Assembly: GCF_009769735.1 (NCBI RefSeq)
Contig: NZ_WSRO01000001.1
Span: forward strand, 62,001 to 126,000
Direction of reading: 5' to 3'
Source: Streptomyces sp. BA2
Lineage (GTDB): Bacteria > Actinomycetota > Actinomycetes > Streptomycetales > Streptomycetaceae
DNA: 64,000 nt
Positions 1 through 64,000 of the stretch are shown here, piece after piece (within the stretch, counting starts at the first letter, position 1; the number at the start of each line of letters is the position of its first letter). The notes beneath the pieces were generated by a model. It was not told the origin of the DNA, searched no databases, and was given only the letters and a program-made list of their open reading frames with translations. A program made the translations under genes and the position numbers.

Positions 1-509
1 CCTCCGGGGAGCGCTCCGATGTGCTGGCGCTGGCCCGGGACGTGCCCGCCGGACAGAAGATCACGGCTGAGGATCTGCGCGTGGTCGCGCTGCCGGAGGA
101 TCCCGGGCTCAAGCCGGTGGCGGCCGCGAAGAAGGACACGATCGTGGGGCAGCGGACCGCGGCTGCGCTGTCCCAGGGGACGCTGCTCACGTCGCGGCAA
201 CTGGCCGGCAAGGGCGGACTGCGGGCCGGTGAAGCGCTAGTCGCCGTCGAGGTGAAGCGGGGCATGGCGCCGGTCGACGCGCTGCGGCCCGGCGCCACGG
301 TCAGCCTGGTGACCCGTCCCAAGGAGGGCGAGGTTGTGGGCAAGGAGCCGGAACTCGCCGAGGTGACCGGCCGTGTGGTGAAGATCGGTGCGCCCGCCAG
401 CAGCGGCGATATCGTCGTGCAGGTCGCCGTGCCGGACGCGACCAGCGGCGTGGTCGCCTCGGACGCCAGCGCGGGCCGAGTGGCGATCGTGTTGAAGGCC
501 GGAAGCTGA
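1..509 (+). CDS. SAF-domain pilus assembly protein, CpaB/RcpC-like (5' end cut by window)
   Basis: The reading frame is open from the window edge to a TGA at 507-509, so the N-terminus is missing. The visible part has the SAF/CpaB pattern: LARDVPAGQKITAEDLR near the start, a conserved VGQRTAAALSQGTLLTSRQL stretch, then a beta-rich C-terminal half (VDALRPGATVSLVTRP). CpaB/RcpC proteins act in the periplasm or cell envelope in assembly of Flp pili. Only 7 nt separate it from the TadZ-like gene, and it heads the visible part of the Tad operon. The family call rests on motif pattern plus context; the exact role in a Gram-positive is inferred. Confidence 0.8.
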   Translation, partial: SGERSDVLALARDVPAGQKITAEDLRVVALPEDPGLKPVAAAKKDTIVGQRTAAALSQGTLLTSRQLAGKGGLRAGEALVAVEVKRGMAPVDALRPGATVSLVTRPKEGEVVGKEPELAEVTGRVVKIGAPASSGDIVVQVAVPDATSGVVASDASAGRVAIVLKAGS

Positions 510-516
510 GGTCGCG

Positions 517-1440
517 ATGTCCGTGATGGTGCTGGTCGGTGGGCACGGGTGCGGTGTCACCGTGTCCTCGCTGGCTTTGGCCCTGTCCAGTGCCCGGCCT
601 TCGCTGCTGGTGGAGGCAGCCGCGAAGCAAGCCTCGATTCGCTCCGGCTACCGACAAGGCGCGTGGGGCGGGGAGGTAGGTCTGTGGCATCTGGCGCAGG
701 CCCACCTGCAAAACCAGCTGGCCGAGGCCTTCGAGGCACACCTGCGGCCGCTGGACGTGGAGGGCAACCGGCTGCTGCTGCCGGGGCTGACCGATCCGAC
801 GCAGGCGGCCGCGCTGGCCGGGACGTGGGAGCCGCTGTCGCTGCTGTTGCAGGCGATGGACCAGCACGCCGGCTATGACGTGGTGGTCGATTCCGGGCAG
901 GCCGTCGTCGACGGCGGCGGACTGCATCCGAGACTCTTCCCGGCGGTGCTGGCCCACCGGGCCGATGTGGTGCTGCTGGTGGTGCGCAACTCACTGACGT
1001 CGGTGGCACAGACGTTGCCGGTGGCCCGGCTGTTGCAGGGCGAGCTGGAGCGGCAGGGCAGTGGCGCCGATGCGTTGCGGCTGCTGGTCATCCAGGAACT
1101 GTCCATGGCGGCAGGCGGGTTGCGTACCGATGCGATTGCGCGGCGCTTCGCCGTGCCCGTGGTGGACATGCTGCCGTGGGATGCGACAGCGGGCACGCTC
1201 TTTACGCACGGTTCGCAGCGTCCACCGAAGCTGATGAAGCTCGGCTTGGTCAAGCAGGCCCGTAAGACAATGCAGGCCATCGGAGTGGAGGTGAACACCC
1301 GGCGCCGAGCACTGGACATGCCCGCGGCTCCGGTGAGCTCGCCGGTGGTCGCCGGGGTGCTGCAACGGCTCTCCTCGAGCAGGCAGGCTTCCCCTGGCCC
1401 GCCCCAGGATCCGCGCCTGGGGGTGAGCGCTCATGGCTGA
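517..1440 (+). CDS. TadZ/CpaE-like ParA-family protein
   Basis: 307 aa. It has the fold pattern of the ParA/MinD superfamily (N-terminal GGHGCGVTVSSLALAL, YDVVVDSGQAVVD, DVVLLVVRNS). The P-loop is degenerate: the lysines of a deviant Walker A motif are absent. TadZ/CpaE proteins localise the pilus machine, and degenerate P-loops occur in the family. The start is ATG at 517 and the 3' end overlaps the TadA start by 8 nt, so translation is probably coupled. The family is clear from context and pattern; ATP binding is doubtful. Confidence 0.78.
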   Translation: MSVMVLVGGHGCGVTVSSLALALSSARPSLLVEAAAKQASIRSGYRQGAWGGEVGLWHLAQAHLQNQLAEAFEAHLRPLDVEGNRLLLPGLTDPTQAAALAGTWEPLSLLLQAMDQHAGYDVVVDSGQAVVDGGGLHPRLFPAVLAHRADVVLLVVRNSLTSVAQTLPVARLLQGELERQGSGADALRLLVIQELSMAAGGLRTDAIARRFAVPVVDMLPWDATAGTLFTHGSQRPPKLMKLGLVKQARKTMQAIGVEVNTRRRALDMPAAPVSSPVVAGVLQRLSSSRQASPGPPQDPRLGVSAHG

Positions 1441-2959
1441 CGGGTACGGCGAGCAGCCCGTCAACGGGGCACCGGCGAAACTGCAGGATGTGCTGAGCCA
1501 GGCCCTGCGGCCCGCAGCTCCGGGCGCGGCGGGCGCGGTGGCGCACACGCGTCGCTCGGCGGTGGCCTTGGCGTCCCCCACGGCGGTGGAGGTCAGCGAG
1601 CAAGGAGCGCTTCCCGCGTCGCCGCAGGACATCGCCGACCTGCGGGATGCGGTCAGTGACGACATCGTCGCCGCCGACGACCAGGACCCGCTGCCCAACG
1701 AGTCTGCGCGCCGGGAGCGGGCACGCTCGCTGGTGGCCGAGCGGGTCTCGCGGTGGGCGGTCAACCAGGCCCCCCGCGGCAAGGCGCTGAGCCCCGCACA
1801 GGTGGAGACGCTCTGCCAGGCGGTCTACGACGCGCTGTTCCACGCCGGGCCACTGCAGAAGTACCTGGATGACCCGGACGTGGAGAACATCGTGGTCCTG
1901 GGCGACGACGTCCAGGTCGACTACTTCAACCGGCCCACCCTCAAGGTCCCCCCGGTCGCGCAGAACGACGAAGAACTGATCGCACTGATCAACCGGCTGG
2001 CTTCCAACTCCGGGCACAGGGAACGGCGATTGTCGGCTTCCTCGCCGATGGTCAGCTTCCGGCTGCCGGACGGCTCGCGCGCCGAGGCCACCACCCTGAC
2101 CCCGGTGCCGTTCCTGGGCGTGCGCCGCCACCGTGTGCTGACCTCCAGCCTGGAGCAGCTCCGGGAGTGGGGAACCCTCTCCCCCGCGCTGTCCGCGTTC
2201 TTGCACGCCCTGGTCCTGGCGAAGAAGAACGTCCTGTTCGCCGGGGACATGGGCACCGGCAAGACGTCCCTGCTGCGGGCCCTGGCGCAGAAGATCCCCG
2301 CGGAAGAACGCGTGGTCACTCTCGAATCCGATCGCGAGCTGTTCTTGGACCAGCACCAGGGCGGCGCGCAGTTCCTGGCGATGGAGTCCCGCGAGTCCAA
2401 CGGCGAGCTCGTCGACGGGCATCCGGTCGGGCAGATCAGCGTGGAGGACATGTTCCCGCACGCGCTGCGCATGCTGTCCACGCGCGTCATCGTCGGCGAG
2501 GTCCGCGACCGGGAGGCGATCGCGATGCTGCAGGCGATGAGCGCGGGCGGGGCCGGATCCATGTGCACCCTGCATGCCGCCTACCCCACGCTGGTCCTGC
2601 CCCGCCTGGTCACCTTGTGCCGGGGCATGCACCGCGACGACGTCCACGAACTGGTGGGCACCTCCATCAACTTCATCGTCTATCTGAAGCAGATCAACCA
2701 GACGAGGGTGGGCGGGCGGCGCCACCGGTTCATCTCGCATGTGCTGGAGGTGCAGCCCGGCGAGGGCGGCCACCCTTCCATTCAGGAGATCTTCGCCCCG
2801 AATGGTTCTGATCCGCGTGGGGTGCCGCAGCTGGCGCCCTCGTGCATCACCGAGTTGGAGGGTCTGGCCGGGTTCGACCGGCGCTGGCTGACCGTGCCCC
2901 AGTACGGGGCCTGGTCTACGCCGCTGGATCTGGTGGGCGGAACGGAGTCTGCGGCATGA
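1433..2959 (+). CDS. TadA/CpaF-type secretion ATPase
   Basis: 508 aa, normal for CpaF. After a variable ~100-residue N-terminus comes the family core: a conserved N-terminal domain (YLDDPDVENIVVLGDD), a Walker A motif GDMGTGKTS near residues 269-278, the Asp box region around DREL, and a Walker B-like RVIVGEVRDREA near residue 350 followed by GSMCTLHA. This hexameric cytoplasmic motor powers assembly of the Flp-like pilus. It overlaps tadZ upstream and tadB downstream (ATGA at 2956-2959). All nucleotide-binding motifs look intact. Confidence 0.93.
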   Translation: MADGYGEQPVNGAPAKLQDVLSQALRPAAPGAAGAVAHTRRSAVALASPTAVEVSEQGALPASPQDIADLRDAVSDDIVAADDQDPLPNESARRERARSLVAERVSRWAVNQAPRGKALSPAQVETLCQAVYDALFHAGPLQKYLDDPDVENIVVLGDDVQVDYFNRPTLKVPPVAQNDEELIALINRLASNSGHRERRLSASSPMVSFRLPDGSRAEATTLTPVPFLGVRRHRVLTSSLEQLREWGTLSPALSAFLHALVLAKKNVLFAGDMGTGKTSLLRALAQKIPAEERVVTLESDRELFLDQHQGGAQFLAMESRESNGELVDGHPVGQISVEDMFPHALRMLSTRVIVGEVRDREAIAMLQAMSAGGAGSMCTLHAAYPTLVLPRLVTLCRGMHRDDVHELVGTSINFIVYLKQINQTRVGGRRHRFISHVLEVQPGEGGHPSIQEIFAPNGSDPRGVPQLAPSCITELEGLAGFDRRWLTVPQYGAWSTPLDLVGGTESAA

Positions 2960-3927
2960 GCAGTGATCAGTGGAGTCTGCTCGCCGCGCTGTGCGGCGCG
3001 TTGATCGTGGGCGGGCTGCTGGTCGGCGTGCGCGGCGCGATCCGGGCGCCGGTAGCGGCGGGCCGGCCGCCGTCGCGGTGGGTGGTGCGGTGGCAGGCCG
3101 CGCAGGCCTCGCTCCCCGACGCCTGGGCCCGGCGGTATCGGTTCATTGTGATCGCCGCCGCGCTGGCCGCTGTCGGCGCCTGGCTGGTCTGGGCTCGTCC
3201 GGTGCACGGGCTGCTGGCGGGGGTGGTCGTGCTGGGGATTCCCTGGATCTGGAATCCGGCGGGGACCAGCAGCCGCGAGATCGTGCGCCTGGAGGCTCTG
3301 GCGGAGTGGATGCAGCAGCTGGCCGGGGTGCACGAGTCCGGCGGCACCCTGGACAGCGCGATCACCGCTTCGGCGACCCGGGCCCCACAGGTGATCCGTC
3401 CGCAGGTGCGGCTGCTGGCCGCACGGCTGCGGGTGGGCGCCAACCCTTCGCAGGCCTACCGACAGTTCGCTGATGCGTTCGCCGACGGCGCGGTCGACAA
3501 CATCGTGATGCTTTTCCTCACTCACGCCCAGGACCACGGGCCGGGCCTGAGTCGGGCCCTGCAGTCGATGGCTTCACTCACCGAGCAGGAAGCGATCTCC
3601 CTGCGCAGCCTCGACGCCAAGCGCGCCCAGGTCCGCACCGGAACCCGCTGGGTGTCGATCATCTCGTTGGCGATCGCGGTGTACATCCTGACCAACCCGT
3701 CGTGGGGCGGGATCTACCGCACCGCTACCGGGCAGTTGGTGATGTTGGTGCTGGGGGCGATGTTCGGTGGCGCGCTGGTGGGGATGCGCGCGCTCGCCCG
3801 GTCGCGGCCTGCGCCGCGTCTGCTGGCCGCGCTGCCGTCGGCTGCCGGGCTCAGTAACGGCACGCCCAGTGCGTTGGGCGTGGCTGTGAAGAACAAGAAG
3901 CAGAAGGTGAAGGGGGCCGCGCTGTGA
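2956..3927 (+). CDS. TadB-like type II secretion F-domain membrane protein
   Basis: 323 aa from the ATG inside the ATGA overlap with tadA; the frame runs further upstream but coupling favours this start. Hydrophobic segments lie near residues 8-25, about 68-100 and in the C-terminal third (WVSIISLAIAVYILT; LVMLVLGAMFGGALVGM). The central cytosolic part has the T2SSF helix pattern (VRLEALAEWMQQLAGVHESGG). In Tad systems TadB and TadC form the inner-membrane platform driven by TadA. The gene is followed by tadC with a GTGA overlap. Confidence 0.9.
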   Translation: MSSDQWSLLAALCGALIVGGLLVGVRGAIRAPVAAGRPPSRWVVRWQAAQASLPDAWARRYRFIVIAAALAAVGAWLVWARPVHGLLAGVVVLGIPWIWNPAGTSSREIVRLEALAEWMQQLAGVHESGGTLDSAITASATRAPQVIRPQVRLLAARLRVGANPSQAYRQFADAFADGAVDNIVMLFLTHAQDHGPGLSRALQSMASLTEQEAISLRSLDAKRAQVRTGTRWVSIISLAIAVYILTNPSWGGIYRTATGQLVMLVLGAMFGGALVGMRALARSRPAPRLLAALPSAAGLSNGTPSALGVAVKNKKQKVKGAAL

Positions 3928-4844
3928 TCTCGCCCGGAGCACTCGCGTGCGGTGCGGTGGTGGGTGGTGGGCTGTTTCTGCTGGTGCGGGAACTGCTGCC
4001 ATCCCGACCCGACATGGACGCGGTCCTGGACCGGCTGGAGAACACCACCCCGGGGTTCGGCCACTCCACCACCTCGACCTCCGCGGAATTGAGTAGGCGA
4101 CGTCGCCGGGCGGAGGGATCGGTGTGGGAGCGAGCTGGGGAGCAGATCCTGGCCTCGCACGGACACCGGCTGTCGGTGCCGCGCGCCGACTTGGAGCTGC
4201 TGAACAGGTCGGTGGCTCACCACGTCGGTACGAAGGTGCTGGGCTCGCTGCTGGCCCTGGTGATGGTGCAAGTCGGCGGGCTGCTGCTCAGCTTGGCGGG
4301 CTTTGGGCTGTCGTACGCGCCGCCGCTGTTGGCATCCGTCGTCTTCGCCGCTTACATCTGGTTCGACGCTGATGCCAATGTGCGGCGCCAGGCAAAGACA
4401 GCCCGTCTGGAGGTCCGCTATGCGATCGCCTCGTTCCTCGAGCGCGCGCAGTTGGAGCGGGGAGCCAATGTGGGCCCGGAGGCGGCGGTGCAGCGCACCG
4501 CCGAGGTCGGCGACCACTGGATCCTGACCCGGATCAGCGCCGCCCTCAAGCGCGCCGAACTCGCGGGGATCCCGCAGTGGGAAGCGCTCAAGCAACTCGG
4601 AGAGCAGCTGGCCATTCCCGAACTGGCCGCCCCTGCCGAGTCGTTCTCACTGGCCGGGGCCGGTGCCTCCATCCAGAAGACCCTGGCGACCCAGGCACTG
4701 CTGCTGCGCCAGCGGCTGCTGACCGACCGCGAGGCGGAGGCCAACTCAGCCTCGGAGCGTCTGGTGGTACCCGGCACGATCTTGTTCACGGTCGTACTGA
4801 TCATGTTCGCCTACCCGGCGTTCAGCGCACTGACCAACATTTGA
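3924..4844 (+). CDS. TadC-like type II secretion F-domain membrane protein
   Basis: 306 aa, GTG start within the GTGA overlap with tadB. A first membrane segment lies at residues 1-20, two more near 95-135 (VLGSLLALVMVQVGGLLLSL and LLASVVFAAYIWF), and the last at the C-terminus (ILFTVVLIMFAYPAF). The cytosolic part (SFLERAQLERGANVGPE; LKRAELAGIPQWEALKQLGE) matches the T2SSF domain. It is the partner of TadB in the pilus platform. A 53-nt gap separates it from the pilin-like gene. Confidence 0.9.
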   Translation: MISPGALACGAVVGGGLFLLVRELLPSRPDMDAVLDRLENTTPGFGHSTTSTSAELSRRRRRAEGSVWERAGEQILASHGHRLSVPRADLELLNRSVAHHVGTKVLGSLLALVMVQVGGLLLSLAGFGLSYAPPLLASVVFAAYIWFDADANVRRQAKTARLEVRYAIASFLERAQLERGANVGPEAAVQRTAEVGDHWILTRISAALKRAELAGIPQWEALKQLGEQLAIPELAAPAESFSLAGAGASIQKTLATQALLLRQRLLTDREAEANSASERLVVPGTILFTVVLIMFAYPAFSALTNI

Positions 4845-4897
4845 CGATCAACAACCGCGACGCTGAGGTGCGTGGTGGAGACGAGGGGACACAGATC

Positions 4898-5119
4898 ATG
4901 AGGCTCATCGCTCTTGACCAGGCCGTCATCCGGCTGCACACCGCCTGGCTGACGCGGGTGGAGAAGATGTCCGGCGCCCGCCGGGATGCCGGGATGGAGA
5001 CCTTGGAGAAGCTGATCCTGGGGGCCGTCGTGCTGGGGGTGGCCGTCGCGTTCGGCACCGTGTTCAAGGGCACCTCCGAGACGCTGATCGACCGGTTCAA
5101 GGCCGCTGTCGGCGCATGA
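4898..5119 (+). CDS. Flp pilin-like small membrane protein
   Basis: 73 aa. The start is ATG 4898, about a dozen nt after the purine-rich GGAGACGAGGGGAC. A charged N-terminus is followed by a single hydrophobic helix (LEKLILGAVVLGVAVAFGTVF), with a glutamate just before it as in type IVb pilins. Size, a single helix and position directly after tadC fit the major Flp pilin or an actinobacterial equivalent. A prepilin cleavage site is not obvious. Its stop overlaps the next gene. Confidence 0.72.
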   Translation: MRLIALDQAVIRLHTAWLTRVEKMSGARRDAGMETLEKLILGAVVLGVAVAFGTVFKGTSETLIDRFKAAVGA

Positions 5120-5529
5120 GACACCGGATGCGGCGGTGGTGGCGCAGCCGCCTGGACGCTGGACGCGGCCGCCGCGGGGATGGCGGCATCGCCACCTTGG
5201 AGTTTCTGATCATCGCGCCCATCCTGCTGGTCATCTCCTGCATCGTCCTGCAGTTGGGGGTGTTCTTCCTGGCCAGCACCGCCGCCCATACCGCCGCTCG
5301 CAAGGGCGCGCAGAGCGGCGCTCAGTTCCAGTCCTCCCCCGGCCAGGGTGCGCAGCGTGCTCAGTCCTGGCTCGCCCAGGTCGGGGTGGTGCAGCAGGCG
5401 CAGGTCAGCACCGCGGGATCGACGGAGGATCGGGTGCGGGTGACGGTCACCGGCCGGGTCATGAACTTTTTGCCCTGGGACTTGCGGATCGAGCGCAGCG
5501 CCGAGGACACCGTGGAGAAGAACCAATGA
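5116..5529 (+). CDS. TadE-like pseudopilin
   Basis: 137 aa. A basic N-terminus leads to GGIATLEFLIIAPILLVISCIVLQ, which is the TadE signature: a glutamate after the Gly/Thr-Leu junction, then a membrane helix. The rest is a small extracytoplasmic domain. TadE-like proteins are minor pilins of Tad/Flp systems. It overlaps the pilin-like gene (ATGA, 5116-5119) and the next TadE/F-like gene (5526-5529). Confidence 0.82.
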   Translation: MRHRMRRWWRSRLDAGRGRRGDGGIATLEFLIIAPILLVISCIVLQLGVFFLASTAAHTAARKGAQSGAQFQSSPGQGAQRAQSWLAQVGVVQQAQVSTAGSTEDRVRVTVTGRVMNFLPWDLRIERSAEDTVEKNQ

Positions 5530-6053
5530 GAGGGAAGCAGATTCCGGGGCTTTTCGGGGTGTCGCGCGTTGCCGGAGCGGTGTGCGCCGCCCTGGCACGG
5601 GCAGGGCGTGCACGCGGCGGCGGAGAGCGGGGGTCCTACACGCTGGAGGCGGTGCTGTGTCTGACGGTGGTGGTGCCGATCCTGGGCATCATCGCCGCGT
5701 TCGGGCTGGCCGGGCTGGGCGACAGCACCGCGGCGAACACGGCGGCCGCCGCTGCCCGCGCGGCCAGCGAATCGGATGACCCCGACACGGCTCAGGCCCG
5801 CGGCCGGCAGGCCGCGTTGAAATCCCTGGGACAGGCCCAGCGCACCTGCACGAGCTCCGACATCGTCGTTGATACCAGTGGCTTTCCCAGCCAGCCCGGC
5901 CAGCCGGGGACCGTCACGGTCCGCGTGGACTGCACGATCCCGCTGGCGAAGCTGGCCGTCCCGGGCCTGCCTGGCGCCAAAACGCTCACAGCGACCCGGC
6001 ACAGCGCAGTTGACCGCTACGTCGACCGGACCGGCGAGGGGGGCGATCAGTGA
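5526..6053 (+). CDS. TadE/TadF-like pseudopilin
   Basis: 175 aa from the ATG in the ATGA overlap. The N-terminal 40 residues are Ala/Arg/Gly rich. A pseudopilin-type helix follows, GSYTLEAVLCLTVVVPILGI, then an extracellular domain with two cysteines (RTCTSSDIVVD and RVDCTIPL) that could form a disulfide. The family rests on the TLEAV helix and its place between two other Tad minor pilin genes. GTGA overlap with the next gene. Confidence 0.78.
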   Translation: MRGKQIPGLFGVSRVAGAVCAALARAGRARGGGERGSYTLEAVLCLTVVVPILGIIAAFGLAGLGDSTAANTAAAAARAASESDDPDTAQARGRQAALKSLGQAQRTCTSSDIVVDTSGFPSQPGQPGTVTVRVDCTIPLAKLAVPGLPGAKTLTATRHSAVDRYVDRTGEGGDQ

Positions 6054-6496
6054 GTATCAGGGAACTGGTGTGCGCCCGCTGCGGTGCCCGGCGGGAGCAG
6101 GGTTCGGTGACGCTGTACTTCCTCGGCTTCGCCATCGTCATGATCGGCCTGTTGGCGCTACTCGTGGACGGCGGCCGTCTTTTGATGGCCTCCGCCGATG
6201 CCGAGGACATCGCGGCCGAGGCGGCCCGCAGCGCGGGCCAGGAGGTCAACGGCCCCGATGCGATCACCGGTGAGGGCACCCGCGCCGACCCGCAGAAGGC
6301 CGTCGCGACCGCGCAGGATTTCCTGGCCGATGCCGGTGTGCAGGGCACCGTGACGGTCGCCGAGGACGGGCAGAGCATCGACATCACCGTGAAGGACACC
6401 TACCAGACACTGCTGCTGGGCGGATTCGGCTACTCCAGCATGCAGGTGACCGCGCACGCCGACGTCACGCTCGAACGTACCGACCCCGGAGCCTGA
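6050..6496 (+). CDS. TadG-like pilus assembly protein
   Basis: 148 aa, GTG start overlapping the previous stop. A CARCGAR pair of cysteines near the N-terminus is followed by GSVTLYFLGFAIVMIGLLAL, the hydrophobic helix typical of TadG-like proteins. Next comes DGGRLLMASADAEDIAAEAARSAGQEV, the conserved VDGG..A..A.D.A...AAR pattern of that family. The usual VWA domain of long TadG proteins is absent, so this is the short actinobacterial type. Two nt separate it from the LysM-BTAD gene. Confidence 0.82.
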   Translation: MSIRELVCARCGARREQGSVTLYFLGFAIVMIGLLALLVDGGRLLMASADAEDIAAEAARSAGQEVNGPDAITGEGTRADPQKAVATAQDFLADAGVQGTVTVAEDGQSIDITVKDTYQTLLLGGFGYSSMQVTAHADVTLERTDPGA

Positions 6497-6498
6497 GA

Positions 6499-9400
6499 AT
6501 GTCCCAACCCTCCCCCGGCCACCCGGCTCTCGCCCGGCGCCTGTTGCGCGCAGCGGGCAGTCTCACCGCGCTCGCGCTGCTGCTGGTGGGGGTGCCCTGG
6601 ATCCTGGCCGCCGCCGGTACCCTGCCCGGCGGCGCCCCCAGCGGTTCGGACCTCAGCGACGCGCTGTTGTCCCCCGACGACGGGCACGTGCTGCTGACCG
6701 TGTTGACCCTGGTGGCCTGGGCGCTGTGGGCGTGGTTCGCGCTGGGTGTGCTCGCGGAACTGCCCGGCCTGGTGCGGCGGCGTCGCCCGGCGCGCAGGCG
6801 GCGTGTGCTGGGTGCGCCGCAGCGGCTGGCCGGGTTCCTCCTGGGCGGGCTGCTGGTGCTGCCCGCCGGGACGGCGATGGCGGCACCGGCTCCGGCGCTC
6901 GCCGCCACGGCGCCCGTCCAGCCCACCGTGCACACCGACGAGACAGGCGATGCCGAAGACGCCGGGCGTGCGGCCTCCCGTGCCCCGGATCCCGCCGGAC
7001 CGGTGCATGTGGTGGGTGAGACCGGCGAAACCGTATGGGATTTGGCCGTGGAGTATCTCGGCTCGGGGTCTCGCGCCCACGAGATCCGTACCCTCAACCC
7101 GCATCTGCCCCACACGGCACTGCTGCCGTCAGGCCTGTCGGTGCGGCTGCCCGCCGATGCCCGGCTGATGCAGGCCGAACCCGCTTCGGACACACCGGAG
7201 ATGCCCGCGCCGCAGGTGCAACTCGCCGCCAGCGAACAGCCGATCACCACAGCCGATGACAGCGAGCCGCGCCAGGAACGCACGCACACCGTGCGGGCCG
7301 GTGAGTCCCTGTCCCGCATCGCCAAGGACGAGACCGGTGACGCCGGGCGCTGGCCCCAGCTGTATGAGGCGAGCAGGAACAAGGATCAGCCGGGCGATAC
7401 GCCTCGCGTGAGCGACCCCAACCTGATCTACTCGGGCCAGCAGATCACCATCCCTGCGGCCGACGCCCCCGGCGACCCGCACCAAGAAGACCGGCCCGAC
7501 GCCCCCGGTGACCCGTCCGGTGAAGAGAAGGACGGCCCCCAGGAGGACACCGGCCAGGACCAGGACGGGAAGAAGGACGGTGAAAGAGGCGGCAGCGGGA
7601 GTGCGGGCGGTGCCGACAGGCCCACCGAATCGGCCAAGCCCACTCCCTCCCCTGCCCCGGAGCGCACGGGCCAGCATCCGTCGACTCCGGCATCTGGCCG
7701 GGACGGCGATACCCCCTCGGCCGCCCCGAGTGCGCCATCGAGCCCTGCACCGTCCACCCAGCGCCCAGCTGAGGCCGGTGCCGAGGAATCACCGAGCCTG
7801 CTGACCACCCGCTTGGCCGGGGTCCTGGTGTCGCTGGCAGCCGCGGTGACGCTGGCGCTGTCCATCCGCCGCATTTTGCAGCGCCGTCGCGCCAAGCCCG
7901 GCGAGCTCATCGCCATGCCGGAGGAGGTCTCCCCGGCCGAGGCGCAGATGGCGCAGGCCGCCGATCCTGCGGGCCCGCTGCGCCTGGACCGGGCTTTGCG
8001 TACGTTGGCCGATCACGCCGCCCGCGAGGGGCAGCCGCTGCCCGCATTGCGCGGCGCGCGCCTCACCAGCACCGGCGTGCAGGTCCTGCCCGAAGACCTG
8101 CACGCCGCCCCTGCCACCCCATTCACTGCGGGTGCCGGCGGCTGGTGGGTGTGCGAGGACACCGTCGAGCTCCTTGATGAGCCAGAGGCAGCACACATCG
8201 TGGCCCCATACCCGGGGATGGTGACGGTCGGTGCGGACGAGTCGGGTCACCTGGTGCTGCTGAATCTGCCGCACGCCGGCGCCATCCTCTTGGACGGCGA
8301 GCAGGAGCAGGTCGAGGAGGTCCTTATCTCCATGGCCCTGGAGCTGGGCATGAGCCCCTGGGCCACCGATGTGGAGGTCGTGGTGGTCGGCTTCGGTGAG
8401 GGCCTGAACCATCTCCTGCCCACCTCCCGGATCGCGTACATGCGCGAAAGCGCCCACGCCGCACGCGACTTCGCCGAGCGGCTCCTGGAGGCCCACCAGG
8501 AGCGGGAGGAATCCCGCACGCCCCACCTCATCCTGTGCGCGTCCGAACTCACGGCCGACAGTGCCTGGCAGATCGCCGAGACTCTCGACAAGGCGTCCGG
8601 CGTGCTGCAGGTGGCGCTGCTCGCCCCAGCCTCATCCGCCAACCTGCTCTTCGAGCAGACCGAGGTGATCGACGCGGCGAGCGACCAGCGCCAGCGCATC
8701 GACATCCTGGGGGCCGACGTCACCCTGCAGCGCCTTCAGCGCCAGGCCGTCGATGACATCACCGCCGCGCTGGCCGTGTCTGGCCAGGACCCTCATCCCG
8801 CTGATGGCGCCTGGAAGTATGTGCCCTCCGAATCCCAGACCACGCATGCGGCCCAGAAGGCCGCCGCCGACCATCAGTTGGACGAGGCCGGCGCAGCCGC
8901 CCATATCCCCGCCCCCGGGCCCGTCCATCGTGTCCCAGCCGCCGAGCCAGCACCGGGAAGCGACGACGGGCAGAGCACCACCAAGGACGGTGAGGACCTG
9001 GGCGTCTTCCCGGCGCTGCTGGCGGCTTCCCCCTCCCCCGCTGCCATCAGCCTGCCGGTCCCAACGGCCCCTGAAGCGGTGCACCCGGCCGCACCCGGCG
9101 GCGGTGAACACGCAGCCGACCCAGGCTCCCTCTCCCCGCTGGAGGCTGCCGGCGAGGGGGCCACCACACCAGGACCCGACCCTCATGGCCCGGCACCGCG
9201 CGTCCCCGCCGCCCACGCGGACCCCGGCGTGCCCTTCATCCGCGTTCTGGGGCCGGTCACCATCTCCGGCGTCACAGCCTCCCGGCACGGCACCCGCGAG
9301 GCACAACTGGCCGCGCTACTGCACCTGAAACCCGGACGCAGCGCCGACACCCTGTGCGCGGATATGGACCCGGGCAGTCCCTGGTCGACCGACACCCTCA

Positions 9401-9969
9401 ACGCGCGCCTGGGCGGGCTGCGCCGAAGCCTCGGCCATGACGAGGACGGCAACCCCTATGTGCCGCGCCGCGCGGTGAAGTCCGACCCGTACACCCTCTC
9501 CGACAAGATCTGCTGCGACTGGCATCGCCTCCAGCACGCCGTCGAAGCCGCACTCCCCCACGGGCCCGCCGGGCTAGCCCAGTTGGAGAAAGCCCTAGAC
9601 CAGGTCCGCGGACGCCCCTTCGGCGCGCACCCGCTGCCCTGGAGCGAACCGCTGCAACAGGAAATGGTGATGCGCATCGTCAGCGTCGCGCACATCGTGG
9701 CCACCTACCGCCTGTCCCCCAGCCCCCACCAGGACCTCACCCTCGCCCGCCGGGCAACCGCCACCGGACTGGAAGTCGATCAAACTGCCGAACTCCTCTA
9801 TCGCGACTGGTTCCAGATCGAAGCCGCCGCCGGCAACCGCAGCGGTCTGAACACGGCGATCGCCCGCCTGGACCAGGTCAACCGGTCACTGCAACTGCCC
9901 ATGGAGATCGAGACTGAACAGCTCATCCACCACCTCCTCCAACAGGTCAGCCCCACCCCACAGAGGTGA
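6499..9969 (+). CDS. Membrane LysM-BTAD transcriptional-activator-type protein
   Basis: 1156 aa. Two membrane segments lie near residues 15-35 and 55-80 and a third near 112-130. A LysM-like repeat is at ~169-221 (VGETGETVWDLAVEYLG) and a clear LysM at ~263-319 (HTVRAGESLSRIAKDETGDAG). A low-complexity Asp/Pro/Gly linker follows, then another membrane helix at ~435-458. The C-terminal third carries an OmpR/SARP-like winged helix (~911-995) and a bacterial transcriptional activator domain (~1005-1154). LysM binds peptidoglycan and BTAD is found in SARP regulators; such fusions end Tad operons in streptomycetes. Its role here, linking wall contact to regulation, is inferred. It starts 2 nt after tadG. 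Confidence 0.88.
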   Translation: MSQPSPGHPALARRLLRAAGSLTALALLLVGVPWILAAAGTLPGGAPSGSDLSDALLSPDDGHVLLTVLTLVAWALWAWFALGVLAELPGLVRRRRPARRRRVLGAPQRLAGFLLGGLLVLPAGTAMAAPAPALAATAPVQPTVHTDETGDAEDAGRAASRAPDPAGPVHVVGETGETVWDLAVEYLGSGSRAHEIRTLNPHLPHTALLPSGLSVRLPADARLMQAEPASDTPEMPAPQVQLAASEQPITTADDSEPRQERTHTVRAGESLSRIAKDETGDAGRWPQLYEASRNKDQPGDTPRVSDPNLIYSGQQITIPAADAPGDPHQEDRPDAPGDPSGEEKDGPQEDTGQDQDGKKDGERGGSGSAGGADRPTESAKPTPSPAPERTGQHPSTPASGRDGDTPSAAPSAPSSPAPSTQRPAEAGAEESPSLLTTRLAGVLVSLAAAVTLALSIRRILQRRRAKPGELIAMPEEVSPAEAQMAQAADPAGPLRLDRALRTLADHAAREGQPLPALRGARLTSTGVQVLPEDLHAAPATPFTAGAGGWWVCEDTVELLDEPEAAHIVAPYPGMVTVGADESGHLVLLNLPHAGAILLDGEQEQVEEVLISMALELGMSPWATDVEVVVVGFGEGLNHLLPTSRIAYMRESAHAARDFAERLLEAHQEREESRTPHLILCASELTADSAWQIAETLDKASGVLQVALLAPASSANLLFEQTEVIDAASDQRQRIDILGADVTLQRLQRQAVDDITAALAVSGQDPHPADGAWKYVPSESQTTHAAQKAAADHQLDEAGAAAHIPAPGPVHRVPAAEPAPGSDDGQSTTKDGEDLGVFPALLAASPSPAAISLPVPTAPEAVHPAAPGGGEHAADPGSLSPLEAAGEGATTPGPDPHGPAPRVPAAHADPGVPFIRVLGPVTISGVTASRHGTREAQLAALLHLKPGRSADTLCADMDPGSPWSTDTLNARLGGLRRSLGHDEDGNPYVPRRAVKSDPYTLSDKICCDWHRLQHAVEAALPHGPAGLAQLEKALDQVRGRPFGAHPLPWSEPLQQEMVMRIVSVAHIVATYRLSPSPHQDLTLARRATATGLEVDQTAELLYRDWFQIEAAAGNRSGLNTAIARLDQVNRSLQLPMEIETEQLIHHLLQQVSPTPQR

Positions 9970-10122
9970 CCAAGGCCGGTCCAAGGCGGTCCACGCCACT
10001 GCACAGTTCGTCATCGTGACCGCCACACAGCGCTCGGGAGTGGCGCCGGGCGAGCAGTAGAACTCCGGCCGCTGGCACCGGGCGTTGGTCTGGTGGCGCG
10101 GCCCTTATCCGACAGGGGCACA
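9970..10122. other. Intergenic region after the Tad operon
   Basis: Between the BTAD stop and the next start. No hairpin terminator or RNA gene was recognised. Confidence 0.4.
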
Positions 10123-10690
10123 ATGCGCAGCATGACGCGGAGGGTACGAGACTCGATGCAGGACGCTGAGGCGTTGCTCAGGTCCCGCGATACAGCGCCT
10201 GTGGTCGACCCCAAGCTTCCCTCCCACGTGCGGAAGTTCTTGTACAAGACCTCGCCTTCGGATCTGCAGAGCCACGGCGATCCCGCGCTGCCGGCGCCGT
10301 CTGCCGTGTGGGATGCGGTGCCCTATCTGATCCGTGGCGGCGTTCCGCTGGGCGCGGGAACGGGCCTGTGGTGGGTGCTGAACAGGAGCGCGGAGCAGAC
10401 CGCATCGGCCGAGTACGCCAGCAACACCGGTGCCTGGCACTACATGGTCAGTCGCATAGCCGATTTCCTTAGAGACATCCTGCCGGTGGCTGCTGGTGTG
10501 GCTGTCGCCTACATCATCATCGCGACCATGCTCGCCCACGACTCGACCCGGATCTGGCGGGAAGTCCGCGCGGCACGCGACCGGTATGTGCTGCCCTCCC
10601 AGCTCACCCAGGATGCCTCCGCCCTCCTGCGGCGGGCGCGCACCGCCGCGCGTCAGATCCTTGGCTCCGAGGTCCATGCCCGCAATCTCG
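10123..10690 (+). pseudogene. Truncated membrane protein cut by an ISL3-type transposase remnant
   Basis: From ATG 10123 about 190 residues look genuinely coding. A polar N-terminus is followed by a hydrophobic hairpin (LIRGGVPLGAGTGLWWVL) and a strong membrane helix (ILPVAAGVAVAYIIIATMLA), then a helical region with conserved-looking RARTAARQILGSEVHARN. At about 10690 the sequence passes into an oppositely oriented ISL3 transposase, and the rest of the open frame (to 11031) is transposase antisense. The family was not recognised. The transposon fragment probably removed the C-terminus. Confidence 0.55.
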
Positions 10691-11602
10691 TTCGCGATCG
10701 ATCGCGCGCAGGCTGTCGCCGCGCTGAATCCGCTCGTGGATCTGCTGATACCGCTCGCGGGTCCGCGACACCAGAAGGCGCGGCCGACCATGGATGTCGA
10801 CTTCAGCAGGCAATGTTCCACCAGCGGGTGCCGCATCGGCTGCCGTCGCCAAGGGTTCGCATAGCGCAGCACGATGCCGGCCGACAATGCGCTCCACGGC
10901 CTCGGCCAGGTTGTGGAGCACGTGCCACATATCGGCCACCTGCTTTGCCTGCGGTGCTCCGGCGCAGGCTCCGTCACGGAAGGACCCGGCGCGATCGCGG
11001 CAGATCATCTTCACTTCCGGGTGGCGCCTGAGCCAGGACGCGAAGGTGTCGGCTCTCAGGTTGGCGAGCACGGTCGACGGGACGGTGGGTGGTCATGTCG
11101 ACCAGGCCCGCCGCGTACTTCCACCTGCGGCGCAGGGTCGTCGACGCCCAGGACTTGGACGGGACCATGCTCCGGCTCAGGCAAGGCCCTGATCAACCGG
11201 AGCATCGTGTCCTTGCACGTCACCATGAGCATCCGGTCGGCCAGCCGAGCACCAGGCCGACCGCCCAGGAATAACGCGATGTCTGTGAGTAGCACCGTCA
11301 CGGCGGGTCAGCGCCGGTATCTGCTCGGCGAACGTCCGATGCGAGCATGCGGTGTTCTCGCAAGTGAACCGACGGGCCCGCAGCCTGATTTGTAGGCGCC
11401 GCCCGGCAACAGGCCGGCCCGCGAGACGCCGCTCGTAATAGCAGCGCACCCGGGACGATCTCCAGCCGCACTCCGGACAGACAGCCCCATGCCCCCTGGC
11501 CCGAGCGGCCACGAGCACTTCGTCCTCGGTGAGCGACAACCGCTCGGCCTCAACAGCCGCACCGGGGAAGAGAAGATCAGCAACGCTCACGACCCCGTCC
11601 AT
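10690..11602 (-). pseudogene. ISL3-family transposase remnant
   Basis: Read on the minus strand from 11602: a zinc-finger N-terminus (AVCPECGWRSSRVRCYYERRLAG; FTCENTACSHRTFAEQIP) typical of ISL3. It continues in other frames through RPDRMLMVTCKDTMLRLIRALPEP, then LRADTFASWLRRHPEVKMICRDRAGSF and QVADMWHVLHNLAEAVERIV. These pieces are co-linear with ISL3 transposases but need at least two frameshifts, and the C-terminus is lost at the junction with the membrane protein. Not functional. Confidence 0.85.
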
Positions 11603-11754
11603 ACCCAGGTGATGCCCAAGCCGTGGCCGCAGTCACTGCCCCCAAATCAGCGACAGAGCCCGAAAATCTTGCGAGACCCATCTTGCGCTGTCCGCTCTCA
11701 CCAGGGACCAAGCCTGCATCCCGCACAAGCCCATTCCGAATCCTCCGACACCGG

Positions 11755-11863
11755 TGTGCGCGGCGCTACCCCCGCCCCCACCGGCAGCCCTGCCCCTGGC
11801 ATCGCCACCGGCGGCACCCCAAACAGCCCCGCAGGCAACGGCGGCGTCCGCATCACCTGGTAG
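11755..11863 (+). pseudogene. 3' remnant of a glycine-rich (GNGAARITW-type) gene
   Basis: The open frame ends TPNSPAGNGGVRITW then TAG, matching the C-terminus of the hemopexin/glycine-rich proteins further downstream (GNGAARITW). The upstream part is Pro/Gly/Ala rich and degraded. The same kind of downstream hairpin found after the intact paralogues follows at 11881-11914. It is therefore the decayed end of another family member. Confidence 0.65.
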
Positions 11864-11880
11864 CCCCAGCAGATCCACCT

Positions 11881-11914
11881 GTCTCCCGGCCCGCGAACCC
11901 GCAGGCCGGGAGAC
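11881..11914 (+). terminator. Hairpin shared with the glycine-rich gene family
   Basis: GTCTCCCGGCCCGC and GCAGGCCGGGAGAC pair over 14 positions with one mismatch around a 6-nt loop. It lies 17 nt after the remnant's stop codon. The same structure with different bases follows the intact family members at 49455, 53783, 58977 and (minus strand) 42741. There is no U tract, as usual in streptomycetes. Confidence 0.6.
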
Positions 11915-11989
11915 CGCCTCCTCCCCGAACCGGCCAGTGGACCTGTCACACACCCGATGCCGTTCGACATCACGTGCGGGCTGTGTGGG

Positions 11990-12310
11990 CGTGGCGTGAC
12001 CGACCTGGCGCAGAGCGGGGCTATAAGGGCCCGCAGCGCGCAAAGGCTTGGGTTTGCAGGGCGTCCGCGAGACGGTTACTGCTGACGTCGCGGGCCCGGC
12101 CGGTGTGGCTCTTGCGGAGGCCCGCGAGAGCGGGCTCGTGCCGGCGTAGTTCTTGCGGGCTTTCGCAATGGCGTAGCGGATGGGGGGTCCTCACCGAACT
12201 CAGCAAGCACCCGAAACACCAGTGATCCCTCCGATAGCAGCATCGAAAGGTAGAACTCAACAGCCCAGTACGCCAGAGAATATGCCTTCGCCTGCTCGGC
12301 GCGACCGGAA
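11990..12310 (-). pseudogene. IS110-family transposase C-terminal remnant
   Basis: On the minus strand, pieces in different frames read EQAKA, RVLAEFGEDP, AKARKNYAGTSPLSRAS and SNRLADALQTQAFA. These are the ordered blocks of the Transposase_20 region of IS110 enzymes. Frameshifts and stops interrupt it. A homologous remnant lies at 54540-54790. The 12310-12570 stretch beyond it holds nothing recognisable. Confidence 0.7.
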
Positions 12311-12574
12311 CGACAGCCAGCAGGAACACGAGGATGCTCATGATGGCTGTCACCCACCAAGCGGCCCCTGGGATGAACAATCCGTCCGCAATCGTTCCTC
12401 CTGCCGGGGAGGCGGCGGGCAGGGGTTCTGTCTCGGGTGGCGTGTTTCAGGCCTGGGCGGGCAGCAGCCGTCCGGTGAGCCAGAGGTACAGCAGGCCATG
12501 GGGCTCCCGGGCCTGCGAGCCCACCGGCCGGAGAGATCATCCCCGAACCGGTAGGCCACTCTCAGACACTCCAA

Positions 12575-13290
12575 GTCGTGGAGGAGCTTCCCCCGCCCTA
12601 CCGGCCGGACTTGAAGGGCTCGGTGGAGAACCTGGACAGGTGCGCCGAGCAGGTGCGCGTCACCTCGCTGCCCCGGTATTCCCAAGCTCCCCCGACTCAG
12701 CTGCGCCCCGGAGCGCGCAAGAGCCACATCGATGAGACAGTTCCGCTGCCGTTCACCACGAGCGGGGTGCACTGGCGTAACCGGTACCACGTGGGCCAGG
12801 GGATGAACGGCGGCGGCGGACCCGGGCACGAAGGTCCACATCCGCTACGTCCCGCACCACGACCATGCGATTGAGGTGTTCGACGCCCCCTCCAGCAAGC
12901 ACCTGGACCTGGCACACCTGGCGGATGCGGCCACCGTCGACCAACGCAGGGCCCACCGCCGTCGCAAAGACTCCGAGAATCGACGGGGCGGCCTTCGCCG
13001 TGAACGTCAAGGGCGAAGATCCGGCCGAGGACCACGAGCACTGGCTGATCCCGCGGCGCGCACCGCACCCCAACCCCCGGGGCAAGGACGGCCAGCTTGC
13101 CTGGCCGCTGCACACCACAACTCCCGCCACACCACCGAAACGGTCATCGACTGCGAGTTCTGGCGACGCCTGCACCAGACCCGCGCCCTGGTCAGCCACT
13201 ATCGCCGCCGCGACGACCCCCTGCCCCACCATCTCCGGGACTGGGCCCACCACAGACCGATCCCGCCGATCACCGAACCTCAAGACCTTC
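12575..13290 (+). pseudogene. Mu/rve-type transposase remnant
   Basis: Plus-strand pieces PPYRPDLKGSVENLDRCAEQ, TTSGVHWRNRYHVGQGM and YVPHHDHAIEVFDAPSSKHL followed by AHLADAATVDQRRAHRRRK are co-linear with the C-terminal part of Mu-like integrase-core transposases in streptomycetes. They require frame changes near 12850. The following part to 13290 (DCEFWRRLHQTRALVSHYRRRDD) is coding-like but unassigned. Non-functional. Confidence 0.6.
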
Positions 13291-13324
13291 GGCTGTAGTA
13301 CCAGGTGGTGTGATCAGCCCCGGC

Positions 13325-15319
13325 TCAGCCCAAAGGGAGCGCCCAAGATTTGCGGTGGCTTCCTGGAGGGACTGTTAAACCTGCGGTGAGCATCGGCATA
13401 TTGGAGTGCGATGAGAATTGCGGGGCCTCGTCGGGAGGATCAGGAAACAACGGTAAAGGGTGACCTCCCTGGCTGTTCTCAAGAATAGATTGATTGATCT
13501 GCCGTATCTGGGATCGCGTCATGCCGGCGCTGACCCAGGCAAGACCGACGTATTCGATGGCCAGATCTGCCTCCAGAGACACTCCCCCTCCGACCAGAGG
13601 TAATTGTGACAGAGAGGCTCCGGGCACCGATGCAGCACATTGGACTGCCCACAGATCGTTCGGAGATGCGGGGACGCGGGCGATGACAGCTTCTAAAGTT
13701 TCCAGTTGGACCACCGACAGAAGGATCCCCGCATCTCCGGCGCGGTATAGAAATGACGCTTCGCTTAAGCTGGGGATAAGAGCCTGAAAGCCGGATTCAC
13801 TCGGCGGGTCGATCTCGATGCCGAATACCTTAGCGAAGTCAATGAGGGAAACAGGGGATTCAGTTGCGTCCATCACGGCGCTTAGTCCCCACGCACCGTC
13901 AACTTCTTCGAGTGCCCCGTCAAACCAGAGTACGGTCCCCTCGTTGTCGTCCGCAGTGGCGAGTCCAGCGCTGGCAGATACTGAGAAGTCTCCGCCAGGA
14001 AGCTCCTTCCGGAACGCAACCCGCAGATTTACTCCTGCCCCAAATGCATTCAATAATGTGGAGATCTGAATATCCCAGACCGTCTGCATTTCCCACGAGG
14101 GCGCTACGCGAGTCTGAAGGATATCGATATGGAGGTTGGAGAGAGTGAGATGCTCGATGAAATCAGGGATCTCTCCGCTGTCGATACCCAGGGCGCTGGT
14201 GAGGTACCGAAGCAATGAACCCATGTCAACATTGCTGGCATCGGCCATGAGATTGACCGCGCCTGCGTCATCATTGAAAACTTCAACCAGATCTACAGTG
14301 ACCCCGTCGTCGAACGTGATGGAATCCGGCAGGTCAGCATGGCCGATAACGGGGCGCATTACTGGTGGGAGCATGATGGCAGTCGGATCGGGAAGGGCGC
14401 TGTTCCTGATTGCATAGTACGGCACTTTTTTCAAGACTGGAGGAAAGCCATTGTATGTATCTCCAGTATGCCTCAATTCAACCCACTGTGCATCCTTGCC
14501 GCCAGTGGATGTGGCAGGGGTCTTTGTGTTATTCCACGGCAAAGCGCGCCATGCGGAGGGCTGGTAGCTCCCACCCGCCTCAGGAATGGTATCCGTCGGG
14601 ACAACGCCTCCTTGATCAAACAGGTCTGTGTACTTGTTGAATGCCTGCCGCAGATCGGGCGCGAGTGAGCCGGAAGCCACGATTTTCTGCAGGGCGCGCT
14701 GCGCATGGTCAGCCAAGTCGTACCGCACCTCCCCGAGAATGTCCTGAGAGCTTGCTTCCCACTTCACGGGGGTTGCTCCGCCTGCCACGCGCTTAACAGC
14801 GGCCGTGCTTGGGTCGTCGTAACGGCTGCCCACTGCTCCTCCGTCGGCCGTCGGGCCGATGAAAAGATTTCCCGCAGCCCATGTATGGACACGCTGCAGT
14901 AGGTCGAGAGCCGTCGTAGAGACAGGAGCAAGTGTCGAATCTTGATAGTACGAGCCGCTTAAAATGTCCTCGGCCATTTTGCGTGCGTCAGACTCTTCGG
15001 CGGAAGTTATCCAGCCGACCGAGGATATGCTGGATAAATTATCGAGAACTGACTCCAGGTATCCCTTAAGGCCTCCCGTTGGGGTACTTGACGCCAGCGT
15101 GAGGGTATTAACTCCTGCGTTCCATAACATCTTCAAATTCTCATAAGGGATGACATGGTGGCGAGTATCTTTGGTCCCGTCAAAGGCCCGTGTCGTGACT
15201 CCGTCTTTTTCGATCACCGCGCCAGTCCAGGAGTCGGCGAAGGCTCTCGGACGGTAACTCTTTTTCCCTCCCTTCGGATCGCGTGCCGGCAGTTCTAAGT
15301 TGATCGCAGTTGGTGGCAT
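13325..15319 (-). CDS. 664-aa protein of unknown function with an HHVIP motif
   Basis: I chose ATG 15319 because GGGAGAGG lies just upstream; the frame is open to 15367. No signal peptide or membrane segment. Near residues 54-58 it has RHHVIPYENLKMLWN, which recalls His-containing nuclease (HNH/AHH-type) motifs of polymorphic toxins, but no second catalytic motif is evident. The C-terminal ~350 residues are beta-rich with repeating acidic and aromatic patterns (EGTVLWFDGALEEVDGAWGLS). Base composition is less GC-rich than the Tad operon. Upstream on the same strand is the shared promoter (GGCAAG, 16 nt, TATAAA at 15441-15414). I do not recognise the family; a toxin or structural protein is possible. 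Confidence 0.8.
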   Translation of the reverse strand: MPPTAINLELPARDPKGGKKSYRPRAFADSWTGAVIEKDGVTTRAFDGTKDTRHHVIPYENLKMLWNAGVNTLTLASSTPTGGLKGYLESVLDNLSSISSVGWITSAEESDARKMAEDILSGSYYQDSTLAPVSTTALDLLQRVHTWAAGNLFIGPTADGGAVGSRYDDPSTAAVKRVAGGATPVKWEASSQDILGEVRYDLADHAQRALQKIVASGSLAPDLRQAFNKYTDLFDQGGVVPTDTIPEAGGSYQPSAWRALPWNNTKTPATSTGGKDAQWVELRHTGDTYNGFPPVLKKVPYYAIRNSALPDPTAIMLPPVMRPVIGHADLPDSITFDDGVTVDLVEVFNDDAGAVNLMADASNVDMGSLLRYLTSALGIDSGEIPDFIEHLTLSNLHIDILQTRVAPSWEMQTVWDIQISTLLNAFGAGVNLRVAFRKELPGGDFSVSASAGLATADDNEGTVLWFDGALEEVDGAWGLSAVMDATESPVSLIDFAKVFGIEIDPPSESGFQALIPSLSEASFLYRAGDAGILLSVVQLETLEAVIARVPASPNDLWAVQCAASVPGASLSQLPLVGGGVSLEADLAIEYVGLAWVSAGMTRSQIRQINQSILENSQGGHPLPLFPDPPDEAPQFSSHSNMPMLTAGLTVPPGSHRKSWALPLG

Positions 15320-15413
15320 GTTCCCTCTCCCGGCGTCCAGCGGAAGCATCGAATTAAAAAGATGCACGCTTTGTTAAAATTCCTTCGGCCAAGCTAGCGC
15401 CGCCTGGCCTCCC

Positions 15414-15444
15414 TTTATAGGTGTGTGCGCTGTCACTTGCCCTC
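15414..15444 (-). promoter_or_regulatory. Shared GAGGGCAA-N16-TATA promoter of the 664-aa gene
   Basis: The minus strand reads GAGGGCAAG, then 16 nt measured from GGCAAG, then TATAAA, ending 95 nt before the ATG at 15319. The same arrangement is upstream of the glycine-rich, Ig/CBM and other genes 10-42 kb away. Confidence 0.65.
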
Positions 15445-15734
15445 GGCCTGGAGTCTTTTTCACGTGCGCGATGAGCAGCAAGCGCCCAGACCCCCTGAGC
15501 CGCTGACAGGTAGCGGTACGCAACCCGGACGATATCCAGCACGGCAGCCAGTCCGAGCCGCGTCGGCATTCCGAACACCTACTGGGTTCTTCCGCCTTCA
15601 CCGATACGGAGGTAGCGCGGCCTGAAGCCGCCTTATACCAGCTCCGCCCTGTACTGATCCTTGACGTGCCCTTTGTCGATCGGTGACTGCACGGCATAAC
15701 CGATGTATGGGGACTCGAACTCGCAGGTCGTTGA
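15445..15734. other. Degraded intergenic region
   Basis: Short minus-strand stretches look coding-like (MPTRLGLAAVLDIVRVAYRYL) but are broken and unassignable. Nothing firm is supported. Confidence 0.3.
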
Positions 15735-16756
15735 CTCCAGTTGAGCTGGAGCGGCGGCGCATGCAGGCGGCGGATCTGTTCGAACAAGGGATGCGGCCGG
15801 TCAGGGTCGCGTAGGTGCTCGGGGTGACCCGGCAGGCGGCCGGTCTGTGCCACCGGTCCTGGCACGAGGGCGGGCGGAGGCACTGCGGTCCAAGGAGACG
15901 GGCAACAACGCGTATCTGAGCAGCGAACCGGAACGGGAACTTGATGATCTGCTGAAGACGGGCCCGATGGCGTTCGGCTGGGAGGACCAGCGGTGGACAC
16001 TGGCCCGGGTCGGGGCGCTGATCGAGGAGCCGTTCACGGTGCGGTACGAGATCTCGGTGGTTTGGCGCCTGCTGGACCGTCTTGGCTGGTCGTAGCAGGT
16101 GCCGAAGGTACGGGCCGCGGAACGTGATGAGGAAGCGATTGCCGCATAGCGTACGGAGACGTGGCTGGCGGATTCCCATCCGCGCAGGTCACAGCCTTAG
16201 GAGGGTGGATCTGCTTCGAGGACGAGGCCGGGGCGTGGCTGAACGGGCCGGTCCGCCGCATCTAGGGCAAGATCGGCCAGACGCCGGTGCTGCGGCTGTC
16301 CGGCAAACACAACGACAAGCTCAACATGGCCGCCTGGATCGGATATCGGCACGGCGAGGAACCGCAGCTCGTCTACGCGATCAAGCCATCCGGCGGCTAA
16401 ACCAAGAAGGACTCCCCCGCTTCCTCGCCCTGCTGCACTGCCGCCTGAACAGCCCGATCACCATCATCTGGGACAATTACTCCAGCCACATCAGCGAGCA
16501 TGTGAAGCAGTACGCACAGCAGCAGGACTGGCTCACCACCATCCAGCGGCCTTCTTATGCACCGGAGTTGAACCCCGTCGAGCTGCTCTGGGCACACGCC
16601 AAACAAAAGATCGCGAACCGGGCCTTCCATTCGATTGACGAACTTCACCGGGCCGCGAAGAGCGCCCTGCGCTACATCCAGCGCCACCCCGAACTCCTCA
16701 CCACGTTCCTGGCCGGAGCCAGCCTCGAACTCGCCTCACACGCGTCAAGCCCGTAA
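15735..16756 (+). pseudogene. IS630-family transposase pseudogene
   Basis: Plus strand: LTPVELERRRMQAADLFEQG, an in-frame stop, then MAFGWEDQRWTLARVGALIEEPF (winged-helix region). Further on in a shifted frame come PITIIWDNYSSHISEHVKQYA and IQRPSYAPELNPVELLWAHAKQKIANRAF, the DDE catalytic blocks of IS630. A stop and at least two frameshifts make it inactive. Confidence 0.85.
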
Positions 16757-16769
16757 TCAAAGATCAGTA

Positions 16770-17560
16770 GTGGGTGTCTGAGAAGCCCCGTTCAGGGCAG
16801 AGTTCTTGCCGTTGTGCGGTGGAGTAGCAGCATGACCGTGGCCAGGTAGATTGCGTTCTCCTGGCTGGCGGCCAGGCACTCGTAGTCCTTGGAGAGCCGC
16901 CGGTAGCTCGATCACCCCAACGGCGCGGAACCACCGCGAACATCGGTACCACGCGCGGTGGTGCATTGCGGGAACTTGACGCCGTACCGGGCCAGCAGCA
17001 CGGTGGCGCTGTCGCGGTCGCTGACGTTCGCGGGGCTGACACTGACCGCCAGAACCAGACCAAGCGTGCCGACGAGGAGGTGGCGCTTGATGCCCAGCAC
17101 CTTCTTGCCGCCGTCGTACCCATGCCAACTGCCCAGTTCGGTGGCCTTGACGCTCTGGCTGTCCACCACTCCGGCGCTCGATGTGGGTTCACGGCCCCCC
17201 TGAGGGGGCGCGGCAGGCGGGGCTTTCCTCGCGCCGGCAGCATGCTGGTGAGCCCGCGGAGGTGGAGTCCACCGAGACGTCCCAGTCAATCCGGCCCTCA
17301 GCATCCTCGGCGGCCTGGACGCGAGACAGCAGCATCGCCCACGTTCCGTCCGTCGACCAGCGGCGATGACGTTTGTAGACCGTCTCCCACGGACCGAACC
17401 GCTCCGGCAGATCACGCCACTGCACACCCGTCCGCACCCGGTACAGCACGCCGTTGATCACCCGCCGATGATCACTCCACCGACCTCCACGCGCACCACC
17501 ACGAGGCAGGAACGACTTCAGGCGGTCCCACTCCGCATTCGTTAAATCCCCACGGCCCAT
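16770..17560 (-). pseudogene. IS5-family transposase pseudogene
   Basis: From M at 17560 the minus strand reads MGRGDLTNAEWDRLKSFLP and VQWRDLPERFGPWETVYKRH. In another frame follow VDSQSVKATELGSWHGYDGGKK and LAVSVSPANVSDRDSATVLL. These are the N-terminal and DDE parts of an IS5 transposase, with frameshifts and a degraded C-terminus near 16770. Confidence 0.85.
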
Positions 17561-17619
17561 ACACCCAGCCTGAACCCAACACCCCACCCACGTCCGGAGA
17601 TCCGAGAAACACCGCCTAG

Positions 17620-19181
17620 TACTCCAGCAGCGTTTCGCTATCTGGCCTGGTCAGAGGCGTCGTCGGGAGTGTAGTTGGCTGATGGTAAGTCAGGGGCGGT
17701 GTTGGCGGACTGCCCCTCCAACGAGTGGGTTCGTCGCCGGTAGTGGCAGTAGCGGGCGACGGCCTGGCGTCTGCGCCGCCATCGCGACCAGCTCACCGCG
17801 TGAAGGCGAAGCGGCCGGCCTGGCCTTGGGGTGGGGCGAGCTGCCAGGAGTCTGCGGACTTCTGCCACGGTGAGCGGAACGAGGGTGCCGGAACCGTTTC
17901 TGCACCCCTTTTGAGGCCGCCTGGGCTGCCGTTGCTGCGAGAAAGGCGTGGGCGAGCATGGCCAGGGTTGTGTGCCGCATCCAGCCGACGTAGCGGCGGA
18001 CTTCGTACTGGTCCAGGCCGCATTCGTTCTTTGCGGCCTGGAAGCATTCCTCAATGGCCCACCGCCGCCCGGCGACCCGCACCAGCTGGTCGACGTCCGT
18101 GCCCGCCGGTGCATAGCCGAGGTAGTAGGCGATCTCATCGGGCCTGGTGACACTGCGACGGGCCAATGCCCATCGCTGATGTGTGGGCGTCTCGCCGTCG
18201 AAGTCCTCGATTGGGGGGAGTCGGACGGCTGCCCAGTGGTAAACGCGTGGGCCCTTGGCGCCGTCGCCGCACGAGCGCTTTTCCCATGCCACGTCCGGTG
18301 CTTGCGTGAAGAGATGGTCGATGCGGCCAAAGCGGTGCACGTGCTGGGACTTTGGGACGGCCAGGGCATAGCCGATGGCGACTTCTTCGAGCATGCGGCG
18401 AAAGCGCGATTCCTGGCCGTATGCGGAATCGGCGGTGACCCAGGCGATGGGCAGTGGCGAGGCGAGTGCGCGGAGCACGATGGCTCTGGCCAGCTCGCCC
18501 TTGGTGGCGAAGGTCCGTTCGTCGGGAATCTTGGCGGCGCGGCAGCGTTGGCGGTCGTCCGTCCAGGACATGGGGAGATACAGCTCTCGGTCGACCAGGG
18601 CTCGGCCGCGGGTGGTGGCATAGGCGGCGAAGACGCCGATCTGGCAGTTTTCGGTGCGGCCGGCGGTGCCGGAGTACTGCCTTTGCACGCCTGCGGAGGT
18701 GATTCCTTTCTTGACGAAGCCGGTGTCGTCGAGAATGAGCACCCCGGCGTCCTCACCGAGCTTCTCGGCGACGTATATCTGCAGGTCATCACGGACATCG
18801 TCGGCATCCCAGGTTGCCCCGTTCAGCAGCCGCTGGAGGCCGTCGGGGGTGTGGTGGCCGGCGTGTTCGGCCAGTTGCCAGCCGTTCTTGCGACCGACCG
18901 GGCCGAGCAGCGCGCGGACGTAGTCACGCATACGGCGTCGCAGGTCGGCGCGGCCGAAACGGTGGCCGATGCGCAGGAAGAGGTCGTTGAGTTCACGGTC
19001 CCAGGTCGCGTCGGAAAGGTCGTCGATCACACAGGGAGGCTGCCCTCATCACCGTTCAGACAGTTCCCGGTGCCACTCGTTGGAGGGGCAGTCCGCCAAC
19101 ACCGCCCCTGACTTACCATCAGCCAACTACACTCCCGACGACGCCTCTGACCAGGCCAGATAGCGAAACGCTGCTGGAGTA
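17620..19181. mobile_element. IS701-family insertion sequence with 109-bp terminal inverted repeats
   Basis: The ends 17620-17728 and 19073-19181 are inverted copies of each other, identical by eye over 109 bp. CTAG flanks both sides (17616-17619 and 19182-19185), consistent with a 4-bp target duplication typical of the IS701 group. The transposase lies on the minus strand, and its C-terminal codons are inside one of the repeats. The perfect repeats imply a recent arrival, yet the gene has a frameshift. Confidence 0.88.
17638..19030 (-). pseudogene. IS701-family transposase, frameshifted near its C-terminus
   Basis: From ATG 19030 the frame covers the DDE core: LILDDTGFVKKG (D), AWVTADSAYGQ (D) and RWAIEECFQAAKNECGLDQYE (E). 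After AATAAQAASKG the original frame gives a non-family tail. The expected tail (LVPLTVAEVRRLLAA ... HAVSWSRWRRRRQAVARYCHYRRR) continues in a second frame ending at 17638. The shift maps to the C4T4 run near 17906-17913 and is either a mutation or a slippage site. Confidence 0.85.
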
Positions 19182-19185
19182 CTAG

Positions 19186-19590
19186 TGCAGAGAGGTAGGT
19201 AGGCACGTGTGTGGGCGTGTCTGCGTGTTTGCATGTCCGCACGCACTCCAGCGTGAGCCAGTGAGCATTTGAAAGAGAGTAGGCGTGGACGAGGGCGTGC
19301 GAGCGTGAGCGTGTGCATGCGTTTACGCACGAAGGGACGCGAGGGTGAACGCAAGAGAATCTGCATGTTGACGTGTGGAAGTGACGGGGCGCGAGAACGA
19401 ACCCGGGAAAGAGCGAAGGGGCGGGCGAGCGCACAAGCGCGTAAAGGCGTGAGCGAGAGCATTCATGCGAGTTGGAATGTGTGCACGCGCGAGTGCATGA
19501 AAGTGTGTGAACAAGTGAACATCGTGCCTGCGGACACGCGGACAGGGGACGCTGCTGACGTCGGGCGCGACGAGGCCGAGCCGTTCTACT
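19186..19590. other. Purine-skewed GCGTG/GCATG-rich segment
   Basis: About 350 bases are strongly biased, rich in G and A on the plus strand, with many near-repeats of GCGTG, GCATG and GAGCG. Several frames are open on both strands, but their translations are low-complexity Arg/Ser/Cys/Thr/His strings with no domain. It resembles no gene in the window. It could be a degenerate tandem repeat or structured RNA. Confidence 0.4.
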
Positions 19591-19691
19591 AGCTGTCGGC
19601 CGTTCTTGTGGGCTATCGGGTCGAGCGTCCCCGCGTGAGTGGACACGCATGCGGCGGTCGAACTCGACTCAGTCGAAGCGGTGCCCGGTGG

Positions 19692-19997
19692 TCAGGTAGA
19701 TGTCCTCCCGTTTGAGGGCCGTTCTTGCAAGTTGGCGGGCGGCTGGGTGAACGCGTTGCGCGAGAGGCCAGCTTCCGCCGCAAGAGCAAGGATCGTCAGG
19801 GGAGCGGTTCTACCGGCCAGAAAGACGCTTTCAGGTGTCCGGGTCGGGTCGTCCGCGCACAACAACGCGTCGGTGAGTTCGAAGAAGGCGTCCGGTCGAC
19901 CTGCGGCAGCACACTCATCCCAGGGCCCTCCTGACGAACTCACGTACTCAGTCGCAGAGTTCCGAACTGCGAGGAAGACCAGCCTCATGCCTTGCAA
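19692..19997 (-). CDS. Small conserved-looking protein or gene fragment
   Basis: 101 aa. The C-terminal half (APLTILALAAEAGLSRNAFTQ) resembles the short helix-turn-helix-like segment of replication or plasmid-associated Streptomyces proteins (the LAAEAGVPRNALTQRH pattern). Codon pattern favours the minus strand over the overlapping plus frame. It may be a 5' fragment truncated at 19692. Function unknown. Confidence 0.4.
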   Translation of the reverse strand: MQGMRLVFLAVRNSATEYVSSSGGPWDECAAAGRPDAFFELTDALLCADDPTRTPESVFLAGRTAPLTILALAAEAGLSRNAFTQPPANLQERPSNGRTST

Positions 19998-20003
19998 TCA
20001 CTG

Positions 20004-20043
20004 CAAAGAGTGACGAGACGCCGGGGATAGGTTAAGGAACAAG
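20004..20043 (+). repeat. Direct repeat R1, left copy (brackets the resistance-type cassette)
   Basis: CAAAGAGTGACGAGACG, about 9 variable bases, then GGTTAAGGAACAAG. A second copy in the same orientation is at 24903-24944. The two bracket the hydrolase-glycosyltransferase-acetyltransferase-TetR-MarR block. Confidence 0.65.
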
Positions 20044-20070
20044 CTGCCGCAGGCGAGAGCTGACCAAGGC

Positions 20071-20112
20071 TACGCGTAAGGGTTGAGGGGGCTTACTCCG
20101 GTGCCGGAGTAG
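20071..20112. repeat. Hairpin repeat R2, first copy (overlaps hydrolase stop)
   Basis: Contains TACTCCGG-TG-CCGGAGTA preceded by TACGCGTAAGGGTTGAG. A second copy at 38736-38777 has TACGCCGG-TG-CCGGCGTA, so one stem pair changes T-A to G-C with pairing kept. On the minus strand the arm spans the hydrolase stop codon and could act as its terminator. Confidence 0.6.
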
Positions 20113-20926
20113 TACCGAAGCCGGCGGTGAGAAGCGTCGACAGTTGGCCCGGTGCGTCTTCCTGGAGGAGGTGGCCCGCCCCCTCGATCCAGTGCAACTC
20201 CGCGTGTGGGATGCGCTCGTGCAGCCAGGTGGCGTACTTCGGGGGAAGGATGCGGTCCTCGCGGCCCCAGATGAGGCGTACCGGCAGCGACATGTCGCCG
20301 AGTAGGTGCTCGTACGCGGCGGTGTCCGACTGCCTGATCTGGCTGTACTGGCGGTAGAACGCCGCCTGCCCCGCGGCCCCCCGCCACGGTGCGAGGAACG
20401 CGTCGAGGACTCCGGGCCGGAAGCCGACGTGTGTGGCGTGCCGCAGGTGGCTGGCTACCAGCGCTTCGTGAGCGTAGTCCGGTAGCTGCTGGAAGACGTC
20501 CGCGTGCCCCAGGATGAGCTGGAAGAGCCCTCGCTCCCACTCACCGCCGCTCACCGCGTCGAAGAGGGTCAGGTCCCGGTAGCTCCTCTTCTCCAGCAGC
20601 AGCGTCCGCAGTGCCACGGCCCCGCCGATGTCGTGGGCGACGACGCTGGGGTGGGACAGCTCCCAGTGGTCGAGGAGCCGGGCGAAGTTCCTCGCGTGCG
20701 CGGCCAGGCTGAGGTCCTGGCCCTCGCGCTGGTCCGACTGGCCGAAGCCGAGATGGTCGAAGACGAAGACGGTGCGGGTACGGGCGAGTGCCGGCGCGAT
20801 GTGCCGCCAGAGAAGGGAGGAGTACGGGGTGCCGTGCACCAGCACGACGGGGTCGCCGCTGCCGAGGGCCTTCCATCGCACCATGCCCTCGGTCGTCTCG
20901 AACTCCTCGCCAAGTGTCCAGTTCAC
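20093..20926 (-). CDS. Alpha/beta hydrolase, haloalkane-dehalogenase-like
   Basis: 277 aa, GTG start at 20926 behind GGAGGAGAC. The oxyanion region is LVHGTPYSSLLW (~29-40). The nucleophile elbow is VAHDIGG with Asp99 in place of the usual Ser, as in haloalkane and fluoroacetate dehalogenases. The acid is in WGREDRILP and the catalytic His in GAGHLLQEDAP near the C-terminus. Cytosolic. It is the last gene of an apparent three-gene minus-strand operon, 92 nt after the glycosyltransferase. True substrate unknown; the Asp nucleophile does not prove dehalogenation. Confidence 0.85.
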   Translation of the reverse strand: MNWTLGEEFETTEGMVRWKALGSGDPVVLVHGTPYSSLLWRHIAPALARTRTVFVFDHLGFGQSDQREGQDLSLAAHARNFARLLDHWELSHPSVVAHDIGGAVALRTLLLEKRSYRDLTLFDAVSGGEWERGLFQLILGHADVFQQLPDYAHEALVASHLRHATHVGFRPGVLDAFLAPWRGAAGQAAFYRQYSQIRQSDTAAYEHLLGDMSLPVRLIWGREDRILPPKYATWLHERIPHAELHWIEGAGHLLQEDAPGQLSTLLTAGFGTTPAPE

Positions 20927-21018
20927 CCTCGGTCTCCTCCTCTACTCCTCTACGACATGACCAGCACCTTCGGCAGCGAACCCCGCCCTTTCAACTGCCT
21001 TGCCGACAAACCTAGTCG

Positions 21019-22203
21019 TCATGGTCGAGAGAGCATGTCCTCGATGAGGTCGGCGGCGCGTTGGGTGCCGCCCTCGGCCCGGGCGGCGGCCTGCAACTGC
21101 TTGGACCGGTCGACGCGTTCCGGATCCGTGACCAGGTCGTTCAGCGCCGCGCGAAGAGTCTCGGGGGTGGCGTCAGCGGTGTCCACACGGCGGGCGACGC
21201 CGAGTTCCACGAGCCGGTCGGCGTTCATGAACTGCTCGGCTCCCTGCGGTACGGCGATCATGGGCACGCCTGCCAGGATCCCTTCGCCGCAGCCGCCCAT
21301 CCCGGCGTGGGTGACGAAAGCGTCGGCCTGTTCCAGGATCTCCCGCTGCGGGGCCCAGGAGTGCACCTCGACGTTGGGCGGGATGGCGCCGAGTTCCCCG
21401 GGGTCGGTGTACTTGCCGATCTGGAGCACGACGTGCCAGCCGGGCAGGTCCCCGAAGGCGGCGATGCACTGGCGGTAGAACGCGGGCTGACGCGTGTACG
21501 CCGAGCCGAGCGAGATCAGCAGTACGTGGTCCGCGGTCGCCGCCGGGCGGGTCCAGCCGTCCGTGTCCGCCCGGGTGTCGAAGCAGGGGCCGACGAAGGT
21601 CACCGTGTCGGTGTCGACTCGATCGGCGTGCGGCTGCATCGCCCGCGGGATCAGGGCGAGGGCCCGGTCCGGGGGCCCGGAGAAGGCGTCCACGTCCGTG
21701 GTCGTCGCCCCGCACTCCGCGAGCCACCGCGCGAACCTCTCCCGGTACGCGTCGGCTCCCGGCAACTTCCGCAGCTGCGCCGCGACTTCTTCCTCGTATC
21801 CGTCCCAGCCGACGAACGTCGGGGACAGCTGAAGGAGGGGGCGGCCCTGCGCTTCGGCGAGGGCGCGTGCGGCATAGGCGCCGATGTCGTAGAGGTACAG
21901 GTCGGCCGGATCGTCGTCGTAGGCGGCGCGCAGTTGCGGGAGCGCCTGGACGGCGTCGTCGAGGAAGAGGCTCGCCGCGGCGATGGGGTCGGCAGGCCAG
22001 TCGTTGTCGGCGACGGGCAACGCGGAGGTGCAGGGCACCAGCTCCGCGCCGGCGGACTCGACCCGGTCGGCCATGAACGGGCCGTTGGCGTAGGTGACGC
22101 GGTGCCCGCGGGCCACCAGCTCGCGGATGAGCGCGAGGCTGGGCAGGACATGGCTGACGATGGGGACGCCGACCATCGCGACATGGGCGCGGCGACGGGA
22201 CAT
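21019..22203 (-). CDS. Macrolide-type glycosyltransferase (GT1, MGT family)
   Basis: 394 aa. The N-terminus VAMVGVPIVSHVLPSLALIRELVARGH is the acceptor-domain start of MGT enzymes. The donor site EVHSWAPQREIL with VTHAGMGGCGEGILAGVPMIA and PQGAEQFMNADRL is the GT1 signature (HAG.G....GVP....P...EQ). Such enzymes inactivate macrolides by UDP-sugar-dependent glycosylation (OleD/Mgt) or tailor natural products. It sits 75 nt downstream of a Vat-like acetyltransferase, so a self-protection or detoxification role is a fair inference. Confidence 0.9.
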   Translation of the reverse strand: MSRRRAHVAMVGVPIVSHVLPSLALIRELVARGHRVTYANGPFMADRVESAGAELVPCTSALPVADNDWPADPIAAASLFLDDAVQALPQLRAAYDDDPADLYLYDIGAYAARALAEAQGRPLLQLSPTFVGWDGYEEEVAAQLRKLPGADAYRERFARWLAECGATTTDVDAFSGPPDRALALIPRAMQPHADRVDTDTVTFVGPCFDTRADTDGWTRPAATADHVLLISLGSAYTRQPAFYRQCIAAFGDLPGWHVVLQIGKYTDPGELGAIPPNVEVHSWAPQREILEQADAFVTHAGMGGCGEGILAGVPMIAVPQGAEQFMNADRLVELGVARRVDTADATPETLRAALNDLVTDPERVDRSKQLQAAARAEGGTQRAADLIEDMLSRP

Positions 22204-22277
22204 GAGCGATCACTCGTTTCTGGCGCGGGACGGGAGCGGGCGGTCTGACCAGGACGCGGTGTCAGGGCTCAGGACTC

Positions 22278-22931
22278 TCAGGGCCGGTCTGTCCGCGCGG
22301 CAGCCTCCTCCAGCTCGGCGACCGTCCCCGACATGATCGTCCGTACGTGCTCGGTGATGTGCTCCGCGGGCCAGTCCCACCAGGCGACGGCGAGGAGCCG
22401 GGCGATGTCCTCGGCGTCGTAGCGGGTGCGGATGAGCCGGGCCGGGTTGCCGCCAACGATGCCGTAGTCGGGTACGTCGTCTGTGACCACGGCGCCGGAG
22501 GCGATGATCGCGCCGTGGCCGATCCGTACGCCGGGCATGGCCGTGGCGCCGTGCCCGAACCAGACGTCGTTGCCGACGACGGTGTCGCCCCGGCTCGGCA
22601 GGCCGGTGATCAGGTCGAAGTGCTCGGCCCAGGAGCCACCCATGGTGGGGAAGGGGAACGTGGACGGGCCGTCCATACGGTGGTTGGCGCCGTTCATGAC
22701 GAACCGCGTGCCCGTGCCCAGCGCGCAGTACTTGCCGATGACGAGCCGCTCGGGCCCGTAGTGGTACAGCACGTTGCGCGTCTCGAATGCGGTCGGGTCG
22801 TCCGGATCGTCGTAGTACGAGTAGTCGCCGACCTCGATCAGCGGCGACTTCACCAGCGGCTTGAGCAGGACGACGCGAGGGTGCTCCGGCATCGGGTGGA
22901 GCACGGTGGGGTCGGCGGGAACAGGCGGCAT
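22278..22931 (-). CDS. Vat/CatB-type xenobiotic acetyltransferase
   Basis: 217 aa, usual for this family. A left-handed beta-helix pattern (VIGKYCALGTGTRFVMNGANH; VVGNDVWFGHGATAMPGVRIGHGAIIASGAVVTDDVPDY) is followed by the GGNPARLIRTRY closing motif. The catalytic histidine is in NGANHRMDG. Vat enzymes acetylate streptogramin A with acetyl-CoA; relatives modify chloramphenicol or other xenobiotics. It is the first gene of the minus-strand operon, divergent from a TetR gene with an operator-like palindrome between them. Confidence 0.88.
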   Translation of the reverse strand: MPPVPADPTVLHPMPEHPRVVLLKPLVKSPLIEVGDYSYYDDPDDPTAFETRNVLYHYGPERLVIGKYCALGTGTRFVMNGANHRMDGPSTFPFPTMGGSWAEHFDLITGLPSRGDTVVGNDVWFGHGATAMPGVRIGHGAIIASGAVVTDDVPDYGIVGGNPARLIRTRYDAEDIARLLAVAWWDWPAEHITEHVRTIMSGTVAELEEAAARTDRP

Positions 22932-22996
22932 CTGGAAGGCGGTTCCTCTCGGTCGGGAGGTCGGATCGGTCGGGAGGTCGGAGCTACTAGTACGAC

Positions 22997-23015
22997 ATCT
23001 GTTGCGTTAAGATGC
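22997..23015. promoter_or_regulatory. Operator-like palindrome between vat-like and tetR genes
   Basis: CATCT-9 nt-AGATG (inverted arms) lies 44 nt before the tetR start and 65 nt before the acetyltransferase start. Its TTAAGAT overlaps a possible -10 for tetR. The position is as expected for a TetR-controlled divergent promoter. Confidence 0.55.
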
Positions 23016-23058
23016 TGACACAGCCCCGCCCGTTGATCAACCGGATACTGGATTCCCG

Positions 23059-23712
23059 ATGACAGACCCGACGGCCACGACGCCGGACCGCCGTCCGGGC
23101 GGTCGCACCGCCCGCATCCGCGCCCAGGTTCTCGACGCGGTGCGCGCCGAACTCGCCGAGAACGGTCACGAAGGACTGACGATGGAGGGTGTCGCGACCC
23201 GCGCGGGAGTGCACCGCACCACGGTCTACCGGCGCTGGCGCGACGTGGGCGGCCTGCTCGTCGACGTCATCGACGCCGCAGGCGAGATCGACTGGCAGCC
23301 ACCGGACACCGGCTCCCTGCGCGGCGATCTGACGGCCCTCAACCAGGAGATCCAGGAGTCCCTGGTCGTACGGCCGTCATTCGCTGTCGCCCTGATGGCC
23401 GCCTCGTTCCACTCCGAACAAGCCGCGCGGGCCCAGACACAGCTGTGGGCGGACCGTTACGCCCAGTGCGAGATCCTCGTCGAGCGCGCCATCGAACGCG
23501 GCGAACTCCCCCAACAGGACACGGACGCACGGAGCCTGCTGATCGCAGCGACGGCGCCGCTCTACCACCAGTTGGTACTCCTGCGCGCCGGCCCCGACCC
23601 GCAGCTCCCGGAACGGGCCGCGGCGGCGGCGATGATGGCGGCTGCCGCGGGTGCCTTTTCCGTTCGTCAGGGGGGGACGTTTGATGAGGAGGTAGGGAGC
23701 GCTTGCCAATGA
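23059..23712 (+). CDS. TetR-family transcriptional regulator
   Basis: 217 aa. The N-terminal HTH reads LAENGHEGLTMEGVATRAGVHRTTVYRRWRD, a standard TetR_N. A helical ligand domain follows, with the ALMAASFHSE and ERAIERGEL stretches of the AcrR/TetR_C group. It is divergent from the acetyltransferase-glycosyltransferase-hydrolase operon, so it probably represses that operon and itself until an inducer binds. Confidence 0.88.
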   Translation: MTDPTATTPDRRPGGRTARIRAQVLDAVRAELAENGHEGLTMEGVATRAGVHRTTVYRRWRDVGGLLVDVIDAAGEIDWQPPDTGSLRGDLTALNQEIQESLVVRPSFAVALMAASFHSEQAARAQTQLWADRYAQCEILVERAIERGELPQQDTDARSLLIAATAPLYHQLVLLRAGPDPQLPERAAAAAMMAAAAGAFSVRQGGTFDEEVGSACQ

Positions 23713-24062
23713 CGGCCCCGCCCCCTGGCCATCAGGCGCGCGGAGATCGGGGCTTCGTGCCACGCCTGGACCTCGGTCAGGAACGGGCGGGCGGCATCGC
23801 GGGCAGCCGCTACCGGTTCCCTTCCCTGAAACGCCTCAGTGGACAAGCTCACTAGGCCGAAGAGCCGCCGAAATTCGCTTTGCTCGGCCATCGGCCCCCC
23901 CCACCCCCACTCTTGGCCTGAACCCACGGTTAAGGACCGCGCCTGCCGAGATGTGCACGATCAAGGCGCAGAAGGGAGGACGGGACAAGGCCGCACGGGC
24001 CAAGAAGGACGTCACAATTCACTCACACCGCGCGGCTGTCACCGTGTCACGACCGACCCCGA
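23713..24062. other. Intergenic region between tetR and marR
   Basis: A minus-strand frame from M at 23891 to 23667 (MAEQSEFRRLFGLVSLS...) has a plausible start but overlaps tetR and matches no family I know. No other feature was seen. Confidence 0.3.
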
Positions 24063-24515
24063 TCAGGCGGGGCCCGGCGGGTTGTCGAAATGAGCGTTAA
24101 TACGGGCGAACAGGGCGAACAACTGCGTGCGCTCGTCGTGTCCGAGTGCGGCCACGATGCGCTCGTTGACACCGTCGAGGACGCGGTCGAGTTCGGCGAG
24201 GCGGCGCTCGCCGCTGTCGGTGATGGTGATGACGTTGCGGCGCTTGTCGGCGGGGTCGGGGGCACGGCGGACCCAGCCGCCGTCCGCAAGGTCGTTGAGG
24301 ACGGCAACAAGGTCACTCTTGCAAATCCGGGTGCGGCCGGAGAGAGCCGCCTGACTCGCGGGGCCGAACTCGCCGAGAGCGGCGAGCACCACGAAGTGGT
24401 CCTTACGGGCACCCACCTCGCCGAGCGCATCGCCCGCCACGCGCCGCATTTGAGCGGCCGTCAACGGAAAGTGACGACAGCGCATCGCGGTGGAGCTGAG
24501 AGGCATCGCAGTCAA
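24063..24515 (-). CDS. MarR-family transcriptional regulator
   Basis: 150 aa. The winged-helix core reads HFVVLAALGEFGPASQAALSGRTRICKSDLVAVLNDLADGGWVRRAPDPADKRRNVITITDSG, with the conserved D.R...V.LT wing. A helical C-terminus follows (ERIVAALGHDERTQLFALFARI). The internal Met before RCRHFPLT could be the true start. It is next to the cassette's right repeat and its target is unknown. Confidence 0.85.
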   Translation of the reverse strand: MTAMPLSSTAMRCRHFPLTAAQMRRVAGDALGEVGARKDHFVVLAALGEFGPASQAALSGRTRICKSDLVAVLNDLADGGWVRRAPDPADKRRNVITITDSGERRLAELDRVLDGVNERIVAALGHDERTQLFALFARINAHFDNPPGPA

Positions 24516-24679
24516 CGCCTGGGCAACAGGCTTTCGTTGGCCGGCCGGCGGAAGGAGCCCGCGGGCCTCCGGGCAGCCAAGTTTCCAAAGCCATCGAACG
24601 ACAGGGAAACGAGCTATACCCGAAGCCCCTTGAGCCCACCGGTCTCACGAATGACCAGTTGAGGCCCGCTTAGAAAGGT

Positions 24680-24830
24680 AGGACAGACAACGCCGCGCAC
24701 CGCACGGCCCGCGCGCGGGTGAAGCATGTGATCGGCCGGATGAAAAACTACAAGATCCTCCGCGACTGCCGGCAACACGGCGACGGCCTCCACCACGCCG
24801 TCCAACCTCGCGGTCGCATCATGACCAGAA
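24680..24830 (+). pseudogene. IS5-type transposase C-terminal remnant
   Basis: The plus strand reads RARVKHVIGRMKNYKILRDCRQHGDGLHHA, the conserved E-containing C-terminal block of IS5/DDE_4 transposases. Upstream 24516-24680 shows nothing recognisable. Confidence 0.7.
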
Positions 24831-24902
24831 GACTGCGCTCACATACCCTGACCTGCTCAAATACAGCCTTGTGCAACACCCTTTAGTGCCCCGCGCTCGC
24901 TC

Positions 24903-24944
24903 CAAAGAGTGACGAGACGGCCTGACTAGAGGTTAAGGAACAAG
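24903..24944 (+). repeat. Direct repeat R1, right copy
   Basis: CAAAGAGTGACGAGACG ... GGTTAAGGAACAAG in the same orientation as 20004-20043, with differences confined to the middle. It lies about 350 nt before the NHL gene. Confidence 0.65.
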
Positions 24945-25215
24945 GTAAGAACCTGCGCTGGAACCCCTCCCAGACCAGGTCCGTACCCCGGGACCCAAGC
25001 GTGAGGGCTACCCACTCGCCCGGTCTGCAGCCACCGGCGGTCCAACCGTAGCCGCGATCACCTGGGTACCGGCATTCTCTCTCCACCAGGCCAGGGCCCG
25101 AGCCCCGGTGCCGTCATCGAGATGACAGATGGACGCGAAGGGCGAGGCGCACGAGCGTCATCCTGGCCCGGCAGACCGCGACGGACGCCTGTACTCAGTC
25201 TCTGGCATGTCCGCC

Positions 25216-25245
25216 GAGGGCAAGCGCGCCGTTCCGACATACAAG
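25216..25245 (+). promoter_or_regulatory. Shared GAGGGCAA-type promoter of the NHL-repeat gene
   Basis: GAGGGCAAG is followed, 15 nt after GGCAAG, by TACAAG; the putative -10 lies 55 nt before the ATG at 25300. The spacer is one nt shorter than at most other copies. Confidence 0.55.
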
Positions 25246-25299
25246 AACACAGAACGACACCATCGGCCGCCGACGAACGCGACGAAAGGAGACGAGACG

Positions 25300-26448
25300 A
25301 TGACGAAGAGGTGGGCATCACAGATCAGGACCGGCCTCACCAGCGGCAACGGCGTGGCACTGGACGGCAGTGGCTACGCCTACGTCGTTGGCTATGGCGA
25401 CAGCCGTGTGTTCAAGGTGAATCTGAAGGATGGCAGCAACGGTGGGGGGCCATTCGCCAGCGTTGGCCGCTCCCGTGGTGTGGCCGTGGGCCTCGACGGC
25501 TACGTCTACGTCCTCAGCTATAACGGCCAGTCCCTACACCGGGTGAGCCCGAAGGGTGTGGTGGACAGCGATCCGGTCGCCACGGGCCTGGCCGGCGTCC
25601 ACGACGTGGCGCTGGACGACAAGGGCAACGCCTACGTCGTAAACAACGCCGGGGACCTGTGGCGGATTCCGCTGGGCGGCGAGCCCAAGGAGAAGGTGGT
25701 CAGCGGCCTTGGCGACGTCTGGGGGGTGGCCTTGGGCCGGGACGGTACTGACGGCAGGGAGACGTACGCGTACGTCACCAACGCCGTCAACGGCAATCTG
25801 TACAAGGTCGGACTGAGCGATGGTCAACACGAGACGCTCACCACCACCCTTCAAAAACCCACCAACCTGGCGCTGGACGCGGATGGCAACGCATACATCA
25901 CCGAGAGCACCGCGGGCGCACTGGTCGGCGTCAGCACGGATGGCACCCAGCCGGACGCCCCCGCCTTCCCTGTCGCTGATGGCCTGCCCAACCCCCAAGC
26001 GGTAGCGATCGACGGGAATCGCAGCGCCTGGGTCCTCAGCGGCGATGGCACGTTGTACGAGATTGCCGAGGCGGCGAAGTCGGCGCCGATCGGCGCACCC
26101 ACGATCGCAGCTCCCCTCCCCGATGCGCAGGCCGGGCCGTACATCAAGTTCAAGGGCGCGGCTCCCCTGGATTCAGCTCCGCCCCACACCACCACAGCTA
26201 CGGCGATCATTGCGCAGAAGCCCGACGGCACCAACATCGGCTCCCAGATCGTGGCCAAGGACGGCTACTGGGCCTGGGCGCTGGGCGAGGACGCCCTGCA
26301 CGTAGCCACACCCGAAGCCTCGCACGCTCCGGCCTCAGACCGGGGCCTGCCCTGGGACCCGGGCCAGCACACCATCCAATTCGTCACCCACAACAACCTC
26401 GGATACTCCGCCCCCACCCCCATCACCTTCACCACTCCCCAAACCTGA
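25300..26448 (+). CDS. NHL/SMP-30-like beta-propeller protein
   Basis: 382 aa from ATG 25300, preceded by AAAGGAG. About six repeats of the type GNGVALDGSGYAYVVGYGDSRVFKV, GVAVGLDGYVYVLSYNGQSLHRV and DVALDDKGNAYVVNNAGDLWRI form an NHL-like propeller through residue ~270. An Ig-like or beta-sandwich tail follows (PTPITFTTPQT). There is no signal peptide. NHL propellers bind proteins, sugars or RNA, or act as lactonases; no lactonase metal site is evident. It carries the promoter shared with the hemopexin/glycine-rich genes and is followed by a strong terminator. Confidence 0.85.
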   Translation: MTKRWASQIRTGLTSGNGVALDGSGYAYVVGYGDSRVFKVNLKDGSNGGGPFASVGRSRGVAVGLDGYVYVLSYNGQSLHRVSPKGVVDSDPVATGLAGVHDVALDDKGNAYVVNNAGDLWRIPLGGEPKEKVVSGLGDVWGVALGRDGTDGRETYAYVTNAVNGNLYKVGLSDGQHETLTTTLQKPTNLALDADGNAYITESTAGALVGVSTDGTQPDAPAFPVADGLPNPQAVAIDGNRSAWVLSGDGTLYEIAEAAKSAPIGAPTIAAPLPDAQAGPYIKFKGAAPLDSAPPHTTTATAIIAQKPDGTNIGSQIVAKDGYWAWALGEDALHVATPEASHAPASDRGLPWDPGQHTIQFVTHNNLGYSAPTPITFTTPQT

Positions 26449-26555
26449 CCCACCTCCACCCCCTACGTCGCAGTACCCGCCACGGACACCAGGGGGGTGG
26501 GCGCCGCGGCCCTCGCGTCGGCCCTTCAGTGGATTGGGCGGTCTGACGCCCCAAT

Positions 26556-26601
26556 AGCAGAAAGGTGCCACCGCCCTGCAAGGCGGTGGCACCTTTCTGC
26601 T
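26556..26601. terminator. Strong 20-bp hairpin terminator
   Basis: A perfect 20-bp stem (AGCAGAAAGGTGCCACCGCC with its complement) around a 6-nt CTGCAA loop, 107 nt after the NHL stop. It probably works in both directions, between the NHL gene and the convergent AbiEii remnant. Confidence 0.85.
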
Positions 26602-26639
26602 CTGAACCTCGATCCACTGCGAAACAGCTGGGCGGGATA

Positions 26640-26815
26640 AAGGGCTCAGGCGCTCGACCAGGCCGTGGGCCTGGACAGCGTAGCCACCGGTGATCACCAG
26701 AGGGTACGGCGTGCCGATCGCGAGCACATCTCTCAGCAGACGGCGGTGCAGGTCGGTCAGGTACACGCGCCGTCGCACCCCGGGCCGTGGCCAGCTCGGC
26801 GAAGGCGGCCTCCCA
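26640..26815 (-). pseudogene. AbiEii-type nucleotidyltransferase N-terminal remnant
   Basis: The minus strand reads LHRRLLRDVLAIGTPYPLVITGGYAVQAHGLVERLS, the conserved N-terminus of AbiEii/AbiGii toxin-family nucleotidyltransferases (GG.A...HG). The sequence then leaves the family, so the DxD catalytic part is gone. It may be the relic of a phage-defence toxin. Confidence 0.6.
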
Positions 26816-27207
26816 GGCATCACGCAGCGGACGACTGATCAGGGTCCGCAGCACCGGCCACTGGCTGGGGAAACGCGGTCGAGTTCGAAGTGCGGGTGCC
26901 CCCAGCGACGAGATCACCCTGGTGACCGGCAAGACAGCGAGTAGGCATCCACCAGGCCCTGGCCGGCAGGGCGCTGACGGTCTGGGCAACCACCGCAGCG
27001 TCCACTTCCTCCTCGAGGGGCACCTGATCACCACGGTCCCGTCCCGGCTGCGGCCGGAAGGTATCGCATACATGACCGCGCGCTACGGCACCCGCCCAGC
27101 CGGTCCCGAACCCGCACCTGCCGCCCTGCCCAGGACCCGCGCTGGCACAGCCGTCCTCGCCGCTGGCGAACCGGTCGAGGTCTGCCACTAGGTCCACCGC
27201 GACGGAG
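26816..27207. other. Degraded coding DNA, unassigned
   Basis: Minus-strand fragments such as YAIPSGRSRDGTVVIRC look like former coding sequence (perhaps a pyridoxamine-phosphate-oxidase-like protein) but need frame changes. No confident call. Confidence 0.25.
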
Positions 27208-27470
27208 TCATCTGTCGGGCAGGCGTAGGCCACCAGGTCGAGTCCGCCCTCGCAGCCGCCCCACCACCTCCGGCTCTGCGGGCGCCTCATGCACGCCATC
27301 GCCGACAAGACGCTGATGGAACGTGGCCAGGAAGTCCCATCCGCGACAGCCCTGGTCGGCCCACACAAGCTGCAGCCGGGGAGACTTGCCCGCGCACCGG
27401 GCCAGCAGCACGGCAGGGCCATCGCGGTCACTGACGTTGGCCTGACTCACCCAGACCGCTAGTGTCAGGC
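27208..27470 (-). pseudogene. IS5-family transposase fragment
   Basis: VSQANVSDRDGPAVLLARCAGKSPRLQLVWADQGCRGWDF on the minus strand is the central DDE block (WADQGYRG) of IS5 transposases. Both ends are missing. Confidence 0.7.
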
Positions 27471-27780
27471 GCCAGAAATCTGGTGCTCAAGTCTCTTTGA
27501 GGCTTCAGTGGACGTCGGGTTGATTTGGGTGAGGTAGTCGGCGCAGTGTCCGGACGGACAACGCCACCGTCGAGCACATCCACAGCCTCTGCGTGCTCGG
27601 TGACCAACTGCCCGGCATCTCCCCTGCCCTGGGGTTCGGGGTCTACCCTCCCCCTGGCATACCGCTCTGGACCGGCTGGCCCACACCGACTGCGATCCCG
27701 CGCAGTTGCTCGCCCGCGGCCACGTCGATCTGACCCAACCGGATCAAGTTCAACGCACTGTCCGCAGCCGGCGTCGAAGG

Positions 27781-28362
27781 TCAGGTCAGACCGGCTGTCG
27801 TGAACGTGACTAGTCCGTGGCCCACTTGTTCCTCCACGCCGCCAGGGGCGAGACAGTCGAGTGGGTTGGTGGTTTGAGCGATTACTTCCTTGAAATCGGC
27901 TCCCTTGAACTGGCCGTCCGCCACCACTCCGCTGACGGTGTGTACTGTTTGGCCACCAGCATCCACACCCTGCGCGTAAGCGTCATTGATTTGGCTGTAA
28001 GGGCTGTTGGCCCAATCTTCCCATTGCACGGTGATGTCCATGCTGGGATTGGGGGGAGGGACCTCAAGACAGCTTCGCGGACCGACGAACTCGCCGTGGT
28101 GGGAACCTGCAGCAGGGATCGATCTGCCTGTTGCTGTCGTGCAATTCTTATACTTTACGTCATAGGTGATGGTGTGGCTCTGAGGTTGAAGAGTAAGGCC
28201 AGGTGAGAACTTGACGGTCGAATCGACTTTGCATGTCACCACGTCAAGGGCCTTGACCGGCAGTGTTGCGGTGGTGGCAGTGCTCGCCGTAGCCGCAGCA
28301 GTTGAGGCAAATAACGCCAGAGTCGCAGCAATAAGAATAGTTACTTGATGCGTCCGATGCAT
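27781..28362 (-). CDS. Secreted protein of unknown function
   Basis: 193 aa; AGGAGG precedes ATG 28362. The N-terminus MHRTHQVTILIAATLALFASTAAATAST is a classical signal peptide. The mature part has several cysteines (VVTCKVDS, KYKNCTT, PRSCLEV, LDCLAPGG), so two disulfides are possible. It starts 250 nt downstream of the first ubiquitin-domain gene on the same strand. It is less GC-rich than the pilus operon. No family recognised. Confidence 0.8.
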   Translation of the reverse strand: MHRTHQVTILIAATLALFASTAAATASTATTATLPVKALDVVTCKVDSTVKFSPGLTLQPQSHTITYDVKYKNCTTATGRSIPAAGSHHGEFVGPRSCLEVPPPNPSMDITVQWEDWANSPYSQINDAYAQGVDAGGQTVHTVSGVVADGQFKGADFKEVIAQTTNPLDCLAPGGVEEQVGHGLVTFTTAGLT

Positions 28363-28611
28363 GTGGAACCTCCTGAAAAATGGCCCTGTGCAGAGGAGTC
28401 CGCACAGGAGCTGTCAGCATCACATCAATCAGTTTCTGTTCAGGCCAACCGGGTTGGGCCTATGGGGTGAGCCCCGCCGCTTCTTCAAGCTGCTCCGGGA
28501 ACGCCCGGGCCGACCAGGCGCGGGGCCCCCTGCCAGCGCACCGAAGCTTCTCGGACCTTTCCGCAGCTGCGGGCCCAGCTCAATGCGACAGCATCCCGGC
28601 AACGGCTGCGG
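28363..28611 (-). other. Leader/intergenic region between ubiquitin-domain gene and secreted-protein gene
   Basis: 250 nt with no gene. It is GC-rich with several short dyads. It may carry the promoter of the 27781-28362 gene, but the shared GAGGGCAA motif is not present. Confidence 0.35.
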
Positions 28612-29121
28612 CTAGTCCAAGAGGTGGAGGGTGCTGTCCGGCTCGATCCCGTAGTAGGCCAGGGTTCGCCCGTCCTCCAGCCACTTGCCCTCGAAGATCA
28701 GACGCTGCTGGTTCGGCGGGATGCCTTCCTTGTCCTGGATCTTGGCCTTAACGTTTTCGACCAACTCGTCGCTCTCGACGTCGAGGGTGATGGTCTTCCC
28801 GGTCAGCGTCTTGACGAAGATCTGGAAGGGCGCCCTCTGCGGCGGACTACCCACGCCACTGCCGATCAATGCGACGCAGCCATTGTTGCCGGGACTGCTG
28901 GGCAACCCGCCACCAGCGCCGCCCCCTTCAGTAACAGATACGGTGAGACGGGTGACACCGGCCGGCACAGTGAAGTTGTGGTTGCCCGGCGTGCCGAATG
29001 ACCCATTGGCCGCATGGGTGGGGGTGGCTCCGGCCATCAGTAACAGGACACCGGCCACGGCCGTGACCCCGGCCACGACCTGCCGATTTCGGAATCCTAA
29101 CAAACGAAGGAAAGACGTCAT
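28612..29121 (-). CDS. Secreted glycine-rich protein with C-terminal ubiquitin domain (copy 1)
   Basis: 169 aa. Signal peptide about 1-37 (basic start, [22 protein letters not shown]). A short glycine-rich beta domain follows ([34 protein letters not shown]). Residues 99-169 are ubiquitin: [46 protein letters not shown] and DSTLHL. By hand 53 of the 69 positions 2-70 match human ubiquitin. Lys6, 11, 27, 29, 33 and 48, Leu8 and Ile44 are kept; Lys63 is Pro and Val70 is Leu. It ends one residue after position 70, so it lacks LRLRGG and cannot be conjugated conventionally. No E1/E2/JAB genes are nearby. Likely acquired from a eukaryote or virus; role unknown. Confidence 0.93.
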
Positions 29122-29479
29122 AATGTTCCCTAATCTCCAAAGCAGACCATGCGCCTGCTTACCATTACAAAGCTAACAATGCTGACGCTCCCGGAGCTGT
29201 ATCGAAACGCGGGCGATCTCGCCTGGTGGCCAGCATCGCCGAGGCCGTAGCCCCACCAGGCGATAAGCGTCCCCCTGAGCGTCGGCTACCTCGATTACAT
29301 TCGGGTTGAGATGGTTCGCCACACTAACCATGATTCCATCACCCTTTACGACAAAGAGACCCCGCGTTTCGAGTTGCTCGGTCCGAATGACCGAGGTGTT
29401 CGCATCTACGCTCTGATCTCACTCCACAGCATAGGAAAGCAGCACATGACAACCCATGACGCGGAGTTGATCAATGCCC
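29122..29479. other. Upstream region of ubiquitin-domain gene 1
   Basis: 358 nt without a recognisable gene. It includes the untranslated leader of the minus-strand ubiquitin gene, with weak AGGGAA before the start. The shared GAGGGCAA promoter was not found. Confidence 0.35.
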
Positions 29480-30533
29480 CTAACGACCTCGTGCACAGTA
29501 GGCCGTGGCTTGGTGCCCAGGCGTCTCGTTGAACTGTTCATGATGGGGGTCGGGGCACGTGAGTTGATCGTTGCGGAGTATCGGGTCACCGGGCTGTCGC
29601 CGGATGTGATCGCTGAACTTGTCGCCAAGGTAGGGCCGTTGTGGCACGATCAGCATCAGGCTCGGCTCACCGCTCGTCAGCGCAAGCGGGCGGGGGGCGC
29701 CGGGGCGAAGCATCAGCTCGTCTTCGTCGACCGGCTGCTGGCGACCTTGGTGAACCTGCGGCATGCACCACTCATGACGTGCTGGCCTGCTGGTTCAGCG
29801 TGGACCGTTCCACCATCACCCGCGCCATCGGCGAGGTGAGGCCGCTGTTGGCCCGGCGAGGCTGCACCATCGCGTCAGGTGTCCGACTGCGCACCCTCGC
29901 CGAGGTCATCGAGCACTTGGGAGCCAGCGATCAGACCGGCATCATCGACGGCACGGAGATCCGTGTGCGACGTCCGGCCGTGGGCCGTAAGGACCGGGAC
30001 AAGTTCGTCTCCGGCAAGACCAAGCAGAACGCCGTGAAGTCCATGGCCTTCACGGACGACGAGGGGCGGTTGCTGTTCTGCAGTCCGGTCCGTCCGGGCA
30101 GTTGCCCGGACATCACCCAGGCCCGCCAGCTCGGGCTGGTGAGACTCCTGGCCGACGGCCCGTTCATGGAGATCCTCGCGGATGCCGGCTACCAGGGCAT
30201 GGGTGCACAGACCGGCGGGCGCGTGGTGACGCCGCCTCACCGCAAGTTCAAGAAGAACGCTCCCCCTAGCACGAGGCAATGCACGAGGAACAGCGCAAGG
30301 CGCACTCCTCCCGACGCATCCGTGTCGAGCACGGCATCGCCCACCTGAAGAACTGGCGAGCCCTCGCCCGTCACCACGGCCGCCGTGAGCACATGAGCGA
30401 CATCGTCCAAGCCGTTGCCGGGCTCCTCTCGCACCAGCAGACCGCCACTCTGTCCAGCCGTCCTCGAGCGTGAATCGTCGACCACGGCCGCAGCCCTCGA
30501 CACGTCACGGCTTACTGTGCACGAGGTCGTTAG
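29480..30533 (+). mobile_element. IS5-like insertion sequence (DDE_4 type)
   Basis: The ends carry inverted repeats of ~28 bp: CTAACGACCTCGTGCACAGT at 29480 and its complement ending at 30533, with a few later mismatches. It contains one frameshifted transposase. Confidence 0.8.
29484..30473 (+). pseudogene. IS5-like (DDE_4) transposase, two frameshifts
   Basis: The N-terminal part (LVPRRLVELFMMGVG; LSPDVIAELVAKVGPLW; RLLATLVNLRH) shifts frame near 29765. It then continues THDVLACWFSVDRSTITRAIGEVRP, GIIDGTEIRVRRP (D) and EILADAGYQGM (D). It shifts again near 30262 to EEQRKAHSSRRIRVEHGIAHLKNW (E). The DDE residues survive, but two shifts make expression unlikely unless programmed. Confidence 0.85.
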
Positions 30534-31389
30534 CTGTGTGGCGATTACCGGAGCACGGCCGACCGGCCCGTGAACTCACCTGGTTCGCCAACCCTTTCAG
30601 CACTTACGATCACCTGCTCACCGACCGTGAACGCCACACCGTTATCACGGAAGACGCCGGCCCCATCCTCAGCAGCACGCCGATCATCGCGGACCGCGGC
30701 TCCAGCGGCCCGGTGTGGACACCGCTCACCAGCTGGACTCCACGCTCCCCGACGGAACCGTGACCAACCGGCCGGCACGGCCGTTCACCTTTACAGCGGC
30801 CAGCGGCCCCGGCCGTTGCGGCCGTTCCATCCGAGGACTGCGAACACACTCACGTTGGCCCCCACCTCAACGAGCACATCGCCCTCACGCAGCCAGCTCT
30901 CAAGTCACCACTCATGTTCGGCCCCCACTCTCCGAAGAGGCACAGGCCCCCACCTACGCAACTCCTGGGTGTCCACCGGGAATTCGGTTCCGATGCGGCA
31001 TCCGCAGCCTGCGACGAGGGTGATCCCGCAAGGCCTCATTAACTGTGAAATGGGAAGCAAGCACACTGTCGGACAGCACTCCGGGAGCCCTTCGCACGCC
31101 CTGGGGACACATCGCTCCGAGAGCCAACCCCAGACCGCCGCATCCCCAAACGCACAGAGCAGCACAGCTAGGGCACCTCATGACCTAAGGGGGCTGAAGA
31201 GTCGGATCAGGTACACAGGGGCGGGGTCATGCTCGACCGAGTGATGTCCAGAGCCGGACTGCTCGGCTCCGGAGGCGGTACCCGGCGACCCGCAACTCGA
31301 GCACCTGGCCTACTCCCCAACGCGGCTCGCCGCGGTTGATGCCCGGCCATGGCGACGCTTCAGCCCCACCGCGGCACTGACGGGTCGAG
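30534..31389. other. Gene-poor degraded region
   Basis: A plus-strand stretch (ARELTWFANPFSTYDHLLTD) is coding-like but ends at 30763 and matches nothing I know. The rest, to 31389, shows no supported feature. Confidence 0.3.
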
Positions 31390-31820
31390 TTCTCAACTCC
31401 GCATCTCTCCACCACTTCGCGGGACGCGGCCCAGGGCGGCATCAAGATCCTCGAGAGCACGGACGACATCCGAGCGTCCGCGACAGGCGGCGGACTCGAA
31501 GCGGCCAACCAGGCAGCACGACACCGGCCACAGGTTGCACTCGTTGACACATATATGCCCGACGTCAGCGGGCTGAAGGTGCTGACGACACTGCGGGAGC
31601 TCGACGCCCCCCGGTCGTGGCCATGCGGACCGGCTTCGGGACGGACGACAACGTCGCCCGCGCGCTGGCCGCCGGCGCAGCTGGCTTCTTCCGCAAAGAC
31701 ACTGCGGCCCAAGAGCCGAACCCTGGGGTGCGACTGCTTGCAGCTGAGGGCCCCGCCCTGTCCTCGCGGGTCACACATACCGTCGCGCGCTCATTGGCGC
31801 GCCCCGTCCCCGACAGTTAA
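31390..31820 (+). pseudogene. NarL-type response regulator receiver-domain remnant
   Basis: IKILESTDDIRASATGGGLEAANQAARHRPQVALVDTYMPDVSGLKVLTTLRELDAP, then in the next frame VAMRTGFGTDDNVARALAAGAAGFFRKDT. This is a receiver domain with the phospho-Asp in LVDTYMPD and the conserved Lys in FFRKD. A frameshift lies near 31610, and the first strand and HTH output domain are missing. The 31821-32109 stretch holds no recognised gene. Confidence 0.7.
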
Positions 31821-32109
31821 GGGGAACTGGCGCAAGTCACCACGCTCGGCCTCGAGGAGGCCACCCAGCGCGGCATCAAGAACTCGGCGAAGGGCGGGGT
31901 CGCTGGCATGGCCGCCGTCCTGTCCGGTGCCCCCCTCTCCTGCACCGAGGGCTGACGGAACTCACCGCGGTCCGGGGGTCCGCATGCTTGTCGCTCTCAA
32001 CCGACCACGATGGCGCGCAGGTTGGCCAGATAGACGGCGCCCGCCTCGCCATCCTTGCCACTCTCCACCCGATCCAGCGCGCCTCACCGAAGACCAGGTT
32101 GATGCCAGG

Positions 32110-32354
32110 AATGCCAACCATTGCGGCGGCAGCAAGTCGCGCCGAACACCCACCGGGCCGCCGGGACGCGCCAGTACACCGACACACACGACTGGCTCAC
32201 CATCGTGCAGCTGCCGTCCTACGCACCGGAACTCAACCCAGTGGAAAGCGTGTGGTCACTGCTGCGGCGCGGTCCGCTGGCCGACGGCCCGCGCTCTCTT
32301 GCTTCGCGTGTTGCGCGGAAGGGACAGCAGTGGCCGTTGCAGTTCAGACTCTGA
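32110..32354 (+). pseudogene. IS630-family transposase fragment
   Basis: RQYTDTHDWLTIVQLPSYAPELNPVESVWSLLRRGPLAD is the C-terminal catalytic block of IS630 transposases, truncated at both ends. Confidence 0.75.
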
Positions 32355-32395
32355 GACAAGGACTGCATGCGCTTCGGCTTGTACCGTGAGATCGG

Positions 32396-32857
32396 CTACT
32401 TCTCGGCGTCGTGTTGATCTGTATTCTGCCAGGCATACAGCGTGGAGCCGTCGGTGTATGCGTAGTACAGATCACAGCGGGCAACGGCCTTGTCGGCTAT
32501 GCCCTTGGGGAACCACGCTGCCTCAATCTTCGGGGCGGGTGCATGCAGGTCCGTTCCCGAGTTGCATCCGGCGGGGAGCTTTCCATCCTTCACTGTGGCC
32601 TTTACTAACTGCGCGCCACTGGGCCTCTTCAACGCGTACGTGATAGAGGATGCATTATCCGGAAGCCAGTCCTGGAATGTGGGGCGGGCTTTCTTAGCCT
32701 CGGCACCCGTCTCGAACTCGTACTCCTCATGCGCAGGCCTGTTGAAGGACGAGTCTATCGTACCGAAAGGACCGTTCACCACCGCCGTTGCGAACGCTCC
32801 GGCCACACACACTCCTATGACGCTCGCAGCGACGACTAACTTGACACCCATGTACAT
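32396..32857 (-). CDS. Small secreted or membrane-anchored protein
   Basis: 153 aa from ATG 32857, chosen because GAGGAAG precedes it (the frame opens at 32887). The N-terminal hydrophobic segment VKLVVAASVIGVCVAGAFATAVV may be a signal or anchor. The mature part has two cysteines (PAGCNSGTD; ARCDLYYAYTDGS) and is mildly acidic. No known domain. A TGTGA-5 nt-TCACA palindrome lies about 21 nt upstream of the start. Confidence 0.75.
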   Translation of the reverse strand: MYMGVKLVVAASVIGVCVAGAFATAVVNGPFGTIDSSFNRPAHEEYEFETGAEAKKARPTFQDWLPDNASSITYALKRPSGAQLVKATVKDGKLPAGCNSGTDLHAPAPKIEAAWFPKGIADKAVARCDLYYAYTDGSTLYAWQNTDQHDAEK

Positions 32858-32877
32858 ATACTTTCTTCCTCGGATGA

Positions 32878-32892
32878 TGTGACACAATCACA
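32878..32892. promoter_or_regulatory. TGTGA-N5-TCACA palindrome upstream of small secreted gene
   Basis: Perfect 5-bp arms around CACAA. It resembles a Crp/FNR-family half-site pair but with a 5-nt rather than 6-nt spacer, so the assignment is weak. Confidence 0.3.
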
Positions 32893-33532
32893 CTCTAAAT
32901 TCCGAGATCCTCGCTCATCATCAGACTGAAGTGCCGATCTGGATAGTCCTCAAGTCGCACATCACATCGCACCCGTCATCCTGAAGGGCGCGTACAACCT
33001 GGCATCCCGTCGTCCTGCACCGCCAGACGCCCAGGTCACATGGCGCCAGCCTCGACGCCGAGCAGCTCACAATGCCGGGTGGAAACAGGGCCGGCGAACC
33101 GCCGGCCCGCTTCCCATTACTGCTCTGTTCGAGGGGATCAGTTTGGTGGGTCATATCGAGTTCGGTTTCGCTGAGAGAGCCGTCCGGGCATCGTTGGTGT
33201 GCGGTAGGTCGCGGCGGAAGGTGTCGTCACGAGGACTGACATGGCGGCCGTGACACCTTCGGCCCCAAACGACGCACTCCCCGAGCGGTCCGCGGTGGCA
33301 CCGGTCGCAGATATCGAGCTGCCCGTGGGCTGGCGTGGGCCTGGATCCGGCGATTCTCGCCGCAGATTCTGCATTGGCGAACGCCTCGGTGATCCGCGCG
33401 AGGCGCCCTCTCCCCCAGCTCGTCCTGGCCCACCGTCATGTTCCCGCCGTGGGAGCTCGGCGGAGCAATCTCCAGCGCTACGTCCCCAGCCCGAACAACG
33501 ACACCCTCCGTGCGACCCAAATTCAGGGCTGT
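32893..33532. other. Unassigned region
   Basis: Small frames on both strands (for example minus 33154-32921) have no family match and no good ribosome site. Nothing firm. Confidence 0.3.
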
Positions 33533-34237
33533 TCAGCTGGCGCAACGCTTTCCGTTGAGTTCGAAGCTTGCGGCGGGGGGTGTGGATGTCGGTGTGGTGG
33601 GGTAGTAGGTGAGGATGCTGACGTTAACAGTGCTATTGGAACTGATGCCAACGCCTTTGTCTTCAGTGACGGTCATGTTCCGGCCTGTCGTTGGGGAGAC
33701 GACATAGCCATTCGGATTGCGGACGATGCCCCTTTCTTCATTGAAGGTGAACTTCAGGTTCCAGCGACCTGGGATCGCTGCATTACCGGTGTTAGTGATG
33801 TCGATCATGACCAGATAGAATCGGTAGCCGAGCACGGGCTTGTGGTATTGGGCCTGCTTGTAGGTAACTCGGCAAACAGGAGCAACGACGGCCCAGGTGA
33901 AGGTGACTGATCCGGTGGCACCTGCGGTGTCGGTGGCAGCGACGGTGACGGTGGAGGCGCCGACGGTAGTGGGCTTGCCCGAGATCAGCCCGGTGCCGGA
34001 GTTGATGGACAGACCGGCCGGCAGGCCGCGGGCGCTGTAGGTGAGAGTCTGCGGGGCGGAGCCCGAGGCCTGAATCTGCAGATTGACCGGCGTACCTGCC
34101 ACAGAAGTCTGGCCACCCGGATTGGTGACCGTCACCGTGTCTCCAGTAGTGACGGCGGAGATGGCAAAGACATGCAGAGTGGGGCTGCTTGGTTCCAGCG
34201 GTCCCCCGGGGGCAGGGTGACCGAAGCGAGACTCTTA
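33533..34237 (-). pseudogene. C-terminal part of an Ig/CBM2-like secreted protein (scrambled copy)
   Basis: The minus strand encodes a putative Ig domain (SVAGTPVNLQIQASGSAPQTLTY; GLPAGLSINSGTGLISGKPTT) and a CBM2-like domain (CRVTYKQAQYHKPVLGY; ITNTGNAAIPGRWNLKFTF; ending FELNGKRCAS). It is clearly homologous to the C-terminal half of the intact gene 55060-56403. The N-terminal half is not in line with it: the next homologous piece is in the opposite orientation at 34236. Confidence 0.88.
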
Positions 34238-34490
34238 CAGACCATCGGCCTGCCCGGGGCCGCCGGCAAGCTGGGATTCTTGCTGTCGGCCAGTAACGAG
34301 GCGGCAACAGGAACCGGAACCGTTACCTACACCGATGGCTCCGCTGAGAGTTACACGCTCAGCTCGCCCGACTGGTTGTCCAGCACCCCGCCGAGCGGCG
34401 GAGCCGTGGCTGTCAGTTCCGACCGCCGGAACGGGCCGGAGACCTCCTACCCCCTCAGCAACTTTTCGCAGACTGTCGCCCTCTCCCCGG
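34236..34490 (+). pseudogene. Inverted middle segment of the Ig/CBM2-like gene
   Basis: The plus strand reads KLGFLLSASNEAATGTGTVTYTDGSAESYTLSSPDWLSSTPPS and SSDRRNGPETSYPLSNFSQTVALSPD, matching the middle of the 55060-56403 product. Orientation is opposite to the C-terminal part just to its left. The signal-peptide end is absent. An internal inversion broke the gene. Confidence 0.85.
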
Positions 34491-34807
34491 ACGCCGTAGG
34501 TGTCGCGCATCTCCAGGTGCAGGTCCCGGTGCTGGGCGCTGTCGAGGAGTTCGTCAAAGCCGGGAACGTTCGACAACGTCGCACGCCTCCCTGATCTGTC
34601 CCACCATCCGTGCCGGAAAGCGGATGACGGCTTCGGTGTCGGGCCGCAACTGTCGCCCACGCAGCGCTCCAGGGCGGCCGCGTCAGCCGACCACCCCTGA
34701 AGCACCAGCTCAGGCTCCGCCCACGTGCCATCGGGCTGATCCACCCAAACCGCCGACCGGTTACCCCCGCCGGTTTCCGGGTCGATCCCGATGGAAAACA
34801 GTGCCAT
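34491..34807 (-). pseudogene. Remnants of two small Streptomyces regulatory-neighbour proteins
   Basis: From ATG 34807: MALFSIGIDPETGGGNRSAVWVDQ and LVLQGWSADAAALERC, then a shift to FDELLDSAQHRDLHLEMRDTYG. The two pieces resemble the small-protein pair (the second DUF6879-like) that accompanies WhiJ-type regulators in streptomycetes. Both are truncated. Confidence 0.5.
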
Positions 34808-35023
34808 GACCGCCTCCTGCGTCCAGACAGTTGCGCCATGTTACGGCCGCCACATCCCGCAGAGAGACAGCGGGCGGTACGGGCTCATTACAGCCGTCGA
34901 ACGATTCGAGTCACACCACTGCCGTGAGGATTAATCCACGCATCATTGCCCATCCCCGGGTCAGCGATCCGGGGACCTCGCGGCTTCGACGAGGCCCGAT
35001 AGATGGCATATTCAGCCCGAGTA

Positions 35024-35311
35024 TCAGTCGTCGGAACTCCATGCGGTGATCTGTCCCTTGGGGAGGGTTCCCGCAACCCTGACCCGCCCTGTCTGATCAC
35101 CATTGGAAGTGCTAATGATGCCGGAAGCCGCTCCTCGCAAACCCCACTCAATGGTACCGATGACTTTTTCAATGTCCGGGAATTGCTCCGCAGCCGCAGC
35201 CAGACCACGATTGAAATCGGAGGGCGCGGATTGGAGTTCCTGGACCGCCGCCCGGCTAAGGTGAATATTGAAGTTGTTACCCGATTGATCGAATACGATG
35301 TCACGTGCCAT
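35024..35311 (-). CDS. Small protein of unknown function
   Basis: 95 aa from ATG 35311, preceded by GGAAGGAA at good spacing. Acidic and soluble, without signal peptide (ARDIVFDQSGNNFNIHLSRAAVQELQS ... KGQITAWSSDD). Upstream on the same strand is a weak version of the shared promoter (GAGGGGAAG, 16 nt, TAGAGC), about 140 nt before the start. No family recognised. Confidence 0.65.
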   Translation of the reverse strand: MARDIVFDQSGNNFNIHLSRAAVQELQSAPSDFNRGLAAAAEQFPDIEKVIGTIEWGLRGAASGIISTSNGDQTGRVRVAGTLPKGQITAWSSDD

Positions 35312-35391
35312 TGCAAAAATTCCTTCCTGTTTCAGTGCCTCGTGATCCAGCCGGCGCCATGCACCTTCAAGAAGCGAGTACCTTCTTCCCA

Positions 35392-35699
35392 TCAGAAGGA
35401 GATTCCTGACCTCCCTCAGGGGCCGACGACCTGCCCAGCTCTATGTCGCACGGATACGTCTTCCCCTCGGACTGTTTCAGGGCGAGGCTGCGGGAGCAGT
35501 GAGCACAGATACCCAATCCCCGTGCCTCACGCCCCAAGCCTCACGTCATGGTGATGCAGGCCATCACACCGAGTACAGTCCTGACCGGCTACCCGGCCCC
35601 CAGCCTCGATCGGCGAGTGGGCCGCCAACTTCACAGCAGATTCTTGAAGCCCTCGGTGCACACCACCGGCCGGCGAACAGTCCATTTAAGGACTTTCAG
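35392..35699. other. Intergenic region
   Basis: Apart from the weak promoter of the 35311 gene, no gene or structure was recognised. Confidence 0.3.
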
Positions 35700-36405
35700 C
35701 CGTGCGTCTCCAGAATGAGGGCGGCCTGGACTGTTGACGACATTGGGACTACAGCCAGCTCAGCGGACGAGGTCGTCGTGGACTGGCGGGCCAGCCTTCT
35801 TGGTCCTGCCGCGTTTCTTCCCGAACACGCTCCACCAACGGTTGTCCCGGCAAATCCGCCACGGCCCGCCATGCCGGCCCCGACGCCTCGTGCTCCGTCG
35901 GCCAGAAGTCGGTATCCGAACTCCGGTTCCTCACGGTGGGCGTCGAACAGCGCATTCGCGCGAGCGGCGTGCTCGAACTCGGCATCTACCACCCGTCGTT
36001 CGAGCCCACGCTAGTAGGGCTGTCGGGAGAGCTTCAGGGCCCGGAACGTGAACGTGACTGGCACCCCGCCTGCGTCCAGCTCCTTCACGAGCGGGTAGAT
36101 CCCTTTCCCGGCAGATGTGTCTGCGACAGATAGGCCGCGGCCCAGCGCAGAACCTCGCTCTCCTGCTCCAGCAGCATGATCCGCCGTCGTGCATCCCGGA
36201 GTTCTGCGCTCTCCTGGCCGGTCGTTCCGGGTTTTGCCCCGTCATCGATGTCCACCCGGCGCAGCCACTTCCACAGTGTCATCGCGTGAACACCGAAGTC
36301 GGCGGCCACCTGCTCGATCGTCACGCCCGGGCCACGGTTCCTCGCGACCGCACGGCATCGTCACGGAACTCTTCCGAACAAGGCTTGGGCGCAGCGACAC
36401 CCTTC
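35700..36405 (-). pseudogene. IS3-family transposase pseudogene (orfA and orfB pieces)
   Basis: On the minus strand orfA starts near 36405 (CSEEFRDDAVRSRG), shifts to TIEQVAADFGVHAMTLWKWLR and has the leucine-zipper-like RRRIMLLEQESEVLRWAAAYLSQ. OrfB is reduced to AEFEHAARANALFDAHREEPEFGYRLLAD. Frameshifts and loss of the DDE domain make it inert. Confidence 0.8.
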
Positions 36406-36707
36406 CCACCCGCCCCACAGGGCAAGCCAGTTCAGATGCCACCCGATCATGCATCAGACCCGTCTGGTTGTGGGGAACCGTCAGCACGGCCGTGGAGCCT
36501 GGCATCACCTTCGACACCGCTGCCGGCAGCTCGTCAGTAACCCCAACTTCCCCAGTTGCACCACTCGTTTGACATCCCTCGAGCCACCCATGTGAGACAG
36601 GGCCGCGAGAGTGAGAGTTCCGTTTTCTTACGGCTTCGGGGCGTGAGCACCATCTAGCTTTACAGCGGGCGGACACAGGGTCTGTCCTGGCCTTTTAGGG
36701 AATGCTC
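36406..36707 (+). other. Upstream region of ubiquitin-domain gene 2
   Basis: About 300 nt without a supported gene. The shared GAGGGCAA promoter was not found. A weak AGGGA precedes the start. Confidence 0.35.
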
Positions 36708-37691
36708 ATGCTCTCTGTCTTATGTTTTTCAGGCTTGCGTGCCCGGCAGGTGATGGCCGGAGTCGCGGCCACGGTCGGCGTCCTGCTGCCGGCGTCCGGG
36801 ATGACTCCTGCCCATGCGGCCAAGGTGCCGTCCCACACGCCGGGCGACTCCCGCTTCGCCATGCTGACCGGCAAGGTGTCCTACAGCGTGCCGGGTACCT
36901 ACAGCTTCACTGTGCCAGCCGGTGTCACCCGTATCACCACATCCGTCACCGGCGCCGGCGGAGGCGGCGGAGGCGCTGGAGGCGTGCTTGGCTACTTCGG
37001 AGGCGGCGGAGGCGGCGGCGCCACCGTGCACTGCACCCTGCAGGTTCACCCTGGCGACACCCTAAGCATCCACGTTGCAGCAGGCGGTACCGGCGGTCTG
37101 GGCGACCAGAATGGTGAGAACGGGGATACCTCCCAGAGCGCTAACGGCAAAACCAACCTGGCTCAGGCCAACGGCGGCGCAGGCGGCCAAGGCTCCGGCC
37201 AAGGAGGTTTTGGAGGAACGGGTGGCAGCGCCGCCCTCTGCCAGAGCAGCAAACCCAAACTCCACTCCGGGAGCCCCGGAGCCCCGGACAGCGCCAGAGA
37301 CGTTACCAGCACCGCCGGAGGCGCACCCGGCGCACAGGTACCGAAGGCCTGCCCAGTCGGCACCGGACAGGGTGGCAACGGCGGGGTCCTCGACAACGCC
37401 GGCAGCCCCGGTAACAACGGCTGCGTCGTCCTGAGCGGCAGCGGCGTGGGCGCTCCGCCGAAGAAGCCGCCCTTCCAGATCTTCGTCAAGACGCTGACGG
37501 GGAAGACCATCGTGATCGAGACCAGAAGGAAGGACACAATCGAAACCGTCAAGGCCAAGATCCAGGACAAGGAAGGCATCCCGGTGGACCAGCAGCGCCT
37601 GATCTTCGAGGGCCAAGAGCTGAAGGACGGACGCACCGTGGCCTACTACAAGATCAAGCCGGACAGCACCCTCCACCTCGTCCTGAAGTAG
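36708..37691 (+). CDS. Secreted glycine-rich protein with C-terminal ubiquitin domain (copy 2)
   Basis: 327 aa from ATG 36708 (36702 is in frame; 36708 aligns with copy 1). Signal peptide ~1-36 ending TPAHAA. Residues ~55-250 are a full glycine-rich domain ([41 protein letters not shown]) with two cysteine pairs, closing with [15 protein letters not shown]. Residues 256-327 are ubiquitin ([53 protein letters not shown]). About 51 of 70 positions match human ubiquitin. Leu8, Ile44 and Val70 of the hydrophobic patch remain, Lys48 is Gln and Lys63 is Pro. It stops at position 72, without Gly-Gly. Paralogue of copy 1, which lacks most of the glycine region. Confidence 0.93.
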
Positions 37692-37708
37692 GGCGACTCT
37701 GAGATGAA

Positions 37709-37742
37709 AACTTCCGCAGTTGATCGTCAGACTGCGGAAGTT
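37709..37742 (+). terminator. Hairpin terminator after ubiquitin gene 2
   Basis: AACTTCCGCAGT pairs perfectly with ACTGCGGAAGTT (12 bp, 10-nt loop), 17 nt after the stop codon. Confidence 0.7.
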
Positions 37743-37950
37743 CGACGCTGGCCTGGTAGCCGAGGTCGCGGAGCCTGGCGAGGTGATGGGCGGCCCGGTG
37801 GTCGGGGGAATGGCGTCGGGTGAAGCAGTCGGTGCCCAGGTCGTGGGAGGGCTCACGGCGATCGAGCATGTGGTCCGCCGTGGGCACGCTGCGCCCCGCA
37901 GGTGACCCGCACACATACGAGGCAGTCTCAGAGCGCCAATGCTGACACAC
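37743..37950 (-). pseudogene. Transposase C-terminal remnant
   Basis: The minus strand reads LDRREPSHDLGTDCFTRRHSPDHRAAHHLARLRDLGYQASVE, a tail found at the C-termini of actinobacterial transposases (DLG.DY...R ... L..LGY.V). The family cannot be fixed from this piece. Confidence 0.5.
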
Positions 37951-38735
37951 CGGCAGGTCAGGCCAAGCGCGGGGTGAACTTGTTATGTCGTAACGGGCTG
38001 ACCGTGGGGAGCCACCTCATTGCCAGGATGCCCCGGACCACCTACACGTCCGGTGAGGGACAGCATGGCCGACCGGAATAAGGGTCAGGAGGCCGCGAGA
38101 GCATCCCGTCGGCTTCCAGGCACGTTCCATCGTTGTGCGGGTCAAGAAGCCCGCGATATCCGCACGCCTACCCGCCCGACCCGACATCGTGGCAGCCAAG
38201 ACCCCGTAAGGCGAAACACACGCGATGCGCCGCCGATTGTTCCAAGAACACGTCTGGGTGAAGGCCCTCGACGAGGCGGGTTCACCCGCATCAGCACTAC
38301 CCTGCTGCCCAAGACAACCATGCGAGCCGTGGATCTTGATTCGGGTCTGCGGCCCGCGCTGCTGGCGCTAGTGAAGCCTTGACAAGCGGGGTGATCCGAT
38401 GGCGCCGTTGCGAAGGAGCCCATCGACCACCGGCGATCTTCTCGGTCACATCCGCGGCTCAGATCACCAGGCCGCCCACAACGCCCGCAGGAATGCCGAC
38501 GACCAGCCTTTGGATGGGGCCAGCTCCATCTCGGGAGGCCCGTACAACGCAGCCTCGCGCGCGAAAAGCTGAGAGCGCGCATCGAGAGCCGGGTTGAACA
38601 CTCGAGACGACTGGAAGCGTGGCCTCAACATGCGCATTCCGTCGCGCCTCCTGGTGTCGCTCAGCTCTTCTTCCCCGGGCGCTGGCTTCCACTGCTCCGC
38701 CACCACCAGCGCCTTTCGTCTCGATGGCCGGGATT
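37951..38735. other. Unassigned degraded region
   Basis: Frames on both strands are short and unconvincing. The least poor is minus 38706-38464 (MVAEQWKPAPGEEELSDTRRRD), with no family match. Nothing firm. Confidence 0.3.
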
Positions 38736-38777
38736 ACGCGTAGGGGTTGAGAGGGCCTACGCCGGTGCCGGCGTACA
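38736..38777. repeat. Hairpin repeat R2, second copy
   Basis: TTACGCGTAGGGGTTGAG followed by TACGCCGG-TG-CCGGCGTA. It matches the copy at 20071-20112, with a compensatory change in the stem. Confidence 0.6.
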
Positions 38778-39068
38778 GCTGGGGGGCTGTACTGATCACG
38801 TGGGGGGGTTCGCCCTGAGACAGAGCCTGCCAGTGCAGGGCGGCCGGGTGCACGGCCGACCAGGGCACCGTGGACGGCCAGGTCAAAGAGTCCCGCAGGT
38901 TCGCCGTCTCGAAGCAGCGATCGTCATGAGGGGCCGGGAGGACGCGTGCGTTCTGGCCCCCGGCGCCTCACGCTCAGCGGGCAGGATCGACAGCGCCGGG
39001 GCGATGATCTGACCCCGGCGGTGCGAGGCCTCCACGTACAAGCTAGTGAAGAACCTCTCTTCCCAGTG
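38778..39068. other. Unassigned region
   Basis: No supported gene between the R2 hairpin and the glycine-rich remnant. Confidence 0.3.
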
Positions 39069-39372
39069 ACCCGGTCGGTGGCAACGGGGGCTCAAGATCC
39101 AAGGGAGGGGGCGGCGGAGGCCGCGACACAACTGGATATGAGGCTAGTGAAAACGGGGCTGGAGGCGGAGACGGAGGCAGTCAGGGGCAGAGCAAACCGT
39201 CATCCAGCACGGGGAACACCCTCTTCCACGCCGGTAACGGTGCCATCCCCGCTGGCAATCCTCGTGGAGGCACAGCACACGGAGGCACTGGTGGCACTGG
39301 TGGTGGCGATGGCGGCGTCTCCGGGAGCCCCGGTAGCCCGGGGGCGACGGCGCCGTCCGCATCACCTGGTGA
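39069..39372 (+). pseudogene. Decayed glycine-rich gene end
   Basis: The plus frame reads GGNGGSRSKGGGGGGRDTTGY and GAGGGDGGSQGQSKPSSSTGNTLFHAGNG, then GGTGGTGGGDGG. One frameshift later it ends GDGAVRITW followed by TGA. This is the distal part of another member of the hemopexin/glycine-rich family, with the N-terminus lost. Confidence 0.7.
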
Positions 39373-39378
39373 TCCCGG

Positions 39379-39525
39379 CGGTGGAGGGAATCAACCGCGT
39401 GATCAAGCTGACCGCGCGCAATGCATTCGAGTTCAGGAACGCGACCAACCAATGCCTCCGGACACGCTGCATCACCACCCGCCGAGCCCGCGGGTACCTC
39501 CGCACCGCTCAACTTCGGGTGAAGG
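39379..39525 (+). pseudogene. ISL3-family transposase C-terminal remnant
   Basis: VEGINRVIKLTARNAFEFRNATNQCLRTRC is the conserved C-terminal block of ISL3 transposases (VEG.N..IK..KR...G). It is fused directly to the decayed glycine-rich gene. Confidence 0.7.
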
Positions 39526-39720
39526 CACCGATGAGCTGGTCAAGAAACCGCTTCAGCCGCCCCGAGTCCCACTCCAAAGACGAAACACCAGACCAAAGCA
39601 GTTCAGTGCCCTTAAAGATCACTGCTACACACCACGCGCTTGGGGGCAGGACTGCGGGCTGGGACGCCCCGTGACAGGACACGTCCCGGGGCCTGCCAAG
39701 CCGCCGCAACGCGCTCCGGC

Positions 39721-39751
39721 GAGGGGGGGACATACAAGAAACGACATATAA
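39721..39751 (+). promoter_or_regulatory. Shared promoter of the 39802 glycine-rich gene
   Basis: GAGGGGGGA is followed, 16 nt after the aligned hexamer, by TATAAG at 39746-39751, about 50 nt before the start codon. Confidence 0.6.
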
Positions 39752-39801
39752 GCGTCACAAGGTGCCTTTGGGCAACATCACGCAGGAATACAGGACTTTT
39801 C

Positions 39802-40590
39802 ATGCCTTCACAGTCTTGGACCGAGCCTGGCCAGCATGAATGGTTAGTGCCGCCTGGGGTGACGAGTTTAACTGTAGAACTCTGGGGCCCTGGCGGAGCC
39901 GGTGGTTTCTCGGGCTGCAACAACGCCGGCAGTGGCGGTACCGGCGGCAACGGCGGAGTTGGTACTTATCTCTACCAAAGGAACTATGGCGTTTCCCCCG
40001 ACCAAAGGATTTTCTTCTATGTAGGCATTCCGGATACCGCATACAAAGGGCACGGGGCAACGATTCTCTATGATGGCGACATCGAGACGCTCAAGCTTGT
40101 TGCTGGTAGCGGAGGCGAAGGCGGCTGGGGCGGTGACGGCGGTTACCACAGTGGAAAAGGAGGTGACGGTGGCGACGGCAACGGCCGCAACGGACGGAGC
40201 GGAGACGGCCCCGATGGTGGTAGCGGTGGTGGTGAGGGCAGCTCTGGCAGCGAAGGCGCTTTCGCCAATGGCGGTAACGCCGGTTATGGCGGTTTTGGCT
40301 ATACCCCGGCACGTCGCCACTATGTCGCGCCTGGCGGCCTAGCGGGCGGCCGCGCAGCAGACTCCCGATCGGGAGGCGGTGGAGGAGCAGGCGGAGGTCA
40401 AGGGGAGTCCCTCTATTGGGAGGGCTACACCATTGTCGATCGAGTGAACCGCGGCACGGGGACAGACAACTTCGCTGGCCTCCCGACCGCTCTCACCGCA
40501 GCAGGGGGCGCGGGCGGCAGCCCTCCGAAGGGTTGGGGGCGGGGCGCACCTGACGCCGGAGGCGGCGGGGCTGTCAGGATCACTTGGTGA
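39802..40590 (+). CDS. Stand-alone glycine-rich domain protein
   Basis: 262 aa. It opens WTEPGQHEWLVPPGVTSLTVELWGPGGAGG and ends GGGGAVRITW, the same beginning and end as the glycine-rich domain of the hemopexin fusions. About 35 percent glycine in (GG-x)n runs between, interrupted by hydrophobic strands (QRIFFYVGIPDTAYKG; TLKLVAGSGG). There is no signal peptide and no hemopexin domain. Comparable domains (ALK glycine-rich domain, phage S16 adhesin tips) pack as polyglycine-II helices; the likeness is by pattern. The start at 39802 has only a weak ribosome site. Confidence 0.85.
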   Translation: MPSQSWTEPGQHEWLVPPGVTSLTVELWGPGGAGGFSGCNNAGSGGTGGNGGVGTYLYQRNYGVSPDQRIFFYVGIPDTAYKGHGATILYDGDIETLKLVAGSGGEGGWGGDGGYHSGKGGDGGDGNGRNGRSGDGPDGGSGGGEGSSGSEGAFANGGNAGYGGFGYTPARRHYVAPGGLAGGRAADSRSGGGGGAGGGQGESLYWEGYTIVDRVNRGTGTDNFAGLPTALTAAGGAGGSPPKGWGRGAPDAGGGGAVRITW

Positions 40591-40599
40591 TTACGCGCT

Positions 40600-40751
40600 A
40601 TGACGTGCTCTTCGTCGATGAGCTGGTGGAGGCGGGCGAGGTACATCCCGGCTTGCCTGTCATGTGCGTTGTGCATACGGGCTTGCTGATCGACGGTCTG
40701 CTGGCGGTAGGCGCGCGTCTCGGCTTCGAGTTTGGCGTCGAGTGCGGCCAT
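40600..40751 (-). other. Coiled-coil-like coding fragment
   Basis: MAALDAKLEAETRAYRQQTVDQQARMHNAHDRQAGMYLARLHQLIDEEH looks like genuine helical protein. The frame then runs antisense into the glycine-rich gene, so it is probably a truncated remnant. Family unknown. Confidence 0.35.
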
Positions 40752-40908
40752 ACGCTGGCCCTAACCGGGGCGGCCTGGGCGGCGGGGCGCGCATTTCACT
40801 GCCGAACGGGCCGTCGCAAAAGGACCTTCCCAAAGGAACCCCGTCGACCGCCCAGGTGATGCACACATTCACCCTTACAAGTCCGACCGCACACCCGACC
40901 ATCTAAGA

Positions 40909-41791
40909 GGTGCTAACAAAGGCGTTGGACGTGGCGGTGTGTGATGAGGCAGGCGGCGAGGCCGAGGAAGGCTTCGTGAATGTCGTCGCGTCGTTCCCAG
41001 CGGATGCGTAGGCGGCGGAAGCCGTGCAGCCAGGAGATCGTCCGTTCCACGACCCAGCGGAAGATGCCCAGGCCGGTGCCGTGCGGCTGGCCGCGTTCGG
41101 CGATCGCTGGGCGGATGCCGCGGGCTCGCAGCAGGCGTCGGTACTTGTCATGGTCGTAGCCGCGGTCGGCGAAGAGCATGTCCGGCCGACGCCGTGGCCG
41201 GCCGACGAGTCCGGCCACGGCCGGGATCTTGTCGAGCAGAGGCAGAAGTTGGGTGATGTCGTTGCGGTTCCCGCCGGTCAGTGACACCGCGAGCGGGATG
41301 CCCTGCCCGTCGGTGAGAACGTGGTGCTTGCTGCCCGGCCGCGCACGGTCGACCGGGCTGGGCCCACTTTTGGGCCTCGCCGAGCGGCCCGGACGTGCGA
41401 GGAATCGATCACCGCCCGCGACCAGTCCAGCTGGTCGGCCGACCGCAGCTTCTTCAGCAGCGCGACGTGCAGTTGGTCCCAGACGCCGGCCTCGTTCCAG
41501 GCGGCCAGTCGCCGCCAGCAGGTCATGCCCGAGCCGAATCCCAACTCCTGCGGCAGGTACTCCCATTGGATGCCGGTGTAGAGCACGAACAAGATCCCGC
41601 ACAACGCCTGCCGGTCCGGCACCCGCGGTCTGCCCTCTACCTTCTTCGGACCTGGCTTCGGCAGCAACGGCTCGATCAGCGACCATAGTTCGTCCGACAC
41701 GATCCATGGCCGCGACTGACGGATTCCCATACCCACACCTACGTACAGACGGGCCGACAGTCTCATGATCAGCAGCTTTTGTTAGAGCCAG
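40909..41791 (-). mobile_element. IS5-family (IS427-group) insertion sequence
   Basis: Imperfect inverted ends (GCTAACAAAGGCG at 40914 and its likeness near 41785) enclose a two-frame transposase. The layout is standard for the IS427 group. Confidence 0.8.
40913..41730 (-). CDS. IS427-group transposase with probable programmed frameshift
   Basis: From ATG 41730 (MGIRQSRPWIVSDELWSLIE) frame 1 holds the N-terminus and first catalytic Asp (RAVIDSSHVRA). It passes near 41363-41371, at a CCCAAAAG slippery run, into frame 2 with GNRNDITQLLPLLDKIP, DMLFADRGYDHDKYR (second Asp) and VVERTISWLHGFRRLRIRWERR (Glu). All DDE residues are present. Frameshift-dependent production is the rule in this IS group, so the element may be active. 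Confidence 0.85.
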
Positions 41792-41803
41792 TAAGACCGT
41801 GTC

Positions 41804-41989
41804 CTATGCGGTCAGGCGGAGTAGTCGCTTGTAGCCGCACAGGACGACTGCCAGGCCCAAGAAGGCCAGGTAGTTGGAGCGTTGGCGCTCGTAGCGGGGG
41901 CTGAGTCTGCGATAGCCGGAGAGCGCGACATAGTGAGCTCTTTCAGAGTGGCCACTGATGGGGTGACCGGTCGGCGTCCCGCAAGGCAC
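41804..41989 (-). pseudogene. Transposase C-terminal remnant
   Basis: YRRLSPRYERQRSNYLAFLGLAVVLCGYKRL is the typical end of IS5/DDE transposases in streptomycetes (R.YER....AFL.LA...CYKRL). The rest is missing. Confidence 0.65.
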
Positions 41990-42044
41990 GCGGCTCCTGT
42001 GCCGTTGAGAGAGGTGTTCGACGTCTCAACTCATCAGCGCAGGA

Positions 42045-42668
42045 GCCTCGTTGGTCCCCTATCCTGCCTCACCCACGCACATTGTCGCCGGCTTCGCCAT
42101 ATCCGTCGGCACCGCCCACGCCTACGTCACCGCCGTCGTCGGCCGCCCCTCCCGCCAGGTGCCCGGCCTACTGCGAGTCCTGCGGGAAGCCGATCCCGGT
42201 CACGTCCTGCTCGACGGAACACTCGCCGAGTGCGACCGGGTCGGCGACAGCCGGGCCGACTTCTCCCACAAGCACCGCCGCCACGGCGTGAACATGCAGG
42301 TCATCGCCGATCCCGCGGGCAACCTGCTGTAGATCCCGCCCGCTCTGCCCAGCCGAACCCACGACCTGACCGCAGCCCGCACCCACCGCATCATCCGGAT
42401 CTGCGAACGCCAAGGCGTGCCCGTCCTCGCCGACCGTGCCTACATCGGCGCAGGCTCCTGGGTGACCACACCGATCAGACGCCTTCCCCACCAGGACCTC
42501 AGCCCGACCCAGCGGACGATCAACCGGACTCTGTCGGCGGCACGAGCCCCAGTCGAACGAAGCGTCGCACGACTGAAGTCCCGGCGCATCTTCCGCCGAG
42601 CCCGCTGCAGTCCCCACCGCATGACCGCCATCGCCGCCGCCGTCCTCACCCTGGAGAGGCAACGCTGA
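42045..42668 (+). pseudogene. DDE_4-type transposase with internal stop
   Basis: VAGFAISVGTAHAYVTAVV (HTH region), VLLDGTLAECDRVGD (first Asp), DFSHKHRRHGVNMQVIADPAG, stop, then SRTHDLTAARTHRIIRICERQGVPVLADRAYIG (second Asp) and APVERSVARLKSRRIFRR (Glu). The in-frame TAG near 42330 inactivates it. Confidence 0.8.
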
Positions 42669-42717
42669 AAGAGCTCAGTGTCCGCTGGCCGGTTTGGGGA
42701 GGAGGTGGTCTCCCGGG

Positions 42718-42741
42718 CCGGCCTGTGGGTTGGTAGGCCGG
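42718..42741 (-). terminator. Hairpin after hemopexin gene copy A
   Basis: CCGGCCT pairs with AGGCCGG around a 10-nt loop, 25 nt beyond the stop. It is equivalent to the hairpins after the other paralogues, with a shorter stem. Confidence 0.5.
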
Positions 42742-42765
42742 GCAACCGCTGGTCCTTAGCGGGAG

Positions 42766-44198
42766 TTACCAGGTGATGCGGGCGGCGCCGTTGCCTCCGG
42801 GGTTGCCTGGGGTGCCGCCGAATCCGATGGTGCTGTCGGAAAAGCTCGTGTAGGGGGTGCGGGGGTCGCCGTCGGCGCAGGGTTTGAAGAGGGCTCCTGT
42901 GGGATAGTTGCTGGGCCCTTGAGCGCCGCCCCCACCCCCTCCTCCACTGGCATAGTAGCCAGAGCCGCCGCCGGTGCCACCGCTGCCGAAGCCTCCGAAG
43001 CCGGCACCGCCACCACCACCGCCACCACCGCCGAACGAGCGGGGGGAACGTCGGTTGGTTTGGCCATTTTGCCCTGGGCCGCCGCCTGGGCTGCCGCCTG
43101 CGCCTCCGATGCCGCCGCCGCTGCCTCCGGAGCCTTCTGCGCTGCTGCCGTTTCCTCCGGAGCCTCCTGTGCCGTTGCTTCCGTTGAATTCTCCGGCGCC
43201 GGTGCCAGCTCCGCCAGCTGCACCGGCGCCGCCTCCACCGCTGCCGCCTGTGCCGCCTGTTCCACCGCCTCCTGTGACGTTGCATCCGTTGCCGCCTGCG
43301 CCGCCTCCTCCGCCTGCGTAGAGGTTTTGGTCGGGGCAGGAGGTGTAGTCGCCAGGGGCACCGACATGGACGGAGAGTTGGGAAGGGGCAGGCTTGATGA
43401 TGTTTCTGATGTAGGCGCCGGCTCCGCCGTTGGCACTGCTGCTGCCGCTGCCTCCGGGTCCCCAGAGTTCGACGGTGACCTGTGTGGCGATGGTGGGGAT
43501 GTTGCACTGCTGGTCGCTGGGGGTGGTGTAGGTCCGCATGCGGGCGGTTTTGGTGCTGGGGGTGACGGGGCACCAGGTGGTGTCGGTGTCGAGGTGTGCT
43601 TTGTCTTGGACGTTGCCGGATGTTCCGTCGAGGGTGGGTGCGGCCCAGGTGAGGCCGAGGTGAAGCCGTCCTCGGGCATGTGGGTGGTGGCGTCGATGAG
43701 GTAGCACCAGTTGTCGCCGAAGAACCAGATCTTCTTTCTCGTGTCCGCGGTGAAGAAGGCGGCGTCGACTTTGTTGAGGGCGAAGGCTCCCCCGTAGCCG
43801 AATACTGAGGAGATGGGTATGGGGTCGGTGACGGCGTCGGTTTTGGGTGTGTGGTCGGTGTAGGAGCCTGTTGCTTCGAGGGTGTAGTAGATGCAGGTGG
43901 TGCCGTTGAACAGGTAGATGTGTTTGGTGTCTACGCAGAGGGTGCCGTCGACGGTGTTCCAGGGGATGGCCCAGTGGCCGAACAGGCCGGGGTCTGCTGA
44001 CGAGGTCCCTACGAGTTTTCCCTGGTGTTGGGGGTCGGGTGTGTCGCCGAACCAGGGCCGTTTGGTGCCGGACCATTCGTAGCGGTCGTAGGTGTTGGCT
44101 GCGGTGTTGAGGCAGTACAGGCTCGGTGCGCGGTGGCCGTTGCCGTCAAAGGGGGTTTGCACTGCCGGCGCTGAGAACGCCGCATTATAGGATTTCAT
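42766..44198 (-). pseudogene. Hemopexin-like/glycine-rich protein, copy A (frameshifted)
   Basis: From ATG 44198 (MKSYNAAFSAPAVQTPF) the frame covers the hemopexin-like part (VDGTLCVDTKHIYLFNG; VDAAFFTADTRKKIWFFGDNWCYLID). Near 43665 EDGFTS is joined out of frame to the segment encoding GLTWAAPTLDG, with the ~40 residues between them in copy B missing. In the second frame the glycine-rich domain is intact, to GNGAARITW at 42766. A deletion therefore separates the two domains, unless frameshifting occurs. Arm A of the inverted repeat; it keeps a good shared promoter. Confidence 0.85.
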
Positions 44199-44366
44199 GT
44201 CCTGGCCTATTTCGGTCGAGGTTGGCGGGGTGCCGGGCGGGCGGTGTTTCACCCCTTGTCATGGCAGGCCGGGCTGCCAGGCAACTAAACGAACCAGGCT
44301 CTCACCCGCGCCTGCCTTCAGGGGACGCACCGGGCGGCGCTGTCCCCCTACTTCGTTTCTCGCTCC

Positions 44367-44397
44367 GGTATAGGTGCGGCCCGCGCTGTTTGCCCTC
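44367..44397 (-). promoter_or_regulatory. Shared promoter of hemopexin copy A
   Basis: The minus strand reads GAGGGCAAA, 16 nt, TATACC, about 170 nt before the ATG; nearly identical to the copy before 52234. Confidence 0.7.
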
Positions 44398-44668
44398 GTC
44401 TTGCTTGGTCAGCGTCGGCCAGGAATGAAACCGGGCATGGTTGGGTCCGACATCCCCTCTGCTGCCCCTGCTCCCATGCCTGTTGTGTCTGGGGCCGGCG
44501 GTGGTCGGCAGGTGACTTCGCGGAGGGGGCGGGGTTGTTGGGTGTTTCGCATCCACGGGGTCTGCGCGCTCGTCAGCGAGAGAGGGCGAGAACATGGCGG
44601 CACATACAGGATGAAGTGGCTTGCTCGGTCCACTCCTTGGTAGGCCCGCACAGGACCACATGACACTA

Positions 44669-46082
44669 GTGTGATGCGCCGGAAATGAGAGGGTAAGTGG
44701 CTAGGGTGTTTTCATGTCGTCAGGGCCGCGTGCTGTTGAAGTCGTGTTGTCTGCTGATGAGTTGGCCGAGCTGACGCGTTGGGCAGGCGGTGCTGAGGGG
44801 CCTCGTCTGGCTGAACGGGCCCGGATTGTGCTGGCGTGCTCGGAGGGGCTGGCGACCGTGAGAGTCGCGGAAAAGCTCGGTGTGGCGGCGGATACGGCCC
44901 GCAAGTGGCGTTCACGGTTCGCATCCCGGCGGCTGGCGGGGCTGACGGACACGCCGCGTCCGGGCCGGCGCAAGGCCGAGCTGGTGCTCAGCGAGGAGGA
45001 GCGGGCCCAGCTGACGCGCTGGGCGAGGCGGGCGAAGACCGCGCAGTTCCTGGCACTTCCCGCGAAGATCGTGCTGTGGTGCGCCGTGGGGGACGAACAG
45101 GCAGGTCGCTGCTGAACTCGGCGTCAGCCACCGTTCGGTGAACCGCTGGCGGGCCCGGTTCATCGAGCGACGGCTGGAGGGGCTGATGGACGAGCCGAGG
45201 TCGGGGCGGCCGCCGTCCATCCTGCTCGACCAGGTCGAGGACGTCGTCGTCGCGACGCTGGAATCCACGCCGGCCAAAGACACCCACTGGTCGCGGTCCC
45301 TCGATGCGGCCCGCACCGGGCTGTCCAAGTCGACCATCGGGCGGATCTGGAAGAAGTTCGACCTCAAGCCGTACCTCCAGGACGCCTTCAAGCTCTCCAC
45401 CGACCCGCAGTTCGTCGCCAAGGTCGTCGATGTCGTCGGTCTGTACCACCACCCGCCTGAGAAAGCGGTGGTGCTGTGTGTCGATGAGAAGTCCCAGATC
45501 CAGGCGCTGGACCGCTCCCAGCCGGTGCTGCCGATGATGCCCGGCATGCCCCAGCGGCGCACCCACGACTACTACCGGCACGGCATCACCAGCCTGTTCG
45601 CCGCCTTCAACATCGCTGATGGCACCGTCATATCGCAACTGCACCGCCGCCACCGGGCCATCGAGTTCAAGAAGTTCCTGATCAGGATCGACAAGGCGGT
45701 TCCCGCCGGCCTCGACGTGCACCTGGTGTGTGACAACTACGCCACCCACAACACCGCCGAGATCAGGACGTGGCTCGGTAAACACCCCCGCTTCCACGTC
45801 CACTTCACCACCACCGGCTCCTCCTGGATGAACCAGGTGGAGCGGTGGTTTGGCCTGCTGACCGACAACCTCATCCGCCGTGGCGTCCACACCTCCGTCA
45901 AGGCCCTGGAGAACGACATCACCGCACGGATCGAGCACTGGAACCAGGACCCCAGGCCGTTCACCTGGACGAAAACCGCTCACGAGATCCTCAACTCCCT
46001 CGCCGACTACCTCACGAAGATCGCACCACCCAACTCCGAAACTACCTAGCCACTTACGCCTCTCGTTTCCGGCGCATCACAC
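44669..46082 (+). mobile_element. IS630-family insertion sequence
   Basis: 41-bp terminal inverted repeats beginning GTGTGATGCGCCGGAAA with few mismatches, flanked by TA on both sides (44667-44668, 46083-46084), the IS630 target duplication. It lies exactly at the outer edge of inverted-repeat arm A. Confidence 0.92.
44714..46049 (+). pseudogene. IS630-family transposase in two overlapping frames
   Basis: Frame 1 from ATG 44714 holds the helix-turn-helix part (RVAEKLGVAADTARKWRSRF). Near 45090-45110 the family sequence (RQVAAELGVSHRSVNRWRARF) continues in frame 2 to 46049, with VVLCVDEKSQIQALD, HLVCDNYATHN and SSWMNQVERWF carrying the DDE residues. The single shift may be a mutation or programmed. 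The element otherwise looks complete. Confidence 0.88.
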
Positions 46083-46451
46083 TAGTTTCCGCCGGCGTTG
46101 GATTGATCACCGCTCACGACGGTCTGCGTCTGGACAGAGCAAGACGGACAAGGTTCGCCTGACCTCGCCTCGACAGCTGCCTCGGTCATTGAAACTGCCC
46201 GAGCATGCCCATGGACCATGCTGCCGCCCCGGGAACCTCCGAGAACCCCGACAGAATCCAGGCTGAGAACCGTGCCGTCCCTGCAACGCAGCGTTGGGGA
46301 AAGTTGGAGGGCGGGGCGGGCCGGGGAGGACATAGAAGGATTTACAGCGCTCGCCTCGAGGTGTGAACGGCGCCTCCAGGTGTCCCGCGCAGGCGTGGGG
46401 CCTCTGCCCCATCGCCGGAAATCCTGTTTGAGCCATGAGAGGAATTTACAG
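46083..46451 (+). promoter_or_regulatory. Leader of MABP gene with a weak shared promoter
   Basis: GAGGGCGGG at 46306-46314 is followed after 16 nt by CATAGA at 46331, about 115 nt before the start. This fits the family layout but not the best consensus. Confidence 0.4.
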
Positions 46452-47396
46452 ATGTCGTGGGTAGCCGTATCAGATTTCTCGCTGACGTGCAGCAGCCCCC
46501 AGCCGGTCACGTTCTATGCGTGGAGGCAAATGGTCGAGGTGGTAATTCATATTAAACCGGTCGATGACACCGGAAACACAGTCTGGCTTGACCCCGGGCA
46601 CGTGCTGGACAACACGAAGCTTATCGATTACAACAGCCAAGATGAATTGACCTGGTGGGGGCATTCGGGCTGGTGCTATGGGAGCGTGAACGCCGGCGAC
46701 CCCACTCAGGATCCCGGCACGGGAGAAATAACTATTCCGTTCAATGTCTGGGCAGACTTTGATGCCGCCACAAATGGGACGCCCAAAAAGATCGGCGCCA
46801 AGGTCAAGGTTGATTCCGGTGTCTGGGTCTATTGTGCGTACGGCGCATCGAGGTGGCAGAGTAACGTCCAGCTCAACGCAGTTCGGGCGTCGGAAAGGAT
46901 CACTGACGTCATCATCCTGGACGGGCAGGACGCCCAGCCTCCGGCGGGATACACCAAAGAGCCCCATGACCTCAACAGCGGCACCCGCGGCGACCACCTG
47001 TACTTTGCCTACAGGAAAGACAGCAGATATGACCCGCTCACGAGCTTTTGCGTCGTAGGGCTGAAGCATGACCAAACCCCCTATCCGCCGGCAGGATATA
47101 ACTGGTGCAATCCGGGCACAGACCTCAACAAGGGAGCCGGCGGGGAATGGATTTACGCGGCTCAAACCACCGATCCGAGCCAGGGCCAGCCCGTAGACCA
47201 GCTTCAGGTCGAAGTGACGGACAATTCACATGCAAGTCCCCCCGCCGGATGGAACTATTACAACAAAGATCTGAATACAGGGGCAAGAGGTAATTACATC
47301 TTCCTGGAATGGCACAACCAGCCCTACAACACCAATAGGGCAGCGGAAGCGGGTCCGGTGCGATCCCGTCACGCAGCCGGTCCCGGCGCATCGTGA
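46452..47396 (+). CDS. Protein with three MABP-type beta-prism repeats
   Basis: 314 aa from ATG 46452, preceded by GAGAGG. Residues 1-150 are a beta-rich domain of unknown family (WVAVSDFSLTCSSPQPV; VVIHIKPVDDTGNTVWLDP). Three repeats follow, each with PPAGY/W..., DLN.G..G and a hydrophobic strand: HDLNSGTRGDHLYFAYRKD, TDLNKGAGGEWIYAAQTTD and KDLNTGARGNYIFLEWHNQPY. This is the MABP (MVB12-associated beta-prism) signature, known from ESCRT-I subunits, DENN proteins and bacterial MACPF toxins, where it binds membranes. No signal peptide. The last ~20 residues are probably read-through of poor sequence. Membrane or lectin-like binding is inferred. Confidence 0.82.
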   Translation: MSWVAVSDFSLTCSSPQPVTFYAWRQMVEVVIHIKPVDDTGNTVWLDPGHVLDNTKLIDYNSQDELTWWGHSGWCYGSVNAGDPTQDPGTGEITIPFNVWADFDAATNGTPKKIGAKVKVDSGVWVYCAYGASRWQSNVQLNAVRASERITDVIILDGQDAQPPAGYTKEPHDLNSGTRGDHLYFAYRKDSRYDPLTSFCVVGLKHDQTPYPPAGYNWCNPGTDLNKGAGGEWIYAAQTTDPSQGQPVDQLQVEVTDNSHASPPAGWNYYNKDLNTGARGNYIFLEWHNQPYNTNRAAEAGPVRSRHAAGPGAS

Positions 47397-47749
47397 ACGA
47401 TCGAATTCGCCGATACGACTGACAGGTAAAACAGCGGCCGACCCGGCCACGGTGTCGCGGGAAAACGAGACGGACGCGCCAGTCGGGTTCTGGAAATCCT
47501 GTCGCTGACCGCATTCCTTCAACGCGCCCTGAAGATGATCTAGTCCTGGGAGAACGTCCCACTGCTGATCAGGTCGTTGCCCCTGCCATTTCCGGGTCCG
47601 GGCCACATGTGGGCGCCCACACCCCGGCCCTGGACCGGATCAGGAAGCAGCGACGGACCGTGGATTGGGGGACGCCAAAGCCAAAGCGACAGGACCCGCC
47701 AGGCGCAGCCGCTGACCATGCGAATACGAACGACGGAGCGGCTGCCCTG
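47397..47749. other. Intergenic region
   Basis: No supported gene between the MABP gene and the promoter of the next hemopexin-like gene. Confidence 0.35.
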
Positions 47750-47754
47750 GAGGC

Positions 47755-47785
47755 GAGGGCAACCGGCGGGTGGCGCACCTATATC
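47755..47785 (+). promoter_or_regulatory. Shared promoter of the 47969 gene
   Basis: GAGGGCAAC, 16 nt after the hexamer, then TATATC within GCACCTATATC. The leader is about 124 nt and, apart from the promoter, differs from the leaders of the inverted-repeat copies. Confidence 0.68.
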
Positions 47786-47968
47786 AGATGTAGGAATTTG
47801 CGACGGGCGAGACGAGAACACGGCCGCAGTGATCGGGGTCTCAAGCCCAACGCATTACATCTCCCACGCTGTTCACACAGGTTTTGGCCGATGGGCGGTC
47901 CTGCAACCCGAAGCGCCCTGAAGGCACACCCGCTTAATGCCCACCCCGGCCCGGAAGGAAGCACCACC

Positions 47969-49438
47969 ATGATGACTACCTACAATGCGGCGTTCTCAGC
48001 GCTGGCAGTGCAAACCCCCTTTGACGGCAACGGCCACCGCGCACCGAGCCTGTACTGCCTCAACACCGCAGCCAACACCTACGACCGCTACGAATGGTCC
48101 GGCACCAAACGCCCCTGGTCCGGCGACACACCCGACAGCCAGGGAAAGCTCGTAGGGACCTCGTCAGCAGACCCCGGCCTGTTCGGCCACTGGGCCATCC
48201 CCTGGGACACCGTCGACGGCACCCTCTGCGTGGACCCCAGCCACGTCTACCTGTTCAACGGCACCGACTGCATCTACTACACCCTCGAAGCAACAGGCAC
48301 GTCCCCCGACCGCACACCAGAAACAGACGCCGTCACCGACCCCATGCCCATCTCCTCAGTATTCGGCTACGGGGGAGCCTTCCCCCTCAACAAAATCGAC
48401 GCCGCCTTCCTCTTCCTCACCGCCAACAAGAAAAAGATCTGGTTCTTCGGCGGCAACCAGTGCTACCTCATCGACGCCACCACCCACATCCCCGAGGACG
48501 GCTTCCGCGACCACGGAAACCCCGTAGCCCTCAACATCAACGACGCATGGCCCTCCCTCCCCGATGACCTCAAAAACGGCCTCACCTGGGCCGTCCCCGT
48601 CCTCGACACCAACGGCGACATCCAAGACCGCGCATACCTCGACACCGGCATCAACTGGTGCCCCGTCATCCCTAGCACCAAAACCGCCACCCTCATCCTC
48701 CTCACCAAACCCGGCAGGCAGCCCTTCACCATCCCCCCCGGCGTAGAGCAGGCCACCCTCGAACTCTGGGGCCCCGGAGGCAACGGAGGCGACGGCGGCG
48801 CCGGCGGCAACGGCGGCAACGGCGGCAACGGCGGAGCCGGCGCCTACATCAAGTACAACCTCCCGGTAGGCGCCAGCGCCGTTTACATCGGCGCCCCAGG
48901 CGACCGCACCAGCTACTCCTACCTCCTGGTGGCCGGCAGCGGCGGAGGAGGCGGCGGAGGAGGAGCAGCAAGCAGCGACGGTGGCTGGGGCGGCGGCAAC
49001 GGGGGCGCCGGCGGAGGCGGCGACGGGGGTAGCGGCGATGGTAGCCCCAACGGCGGAACGGGTGGGGGTGGCGGCACCCTCGGCGGCGTCGCCGAGGGCG
49101 GCAACCCCGGCGGCGGCGGGGGTGGCGGCGCTGGCGGCGGCGCTGGCGGCCTCGGCGGCAGCTGCGGCGGGGGCGCCCTCGCCAGCAACGCGGGTAGTGG
49201 CGACGGCCAGAACGGTGGCAGCGGTGGTAACCACGGTGGTGCCGGCGGCGGGGGCGGCAGCCAGGGCCCGAGCAATTATCCGACCGGGGCCGTCTTTAAG
49301 GAAGCCGCCGAAGGGTCCGACGCCCGTATCCCTTACATGGCATTCAACGACAGCACGGGATTCGGAGGCTACGGCGGCAAGCCGAACGGAGGCAAGGGCA
49401 GCCCCGGAGGCAACGGCGCCGCCCGCATCACCTGGTAA
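47969..49438 (+). CDS. Hemopexin-like/glycine-rich fusion protein, copy C
   Basis: 489 aa; GGAAGGAAG precedes ATG 47969. The N-terminal ~230 residues follow the family: YNAAFSALAVQTPFDGNGHR, VDGTLCVDPSHVYLFNGTDCIYY, IDAAFLFLTANKKKIWFFGGNQCYLID and DDLKNGLTWAVPVLD. The alternation of (I/V)DAAF, strand, WFFG and YLID is the hemopexin repeat pattern. From ~255 on comes the glycine-rich domain (VEQATLELWGPGGNGG ... GSQGPSNYPTG ... GNGAARITW). No signal peptide. Bacterial hemopexin-like proteins include Photorhabdus photopexins; heme binding is not implied by the fold. Its glycine tract has its own length and order of repeats. Confidence 0.88.
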   Translation: MMTTYNAAFSALAVQTPFDGNGHRAPSLYCLNTAANTYDRYEWSGTKRPWSGDTPDSQGKLVGTSSADPGLFGHWAIPWDTVDGTLCVDPSHVYLFNGTDCIYYTLEATGTSPDRTPETDAVTDPMPISSVFGYGGAFPLNKIDAAFLFLTANKKKIWFFGGNQCYLIDATTHIPEDGFRDHGNPVALNINDAWPSLPDDLKNGLTWAVPVLDTNGDIQDRAYLDTGINWCPVIPSTKTATLILLTKPGRQPFTIPPGVEQATLELWGPGGNGGDGGAGGNGGNGGNGGAGAYIKYNLPVGASAVYIGAPGDRTSYSYLLVAGSGGGGGGGGAASSDGGWGGGNGGAGGGGDGGSGDGSPNGGTGGGGGTLGGVAEGGNPGGGGGGGAGGGAGGLGGSCGGGALASNAGSGDGQNGGSGGNHGGAGGGGGSQGPSNYPTGAVFKEAAEGSDARIPYMAFNDSTGFGGYGGKPNGGKGSPGGNGAARITW

Positions 49439-49454
49439 CCCCAGCCAGACCAAC

Positions 49455-49490
49455 GGTTTCCCGGCCTGCCAACCCACAGGCCGGGAAACC
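49455..49490 (+). terminator. Perfect 14-bp hairpin after hemopexin copy C
   Basis: GGTTTCCCGGCCTG and CAGGCCGGGAAACC around 8 nt, starting 17 nt after the stop codon. Confidence 0.75.
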
Positions 49491-49570
49491 ACCTCCTCCC
49501 CAAACCAATCGGCAGGCAGGCACGGCCAGGCTGAGCAGGGGCCTTGACCCCGAATCCTGGAGACGGGTTA

Positions 49571-50440
49571 TGCCGCTGGTGTCAGCGTAGTTGGTGTGAG
49601 GTGGAAGGCGTTCTCGAAGGCGATCGGTGATCGTTGTCCGAGGTGGGAGTGTCGGCGCCGGGTGTTGTAGCGGTGGAGCCATCTGAATGCGTCGAGTCGG
49701 GCCTCGCGCTCGTTGGGCCAGCTCTTTCGTCCCCTTTAGGGCGCGTTGAAGGACTCGGCGAGTGCGTCATCCGCGCTGGAGCCGACCGCGCTCATGCTTC
49801 GTCGAACCCCTGCTGACCTGCAGGCTTCGACGAAGGCACTGCTCGTGTACTGGGCTCCGTGGCCGGTGTGCATGATCGATCCCGCGAGACTTCCGCGGGT
49901 GCGGACGGCCGCGGCCAGGGCGTCGGTCACGAGATCCGCGCGGATGTGGTCGGCGATCGCCCAGCCGGCCAGACGGCGCGAGGCGAGGTCGATGACGGTC
50001 GCCAGGTAGCAGAACTTCCCGCCGTCGATGGGCCGGTAGGTGATGTCGCCGACGTACTTCGTGTTCGGCTTGCCCGCGGCGAAGTCGCGGCGGATCAGGT
50101 CCGGAGCCTTGGCTGCGGTTGGATCGGGGACGGTGGTGCGGTGCCGGCGGCGCAGTCGAACCCCTTCGATCCCGGACTCCCGCCTGATCCTGGCGACCCG
50201 CTTGTGATTGACCGCCTCACCGTTCGTCTCGCGGAGCTCGGCGGTAATCCTCGGGGCTCCGTAAGTGCCGTCCGATTCCTGGTGCACCGCCCGTATCCGG
50301 GCGGCCGCCTGCCGGACGGCCCAGTCGGCGGCTGTCCGGCGCCAGTAGTAGAAGCTCGAGCGTCTGACGCCAAGGACGTTGCAGAGCCGCTTCACGCCGT
50401 AGCGGCGCTGAAGGCCGGCGACGCACTGGAAGCGGTTCAC
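49571..50440 (-). pseudogene. IS3-family OrfB transposase, inactivated
   Basis: GTG start overlapping the orfA stop. HTH_21-like start, YGVKRLCNVLGVRRSSFYYWRR, then VGDITYRPIDGGKFCYLATVIDLASR (first Asp). The normally invariant HSDHG is HTGHG here, so the second catalytic Asp is gone. An in-frame TAA at about 49737 precedes the expected tail (KSWPNEREARLDAFRWLHRYN; HSHLGQRSPIAFE). Inactive. Confidence 0.88.
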
Positions 50441-50736
50441 CAGCGCGTCTCCCCGGCTAAATACTTCGCCGCCTTCCGCAGGATTTCGCGTTCCTCCTCG
50501 AGCTCGCGGACTTTCTTCCGCAGAGCCGCATTCTCCGCCTCCAGCGGGGCCGGCGGCTGGGCCAGTTCCGGCGTCCGGCGTCCCCGCGGACGGCTTGCTC
50601 CGGCAGCCCTCACCCAGTTCCGCAAGGTCTCCGGATTGATCCCCAGATCCGCGGCGACCGACGTGATCGTCGCATCGGGCCGCGACTCGTACAGCGCGGC
50701 CGCGTCCGTCTTGAACTCCGGCGGGTAGTTCTTCAT
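50437..50736 (-). CDS. IS3-family OrfA
   Basis: 99 aa from ATG 50736. NYPPEFKTDAAALYESRPDATITSVAADLGINPETLRNWVRAAG is the IS3 helix-turn-helix and LEAENAALRKKVRELEEEREILRKAAKYLAGE is the leucine-zipper tail. Intact, but its partner OrfB is dead. Confidence 0.88.
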   Translation of the reverse strand: MKNYPPEFKTDAAALYESRPDATITSVAADLGINPETLRNWVRAAGASRPRGRRTPELAQPPAPLEAENAALRKKVRELEEEREILRKAAKYLAGETRW

Positions 50737-50810
50737 GACCACGAGATGTCCGTTCTCAGATCCTCAGGACCCAGTGTCTCGTGTGTCCGACACCAGGGGT
50801 CAAGGCCCCT

Positions 50811-51342
50811 CGGCACCCTCACCCTCGCAGCACTCACCATCTGGCTCCGCACATGATCCGAGAGACAGGGCCTAAGGAACAGATCCATCCGCGGCATGGG
50901 AGGCAAGGGCTTCGCCTCGTGCGGATCACTGCAGATAGAGCTGGAACAGATCCAACAGCCACTGTCCTGCGCCGCTTCCGATCACTGTGCCGAGACCGCC
51001 CAGGACACCAGGGCCCCCAGACCCCGCGCACCAGAAGAGGCAACTCCATGACAGCAAGGGACGGCCTACGCTAGGCATTCCGGCAGTCAACTCATGACAG
51101 TCGACACGATCACGGATATCCGCGCACCGACCCGCGTACAAACACGGCCTGGAATATCAAACCCACTGCTGACCAAACACCGCTACCCCATCCCCCACTC
51201 ACAGAGAGGAAAGCGGAAGAAGCGTCCGGCCGCCGCGCGGTGCGTGAAGAACAATGGCGCGGCGACCAGGAGACTCGCCTCGTCACGCGATCCCACTGAC
51301 GAGACCGTTTCACCCCTGCGAGACAGGATAAAAACGGTTCAC
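50811..51342. other. Gene-poor region
   Basis: About 530 nt with no ORF that has a start site or family pattern. No repeats or RNA gene seen. Confidence 0.35.
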
Positions 51343-51612
51343 TCAGGGATATTCATAACCATCGGTAGTGATTAGCGTCAAATAGTCGGCGGCGTTCTTC
51401 GGTTGTCCATAAACATCGACAACTCTATATAACTGGAAGTTGTGGTCATCGTAGGATAAGCGGCAGGCGTAACTTCCATGACCTTGAGCTGAGTACCCTT
51501 TTAGCACCTCAAGGGCCTGCTTCGCCTGCAGGGCCGTACTCCAGTTCACGCCAACAGCGCCGCCGCCCACGAATATAAAGGAATAACCAAGGGAACGATG
51601 GATTTCACCCAC
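51343..51612 (-). CDS. Small possibly exported protein
   Basis: 89 aa from GTG 51612, preceded by AAGGAAAGG. A hydrophobic start (HRSLGYSFIFVGGGAVGVNW) is followed by a soluble part (QAKQALEVLKGYSAQGHGSYACRLSYDDHNFQLYRVVDVYG). It is less GC-rich, like the other small island proteins. An upstream start in another frame (ATGACCAAGG at ~51630) would need a frameshift. Function unknown. Confidence 0.5.
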   Translation of the reverse strand: MGEIHRSLGYSFIFVGGGAVGVNWSTALQAKQALEVLKGYSAQGHGSYACRLSYDDHNFQLYRVVDVYGQPKNAADYLTLITTDGYEYP

Positions 51613-52034
51613 TGCCTTTCCTTGGTCATGGCGTTATTTGCGACGCATGGGCCGTCTGGCTGCGATAAGAGCAACGAAGAGAGCTTATCTATTAAGTTGT
51701 CCACAGTTAGCGTTGGCAGCAAGTCATCACGGGTTGTTCCTGTCATTTCACTGCGCTCCACTAGTGTCATGTGGTCCTGTGCGCGGCCTACCAAGGAGTG
51801 GACCGAGCGAGCCACTTGATCCTTATATGTGCCGCCATGCTCTCGCCCCCTCTCGCTGACGAGGGCGCAGACCCCGTGGATGCGAAGCACCCAACAATCC
51901 CGCTCTCTCCCCGAAGTCACCTGCCGACCACCGCCGACCCCATGCACAACAGGCATGGGAGCAGGGGCAGCAGAGGGGATGTCGGACCCAACCATGCCCG
52001 GTTTCATTCCTGGCCGACGCTGACCAAGCAAGAC

Positions 52035-52065
52035 GAGGGCAAACAGCGCGGGCCGCACCTATACC
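52035..52065 (+). promoter_or_regulatory. Shared promoter of hemopexin copy B
   Basis: GAGGGCAAA, 16 nt, TATACC within GCACCTATACC. It is followed by a ~170-nt leader that is conserved in arm A and, less closely, before 57446. Confidence 0.7.
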
Positions 52066-52233
52066 GGAGCGAGAAACGAAGTAGGGGGACAGCGCCGCCC
52101 GGTGCGTCCCCTGAAGGCAGGCGCGGGTGAGAGCCTGGTTCGTTTAGTTGCCTGGCAGCCCGGCCTGCCATGACAAGGGGTGAAACACCGCCCGCCCGGC
52201 ACCCCGCCAACCTCGACCGAAATAGGCCAGAAC

Positions 52234-53766
52234 ATGAAATCCTATAATGCGGCGTTCTCAGCGCCGGCAGTGCAAACCCCCTTTGACGGCAACGGCCACC
52301 GCGCACCGAGCCTGTACTGCCTCAACACCGCAGCCAACACCTACGACCGCTACGAATGGGCTGGCACCAAACGGCCCTGGTTCGGCGACACACCCGACGA
52401 CCAGGGAAAACTCGTAGGGACCTCAGCAGACCCCGGCCTGTTCGGCCACTGGGCCATCCCCTGGAACACCGTCGACGGCACCCTCTGCGTAGACACCAAA
52501 CACATCTACCTGTTCAACGGCACCACCTGCATCTACTACACCCTCGAAGCAACAGGCTCCTACACCGACCACACACCCAAAACCGACGCCGTCACCGACC
52601 CCATACCCATCTCCTCAGTATTCGGGTCCACCTACAACAAATCCATGGTCTTCCCCCTCCCCAAAGTCGACGCCGCCTTCCTCACCGCCAACAAGAAGAT
52701 CTGGTTCTTCGGCAACAACCAGTGCTACCTCATCGACTTCACCACCCACACCCCCGAGCCCGACTTCCAAGACAGCAACGGAAAACCCACAGCCCTCAAC
52801 ATCAACGCCACAACCAACGCACAAGGAAACCATTGGACCGGCTGGGCCGGCCTCCCCGCCGACTTCACCAACGGCCTCACCTGGGCCGCCCCCACCCTCG
52901 ACGGAACATCCGGCAACGTCCAAGACAGCGCACACCTCGACACCGACACCACCTGGTGCCCCGTCACCCCCAGCACCAAAACCGCCCGCATGCGGACCTA
53001 CACCACCCCCAGCGACCAGCAGTGCAACATCCCCACCATCGCCACACAGGTCACCGTCGAACTCTGGGGGCCCGGAGGCGGCGGCAGCAGTGCCAACGGG
53101 GGTGCCGGCGCCTACATCAGAAACGTCATCAAGCCTGCCCCTTCCCAACTCTCCGTCCATGTCGGTGCCCCTGGTGACTACACCTCCTGCCCCGACCAAA
53201 ACCTCTACGCCGGCGGCGGAGGCGGCGCAGGCGGCAACGGCGGCAGCGGCATCGGAGTCAGGGAAGGCTGCGAAGGCGGCACCGGAGGCAGCGGCGGAGG
53301 CGGCAACGGCGGCACCGGCGACAGCGGCACCGGCGCCTCAGGGAGCAACACAAACAACGGCACAGGAGGCTTCGGAGGCAACGGCAGCAGCACAGGAGGC
53401 TCCGGAACCCAGGGCACCGCCCCAGGCGGCGGCGGAGGCGGCAGCGCTGGCGGCGCCGGACAAAATGGTGGCGGCTCCCCACGCTTGGTCGGCATGTTCG
53501 GCGGCGGAGGCGGTGGAGGCGGCGGCGCCGGCTTCGGCGGTTTCGGCAGTGGTGGCACCGGCGGCGGCGCCGGCAACTGTGGGGGCGGGGGCGGGGGCGG
53601 GGGCGGCGCTCAAGGGCCCAGCAACTATCCCACAGGAGCCCTCTTCAAACCCTGCGCCGACGGAGACCCCCGCACCCCCTACACGAGCTTTTCCGACAGC
53701 ACCATCGGATTCGGCGGCACCCCAGGCAACCCCGGAGGCAACGGCGCCGCCCGCATCACCTGGTAA
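52234..53766 (+). CDS. Hemopexin-like/glycine-rich fusion protein, copy B
   Basis: 510 aa, the longest copy. MKSYNAAFSAPAVQTPFDG, VDGTLCVDTKHIYLFNGTTC, then an extended loop (GSTYNKSMVFPLPKVDAAFL) before IWFFGNNQCYLIDF, and GNHWTGWAGLPADFTNGLTWAAP, the W..LP..... (I/L)..A element closing a hemopexin repeat. The glycine-rich domain starts at VTVELWGPGGGG and ends GNGAARITW. N-terminal two thirds nearly identical to copy A; the glycine tract contains a private segment (GIGVREGCEGG). Cysteines in the tract (TSCPDQN, CEGG, GNCGG) may cross-link it. No signal peptide. Confidence 0.9.
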   Translation: MKSYNAAFSAPAVQTPFDGNGHRAPSLYCLNTAANTYDRYEWAGTKRPWFGDTPDDQGKLVGTSADPGLFGHWAIPWNTVDGTLCVDTKHIYLFNGTTCIYYTLEATGSYTDHTPKTDAVTDPIPISSVFGSTYNKSMVFPLPKVDAAFLTANKKIWFFGNNQCYLIDFTTHTPEPDFQDSNGKPTALNINATTNAQGNHWTGWAGLPADFTNGLTWAAPTLDGTSGNVQDSAHLDTDTTWCPVTPSTKTARMRTYTTPSDQQCNIPTIATQVTVELWGPGGGGSSANGGAGAYIRNVIKPAPSQLSVHVGAPGDYTSCPDQNLYAGGGGGAGGNGGSGIGVREGCEGGTGGSGGGGNGGTGDSGTGASGSNTNNGTGGFGGNGSSTGGSGTQGTAPGGGGGGSAGGAGQNGGGSPRLVGMFGGGGGGGGGAGFGGFGSGGTGGGAGNCGGGGGGGGGAQGPSNYPTGALFKPCADGDPRTPYTSFSDSTIGFGGTPGNPGGNGAARITW

Positions 53767-53782
53767 CCCCAGCAAGACCAAC

Positions 53783-53817
53783 GGTTGCCCGGCCTGCAAC
53801 CCACAGGCCGGAAAACC
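53783..53817 (+). terminator. Hairpin after hemopexin copy B
   Basis: CCGGCCTG pairs with CAGGCCGG, extended by GGTT/AACC across a 2-nt internal mismatch, around a 7-nt loop; 16 nt after the stop. Confidence 0.65.
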
Positions 53818-54149
53818 TCCTCCTCCCCGAACCGGCCAGCGGACACTGTCAGGAACCCCATGTCGTTCGAGGTCAAGTGCGGGTCGCGTGGGCCTCGGCC
53901 CTCTACAGAGCTGGATCGCTCGTGATGTATCAAGAGGTAATCCACACGATCGGCTCAGGCCACGACTAGAGAACAGCATCGGTGCAGAGATTTGGCACGG
54001 TGATGCCAGATTGCCTGTCTCGGACCGAATCCGGTTGCGTGTGACGAACCAACATCTGTCCATGCCTCATCCCTTGACTCGTGTTGAAGGATTCTGAGCA
54101 CAGGGCGCCCCGTCTGCCGCTAGGACTCGAAGGCCCAGATGATCTCTAG

Positions 54150-54530
54150 GGCTCGCCCCTGTACCAATGAGGCAAGAGCCCTCCATCAACCGCACCACAC
54201 GGGGGTTCGTCCCAATCGGACCGTCAGGCCGTCGACTTGTTCGACGAAGGTACGACGCAGGCATCGCGCGTTCTCGCGGTACAGACGGCAGATTGTGAGC
54301 CGGATCAGCACCAGTCGGCCCCCGACGGGGCCGTCGGCCAGGCACCGTTCGTACGTGCTGTGCACCCCGCGGGCCCCGGCCGCACAGTCCGGACACGACA
54401 CGCTGTCATCCTGCGTTCTGGCCACGGTGTGGACGGACCGTCCTGCCCGTGAGAGGCATCCTCCACTAGCACCGGGCTGAGGTACGGGAACAGCACACCG
54501 ACGAACTCATCACACGACGCCACGGGTCCC
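54150..54530 (-). pseudogene. ISL3-family transposase N-terminal remnant
   Basis: The minus strand carries the zinc-finger N-terminus: SCPDCAAGARGVHSTYERCLADGPVGGR and ENARCLRRTFVEQVDGLTVR. The DDE part is missing. Confidence 0.75.
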
Positions 54531-54539
54531 AGATGACGC

Positions 54540-54790
54540 AACGTCGCGGGCCCGGCCGGTGTGGCTCCTGCCAGAAGCCCTCGAGAGCGGGCTCGTGCCG
54601 GAGTAGTTCTTGCGGGCTTTCGCACTGCGAGTAGGGCCGTCTCCGAACTCAGCAAACACCTGCAACACCAATGACCCCTCCGATACCCAGCATCGAAAGG
54701 TAGATCCCAACATCCCGGTACACCGCCTTCGCTTGCTCGTCACACCCAAACTCAGCGTGTATCCCTGCCGTGCCCGAACCACACGTAGTG
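54540..54790 (-). pseudogene. IS110-family transposase remnant
   Basis: DEQAKAVYRDVGIYLSMLGIGGVIG, EFGDGPTRSAKARKNYSGTSPLSRASG: the same Transposase_20 blocks as at 11990-12310, with frameshifts. Confidence 0.72.
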
Positions 54791-54900
54791 GACCAGAGCT
54801 CCAACTTACGTTCACAACCATAGGGGGGCGGCCTCGGCGGCCATCTGCTCAGCTCGGCGGGCGCCCCGGCTCGACGGTGGCACAGAGCCGCCGTACCGGC

Positions 54901-54931
54901 GAGGGAAGACAACAAGGAATGCACCTATACC
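54901..54931 (+). promoter_or_regulatory. Shared promoter of the Ig/CBM2-like gene
   Basis: GAGGGAAGA, 16 nt after the aligned hexamer, TATACC within GCACCTATACC; about 130 nt before the start codon. Confidence 0.65.
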
Positions 54932-55059
54932 AGAACTAGGCACTGCACAACGAACCCCACGGTACATAACTTCGTACACGCTGATGCGTTCAGACCTTTC
55001 CCCGGACCACAACCTGACCAGTTGAAGACGCCCACCCACTCAACGAGAGAAGCAACACG

Positions 55060-56403
55060 GTGAAGATTCGTAAGCGCGGGAACCGATTAGAAGGATGCAG
55101 CTTGAATGCTTGGCCACGCTTCCGGCATCTGAAACACGGCACACGGCTGGCCCTTGCTGCGGTAATGCTCACCGGCAGCGCCGTGGTTGCCACGCAGCCG
55201 CCGACAGCGACTGCGGCGGACTCCTGCGCGAGCCTGGGCGCCTGCTACGACAACGTCGGCATCAGCCCAGACAGCGACCCCTCAGTGGCCAACTTTGACC
55301 GCCACGGAAACAGCTATTCCCAGGAGGCATTGACGGCCGCTGGCGCCGCGCGCGGGGCGGCCATCAACTCATCCGGGATGCGGTTCACCTTCCCGGACGT
55401 ACCCGTGGGCGCCAGCGACAACACAGTGGCCCAGGGACAGACCATCTCCCTGTCCGGAACCGCCGACAAGCTAGGATTCCTGCTGTCGGCCAGCAACGGG
55501 GCGGCAACAGGAACCGGAACCATCACCTACACCGACGGCTCCGCCCAGAGCTACACCCTCAGCTCGCCCGACTGGTTGTCCACCACCCCGCCGAGCGACG
55601 GAGCCCTGGCTATCAGCACCGACCGCCGGAACGGGCCAGAGACCTCCTACCCGACCAGCATCTTTTCGCAGACCGTCGCCCTCACCCCGGGTAAGAGTCT
55701 CGCTTCCCTCGCCCTGCCCCCGGGGGGCCCGCTGGAACCAAGCAGCCCCGCCCTGCACATCTTCGACATCTCCAGCGTCACCACTAGCGATGCCTCCGTG
55801 GCGGTCACCAATCCGGGTAACCAGACTTCCGTGGCAGGTACGCCGGTCAACCTGCAGATCCAGGCCTCGGACTCCGACCCCGAGCAGACGCTCACCTACA
55901 GCGCCAGCGGCCTGCCGACCGGCCTGTCCATCAACCCCGGCACCGGGCTGATCTCCGGCGCCCCCACCACCGTCGCCACCTCCACCGTCACCGTCACCGC
56001 CACCCACACCGCAGGCGCCACCGGATCAGCGACCTTCACCTGGACGGTCGTCGCCCCTACATGCCGAGTTACCACCAAGCAGGCCCAGTACCACAAGCCC
56101 GTGCTCGGCTACTATTTTTATCTTGTCATGATCGACATCACTAATACCGGTAATTCAGCGATCCCCGGTCGCTGGAATCTAAAGTTCACCTTCGGTGAAG
56201 AAAGGGGCATCGTCCGCAATCCGGATGGCTATGTCGTCTCCCCAACGACCGGCAGGAACATGACTGTCACGGAAAACAAAGGTGTTGGCATCAACCCCCG
56301 AAGCACTGTTACCGTCAGCATCCTCACCTACTACTACTCCACCAAACCAACACCCGCACCCCCGGCAACCTTCGAACTCAACGGCAAGCGTTGTACCAGG
56401 TGA
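55060..56403 (+). CDS. Secreted protein with Ig-like and CBM2-like domains
   Basis: 447 aa from GTG 55060 behind GAGAGAAG. Signal region ~28-52 (RLALAAVMLTGSAVVATQPPTATAA). Residues ~60-235 are a beta-sandwich (TISLSGTADKLGFLLSASNGA; ETSYPTSIFSQTVALTPG). About 250-330 is a putative Ig domain (LPTGLSINPGTGLISGAPTT). About 335-447 is a CBM2-like module bounded by two cysteines (PTCRVTTKQAQYHK ... NTGNSAIPGRWNLKFTF ... NGKRCTR). It probably binds polysaccharide outside the cell; no catalytic domain is evident. It has the island promoter. A scrambled paralogue lies at 33533-34490. Confidence 0.87.
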   Translation: MKIRKRGNRLEGCSLNAWPRFRHLKHGTRLALAAVMLTGSAVVATQPPTATAADSCASLGACYDNVGISPDSDPSVANFDRHGNSYSQEALTAAGAARGAAINSSGMRFTFPDVPVGASDNTVAQGQTISLSGTADKLGFLLSASNGAATGTGTITYTDGSAQSYTLSSPDWLSTTPPSDGALAISTDRRNGPETSYPTSIFSQTVALTPGKSLASLALPPGGPLEPSSPALHIFDISSVTTSDASVAVTNPGNQTSVAGTPVNLQIQASDSDPEQTLTYSASGLPTGLSINPGTGLISGAPTTVATSTVTVTATHTAGATGSATFTWTVVAPTCRVTTKQAQYHKPVLGYYFYLVMIDITNTGNSAIPGRWNLKFTFGEERGIVRNPDGYVVSPTTGRNMTVTENKGVGINPRSTVTVSILTYYYSTKPTPAPPATFELNGKRCTR

Positions 56404-56530
56404 TTAGCCTCGAACTGGGGTTGAACCGTTCCGGGTTTGGTCGAGACTCTGGGTTGTGACTGCGGCCTGGTGGGGACTGTCCAATCAACGGGTCTCCCAA
56501 GAATTTCGTAGCCGTTGATCGACTGTCTCG

Positions 56531-57075
56531 TTGCAGTCGGTCCGGTTGTCCCGGTGCGGCAGGCTGGTTGCCTGTGATGTCGAGCTGAAGGACCTGCTGC
56601 CGCAGCTGTCGTCGGTGCTGATCGAGGCGGTGGACGGTGACGGGGCCCTGGTCAGGGTCGGGCCGCTGCTGACCGTGCTGGTCACCGCCGCTGCTGACCG
56701 TGCTGGTCACCGCCGCGAGCGTCTCCGACACCGCGGCCGGTGTCACCTTGCTCACCCGCATCGCCGCCCCCCCACCCGCAGATACGCAAGGCGTGGGTGG
56801 GCGCCGGCTACCGGACCACCGCCATCGACCACGGCGCCCGCCTGGGCATCGACGTCCACCCCGTCCAACGCCCGCCGGGCATCAAGGGGTTCACGGTCAT
56901 ACCCAGACGCTGGACCATCGCGCGGAGCACCGGCTGGCTCATGCACCACCGCAGACTCGCCCGCGACTACGAAACCCACCCACACTGGTCCGAAGCCATG
57001 ATCCACCTCGCGATGATCGACCTCATAGCCCGCCGCCTCACCGGCGAAGCCACCCTCAACTGGCGCGCAACCTGA
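56531..57075 (+). pseudogene. Fused transposase fragments (ISL3-like start, IS5 end)
   Basis: ELKDLLPQLSSVLIEAVDGDGALVRVG resembles an ISL3 N-terminus. Later, in another frame, KAWVGAGYRTTAIDHGARLGIDV, GFTVIPRRWTIARSTGWLMHHRRLARDYE is the C-terminal third of an IS5 transposase; the normal ERTFGW is ARSTGW, so the catalytic Glu is lost. Confidence 0.75.
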
Positions 57076-57261
57076 CCAGGGATCAAACACACCCCCACAG
57101 GGCGAAAAGCTCAGTAAGCGCGATAAGGGGTGCTCCCCAGCGGCAGGAGGCCTCGGCGGCCTCCTGCGCGGCTCAGCCGGGCCCTTCCAGGGCCATGTGC
57201 GGCTCCAGGTCAGAGGCCGTGGAGGGCGCGGAGTACCTGGTCGGCGCGGACCAAGCAAGGC

Positions 57262-57292
57262 GAGGGCAAACAACGCGGACCGCACCTATACC
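57262..57292 (+). promoter_or_regulatory. Shared promoter of hemopexin copy D
   Basis: GAGGGCAAA, 16 nt, TATACC within GCACCTATACC; the ~150-nt leader resembles that of copies A and B (GGGGACAGCGCCG; GACAAGGGGTGAAAC; CCCCGCCAACCTCG). Confidence 0.7.
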
Positions 57293-57445
57293 GGAGCGAG
57301 AAATGAAACAAGGGGACAGCGCCGACCGGTGCGGCTCCTGAAAGCAGGCGCGGGTGAGGGCAGCAGTTCTGGCAGCCTGGCCTGCCATGACAAGGGGTGA
57401 AACGCCGCCCGCCCGGTACCCCGCCAACCTCGAATAGGCTAGGAC

Positions 57446-58957
57446 ATGAAATCCTATAGTGCGGCGTTCTCAGCGCCGGGGATCAATACCCCGTTTGACG
57501 GCAAAGGCTACCGCGTACCGAGCTTGTACTGCCTCAACACCGCAGCCAACACCTACGACCGCTACGAATGGTCCGGCACCAAACGCCCCTGGTTCGGCGA
57601 CACACCCGACGGCCAGGGAAAAATCGTAGGGACCTCGTCAGCAGACCCCGGCCTGTTCGGCCACTGGGCCATCCCCTGGAACACCGTCGACGGCACCCTC
57701 TGCGTAGACACCAGCCACGTCTACCTGTTCAACGGCACCAACTGCATCTACTACACCCTCGAAGCAACAGGATCCTTCACGGACCGCACACCAGAAACAG
57801 ACGACGTCACCAACCCCATGCCCATCTCCGAATTATTCGGCTACGGGGGAGCCTTCGCCCTCAACAAAGTCGAGGCCGCCTTCTTCACCGCGGACAAGAA
57901 AAAGAAGATCTGGTTCTTCGGCGACAACTGGTGCTACCTCATCGACGCCACCACCCACAAGCCCGAGGACGGCTTCACCTCCGGCGCCCAACCCATCAGC
58001 AACCAATGGAGCAACCTCCCCAACGACCTCAAGAACGGCCTCACCTGGGCCGCCCCCATCCTCGACGGAACATCCGGCAACGTCCAAGACAGCGCCCACC
58101 TCGTCACCGGCACCAACTGGGCCCCTGTCATCCCCAGCGCCAAAACCGCCAACCTCGCCCTCTACACCGACCCCAACAACAACGACAACGGCAACGACTT
58201 CTCCGTCCCCACCGACGTCACCACCATCACCCTCGAACTCTGGGGACCTGGGGGTAACGGAGGCAGCGGCGGTGCCGGCTACGGATACGCGTATGGCCAT
58301 CCAGGAGGTACTGGAGGGGACGGTGGCTGCGGCGCCTACATACGGAAGGTCATTTCCCCTGCTCCCAGTTCACTCACCCTCCACCTCGGCACTCCAGGAA
58401 CGTGCACCTTCTACGGCTCAAGCCTCATCGCTGCCGGTGGTGGTGCCGGCGGCGGTGGCGGCGGCGGTGACTACGGCTACCAGAGCGGCTCAGCCGGCGA
58501 CGGGGGTAGCGGTGGTGGCGGCGACGGTGGCAGCGGCGGCAGTGCCAGTGGCCGCTTCGCCGGAGGAGGCGGTAACGGCGGCAGCGGCGGCAACGGCGCG
58601 GGCGGAAGCCAGGGCTCGGGTGGCCGTGGTGCCGCTGGCGGCGGAGGTGGCGGCGGAGGTGGCGCTGGCGCCGGCCTCCTTCGCACTGATGGTGGGGGCG
58701 GTGGAGGCGGAAGCGCCGGAACGGGCAGCGGCAGCGGTGGCGGAGGCGGCGGAGGTTCCCAGGGTCTGAGCATGGCTGATGGGGCTGTCCTCAAACCATG
58801 TGCGGACGGCTCCCCCCGAACGCCCTACACCCAGTTCTGCGCAGGCGTAGGCGAGGGCGGCACAGGCGGCACAGGCGGCGCAGGCGACCAAGGTCTCGAC
58901 AACCCTGGCAGCAATGGTGGTGTGGGCGGCAACGGCGCCGCCCGCATCACCTGGTGA
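57446..58957 (+). CDS. Hemopexin-like/glycine-rich fusion protein, copy D
   Basis: 503 aa. The hemopexin-like part shows its clearest repeat here: VEAAFFTADKKKKIWFFGDNWCYLIDATTHKPEDG, then PISNQWSNLPNDLKNGLTWAAPILDG, the PI...W..LP....L.W... end of a hemopexin blade. An earlier blade is VDGTLCVDTSHVYLFNGTNCIYY. The glycine-rich domain starts at ITLELWGPGGNGG (~258) and ends GNGAARITW. Its middle is more diverged than the N-terminus and has its own insertion (GYGYAYGHPGG). No signal peptide, so secretion, if any, uses another route. Confidence 0.9.
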   Translation: MKSYSAAFSAPGINTPFDGKGYRVPSLYCLNTAANTYDRYEWSGTKRPWFGDTPDGQGKIVGTSSADPGLFGHWAIPWNTVDGTLCVDTSHVYLFNGTNCIYYTLEATGSFTDRTPETDDVTNPMPISELFGYGGAFALNKVEAAFFTADKKKKIWFFGDNWCYLIDATTHKPEDGFTSGAQPISNQWSNLPNDLKNGLTWAAPILDGTSGNVQDSAHLVTGTNWAPVIPSAKTANLALYTDPNNNDNGNDFSVPTDVTTITLELWGPGGNGGSGGAGYGYAYGHPGGTGGDGGCGAYIRKVISPAPSSLTLHLGTPGTCTFYGSSLIAAGGGAGGGGGGGDYGYQSGSAGDGGSGGGGDGGSGGSASGRFAGGGGNGGSGGNGAGGSQGSGGRGAAGGGGGGGGGAGAGLLRTDGGGGGGGSAGTGSGSGGGGGGGSQGLSMADGAVLKPCADGSPRTPYTQFCAGVGEGGTGGTGGAGDQGLDNPGSNGGVGGNGAARITW

Positions 58958-58976
58958 TCCCGGCAGGACCCACCAC

Positions 58977-59006
58977 CCCTCGGCCTGCGCACCCGCAGGC
59001 CGAGGG
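58977..59006 (+). terminator. Perfect 12-bp hairpin after hemopexin copy D
   Basis: CCCTCGGCCTGC and GCAGGCCGAGGG around a 6-nt loop, 19 nt after the stop codon. Confidence 0.72.
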
Positions 59007-59049
59007 ACCTCCTCCCCGAACCAGCCAATGGACACTAAGCTTGCCGTTT

Positions 59050-59371
59050 ATCCAGTCGTGCTGGTGATGAGGTCAGGCGTTGGGTCCGGCTTGCCCTGTT
59101 TCCCGACGGGGTGCACGTGTGCACGGTGCCTGTTCTTCATGCCGGTTGGTCGGCCGGGACCTGCGATGGTGGGTTTCGGTGCGCTGGCCGGCTGAGGGGA
59201 TTTCCCGTGGAGACAGCGAAATCCTCGACGGACGCGTGCGGGTGTGAGGCGCCCTTGGCGTGGGGGCCGCTCCCAGGGTTTGCGGAGGTCTTCGGCGAGG
59301 GGCCGGGCGAGGCGGAGTTGGGTGTGTGAGGCGAGAGGACGAGCCAGACGCCTCACGAAGCTAAAAGTCAA
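59050..59371 (-). pseudogene. Transposase C-terminal remnant (IS701-like group)
   Basis: RLARPLASHTQLRLARPLAEDLRKPWE, then VRRGFRCLHGKSPQPASAPKP and GPGRPTGMKNRHRAHVHPVGK. This is the basic tail of a large actinobacterial transposase group. The catalytic part is absent. The 59372-59587 stretch shows only a weak minus-strand frame. Confidence 0.65.
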
Positions 59372-59587
59372 GCCGCAGCGGCATGCGAGCGAGGGAACGC
59401 TGTCACTTCATCGAACAACTCGTGGTTCTTCAGGCAGTGATAAAGCTGGCCGTTCTCTGGGGGACCCGAGTGCCGCAGATGGTCGGCTGCCCATGTTTGT
59501 GCAGGTGGGCGTTCTGACGGGTTGAGGATGGCAGTGCGACAGGTGTGGTGCAATCGCTGAATCGGGCGATGTGCGCTGTGCGGGACT

Positions 59588-60103
59588 TCACGAACTCGCG
59601 TTGAGGGTGGCCATGAGCTGGCGGTTGGCTGCTCGGGCCGCGACGAGGTCTTCTTCTCGTTCGGACAGTTCGGCGGTCAGGTCCGCATTGTGCTGTTCAA
59701 GCTGGGTGATCCGCTCTTGAAGTGCGTGGATGTCGGTCGGGGCGCCGAGCCCGGATTCCTGCCAGACCCGCTCGCCCAGGGCCCGTGACAAGGCCTCCTC
59801 GAGCTGGCGGATCCGGGCGGTGAGGCGACTGTTGCGATCGTTGGCGTTCGCGAGATCCGCTTGCAGCGACGCCGAGGTGACGCCGTGCCCGTCGACGGCC
59901 TGCGTCTGCGTCTCCGCGGCTTGGATCTCCTGGAGCAGGTCGCTGTGGCGATAGAAGAAGCTGCGGTCCAGGCCGGCTCGCCGGGCGATGCCGGAGATGC
60001 TGACGGGTTCGCCGGCGGCGAGTACTTCACGCAGGGCGGTGCGAGCGCGTTCGCGGCGGCGGGAAGTGGCGGCCTGGCGCCCGTCCTGCAGGGAAGAGGT
60101 CAT
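59588..60103 (-). CDS. TnpC-like accessory protein of a Tn554-type transposon
   Basis: 171 aa, ATG overlapping the end of tnpB. Basic N-terminal HTH-like part (RTALREVLAAGEPVSISGIARRAGLDRSFFYRH) and a long coiled coil (LTARIRQLEEALSRAL; LQERITQLEQHNADLTAELSEREEDL). Same size, layout and position as the DUF6262/TnpC proteins that follow tnpA-tnpB in Tn554-like elements, where TnpC affects insertion frequency or orientation. Confidence 0.8.
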   Translation of the reverse strand: MTSSLQDGRQAATSRRRERARTALREVLAAGEPVSISGIARRAGLDRSFFYRHSDLLQEIQAAETQTQAVDGHGVTSASLQADLANANDRNSRLTARIRQLEEALSRALGERVWQESGLGAPTDIHALQERITQLEQHNADLTAELSEREEDLVAARAANRQLMATLNASS

Positions 60104-62520
60104 GAGCTGTGTCCTGGCTGGAAGTCGGGGCGAGGCTGGCGGACTTGGGGCATGCCGATGTGAACCGGGCGTCGGCCTCGGCGGTCGAACGCGATGGCCT
60201 CGTCGAGCTCGGCTCGTTCCTCCGGCAGCAGGTCGTCGAGGTCGGTCTTGACCCGGCGGATGAGGCGTCGGACCCGGGTGATCTCCTCATCGGACGGCAC
60301 CGCTTCGGCTTTCGCCCAGTCGTCGGCGTCGAGGGCCGAGGCGAGACGTTCGCGGTTCCGTAGGAGGTCGCTGAGGTATGCCTCGAGGTCGGGGAGGTAG
60401 GAGGCGTCGGTGCGGAAGTGGCCGCAGCCGACGCAGCGGAATCGGACCGGGCAGTCCTTGCCGCCCGCGGCGACGTTGGCTGGTTCGGTGCAGAGGCCAT
60501 AGGGAACGGCGACTTCGCCGATGGCCCGGCGGGCTCGCTCGGAGTCGAGGAGGGCTTGTGCCTTGCGCCAGATGCGGTTGCCGTGGCGGTCGAACTGCAT
60601 GGCCGTGACACGGTCGACGGCCTCTCGCCGTCGTTCTTCGCTGACCCGGTAGTACCCCTGTGTGGTTGACAACTGCTGGTGTGACATGAGCTCTTTGAGC
60701 ACATCGACTGGGACACCGGCGTCGGCATGCCATTGGGCATAGCTGTGCCGGTAGGCATAGAGGAAGATCTTGTCCTTGTCGAACGGCACCAACGTGGGCT
60801 TGCCGTCCTTGCCGGGAATCGGGATCACGATGTCGGGCATCGCGTCCGCCCATGTGCGGTGTCGGTCACTGAGCCATCCGGCGGTGATCGGCCTGCGGCC
60901 TTCCTTGCTGATGACGGCGCTGGGCAGCAGTTTGAGCTCCTTCTGTGGGGTGTGAGGGAAGCGTTCGCGTACTCGTTGCTGCTGTCGGAGGATCAGCTCG
61001 GATGTCTCCTGGGCGATGGGGAGGCGTCGGCTCAGGCGATGGCCCTTGTGGTTGGAGTAGATCAAGACCGGCTGGCCGTCGTCATCACGGGCGAGGCAGT
61101 CCCAGGGCAGCTTGCAGACCTCGCCGGGGCGGCGGCCGGTGTCGATGAGGATCTCGATAGCGGTGCGGATCTCTGGGCTGGAGCGGTCGTCGAGCTTGGG
61201 GAGTTCAGCGACGACGACCCGCATCACCTCGTCGGGCAGGTCCCGGCCGGCTTCGGCGTCCTCGGGCTCGTCCGGGATGTCTTCCTCGCGCAGGACAACG
61301 TCGTCCGGAAGGCCGTGCAGCGGCTCGTGCGGCCGGGTCAGAGCCAGGGCCCGCATCCGGTTGAGGCAGCGACGGACGTGGCGGCTGATCGTCAGCCGAC
61401 GGTTTGCAGTGATCTTCTCTTGCTCTTGGAGGTAGGCCAGACGATTGGTGAAAGCGGTGATGTCCAGGCGGGACAGACCAGTTGGGGTTGCTCCGTCGTC
61501 CGGCCGTTGGATCCGGAGGCTGTCGGAGAACTGGATCATCGAGTTGATGACGTCCTGGACGGTGCCGCCCGGGTTGTCACCGCGTCGTCGAGGAAGGTCG
61601 TCGTAGGCCCAGCGTTTCATCGCCTCGCGCAGCCAGGGCTGGCTGATGCGGGCGAAGCGGAGGAGGCCGCTGCAGCCGAAGGCCCGGCAGTCCCAGGTGT
61701 CCTTGTGCCGTTCCGTCTCCGCCGACAGCCCGACCAGGTCCACTGCCTTGGTGAAACCGTGGACGAGATCGCGACTGCCGCGGCCAAGTGGTGCGGCGTC
61801 GAGGTCGAGGAGGGAGGCCGCGCTGGTGGCCAGCAGGGCGGTGCAGACAGGGCGAAAGACCCAGAAGGCGGTGCGGCGGCCGCTGCGGGTCCGTTCCTGC
61901 AGTCCGAACAACAGCTCCGCGGTCACCAGGTCCGGCAGGCCCCGGAGGCTGACGATGTCCTTCGAGGAGACCGGCGGTTCCGTGCGGCGCCAGTGGTCTT
62001 CGTCGAGGAGGAGGCCCTTGCGTCGCAGTGCACTCAGCCGGGCGGCGTGTGCGCTGCAGTAGGTCGAGTTGATGCCCTGTCGCTGGCGTCCGCAGGCGAT
62101 CACTTCGCAAGGGCCGTAGGCCGGGAGCGGCCGGATGCCGGGCTGGCGGATGAACTCCTCGAGCGAGAGCCGTCGGCGCTGCTGTTGCCCTTCGTGCGTG
62201 GTGCACAGTTGCGGGACCGAGCTCCGCCAGATCCGCCGGCATCCAGGGACGTGACAGAGAACGGTGCCGACCTGGAGTCGGTCGGCCCGCGGGTCCTTCG
62301 TGGCCGAGCTCGCGTACTCCTCCAAGGGACGGCCGTCGCGCTTCCAGCGCAAGCCGCAGGGCGAGCACAGCCTGGTACTGGCCGTGATGGCTTCGCCGCA
62401 TCCCTGAATCCGGCAGGGCCGCCAGCCGAGTTGGGGATGCTGCTGGGGAAAGACGATGGTCCTGGCCGCGGGATCCCAGCAGATGCTCGTCAGGAAGTCC
62501 TCGGCAACAGCCGCCATCAC
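60100..62520 (-). CDS. TnpB-like tyrosine recombinase of a Tn554-type transposon
   Basis: 806 aa. The N-terminal third has three CxxxC...CxxC/H clusters (CRIQGCGEAITASTRLCSPC; CHVPGCRRIWR; CEVIACGRQRQG), probably zinc-binding. The catalytic part carries Arg in ILIDTGRRPGEVCKLPW, Lys in YSNHKGHRLSR, YRHSYAQWHADAG (the usual HxxRH has Tyr for the first His), His in LMSHQQLSTTQ and the nucleophile Tyr in GYYRVS. Another cysteine cluster follows (CPVRFRCVGCGHF). It starts 57 nt after tnpA and overlaps tnpC by ATGA. Confidence 0.85.
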   Translation of the reverse strand: MMAAVAEDFLTSICWDPAARTIVFPQQHPQLGWRPCRIQGCGEAITASTRLCSPCGLRWKRDGRPLEEYASSATKDPRADRLQVGTVLCHVPGCRRIWRSSVPQLCTTHEGQQQRRRLSLEEFIRQPGIRPLPAYGPCEVIACGRQRQGINSTYCSAHAARLSALRRKGLLLDEDHWRRTEPPVSSKDIVSLRGLPDLVTAELLFGLQERTRSGRRTAFWVFRPVCTALLATSAASLLDLDAAPLGRGSRDLVHGFTKAVDLVGLSAETERHKDTWDCRAFGCSGLLRFARISQPWLREAMKRWAYDDLPRRRGDNPGGTVQDVINSMIQFSDSLRIQRPDDGATPTGLSRLDITAFTNRLAYLQEQEKITANRRLTISRHVRRCLNRMRALALTRPHEPLHGLPDDVVLREEDIPDEPEDAEAGRDLPDEVMRVVVAELPKLDDRSSPEIRTAIEILIDTGRRPGEVCKLPWDCLARDDDGQPVLIYSNHKGHRLSRRLPIAQETSELILRQQQRVRERFPHTPQKELKLLPSAVISKEGRRPITAGWLSDRHRTWADAMPDIVIPIPGKDGKPTLVPFDKDKIFLYAYRHSYAQWHADAGVPVDVLKELMSHQQLSTTQGYYRVSEERRREAVDRVTAMQFDRHGNRIWRKAQALLDSERARRAIGEVAVPYGLCTEPANVAAGGKDCPVRFRCVGCGHFRTDASYLPDLEAYLSDLLRNRERLASALDADDWAKAEAVPSDEEITRVRRLIRRVKTDLDDLLPEERAELDEAIAFDRRGRRPVHIGMPQVRQPRPDFQPGHSS

Positions 62521-62577
62521 CGGATCGGCACGAGATGTCGATGCGTCGGCGCGCCCGGTAAGGCGCTGCCGCCAGGC

Positions 62578-63731
62578 TCATCGGTCCTCCTGGCCGTTCT
62601 CGCGCGGGCTGGGAACCCGGCCGACCGCGGCCCGCAGCCGCCGGACGTCAGGGCTGAGGTAGGGGCGGGGTGAGCGCGGGTCCTTCTGACCGAGGAGCCG
62701 CTGTACTTCGTCGAGCGAGCCCCCGGCGTCGGCGACGTTGCTGCCGAACGCCCACCGGAGCATGTGCGGGGTGAGGTGCCGCTCCAAGCTCGCTCTCCGG
62801 GCAAGCCGTTCGACCAGCTAACCCACCGCATCCGGGGTGACCGGCGAGCCCAGCGGCGGGCGGAAGAGGTTCACCAGCAGAAAGTCGCTGCCGTCGTTGC
62901 CCAGGAACTCATGACGCTCGTAGACGTACTGGTCGAATGCCTGGACCACGAGGAAGTCGACCGGGAACCAGATCGAAGAACGCCGCTTGGACCACGCGGT
63001 GTTGGTGTTCTGGCGCCGCACGACGTGCAGGTGCGGCCCCTCGACATCGCAGCCCAGAACGCGGGAGTCCACCATCAGATGGGCATCGCAGCGACGCAGG
63101 CCCGCCAGCTGCCCGACGCGCAGCCCCACCCGGGCCAGCAGGAGAACGATCAGCCGGTCGCGTGCCGAACGGCAGGCATGCAGCAGCGCGACAATCTCCT
63201 CGTCACTGGCCCGGTTCACCTCGATCTCGGGCTCCTGCAGCCGGTGCCGGGCGCCGAGCCGATAGCCGACCCCAGCGTCCTCGCCCTGGGCCTCCAGCGG
63301 TAGATCCTGCGTGCTGGCGATCTCGAAGAGCGGCCCGAGGACCCATCCAGGCGCCTCCTTCGCCGCCACCGCATGCGCCAGAAACCGCGTACTCCGGTCA
63401 GCACCCCGTTGATCCGGCGCTCCCGGCGGACCTGGTCCACCCCGGGCCCTGCCACTACGACCTGCGAGGCCCCGCCGGAGCTGTACTTGAGCCAGACGAT
63501 GAACAGCCCCAAGTCGCCCGCCGCTGTCGACCAGTCGCGACCCATGCGCAGGCACCACCGCATGTACAACGCGATGGCCCCGGCGTACGACTTCGTGGTC
63601 AGCTCGGCGCGGCTTCGGCCGAACCTGAGATCCCGCAGGTACCGGTCCGCGACCGGCATCACTTGCAACTGGTCGTCAATGACTGTCCAGTACCGGCTTC
63701 CCGACGGCATGCGGACCAAGAACGCGTCCAT
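62578..63731 (-). pseudogene. TnpA-like tyrosine recombinase of a Tn554-type transposon, frameshifted
   Basis: From ATG 63731 (MDAFLVRMPSGSRYWTVIDDQL; ELTTKSYAGAIALYMRWCLRMGRDWS) the N-terminal SAM-like domain is intact to about 63400. The family sequence continues in a second frame with LLLARVGLRVGQLAGLRRCDAHL (catalytic Arg region), then a third with LTPHMLRWAFGSNVADAGGSLDEVQRLLGQKD (the HMLRH motif reads HMLRW) and a tail ending YLSPD. Two shifts and a changed His suggest the trio is no longer mobile. Confidence 0.8.
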
Positions 63732-64000
63732 CCACTTCCCCTGTCGTGCACCTCACGCGACGGCCCACCACAAGCACCACACCCCCAGAAAACCGTCGTC
63801 CCAGAGACCAACGAAGAGGATCAGACAACGTCACACCACACGAGATCGGACCCCAGAGAATGGCCGAGGAGGCGGTTGAACGGCGCATGCCGTGTCCGTG
63901 GCGTGCCCTCAACTCCGGAGCGGATCGCGTAGCGGGCGTTCCAGTCTGTTGCTCGGTGCGGACGTGCGGGTCGCGGAGTTCTCGCAGGGGATAAAGCCCG
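63732..64000. other. Window end, upstream of the recombinase trio
   Basis: No supported gene. It probably contains the promoter and end of the Tn554-like element, but no end sequence could be fixed. Confidence 0.3.

Follow-up and report, generated by a model that had tools for sequence, protein, structure and literature searches.

Ubiquitin is regarded as a hallmark of eukaryotic cells, and a gene of a Streptomyces strain that appears to encode a secreted ubiquitin raises the questions of how such a protein is built, where it comes from and what it could do outside its producer. The window analysed here, meaning the whole stretch of 64,000 nucleotides from Streptomyces sp. BA2, holds two such genes, copy 1 and copy 2, whose features are collected in Table 1. 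The reading towards which we lean is that both encode exported, non-conjugatable ubiquitins used as extracellular binding or decoy heads.

Table 1. Features of the two ubiquitin genes and of their surroundings (positions within the window)
Feature	Position	Strand	Description and basis
Neighbouring gene after copy 1	27781..28362	-	193 aa, signal-like start
Terminator-like stem-loop separating copy 1 from the neighbouring gene	28384..28409	-	one found against a shuffle mean of 1.0, not above chance
Copy 1, coding sequence	28612..29121	-	ATG start, 169 aa: signal-peptide-like start, Gly-rich remnant, linker, C-terminal ubiquitin
Copy 1, ubiquitin domain	28615..28827	-	residues 99-169, ubiquitin positions 1-71, without LRGG tail; Pfam, PDB matches, comparison with human ubiquitin
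Copy 1, carrier end and linker	28828..28896	-	residues 76-98; sequence comparison
Copy 1, Gly_rich_2 carrier remnant	28897..29010	-	residues 38-75; alignment, profile A3 match, junction codons
Copy 1, signal-peptide-like segment	29011..29121	-	residues 1-37; RNR n-region, hydrophobic core, THA|A end; by eye
Copy 1, leader	29122..29140	-	purine-rich, ribosome-binding-like stretch 5' of the ATG; by eye
Insertion-sequence-like unit upstream of copy 1	29480..30533	+	33-nt inverted ends (91%), transposase-like ORF by eye
Copy 2, coding sequence	36702..37691	+	329 aa: signal-like start, complete Gly_rich_2 carrier, C-terminal ubiquitin
Copy 2, Gly_rich_2 carrier (PF21722)	36891..37424	+	residues 64-241; Pfam
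Copy 2, ubiquitin domain	37473..37688	+	ubiquitin positions 1-72; K48Q, K63P, without LRGG

Genomic context

The genome amounts to 10.04 Mb in two contigs, is estimated to be 100% complete and carries the window on contig C1 (602,338 bases). Since all four reported 16S rRNA matches fall on contig C2 and a ParB-like ORF is recognised by eye near one end of C1, the latter is probably a plasmid. The ends of C1 share coding sequence when compared by eye (L145, 6-350; L148, 15028-15747), as an overlapping or repeated contig end would. Plasmid records sharing DNA with positions 24000-46000 of the window come from Streptomyces in 109 of 123 cases, and many of the listed matches are insertion sequences. 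The third-position GC content (GC3) of the ubiquitin parts, 0.93 and 0.92, lies slightly above the range of 14 other ORFs of the window (0.59-0.91).

Several other genes of the window deserve mention in their own right. A run of the Tad/Flp-pilus type (CpaB-, TadZ-, TadA- and TadB/C-like by eye) occupies positions 21-5119 of this probable plasmid sequence, and a 392-aa ORF at 46218-47396 contains repeats of the form PPAGY..DLN.G..G..IY that resemble a beta-prism of the MABP type by eye, with no Pfam match up to an E-value of 0.01. Glycine-rich ORFs are present at 42756-44252 on the minus strand, at 47609-49438, 52180-53766 and 57446-58957 on the plus strand, and also at 39640-40590; an N-terminal half that looks hemopexin-like by eye is common to four of them, and most show an AARITW-like end in one frame read, again with no Pfam match up to an E-value of 0.01.

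Within the immediate surroundings, the family of the gene at 27781-28362 is matched in six of 81 genomes, the own genome included, where it occurs twice. A conserved pair formed by this gene and copy 1 is not claimed, given that the gene beside a diverged ubiquitin-like protein at L101 matches it weakly (28.5 bits, 28% of 152) and the family recurs. Scans of the window with Rfam at gathering level and for tRNAs returned no matches, the PADLOC models matched none of five proteins of the region, and a search of the own genome for E2 enzymes (PF00179) was as silent as those of the control genomes. At E ≤ 0.001 the own genome yields two ubiquitin-family matches, copies 1 and 2, and no other.

Architecture of the two copies

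The C-terminal domain of copy 1 belongs to the ubiquitin family PF00240, with an E-value of 1.7e-27 and 95.4 bits over residues 101-167 against a gathering cut-off of 25.4 bits in the Pfam scan, and that of copy 2 reaches 93.7 bits against the same cut-off; such E-values exclude a chance match for copy 1. Of 389 PDB matches to copy 1, the 60 listed are all ubiquitin itself, a variant of it or a fusion containing it, and in NCBIfam the two copies match Rad23 alone, below the threshold. Aligned without gaps, copy 1 and human ubiquitin are identical at 53 of 71 positions, or 53 of 69 without positions 1 and 71, both of which differ. Leu8, Ile44, His68 and Lys48 are retained and Lys63 is replaced by proline; the last residue corresponds to position 71, and L73-R74-G75-G76 are absent. 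This comparison bears out the original prediction, which had counted 53 of 69 ubiquitin positions by hand, with Lys48, Ile44 and Leu8 kept and LRLRGG lacking. A relation to ThiS/MoaD-like proteins was rejected: the Pfam scan, run to an E-value of 0.1, gave ubiquitin-type families only, and there is no GG end.

Both copies open with a signal-like start when read by eye, which for copy 1 would agree with the signal peptide proposed there. The short glycine-rich domain that had been described behind it fared differently: the glycine-rich stretch is present, but it is what an internal deletion has left of a domain some 180 residues long, and not a short domain of its own. The complete version is found in copy 2, which belongs to PF21722 (44.5 bits, gathering cut-off 24.3). 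Copy 1 is not matched by PF21722 in the Pfam scan; it gives a partial match to the carrier profile A3 (50.9 bits, model positions 6-86 of 232), about 150 residues of the copy 2 counterpart are missing from it, and a single cysteine remains. When the two proteins are aligned, their starts are identical in 38 of 81 columns, 17 of which are gapped, and linker plus ubiquitin in 67 of 93 (50 of 71 for the ubiquitin domains), whereas the central part of the carrier has no counterpart in copy 1. It is the shared carrier and linker, and not their joining in the tree described below, that indicates a common origin of the copies. In both, ubiquitin begins well inside the protein, at residue 99 or 258, so that the mature form would not start at ubiquitin Met1, and the final residue is Asp or Lys, not Cys.

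Neither copy presents the features of a conjugatable ubiquitin, as LRLRGG and Gly76 are lacking (the domains end at positions 71 and 72), Lys63 is lost in both and Lys48 in copy 2. The changes from human ubiquitin common to both are M1F, A46E, S57A, D58Y, K63P and E64D, to which copy 2 adds K48Q. For scoring, we assumed position lists for the core and for the Ile44, Phe4, Ile36 and Asp58 surfaces. By these lists, the core is unchanged at 13 of 14 positions in copy 1 and 11 of 14 in copy 2, and the four-residue Ile44 patch is kept at three and four positions, respectively. The wider ten-residue Ile44 surface is kept at seven in each, with A46E and an altered Q49 in both and K48 changed in copy 2. 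The Phe4 set retains five of seven positions in copy 1 and four in copy 2, the Ile36 patch one and two of three, and the Asp58 patch two of four in both. Among the 26 positions within 1-70 that are changed in either copy, 22 fall in segments 14-25 and 46-64, windows that were picked post hoc.

The Gly_rich_2 carrier and its heads

Residues 1-258 of copy 2, used as a query with 8000 candidates scored, retrieved 47 proteins; apart from copy 2 itself, the closest are P0122 and P0123, each with 60% identity. P0123, which comes from a single contig of 3,261 bases, carries a Kunitz_BPTI domain (PF00014; 61.6 bits, residues 231-282) after a ten-residue stretch, at the point where copy 2 continues into ubiquitin. 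Profile A3 in turn retrieved 69 proteins at E ≤ 1e-6 (again with 8000 candidates scored), including 19 at E-values below 1e-38. Two of these 19, copy 2 and P0123, bear a recognised head, and 15 stop at an end of the GCVVLTY type, as judged by eye; P0122 and P0129 have odd ends, also by eye.

Within the genus, the carrier profile matched 20 of 392 genomes, the own genome included and with seven candidates scored per genome. No recognised head was present at the readable carrier ends from these genomes (L121-L126, L135, L140-L142), the rest giving no clear frame, and Kunitz domains were matched in none of 323 genus genomes, the controls being silent too. The Gly_rich_2 proteins of Nonomuraea, Microtetraspora, Actinomadura and Actinoallomurus share with copy 2 the signal, the carrier and the conserved cysteines, but differ from it in having no C-terminal head. 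The carrier seems, from copy 2 and P0123, to accept exchangeable eukaryote-type heads, and the head swap rests on two proteins, since only copy 2 and P0123 carry recognised ones.

Distribution of related proteins

PF00240 was found in three of 392 genomes of the genus, three of 394 of the family and three of 396 of the phylum, with the own genome counted each time and the three draws overlapping. L003, from the same-genus genome G284 (733-1722), is a protein of 329 aa with a signal-like start and a C-terminal ubiquitin. In contrast to the window copies, its ubiquitin is near-eukaryotic and ends in LRLRG, with only the last glycine missing; its N-terminal part differs from theirs and has no Pfam match, and it is not adjacent to them in the poorly resolved tree. 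L143 is listed beside L003 for the same type of protein, that is, a signal-bearing one of this genus with a C-terminal near-eukaryotic ubiquitin. A signal-like start plus a diverged ubiquitin-like domain is encoded twice, at L101 (1498-2313, minus strand) and L103 (1372-1713, plus strand), both in one genome of another genus of the family. L004 and L102, from the same genus, are short ubiquitin-like ORFs without an obvious signal; together with L097-L100, from other genera of the phylum, they are excluded from all tallies, and L001-L005 and L086-L096 lie outside the set of 80 loci described below. L002 was disregarded, as it is copy 1 translated from the wrong strand.

A protein search with 8000 candidates scored returned mostly eukaryotic polyubiquitins or unnamed proteins among the 120 matches listed, apart from the window proteins. 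The phage collection contained no ubiquitin match, and the carrier part had no match in the plasmid collection, where pRUMAL01 of Ruminococcus albus 7 is the sole ubiquitin match. The pRUMAL01 protein (L005, 5923-6663), annotated as a ubiquitin family protein, has a signal-like start, ubiquitin and an extension of about 150 aa. In IMG/VR, contig L086 (4001-4210) encodes a signal-like stretch and a ubiquitin ending in LRLRGG, contigs L089-L091 encode a signal-like stretch and ubiquitin followed by a tail that is IPTL-CTERM-like by eye, and L095 (4001-4171) and L096 (4001-4198) hold short, diverged ubiquitin-like ORFs of 89 aa.

Apparently exported ubiquitin across prokaryotes

A scan of 84,980 prokaryotic species, with one genome per species and a four-row ubiquitin alignment of 71 residues (A2) as the query, found 341 stretches that encode a ubiquitin relative. 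The following tallies cover the best 80 of these 341 (L006-L085), some of which come from one genome (L016, L062). As this query stops where the tail starts or before it, the tail has little influence on the ranking. A signal-like stretch, as defined by a hydrophobicity rule of our own, stands immediately before ubiquitin Met1 in 69 of the 80, the same rule flagging 8.8% of random stretches from the region after ubiquitin in this set (286 of 3250). In 68 of the 69, position -1 is A, G, S or C and position -3 is small or aliphatic, with A-x-A in 41, so that cleavage of the signal would expose Met1. These 69 loci cover 11 named phyla, including an archaeal one (a metagenome-assembled genome, MAG), and one locus has no assigned phylum. 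By eye, 16 of the 80 have titles that do not mention a MAG, all of them among the signal-bearing loci; examples are Pseudomonas protegens FD6, Ruminococcus albus 8, Cohnella sp. OV330, Dyella sp. OK004 and Pedobacter cryoconitis. Among the 11 loci that have no signal-like stretch are cases of tandem or free ubiquitin in MAGs, which may be eukaryotic contamination.

Conservation in these 69 proteins is uneven. Lys6, Lys11, Lys27, Lys29, Lys33 and His68 are kept in 67-69 of them, Leu8 in 68, Lys63 in 64, Ile44 and Lys48 in 63 each and Val70 in 57. Gly75 is found in 17, Gly76 in seven and both in only five, and some positions vary freely, E16 being kept in 35%, T22 in 45% and S57 in 49%. At least 50 residues follow ubiquitin in 61 of the 69. 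Ten proteins, nine from the scan plus L003, were compared with Pfam; autotransporter domains were recognised in three and SLH, IPTL-CTERM, beta-helix and YDG/MBG domains in one each, and the remaining three gave none or weak Ig-like matches. The window copies resemble this set in combining a signal-like stretch with a ubiquitin that mostly has no GG tail, but in the 69 ubiquitin directly follows the signal, with any extension mostly after it, whereas in the window copies ubiquitin comes last and is more diverged. Judged from sequence, exported ubiquitin appears to be common in bacteria. The near-uniqueness of such a protein in bacteria, which had been assumed for copy 1, finds no support in these 341 matching prokaryotic stretches, of which 69 of the best 80 look exported. 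No paper on widespread exported bacterial ubiquitin, or on a fusion of ubiquitin to a glycine-rich domain, was found in the openly licensed PMC literature.

Evolution of the ubiquitin heads

The ubiquitin tree was built from 88 rows and 74 columns and includes all 69 signal-bearing rows, six of the 11 others and seven of eight fetched eukaryotic proteins. A single one of its 85 branches is starred. Horizontal acquisition, as originally proposed, is retained insofar as a eukaryotic origin is plausible; the donor, the direction and the root are beyond the resolution of 74 columns. The two copies join in this tree (SH-aLRT 93), with a program warning that long branches may join falsely; their end branches are long (0.99 and 1.2; the median is 0.14), and copy 1 has an odd letter make-up.

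Between the ubiquitin parts of both copies, the NG86 method gives a dN of 0.204 and a dS of 0.219, with a ratio of 0.93 (bootstrap 0.48-1.98). Of four regions compared, ubiquitin thereby ranks first, the linker giving 0.27, the signal 0.59 and the start of the glycine-rich domain 0.77. Because the GC3 is extreme, codon changes were also simulated under a simple model at a GC3 of 0.92. An omega of 0.2 produced too many synonymous changes (P=0.005), 0.3 was possible (P=0.10), 0.5 fitted, and 1.0 was mildly disfavoured (P=0.03, one simulation). Eukaryotic ubiquitin is nearly invariant. The heads of both copies evolve far faster than it and are probably, but not certainly, under constraint.

Comparison with known systems

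Bub/Bil systems are bacterial and combine divergent ubiquitin folds with E1, E2 and JAB partners in conjugation; a ubiquitin-like fold in bacteria is common to them and to the window copies, which differ in being signal-bearing and tail-less. Closer is BfUbb from Bacteroides fragilis, a protein exported by a signal peptide, as the signal-like starts seen by eye would predict for the window copies, and like them near-eukaryotic and without the C-terminal glycine. It consists, however, of signal peptide and ubiquitin only, with a C-terminal Cys, and mature proteins of its type start at ubiquitin Met1, which those of the window would not, their ubiquitin standing behind a carrier or carrier remnant and ending at position 71 or 72 with no such Cys. 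A later report is said to deal with the target of BfUbb. BfUbb is secreted, lacks the terminal glycine and inhibits ubiquitination in HeLa extract in vitro, and its complex with human E1 is visible only under non-reducing conditions, which is ascribed to the C-terminal Cys (PMC3352274). Since the window copies lack this Cys, this route to E1 is closed to them. Of 40 B. fragilis strains, 13 were inhibited by synthetic BfUbb, whereas ubiquitin of bovine origin was inactive, and no immunity gene seems to be required (PMC5705921). The same paper describes a secreted ubiquitin effector of nematodes, which is alike in being a ubiquitin exported to act on another organism, but is eukaryotic and has a C-terminal extension of 12 aa (PMC5705921).

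Proposed function and alternatives

In the reading that we slightly favour, copies 1 and 2 are exported, non-conjugatable ubiquitins that act outside the producer as binding or decoy heads. A Sec-type signal peptide would export both proteins, and the Cys-containing actinobacterial Gly_rich_2 carrier, complete in copy 2 and a mere linker in copy 1, would present the C-terminal head, as the arrangement of the domains indicates. The head, which is expected to fold, ends before L73-G76 and by established chemistry would be open neither to E1 activation, nor to conjugation, nor to DUB cleavage at Gly76. Non-covalent binding through the retained face (Leu8, Ile44, His68, the first hairpin and the helix) would then engage or sequester a partner, which may be a protein of a neighbouring eukaryote that binds ubiquitin or, as with BfUbb, one of competing bacteria. 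Since both E1 activation and conjugation require Gly76, the window copies are not conjugatable; a non-conjugatable and apparently exported ubiquitin is what the original prediction had described, and this part of it stands for both copies.

The PF00240 matches of both copies, the pattern of signal-bearing ubiquitin in bacteria with its surface-type fusions, the kept Ile44 patch and core, the clustering of 22 of the 26 changed positions in two segments, the lost tails, the joint at which related carriers end or P0123 continues into a Kunitz domain, the fit of an omega near 0.5 and the precedent of BfUbb were counted in favour of the binding head. Counted against it were the dN/dS of 0.93, the wider Ile44 surface and the losses in the Phe4 and Ile36 sets; the reduction of copy 1, without most of its carrier and all cysteines but one, which could make it a decaying paralogue; the position of ubiquitin away from the mature N-terminus, unlike in the 69 signal-bearing proteins among the best 80; and the derivation of the Kunitz swap from one protein (P0123), with none in 323 genus genomes and silent controls.

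The alternatives overlap with one another and with the binding head, so their probabilities do not add up to one. It is possible, although rather unlikely, that the copies are antibacterial proteins of the BfUbb type, which would bind a protein of related bacteria and inhibit them. In its favour, some of the 69 signal-bearing loci belong to lineages that we take to be free-living, such as Prochlorococcus, Rhodobacter and Methylolobus. Kunitz domains suit eukaryote-type targets, and their occurrence as a head on this carrier would sooner point to a target of that kind; the missing C-terminal Cys and the C-terminal position of ubiquitin also speak against an antibacterial role. In its support, BfUbb is the only exported bacterial ubiquitin with a demonstrated phenotype that was found in print (PMC5705921).

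A decoy aimed at eukaryotes such as amoebae, fungi, plants or animals, whose ubiquitin-binding proteins a tail-less ubiquitin would block, is improbable to a similar degree. The effect of BfUbb on HeLa extract (PMC3352274), the four-residue Ile44 patch and the Kunitz head on a related carrier agree with it. No injection or uptake device is linked to the genes, however, Lys48 is gone in copy 2 and Lys63 in both, and the wider Ile44 surface is incomplete. The decoy of host machinery put forward for copy 1 is one of several candidate roles; BfUbb, the only tested exported bacterial ubiquitin found in print, inhibits some B. fragilis strains (PMC5705921) as well as ubiquitination in vitro (PMC3352274).

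Less probable is that ubiquitin serves just as a stable fold that has no partner of the ubiquitin kind and forms a structural spacer or caps the surface. The long end branches, the relaxed dN/dS and the fusion of several bacterial forms to surface-type domains speak for this, but the near-complete retention of six of the residues tallied above (five lysines and His68), and of Ile44 in 63 of the 69 loci, would be needless for it. Improbable, too, and a little more so, is that copy 1 is a functionless, decaying duplicate of copy 2. Its internal loss of about 150 residues, its one remaining Cys, the insertion-sequence-like unit upstream and the dN/dS point in this direction; its open frame of 169 codons, its nearly intact core and its ribosome-binding-like leader point away from it, as does the simulation, in which an omega of 1 was mildly disfavoured. 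Eukaryotic contamination of the assembly, which the eukaryotic nature of ubiquitin and possible contaminants among the best 80 of the 341 loci (such as the tandem ubiquitin L012 in a MAG) might suggest, is rejected as extremely improbable, because two copies, with a GC3 of 0.93 and 0.92 in their ubiquitin parts, lie on a 602-kb contig of a two-contig genome estimated to be 100% complete, fused in frame to an actinobacterial carrier.

Implications

Beyond the binding head proposed for the two copies, a wider picture can be offered tentatively, at somewhat less than even odds. Tail-less ubiquitin may be a widespread and repeatedly domesticated extracellular head of bacteria, signal-bearing and often joined to surface-type domains, spread over 11 named phyla among the 69 loci of the best 80, with the lysines and the Ile44 face largely kept and the conjugation tail discarded. 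The lineage of the window would then have put it on a glycine-rich carrier whose head was swapped between eukaryote-type domains, ubiquitin and a Kunitz inhibitor, and is now diversifying. BfUbb from B. fragilis was the only exported bacterial ubiquitin found in the openly licensed literature. If the exported, tail-less form is common, bacteria would possess a class of extracellular proteins in which ubiquitin works without being conjugated, and their partners, whether in eukaryotes or in rival bacteria, become a testable question, for which a carrier with exchangeable eukaryote-type heads, if real, would offer a direct experimental handle.
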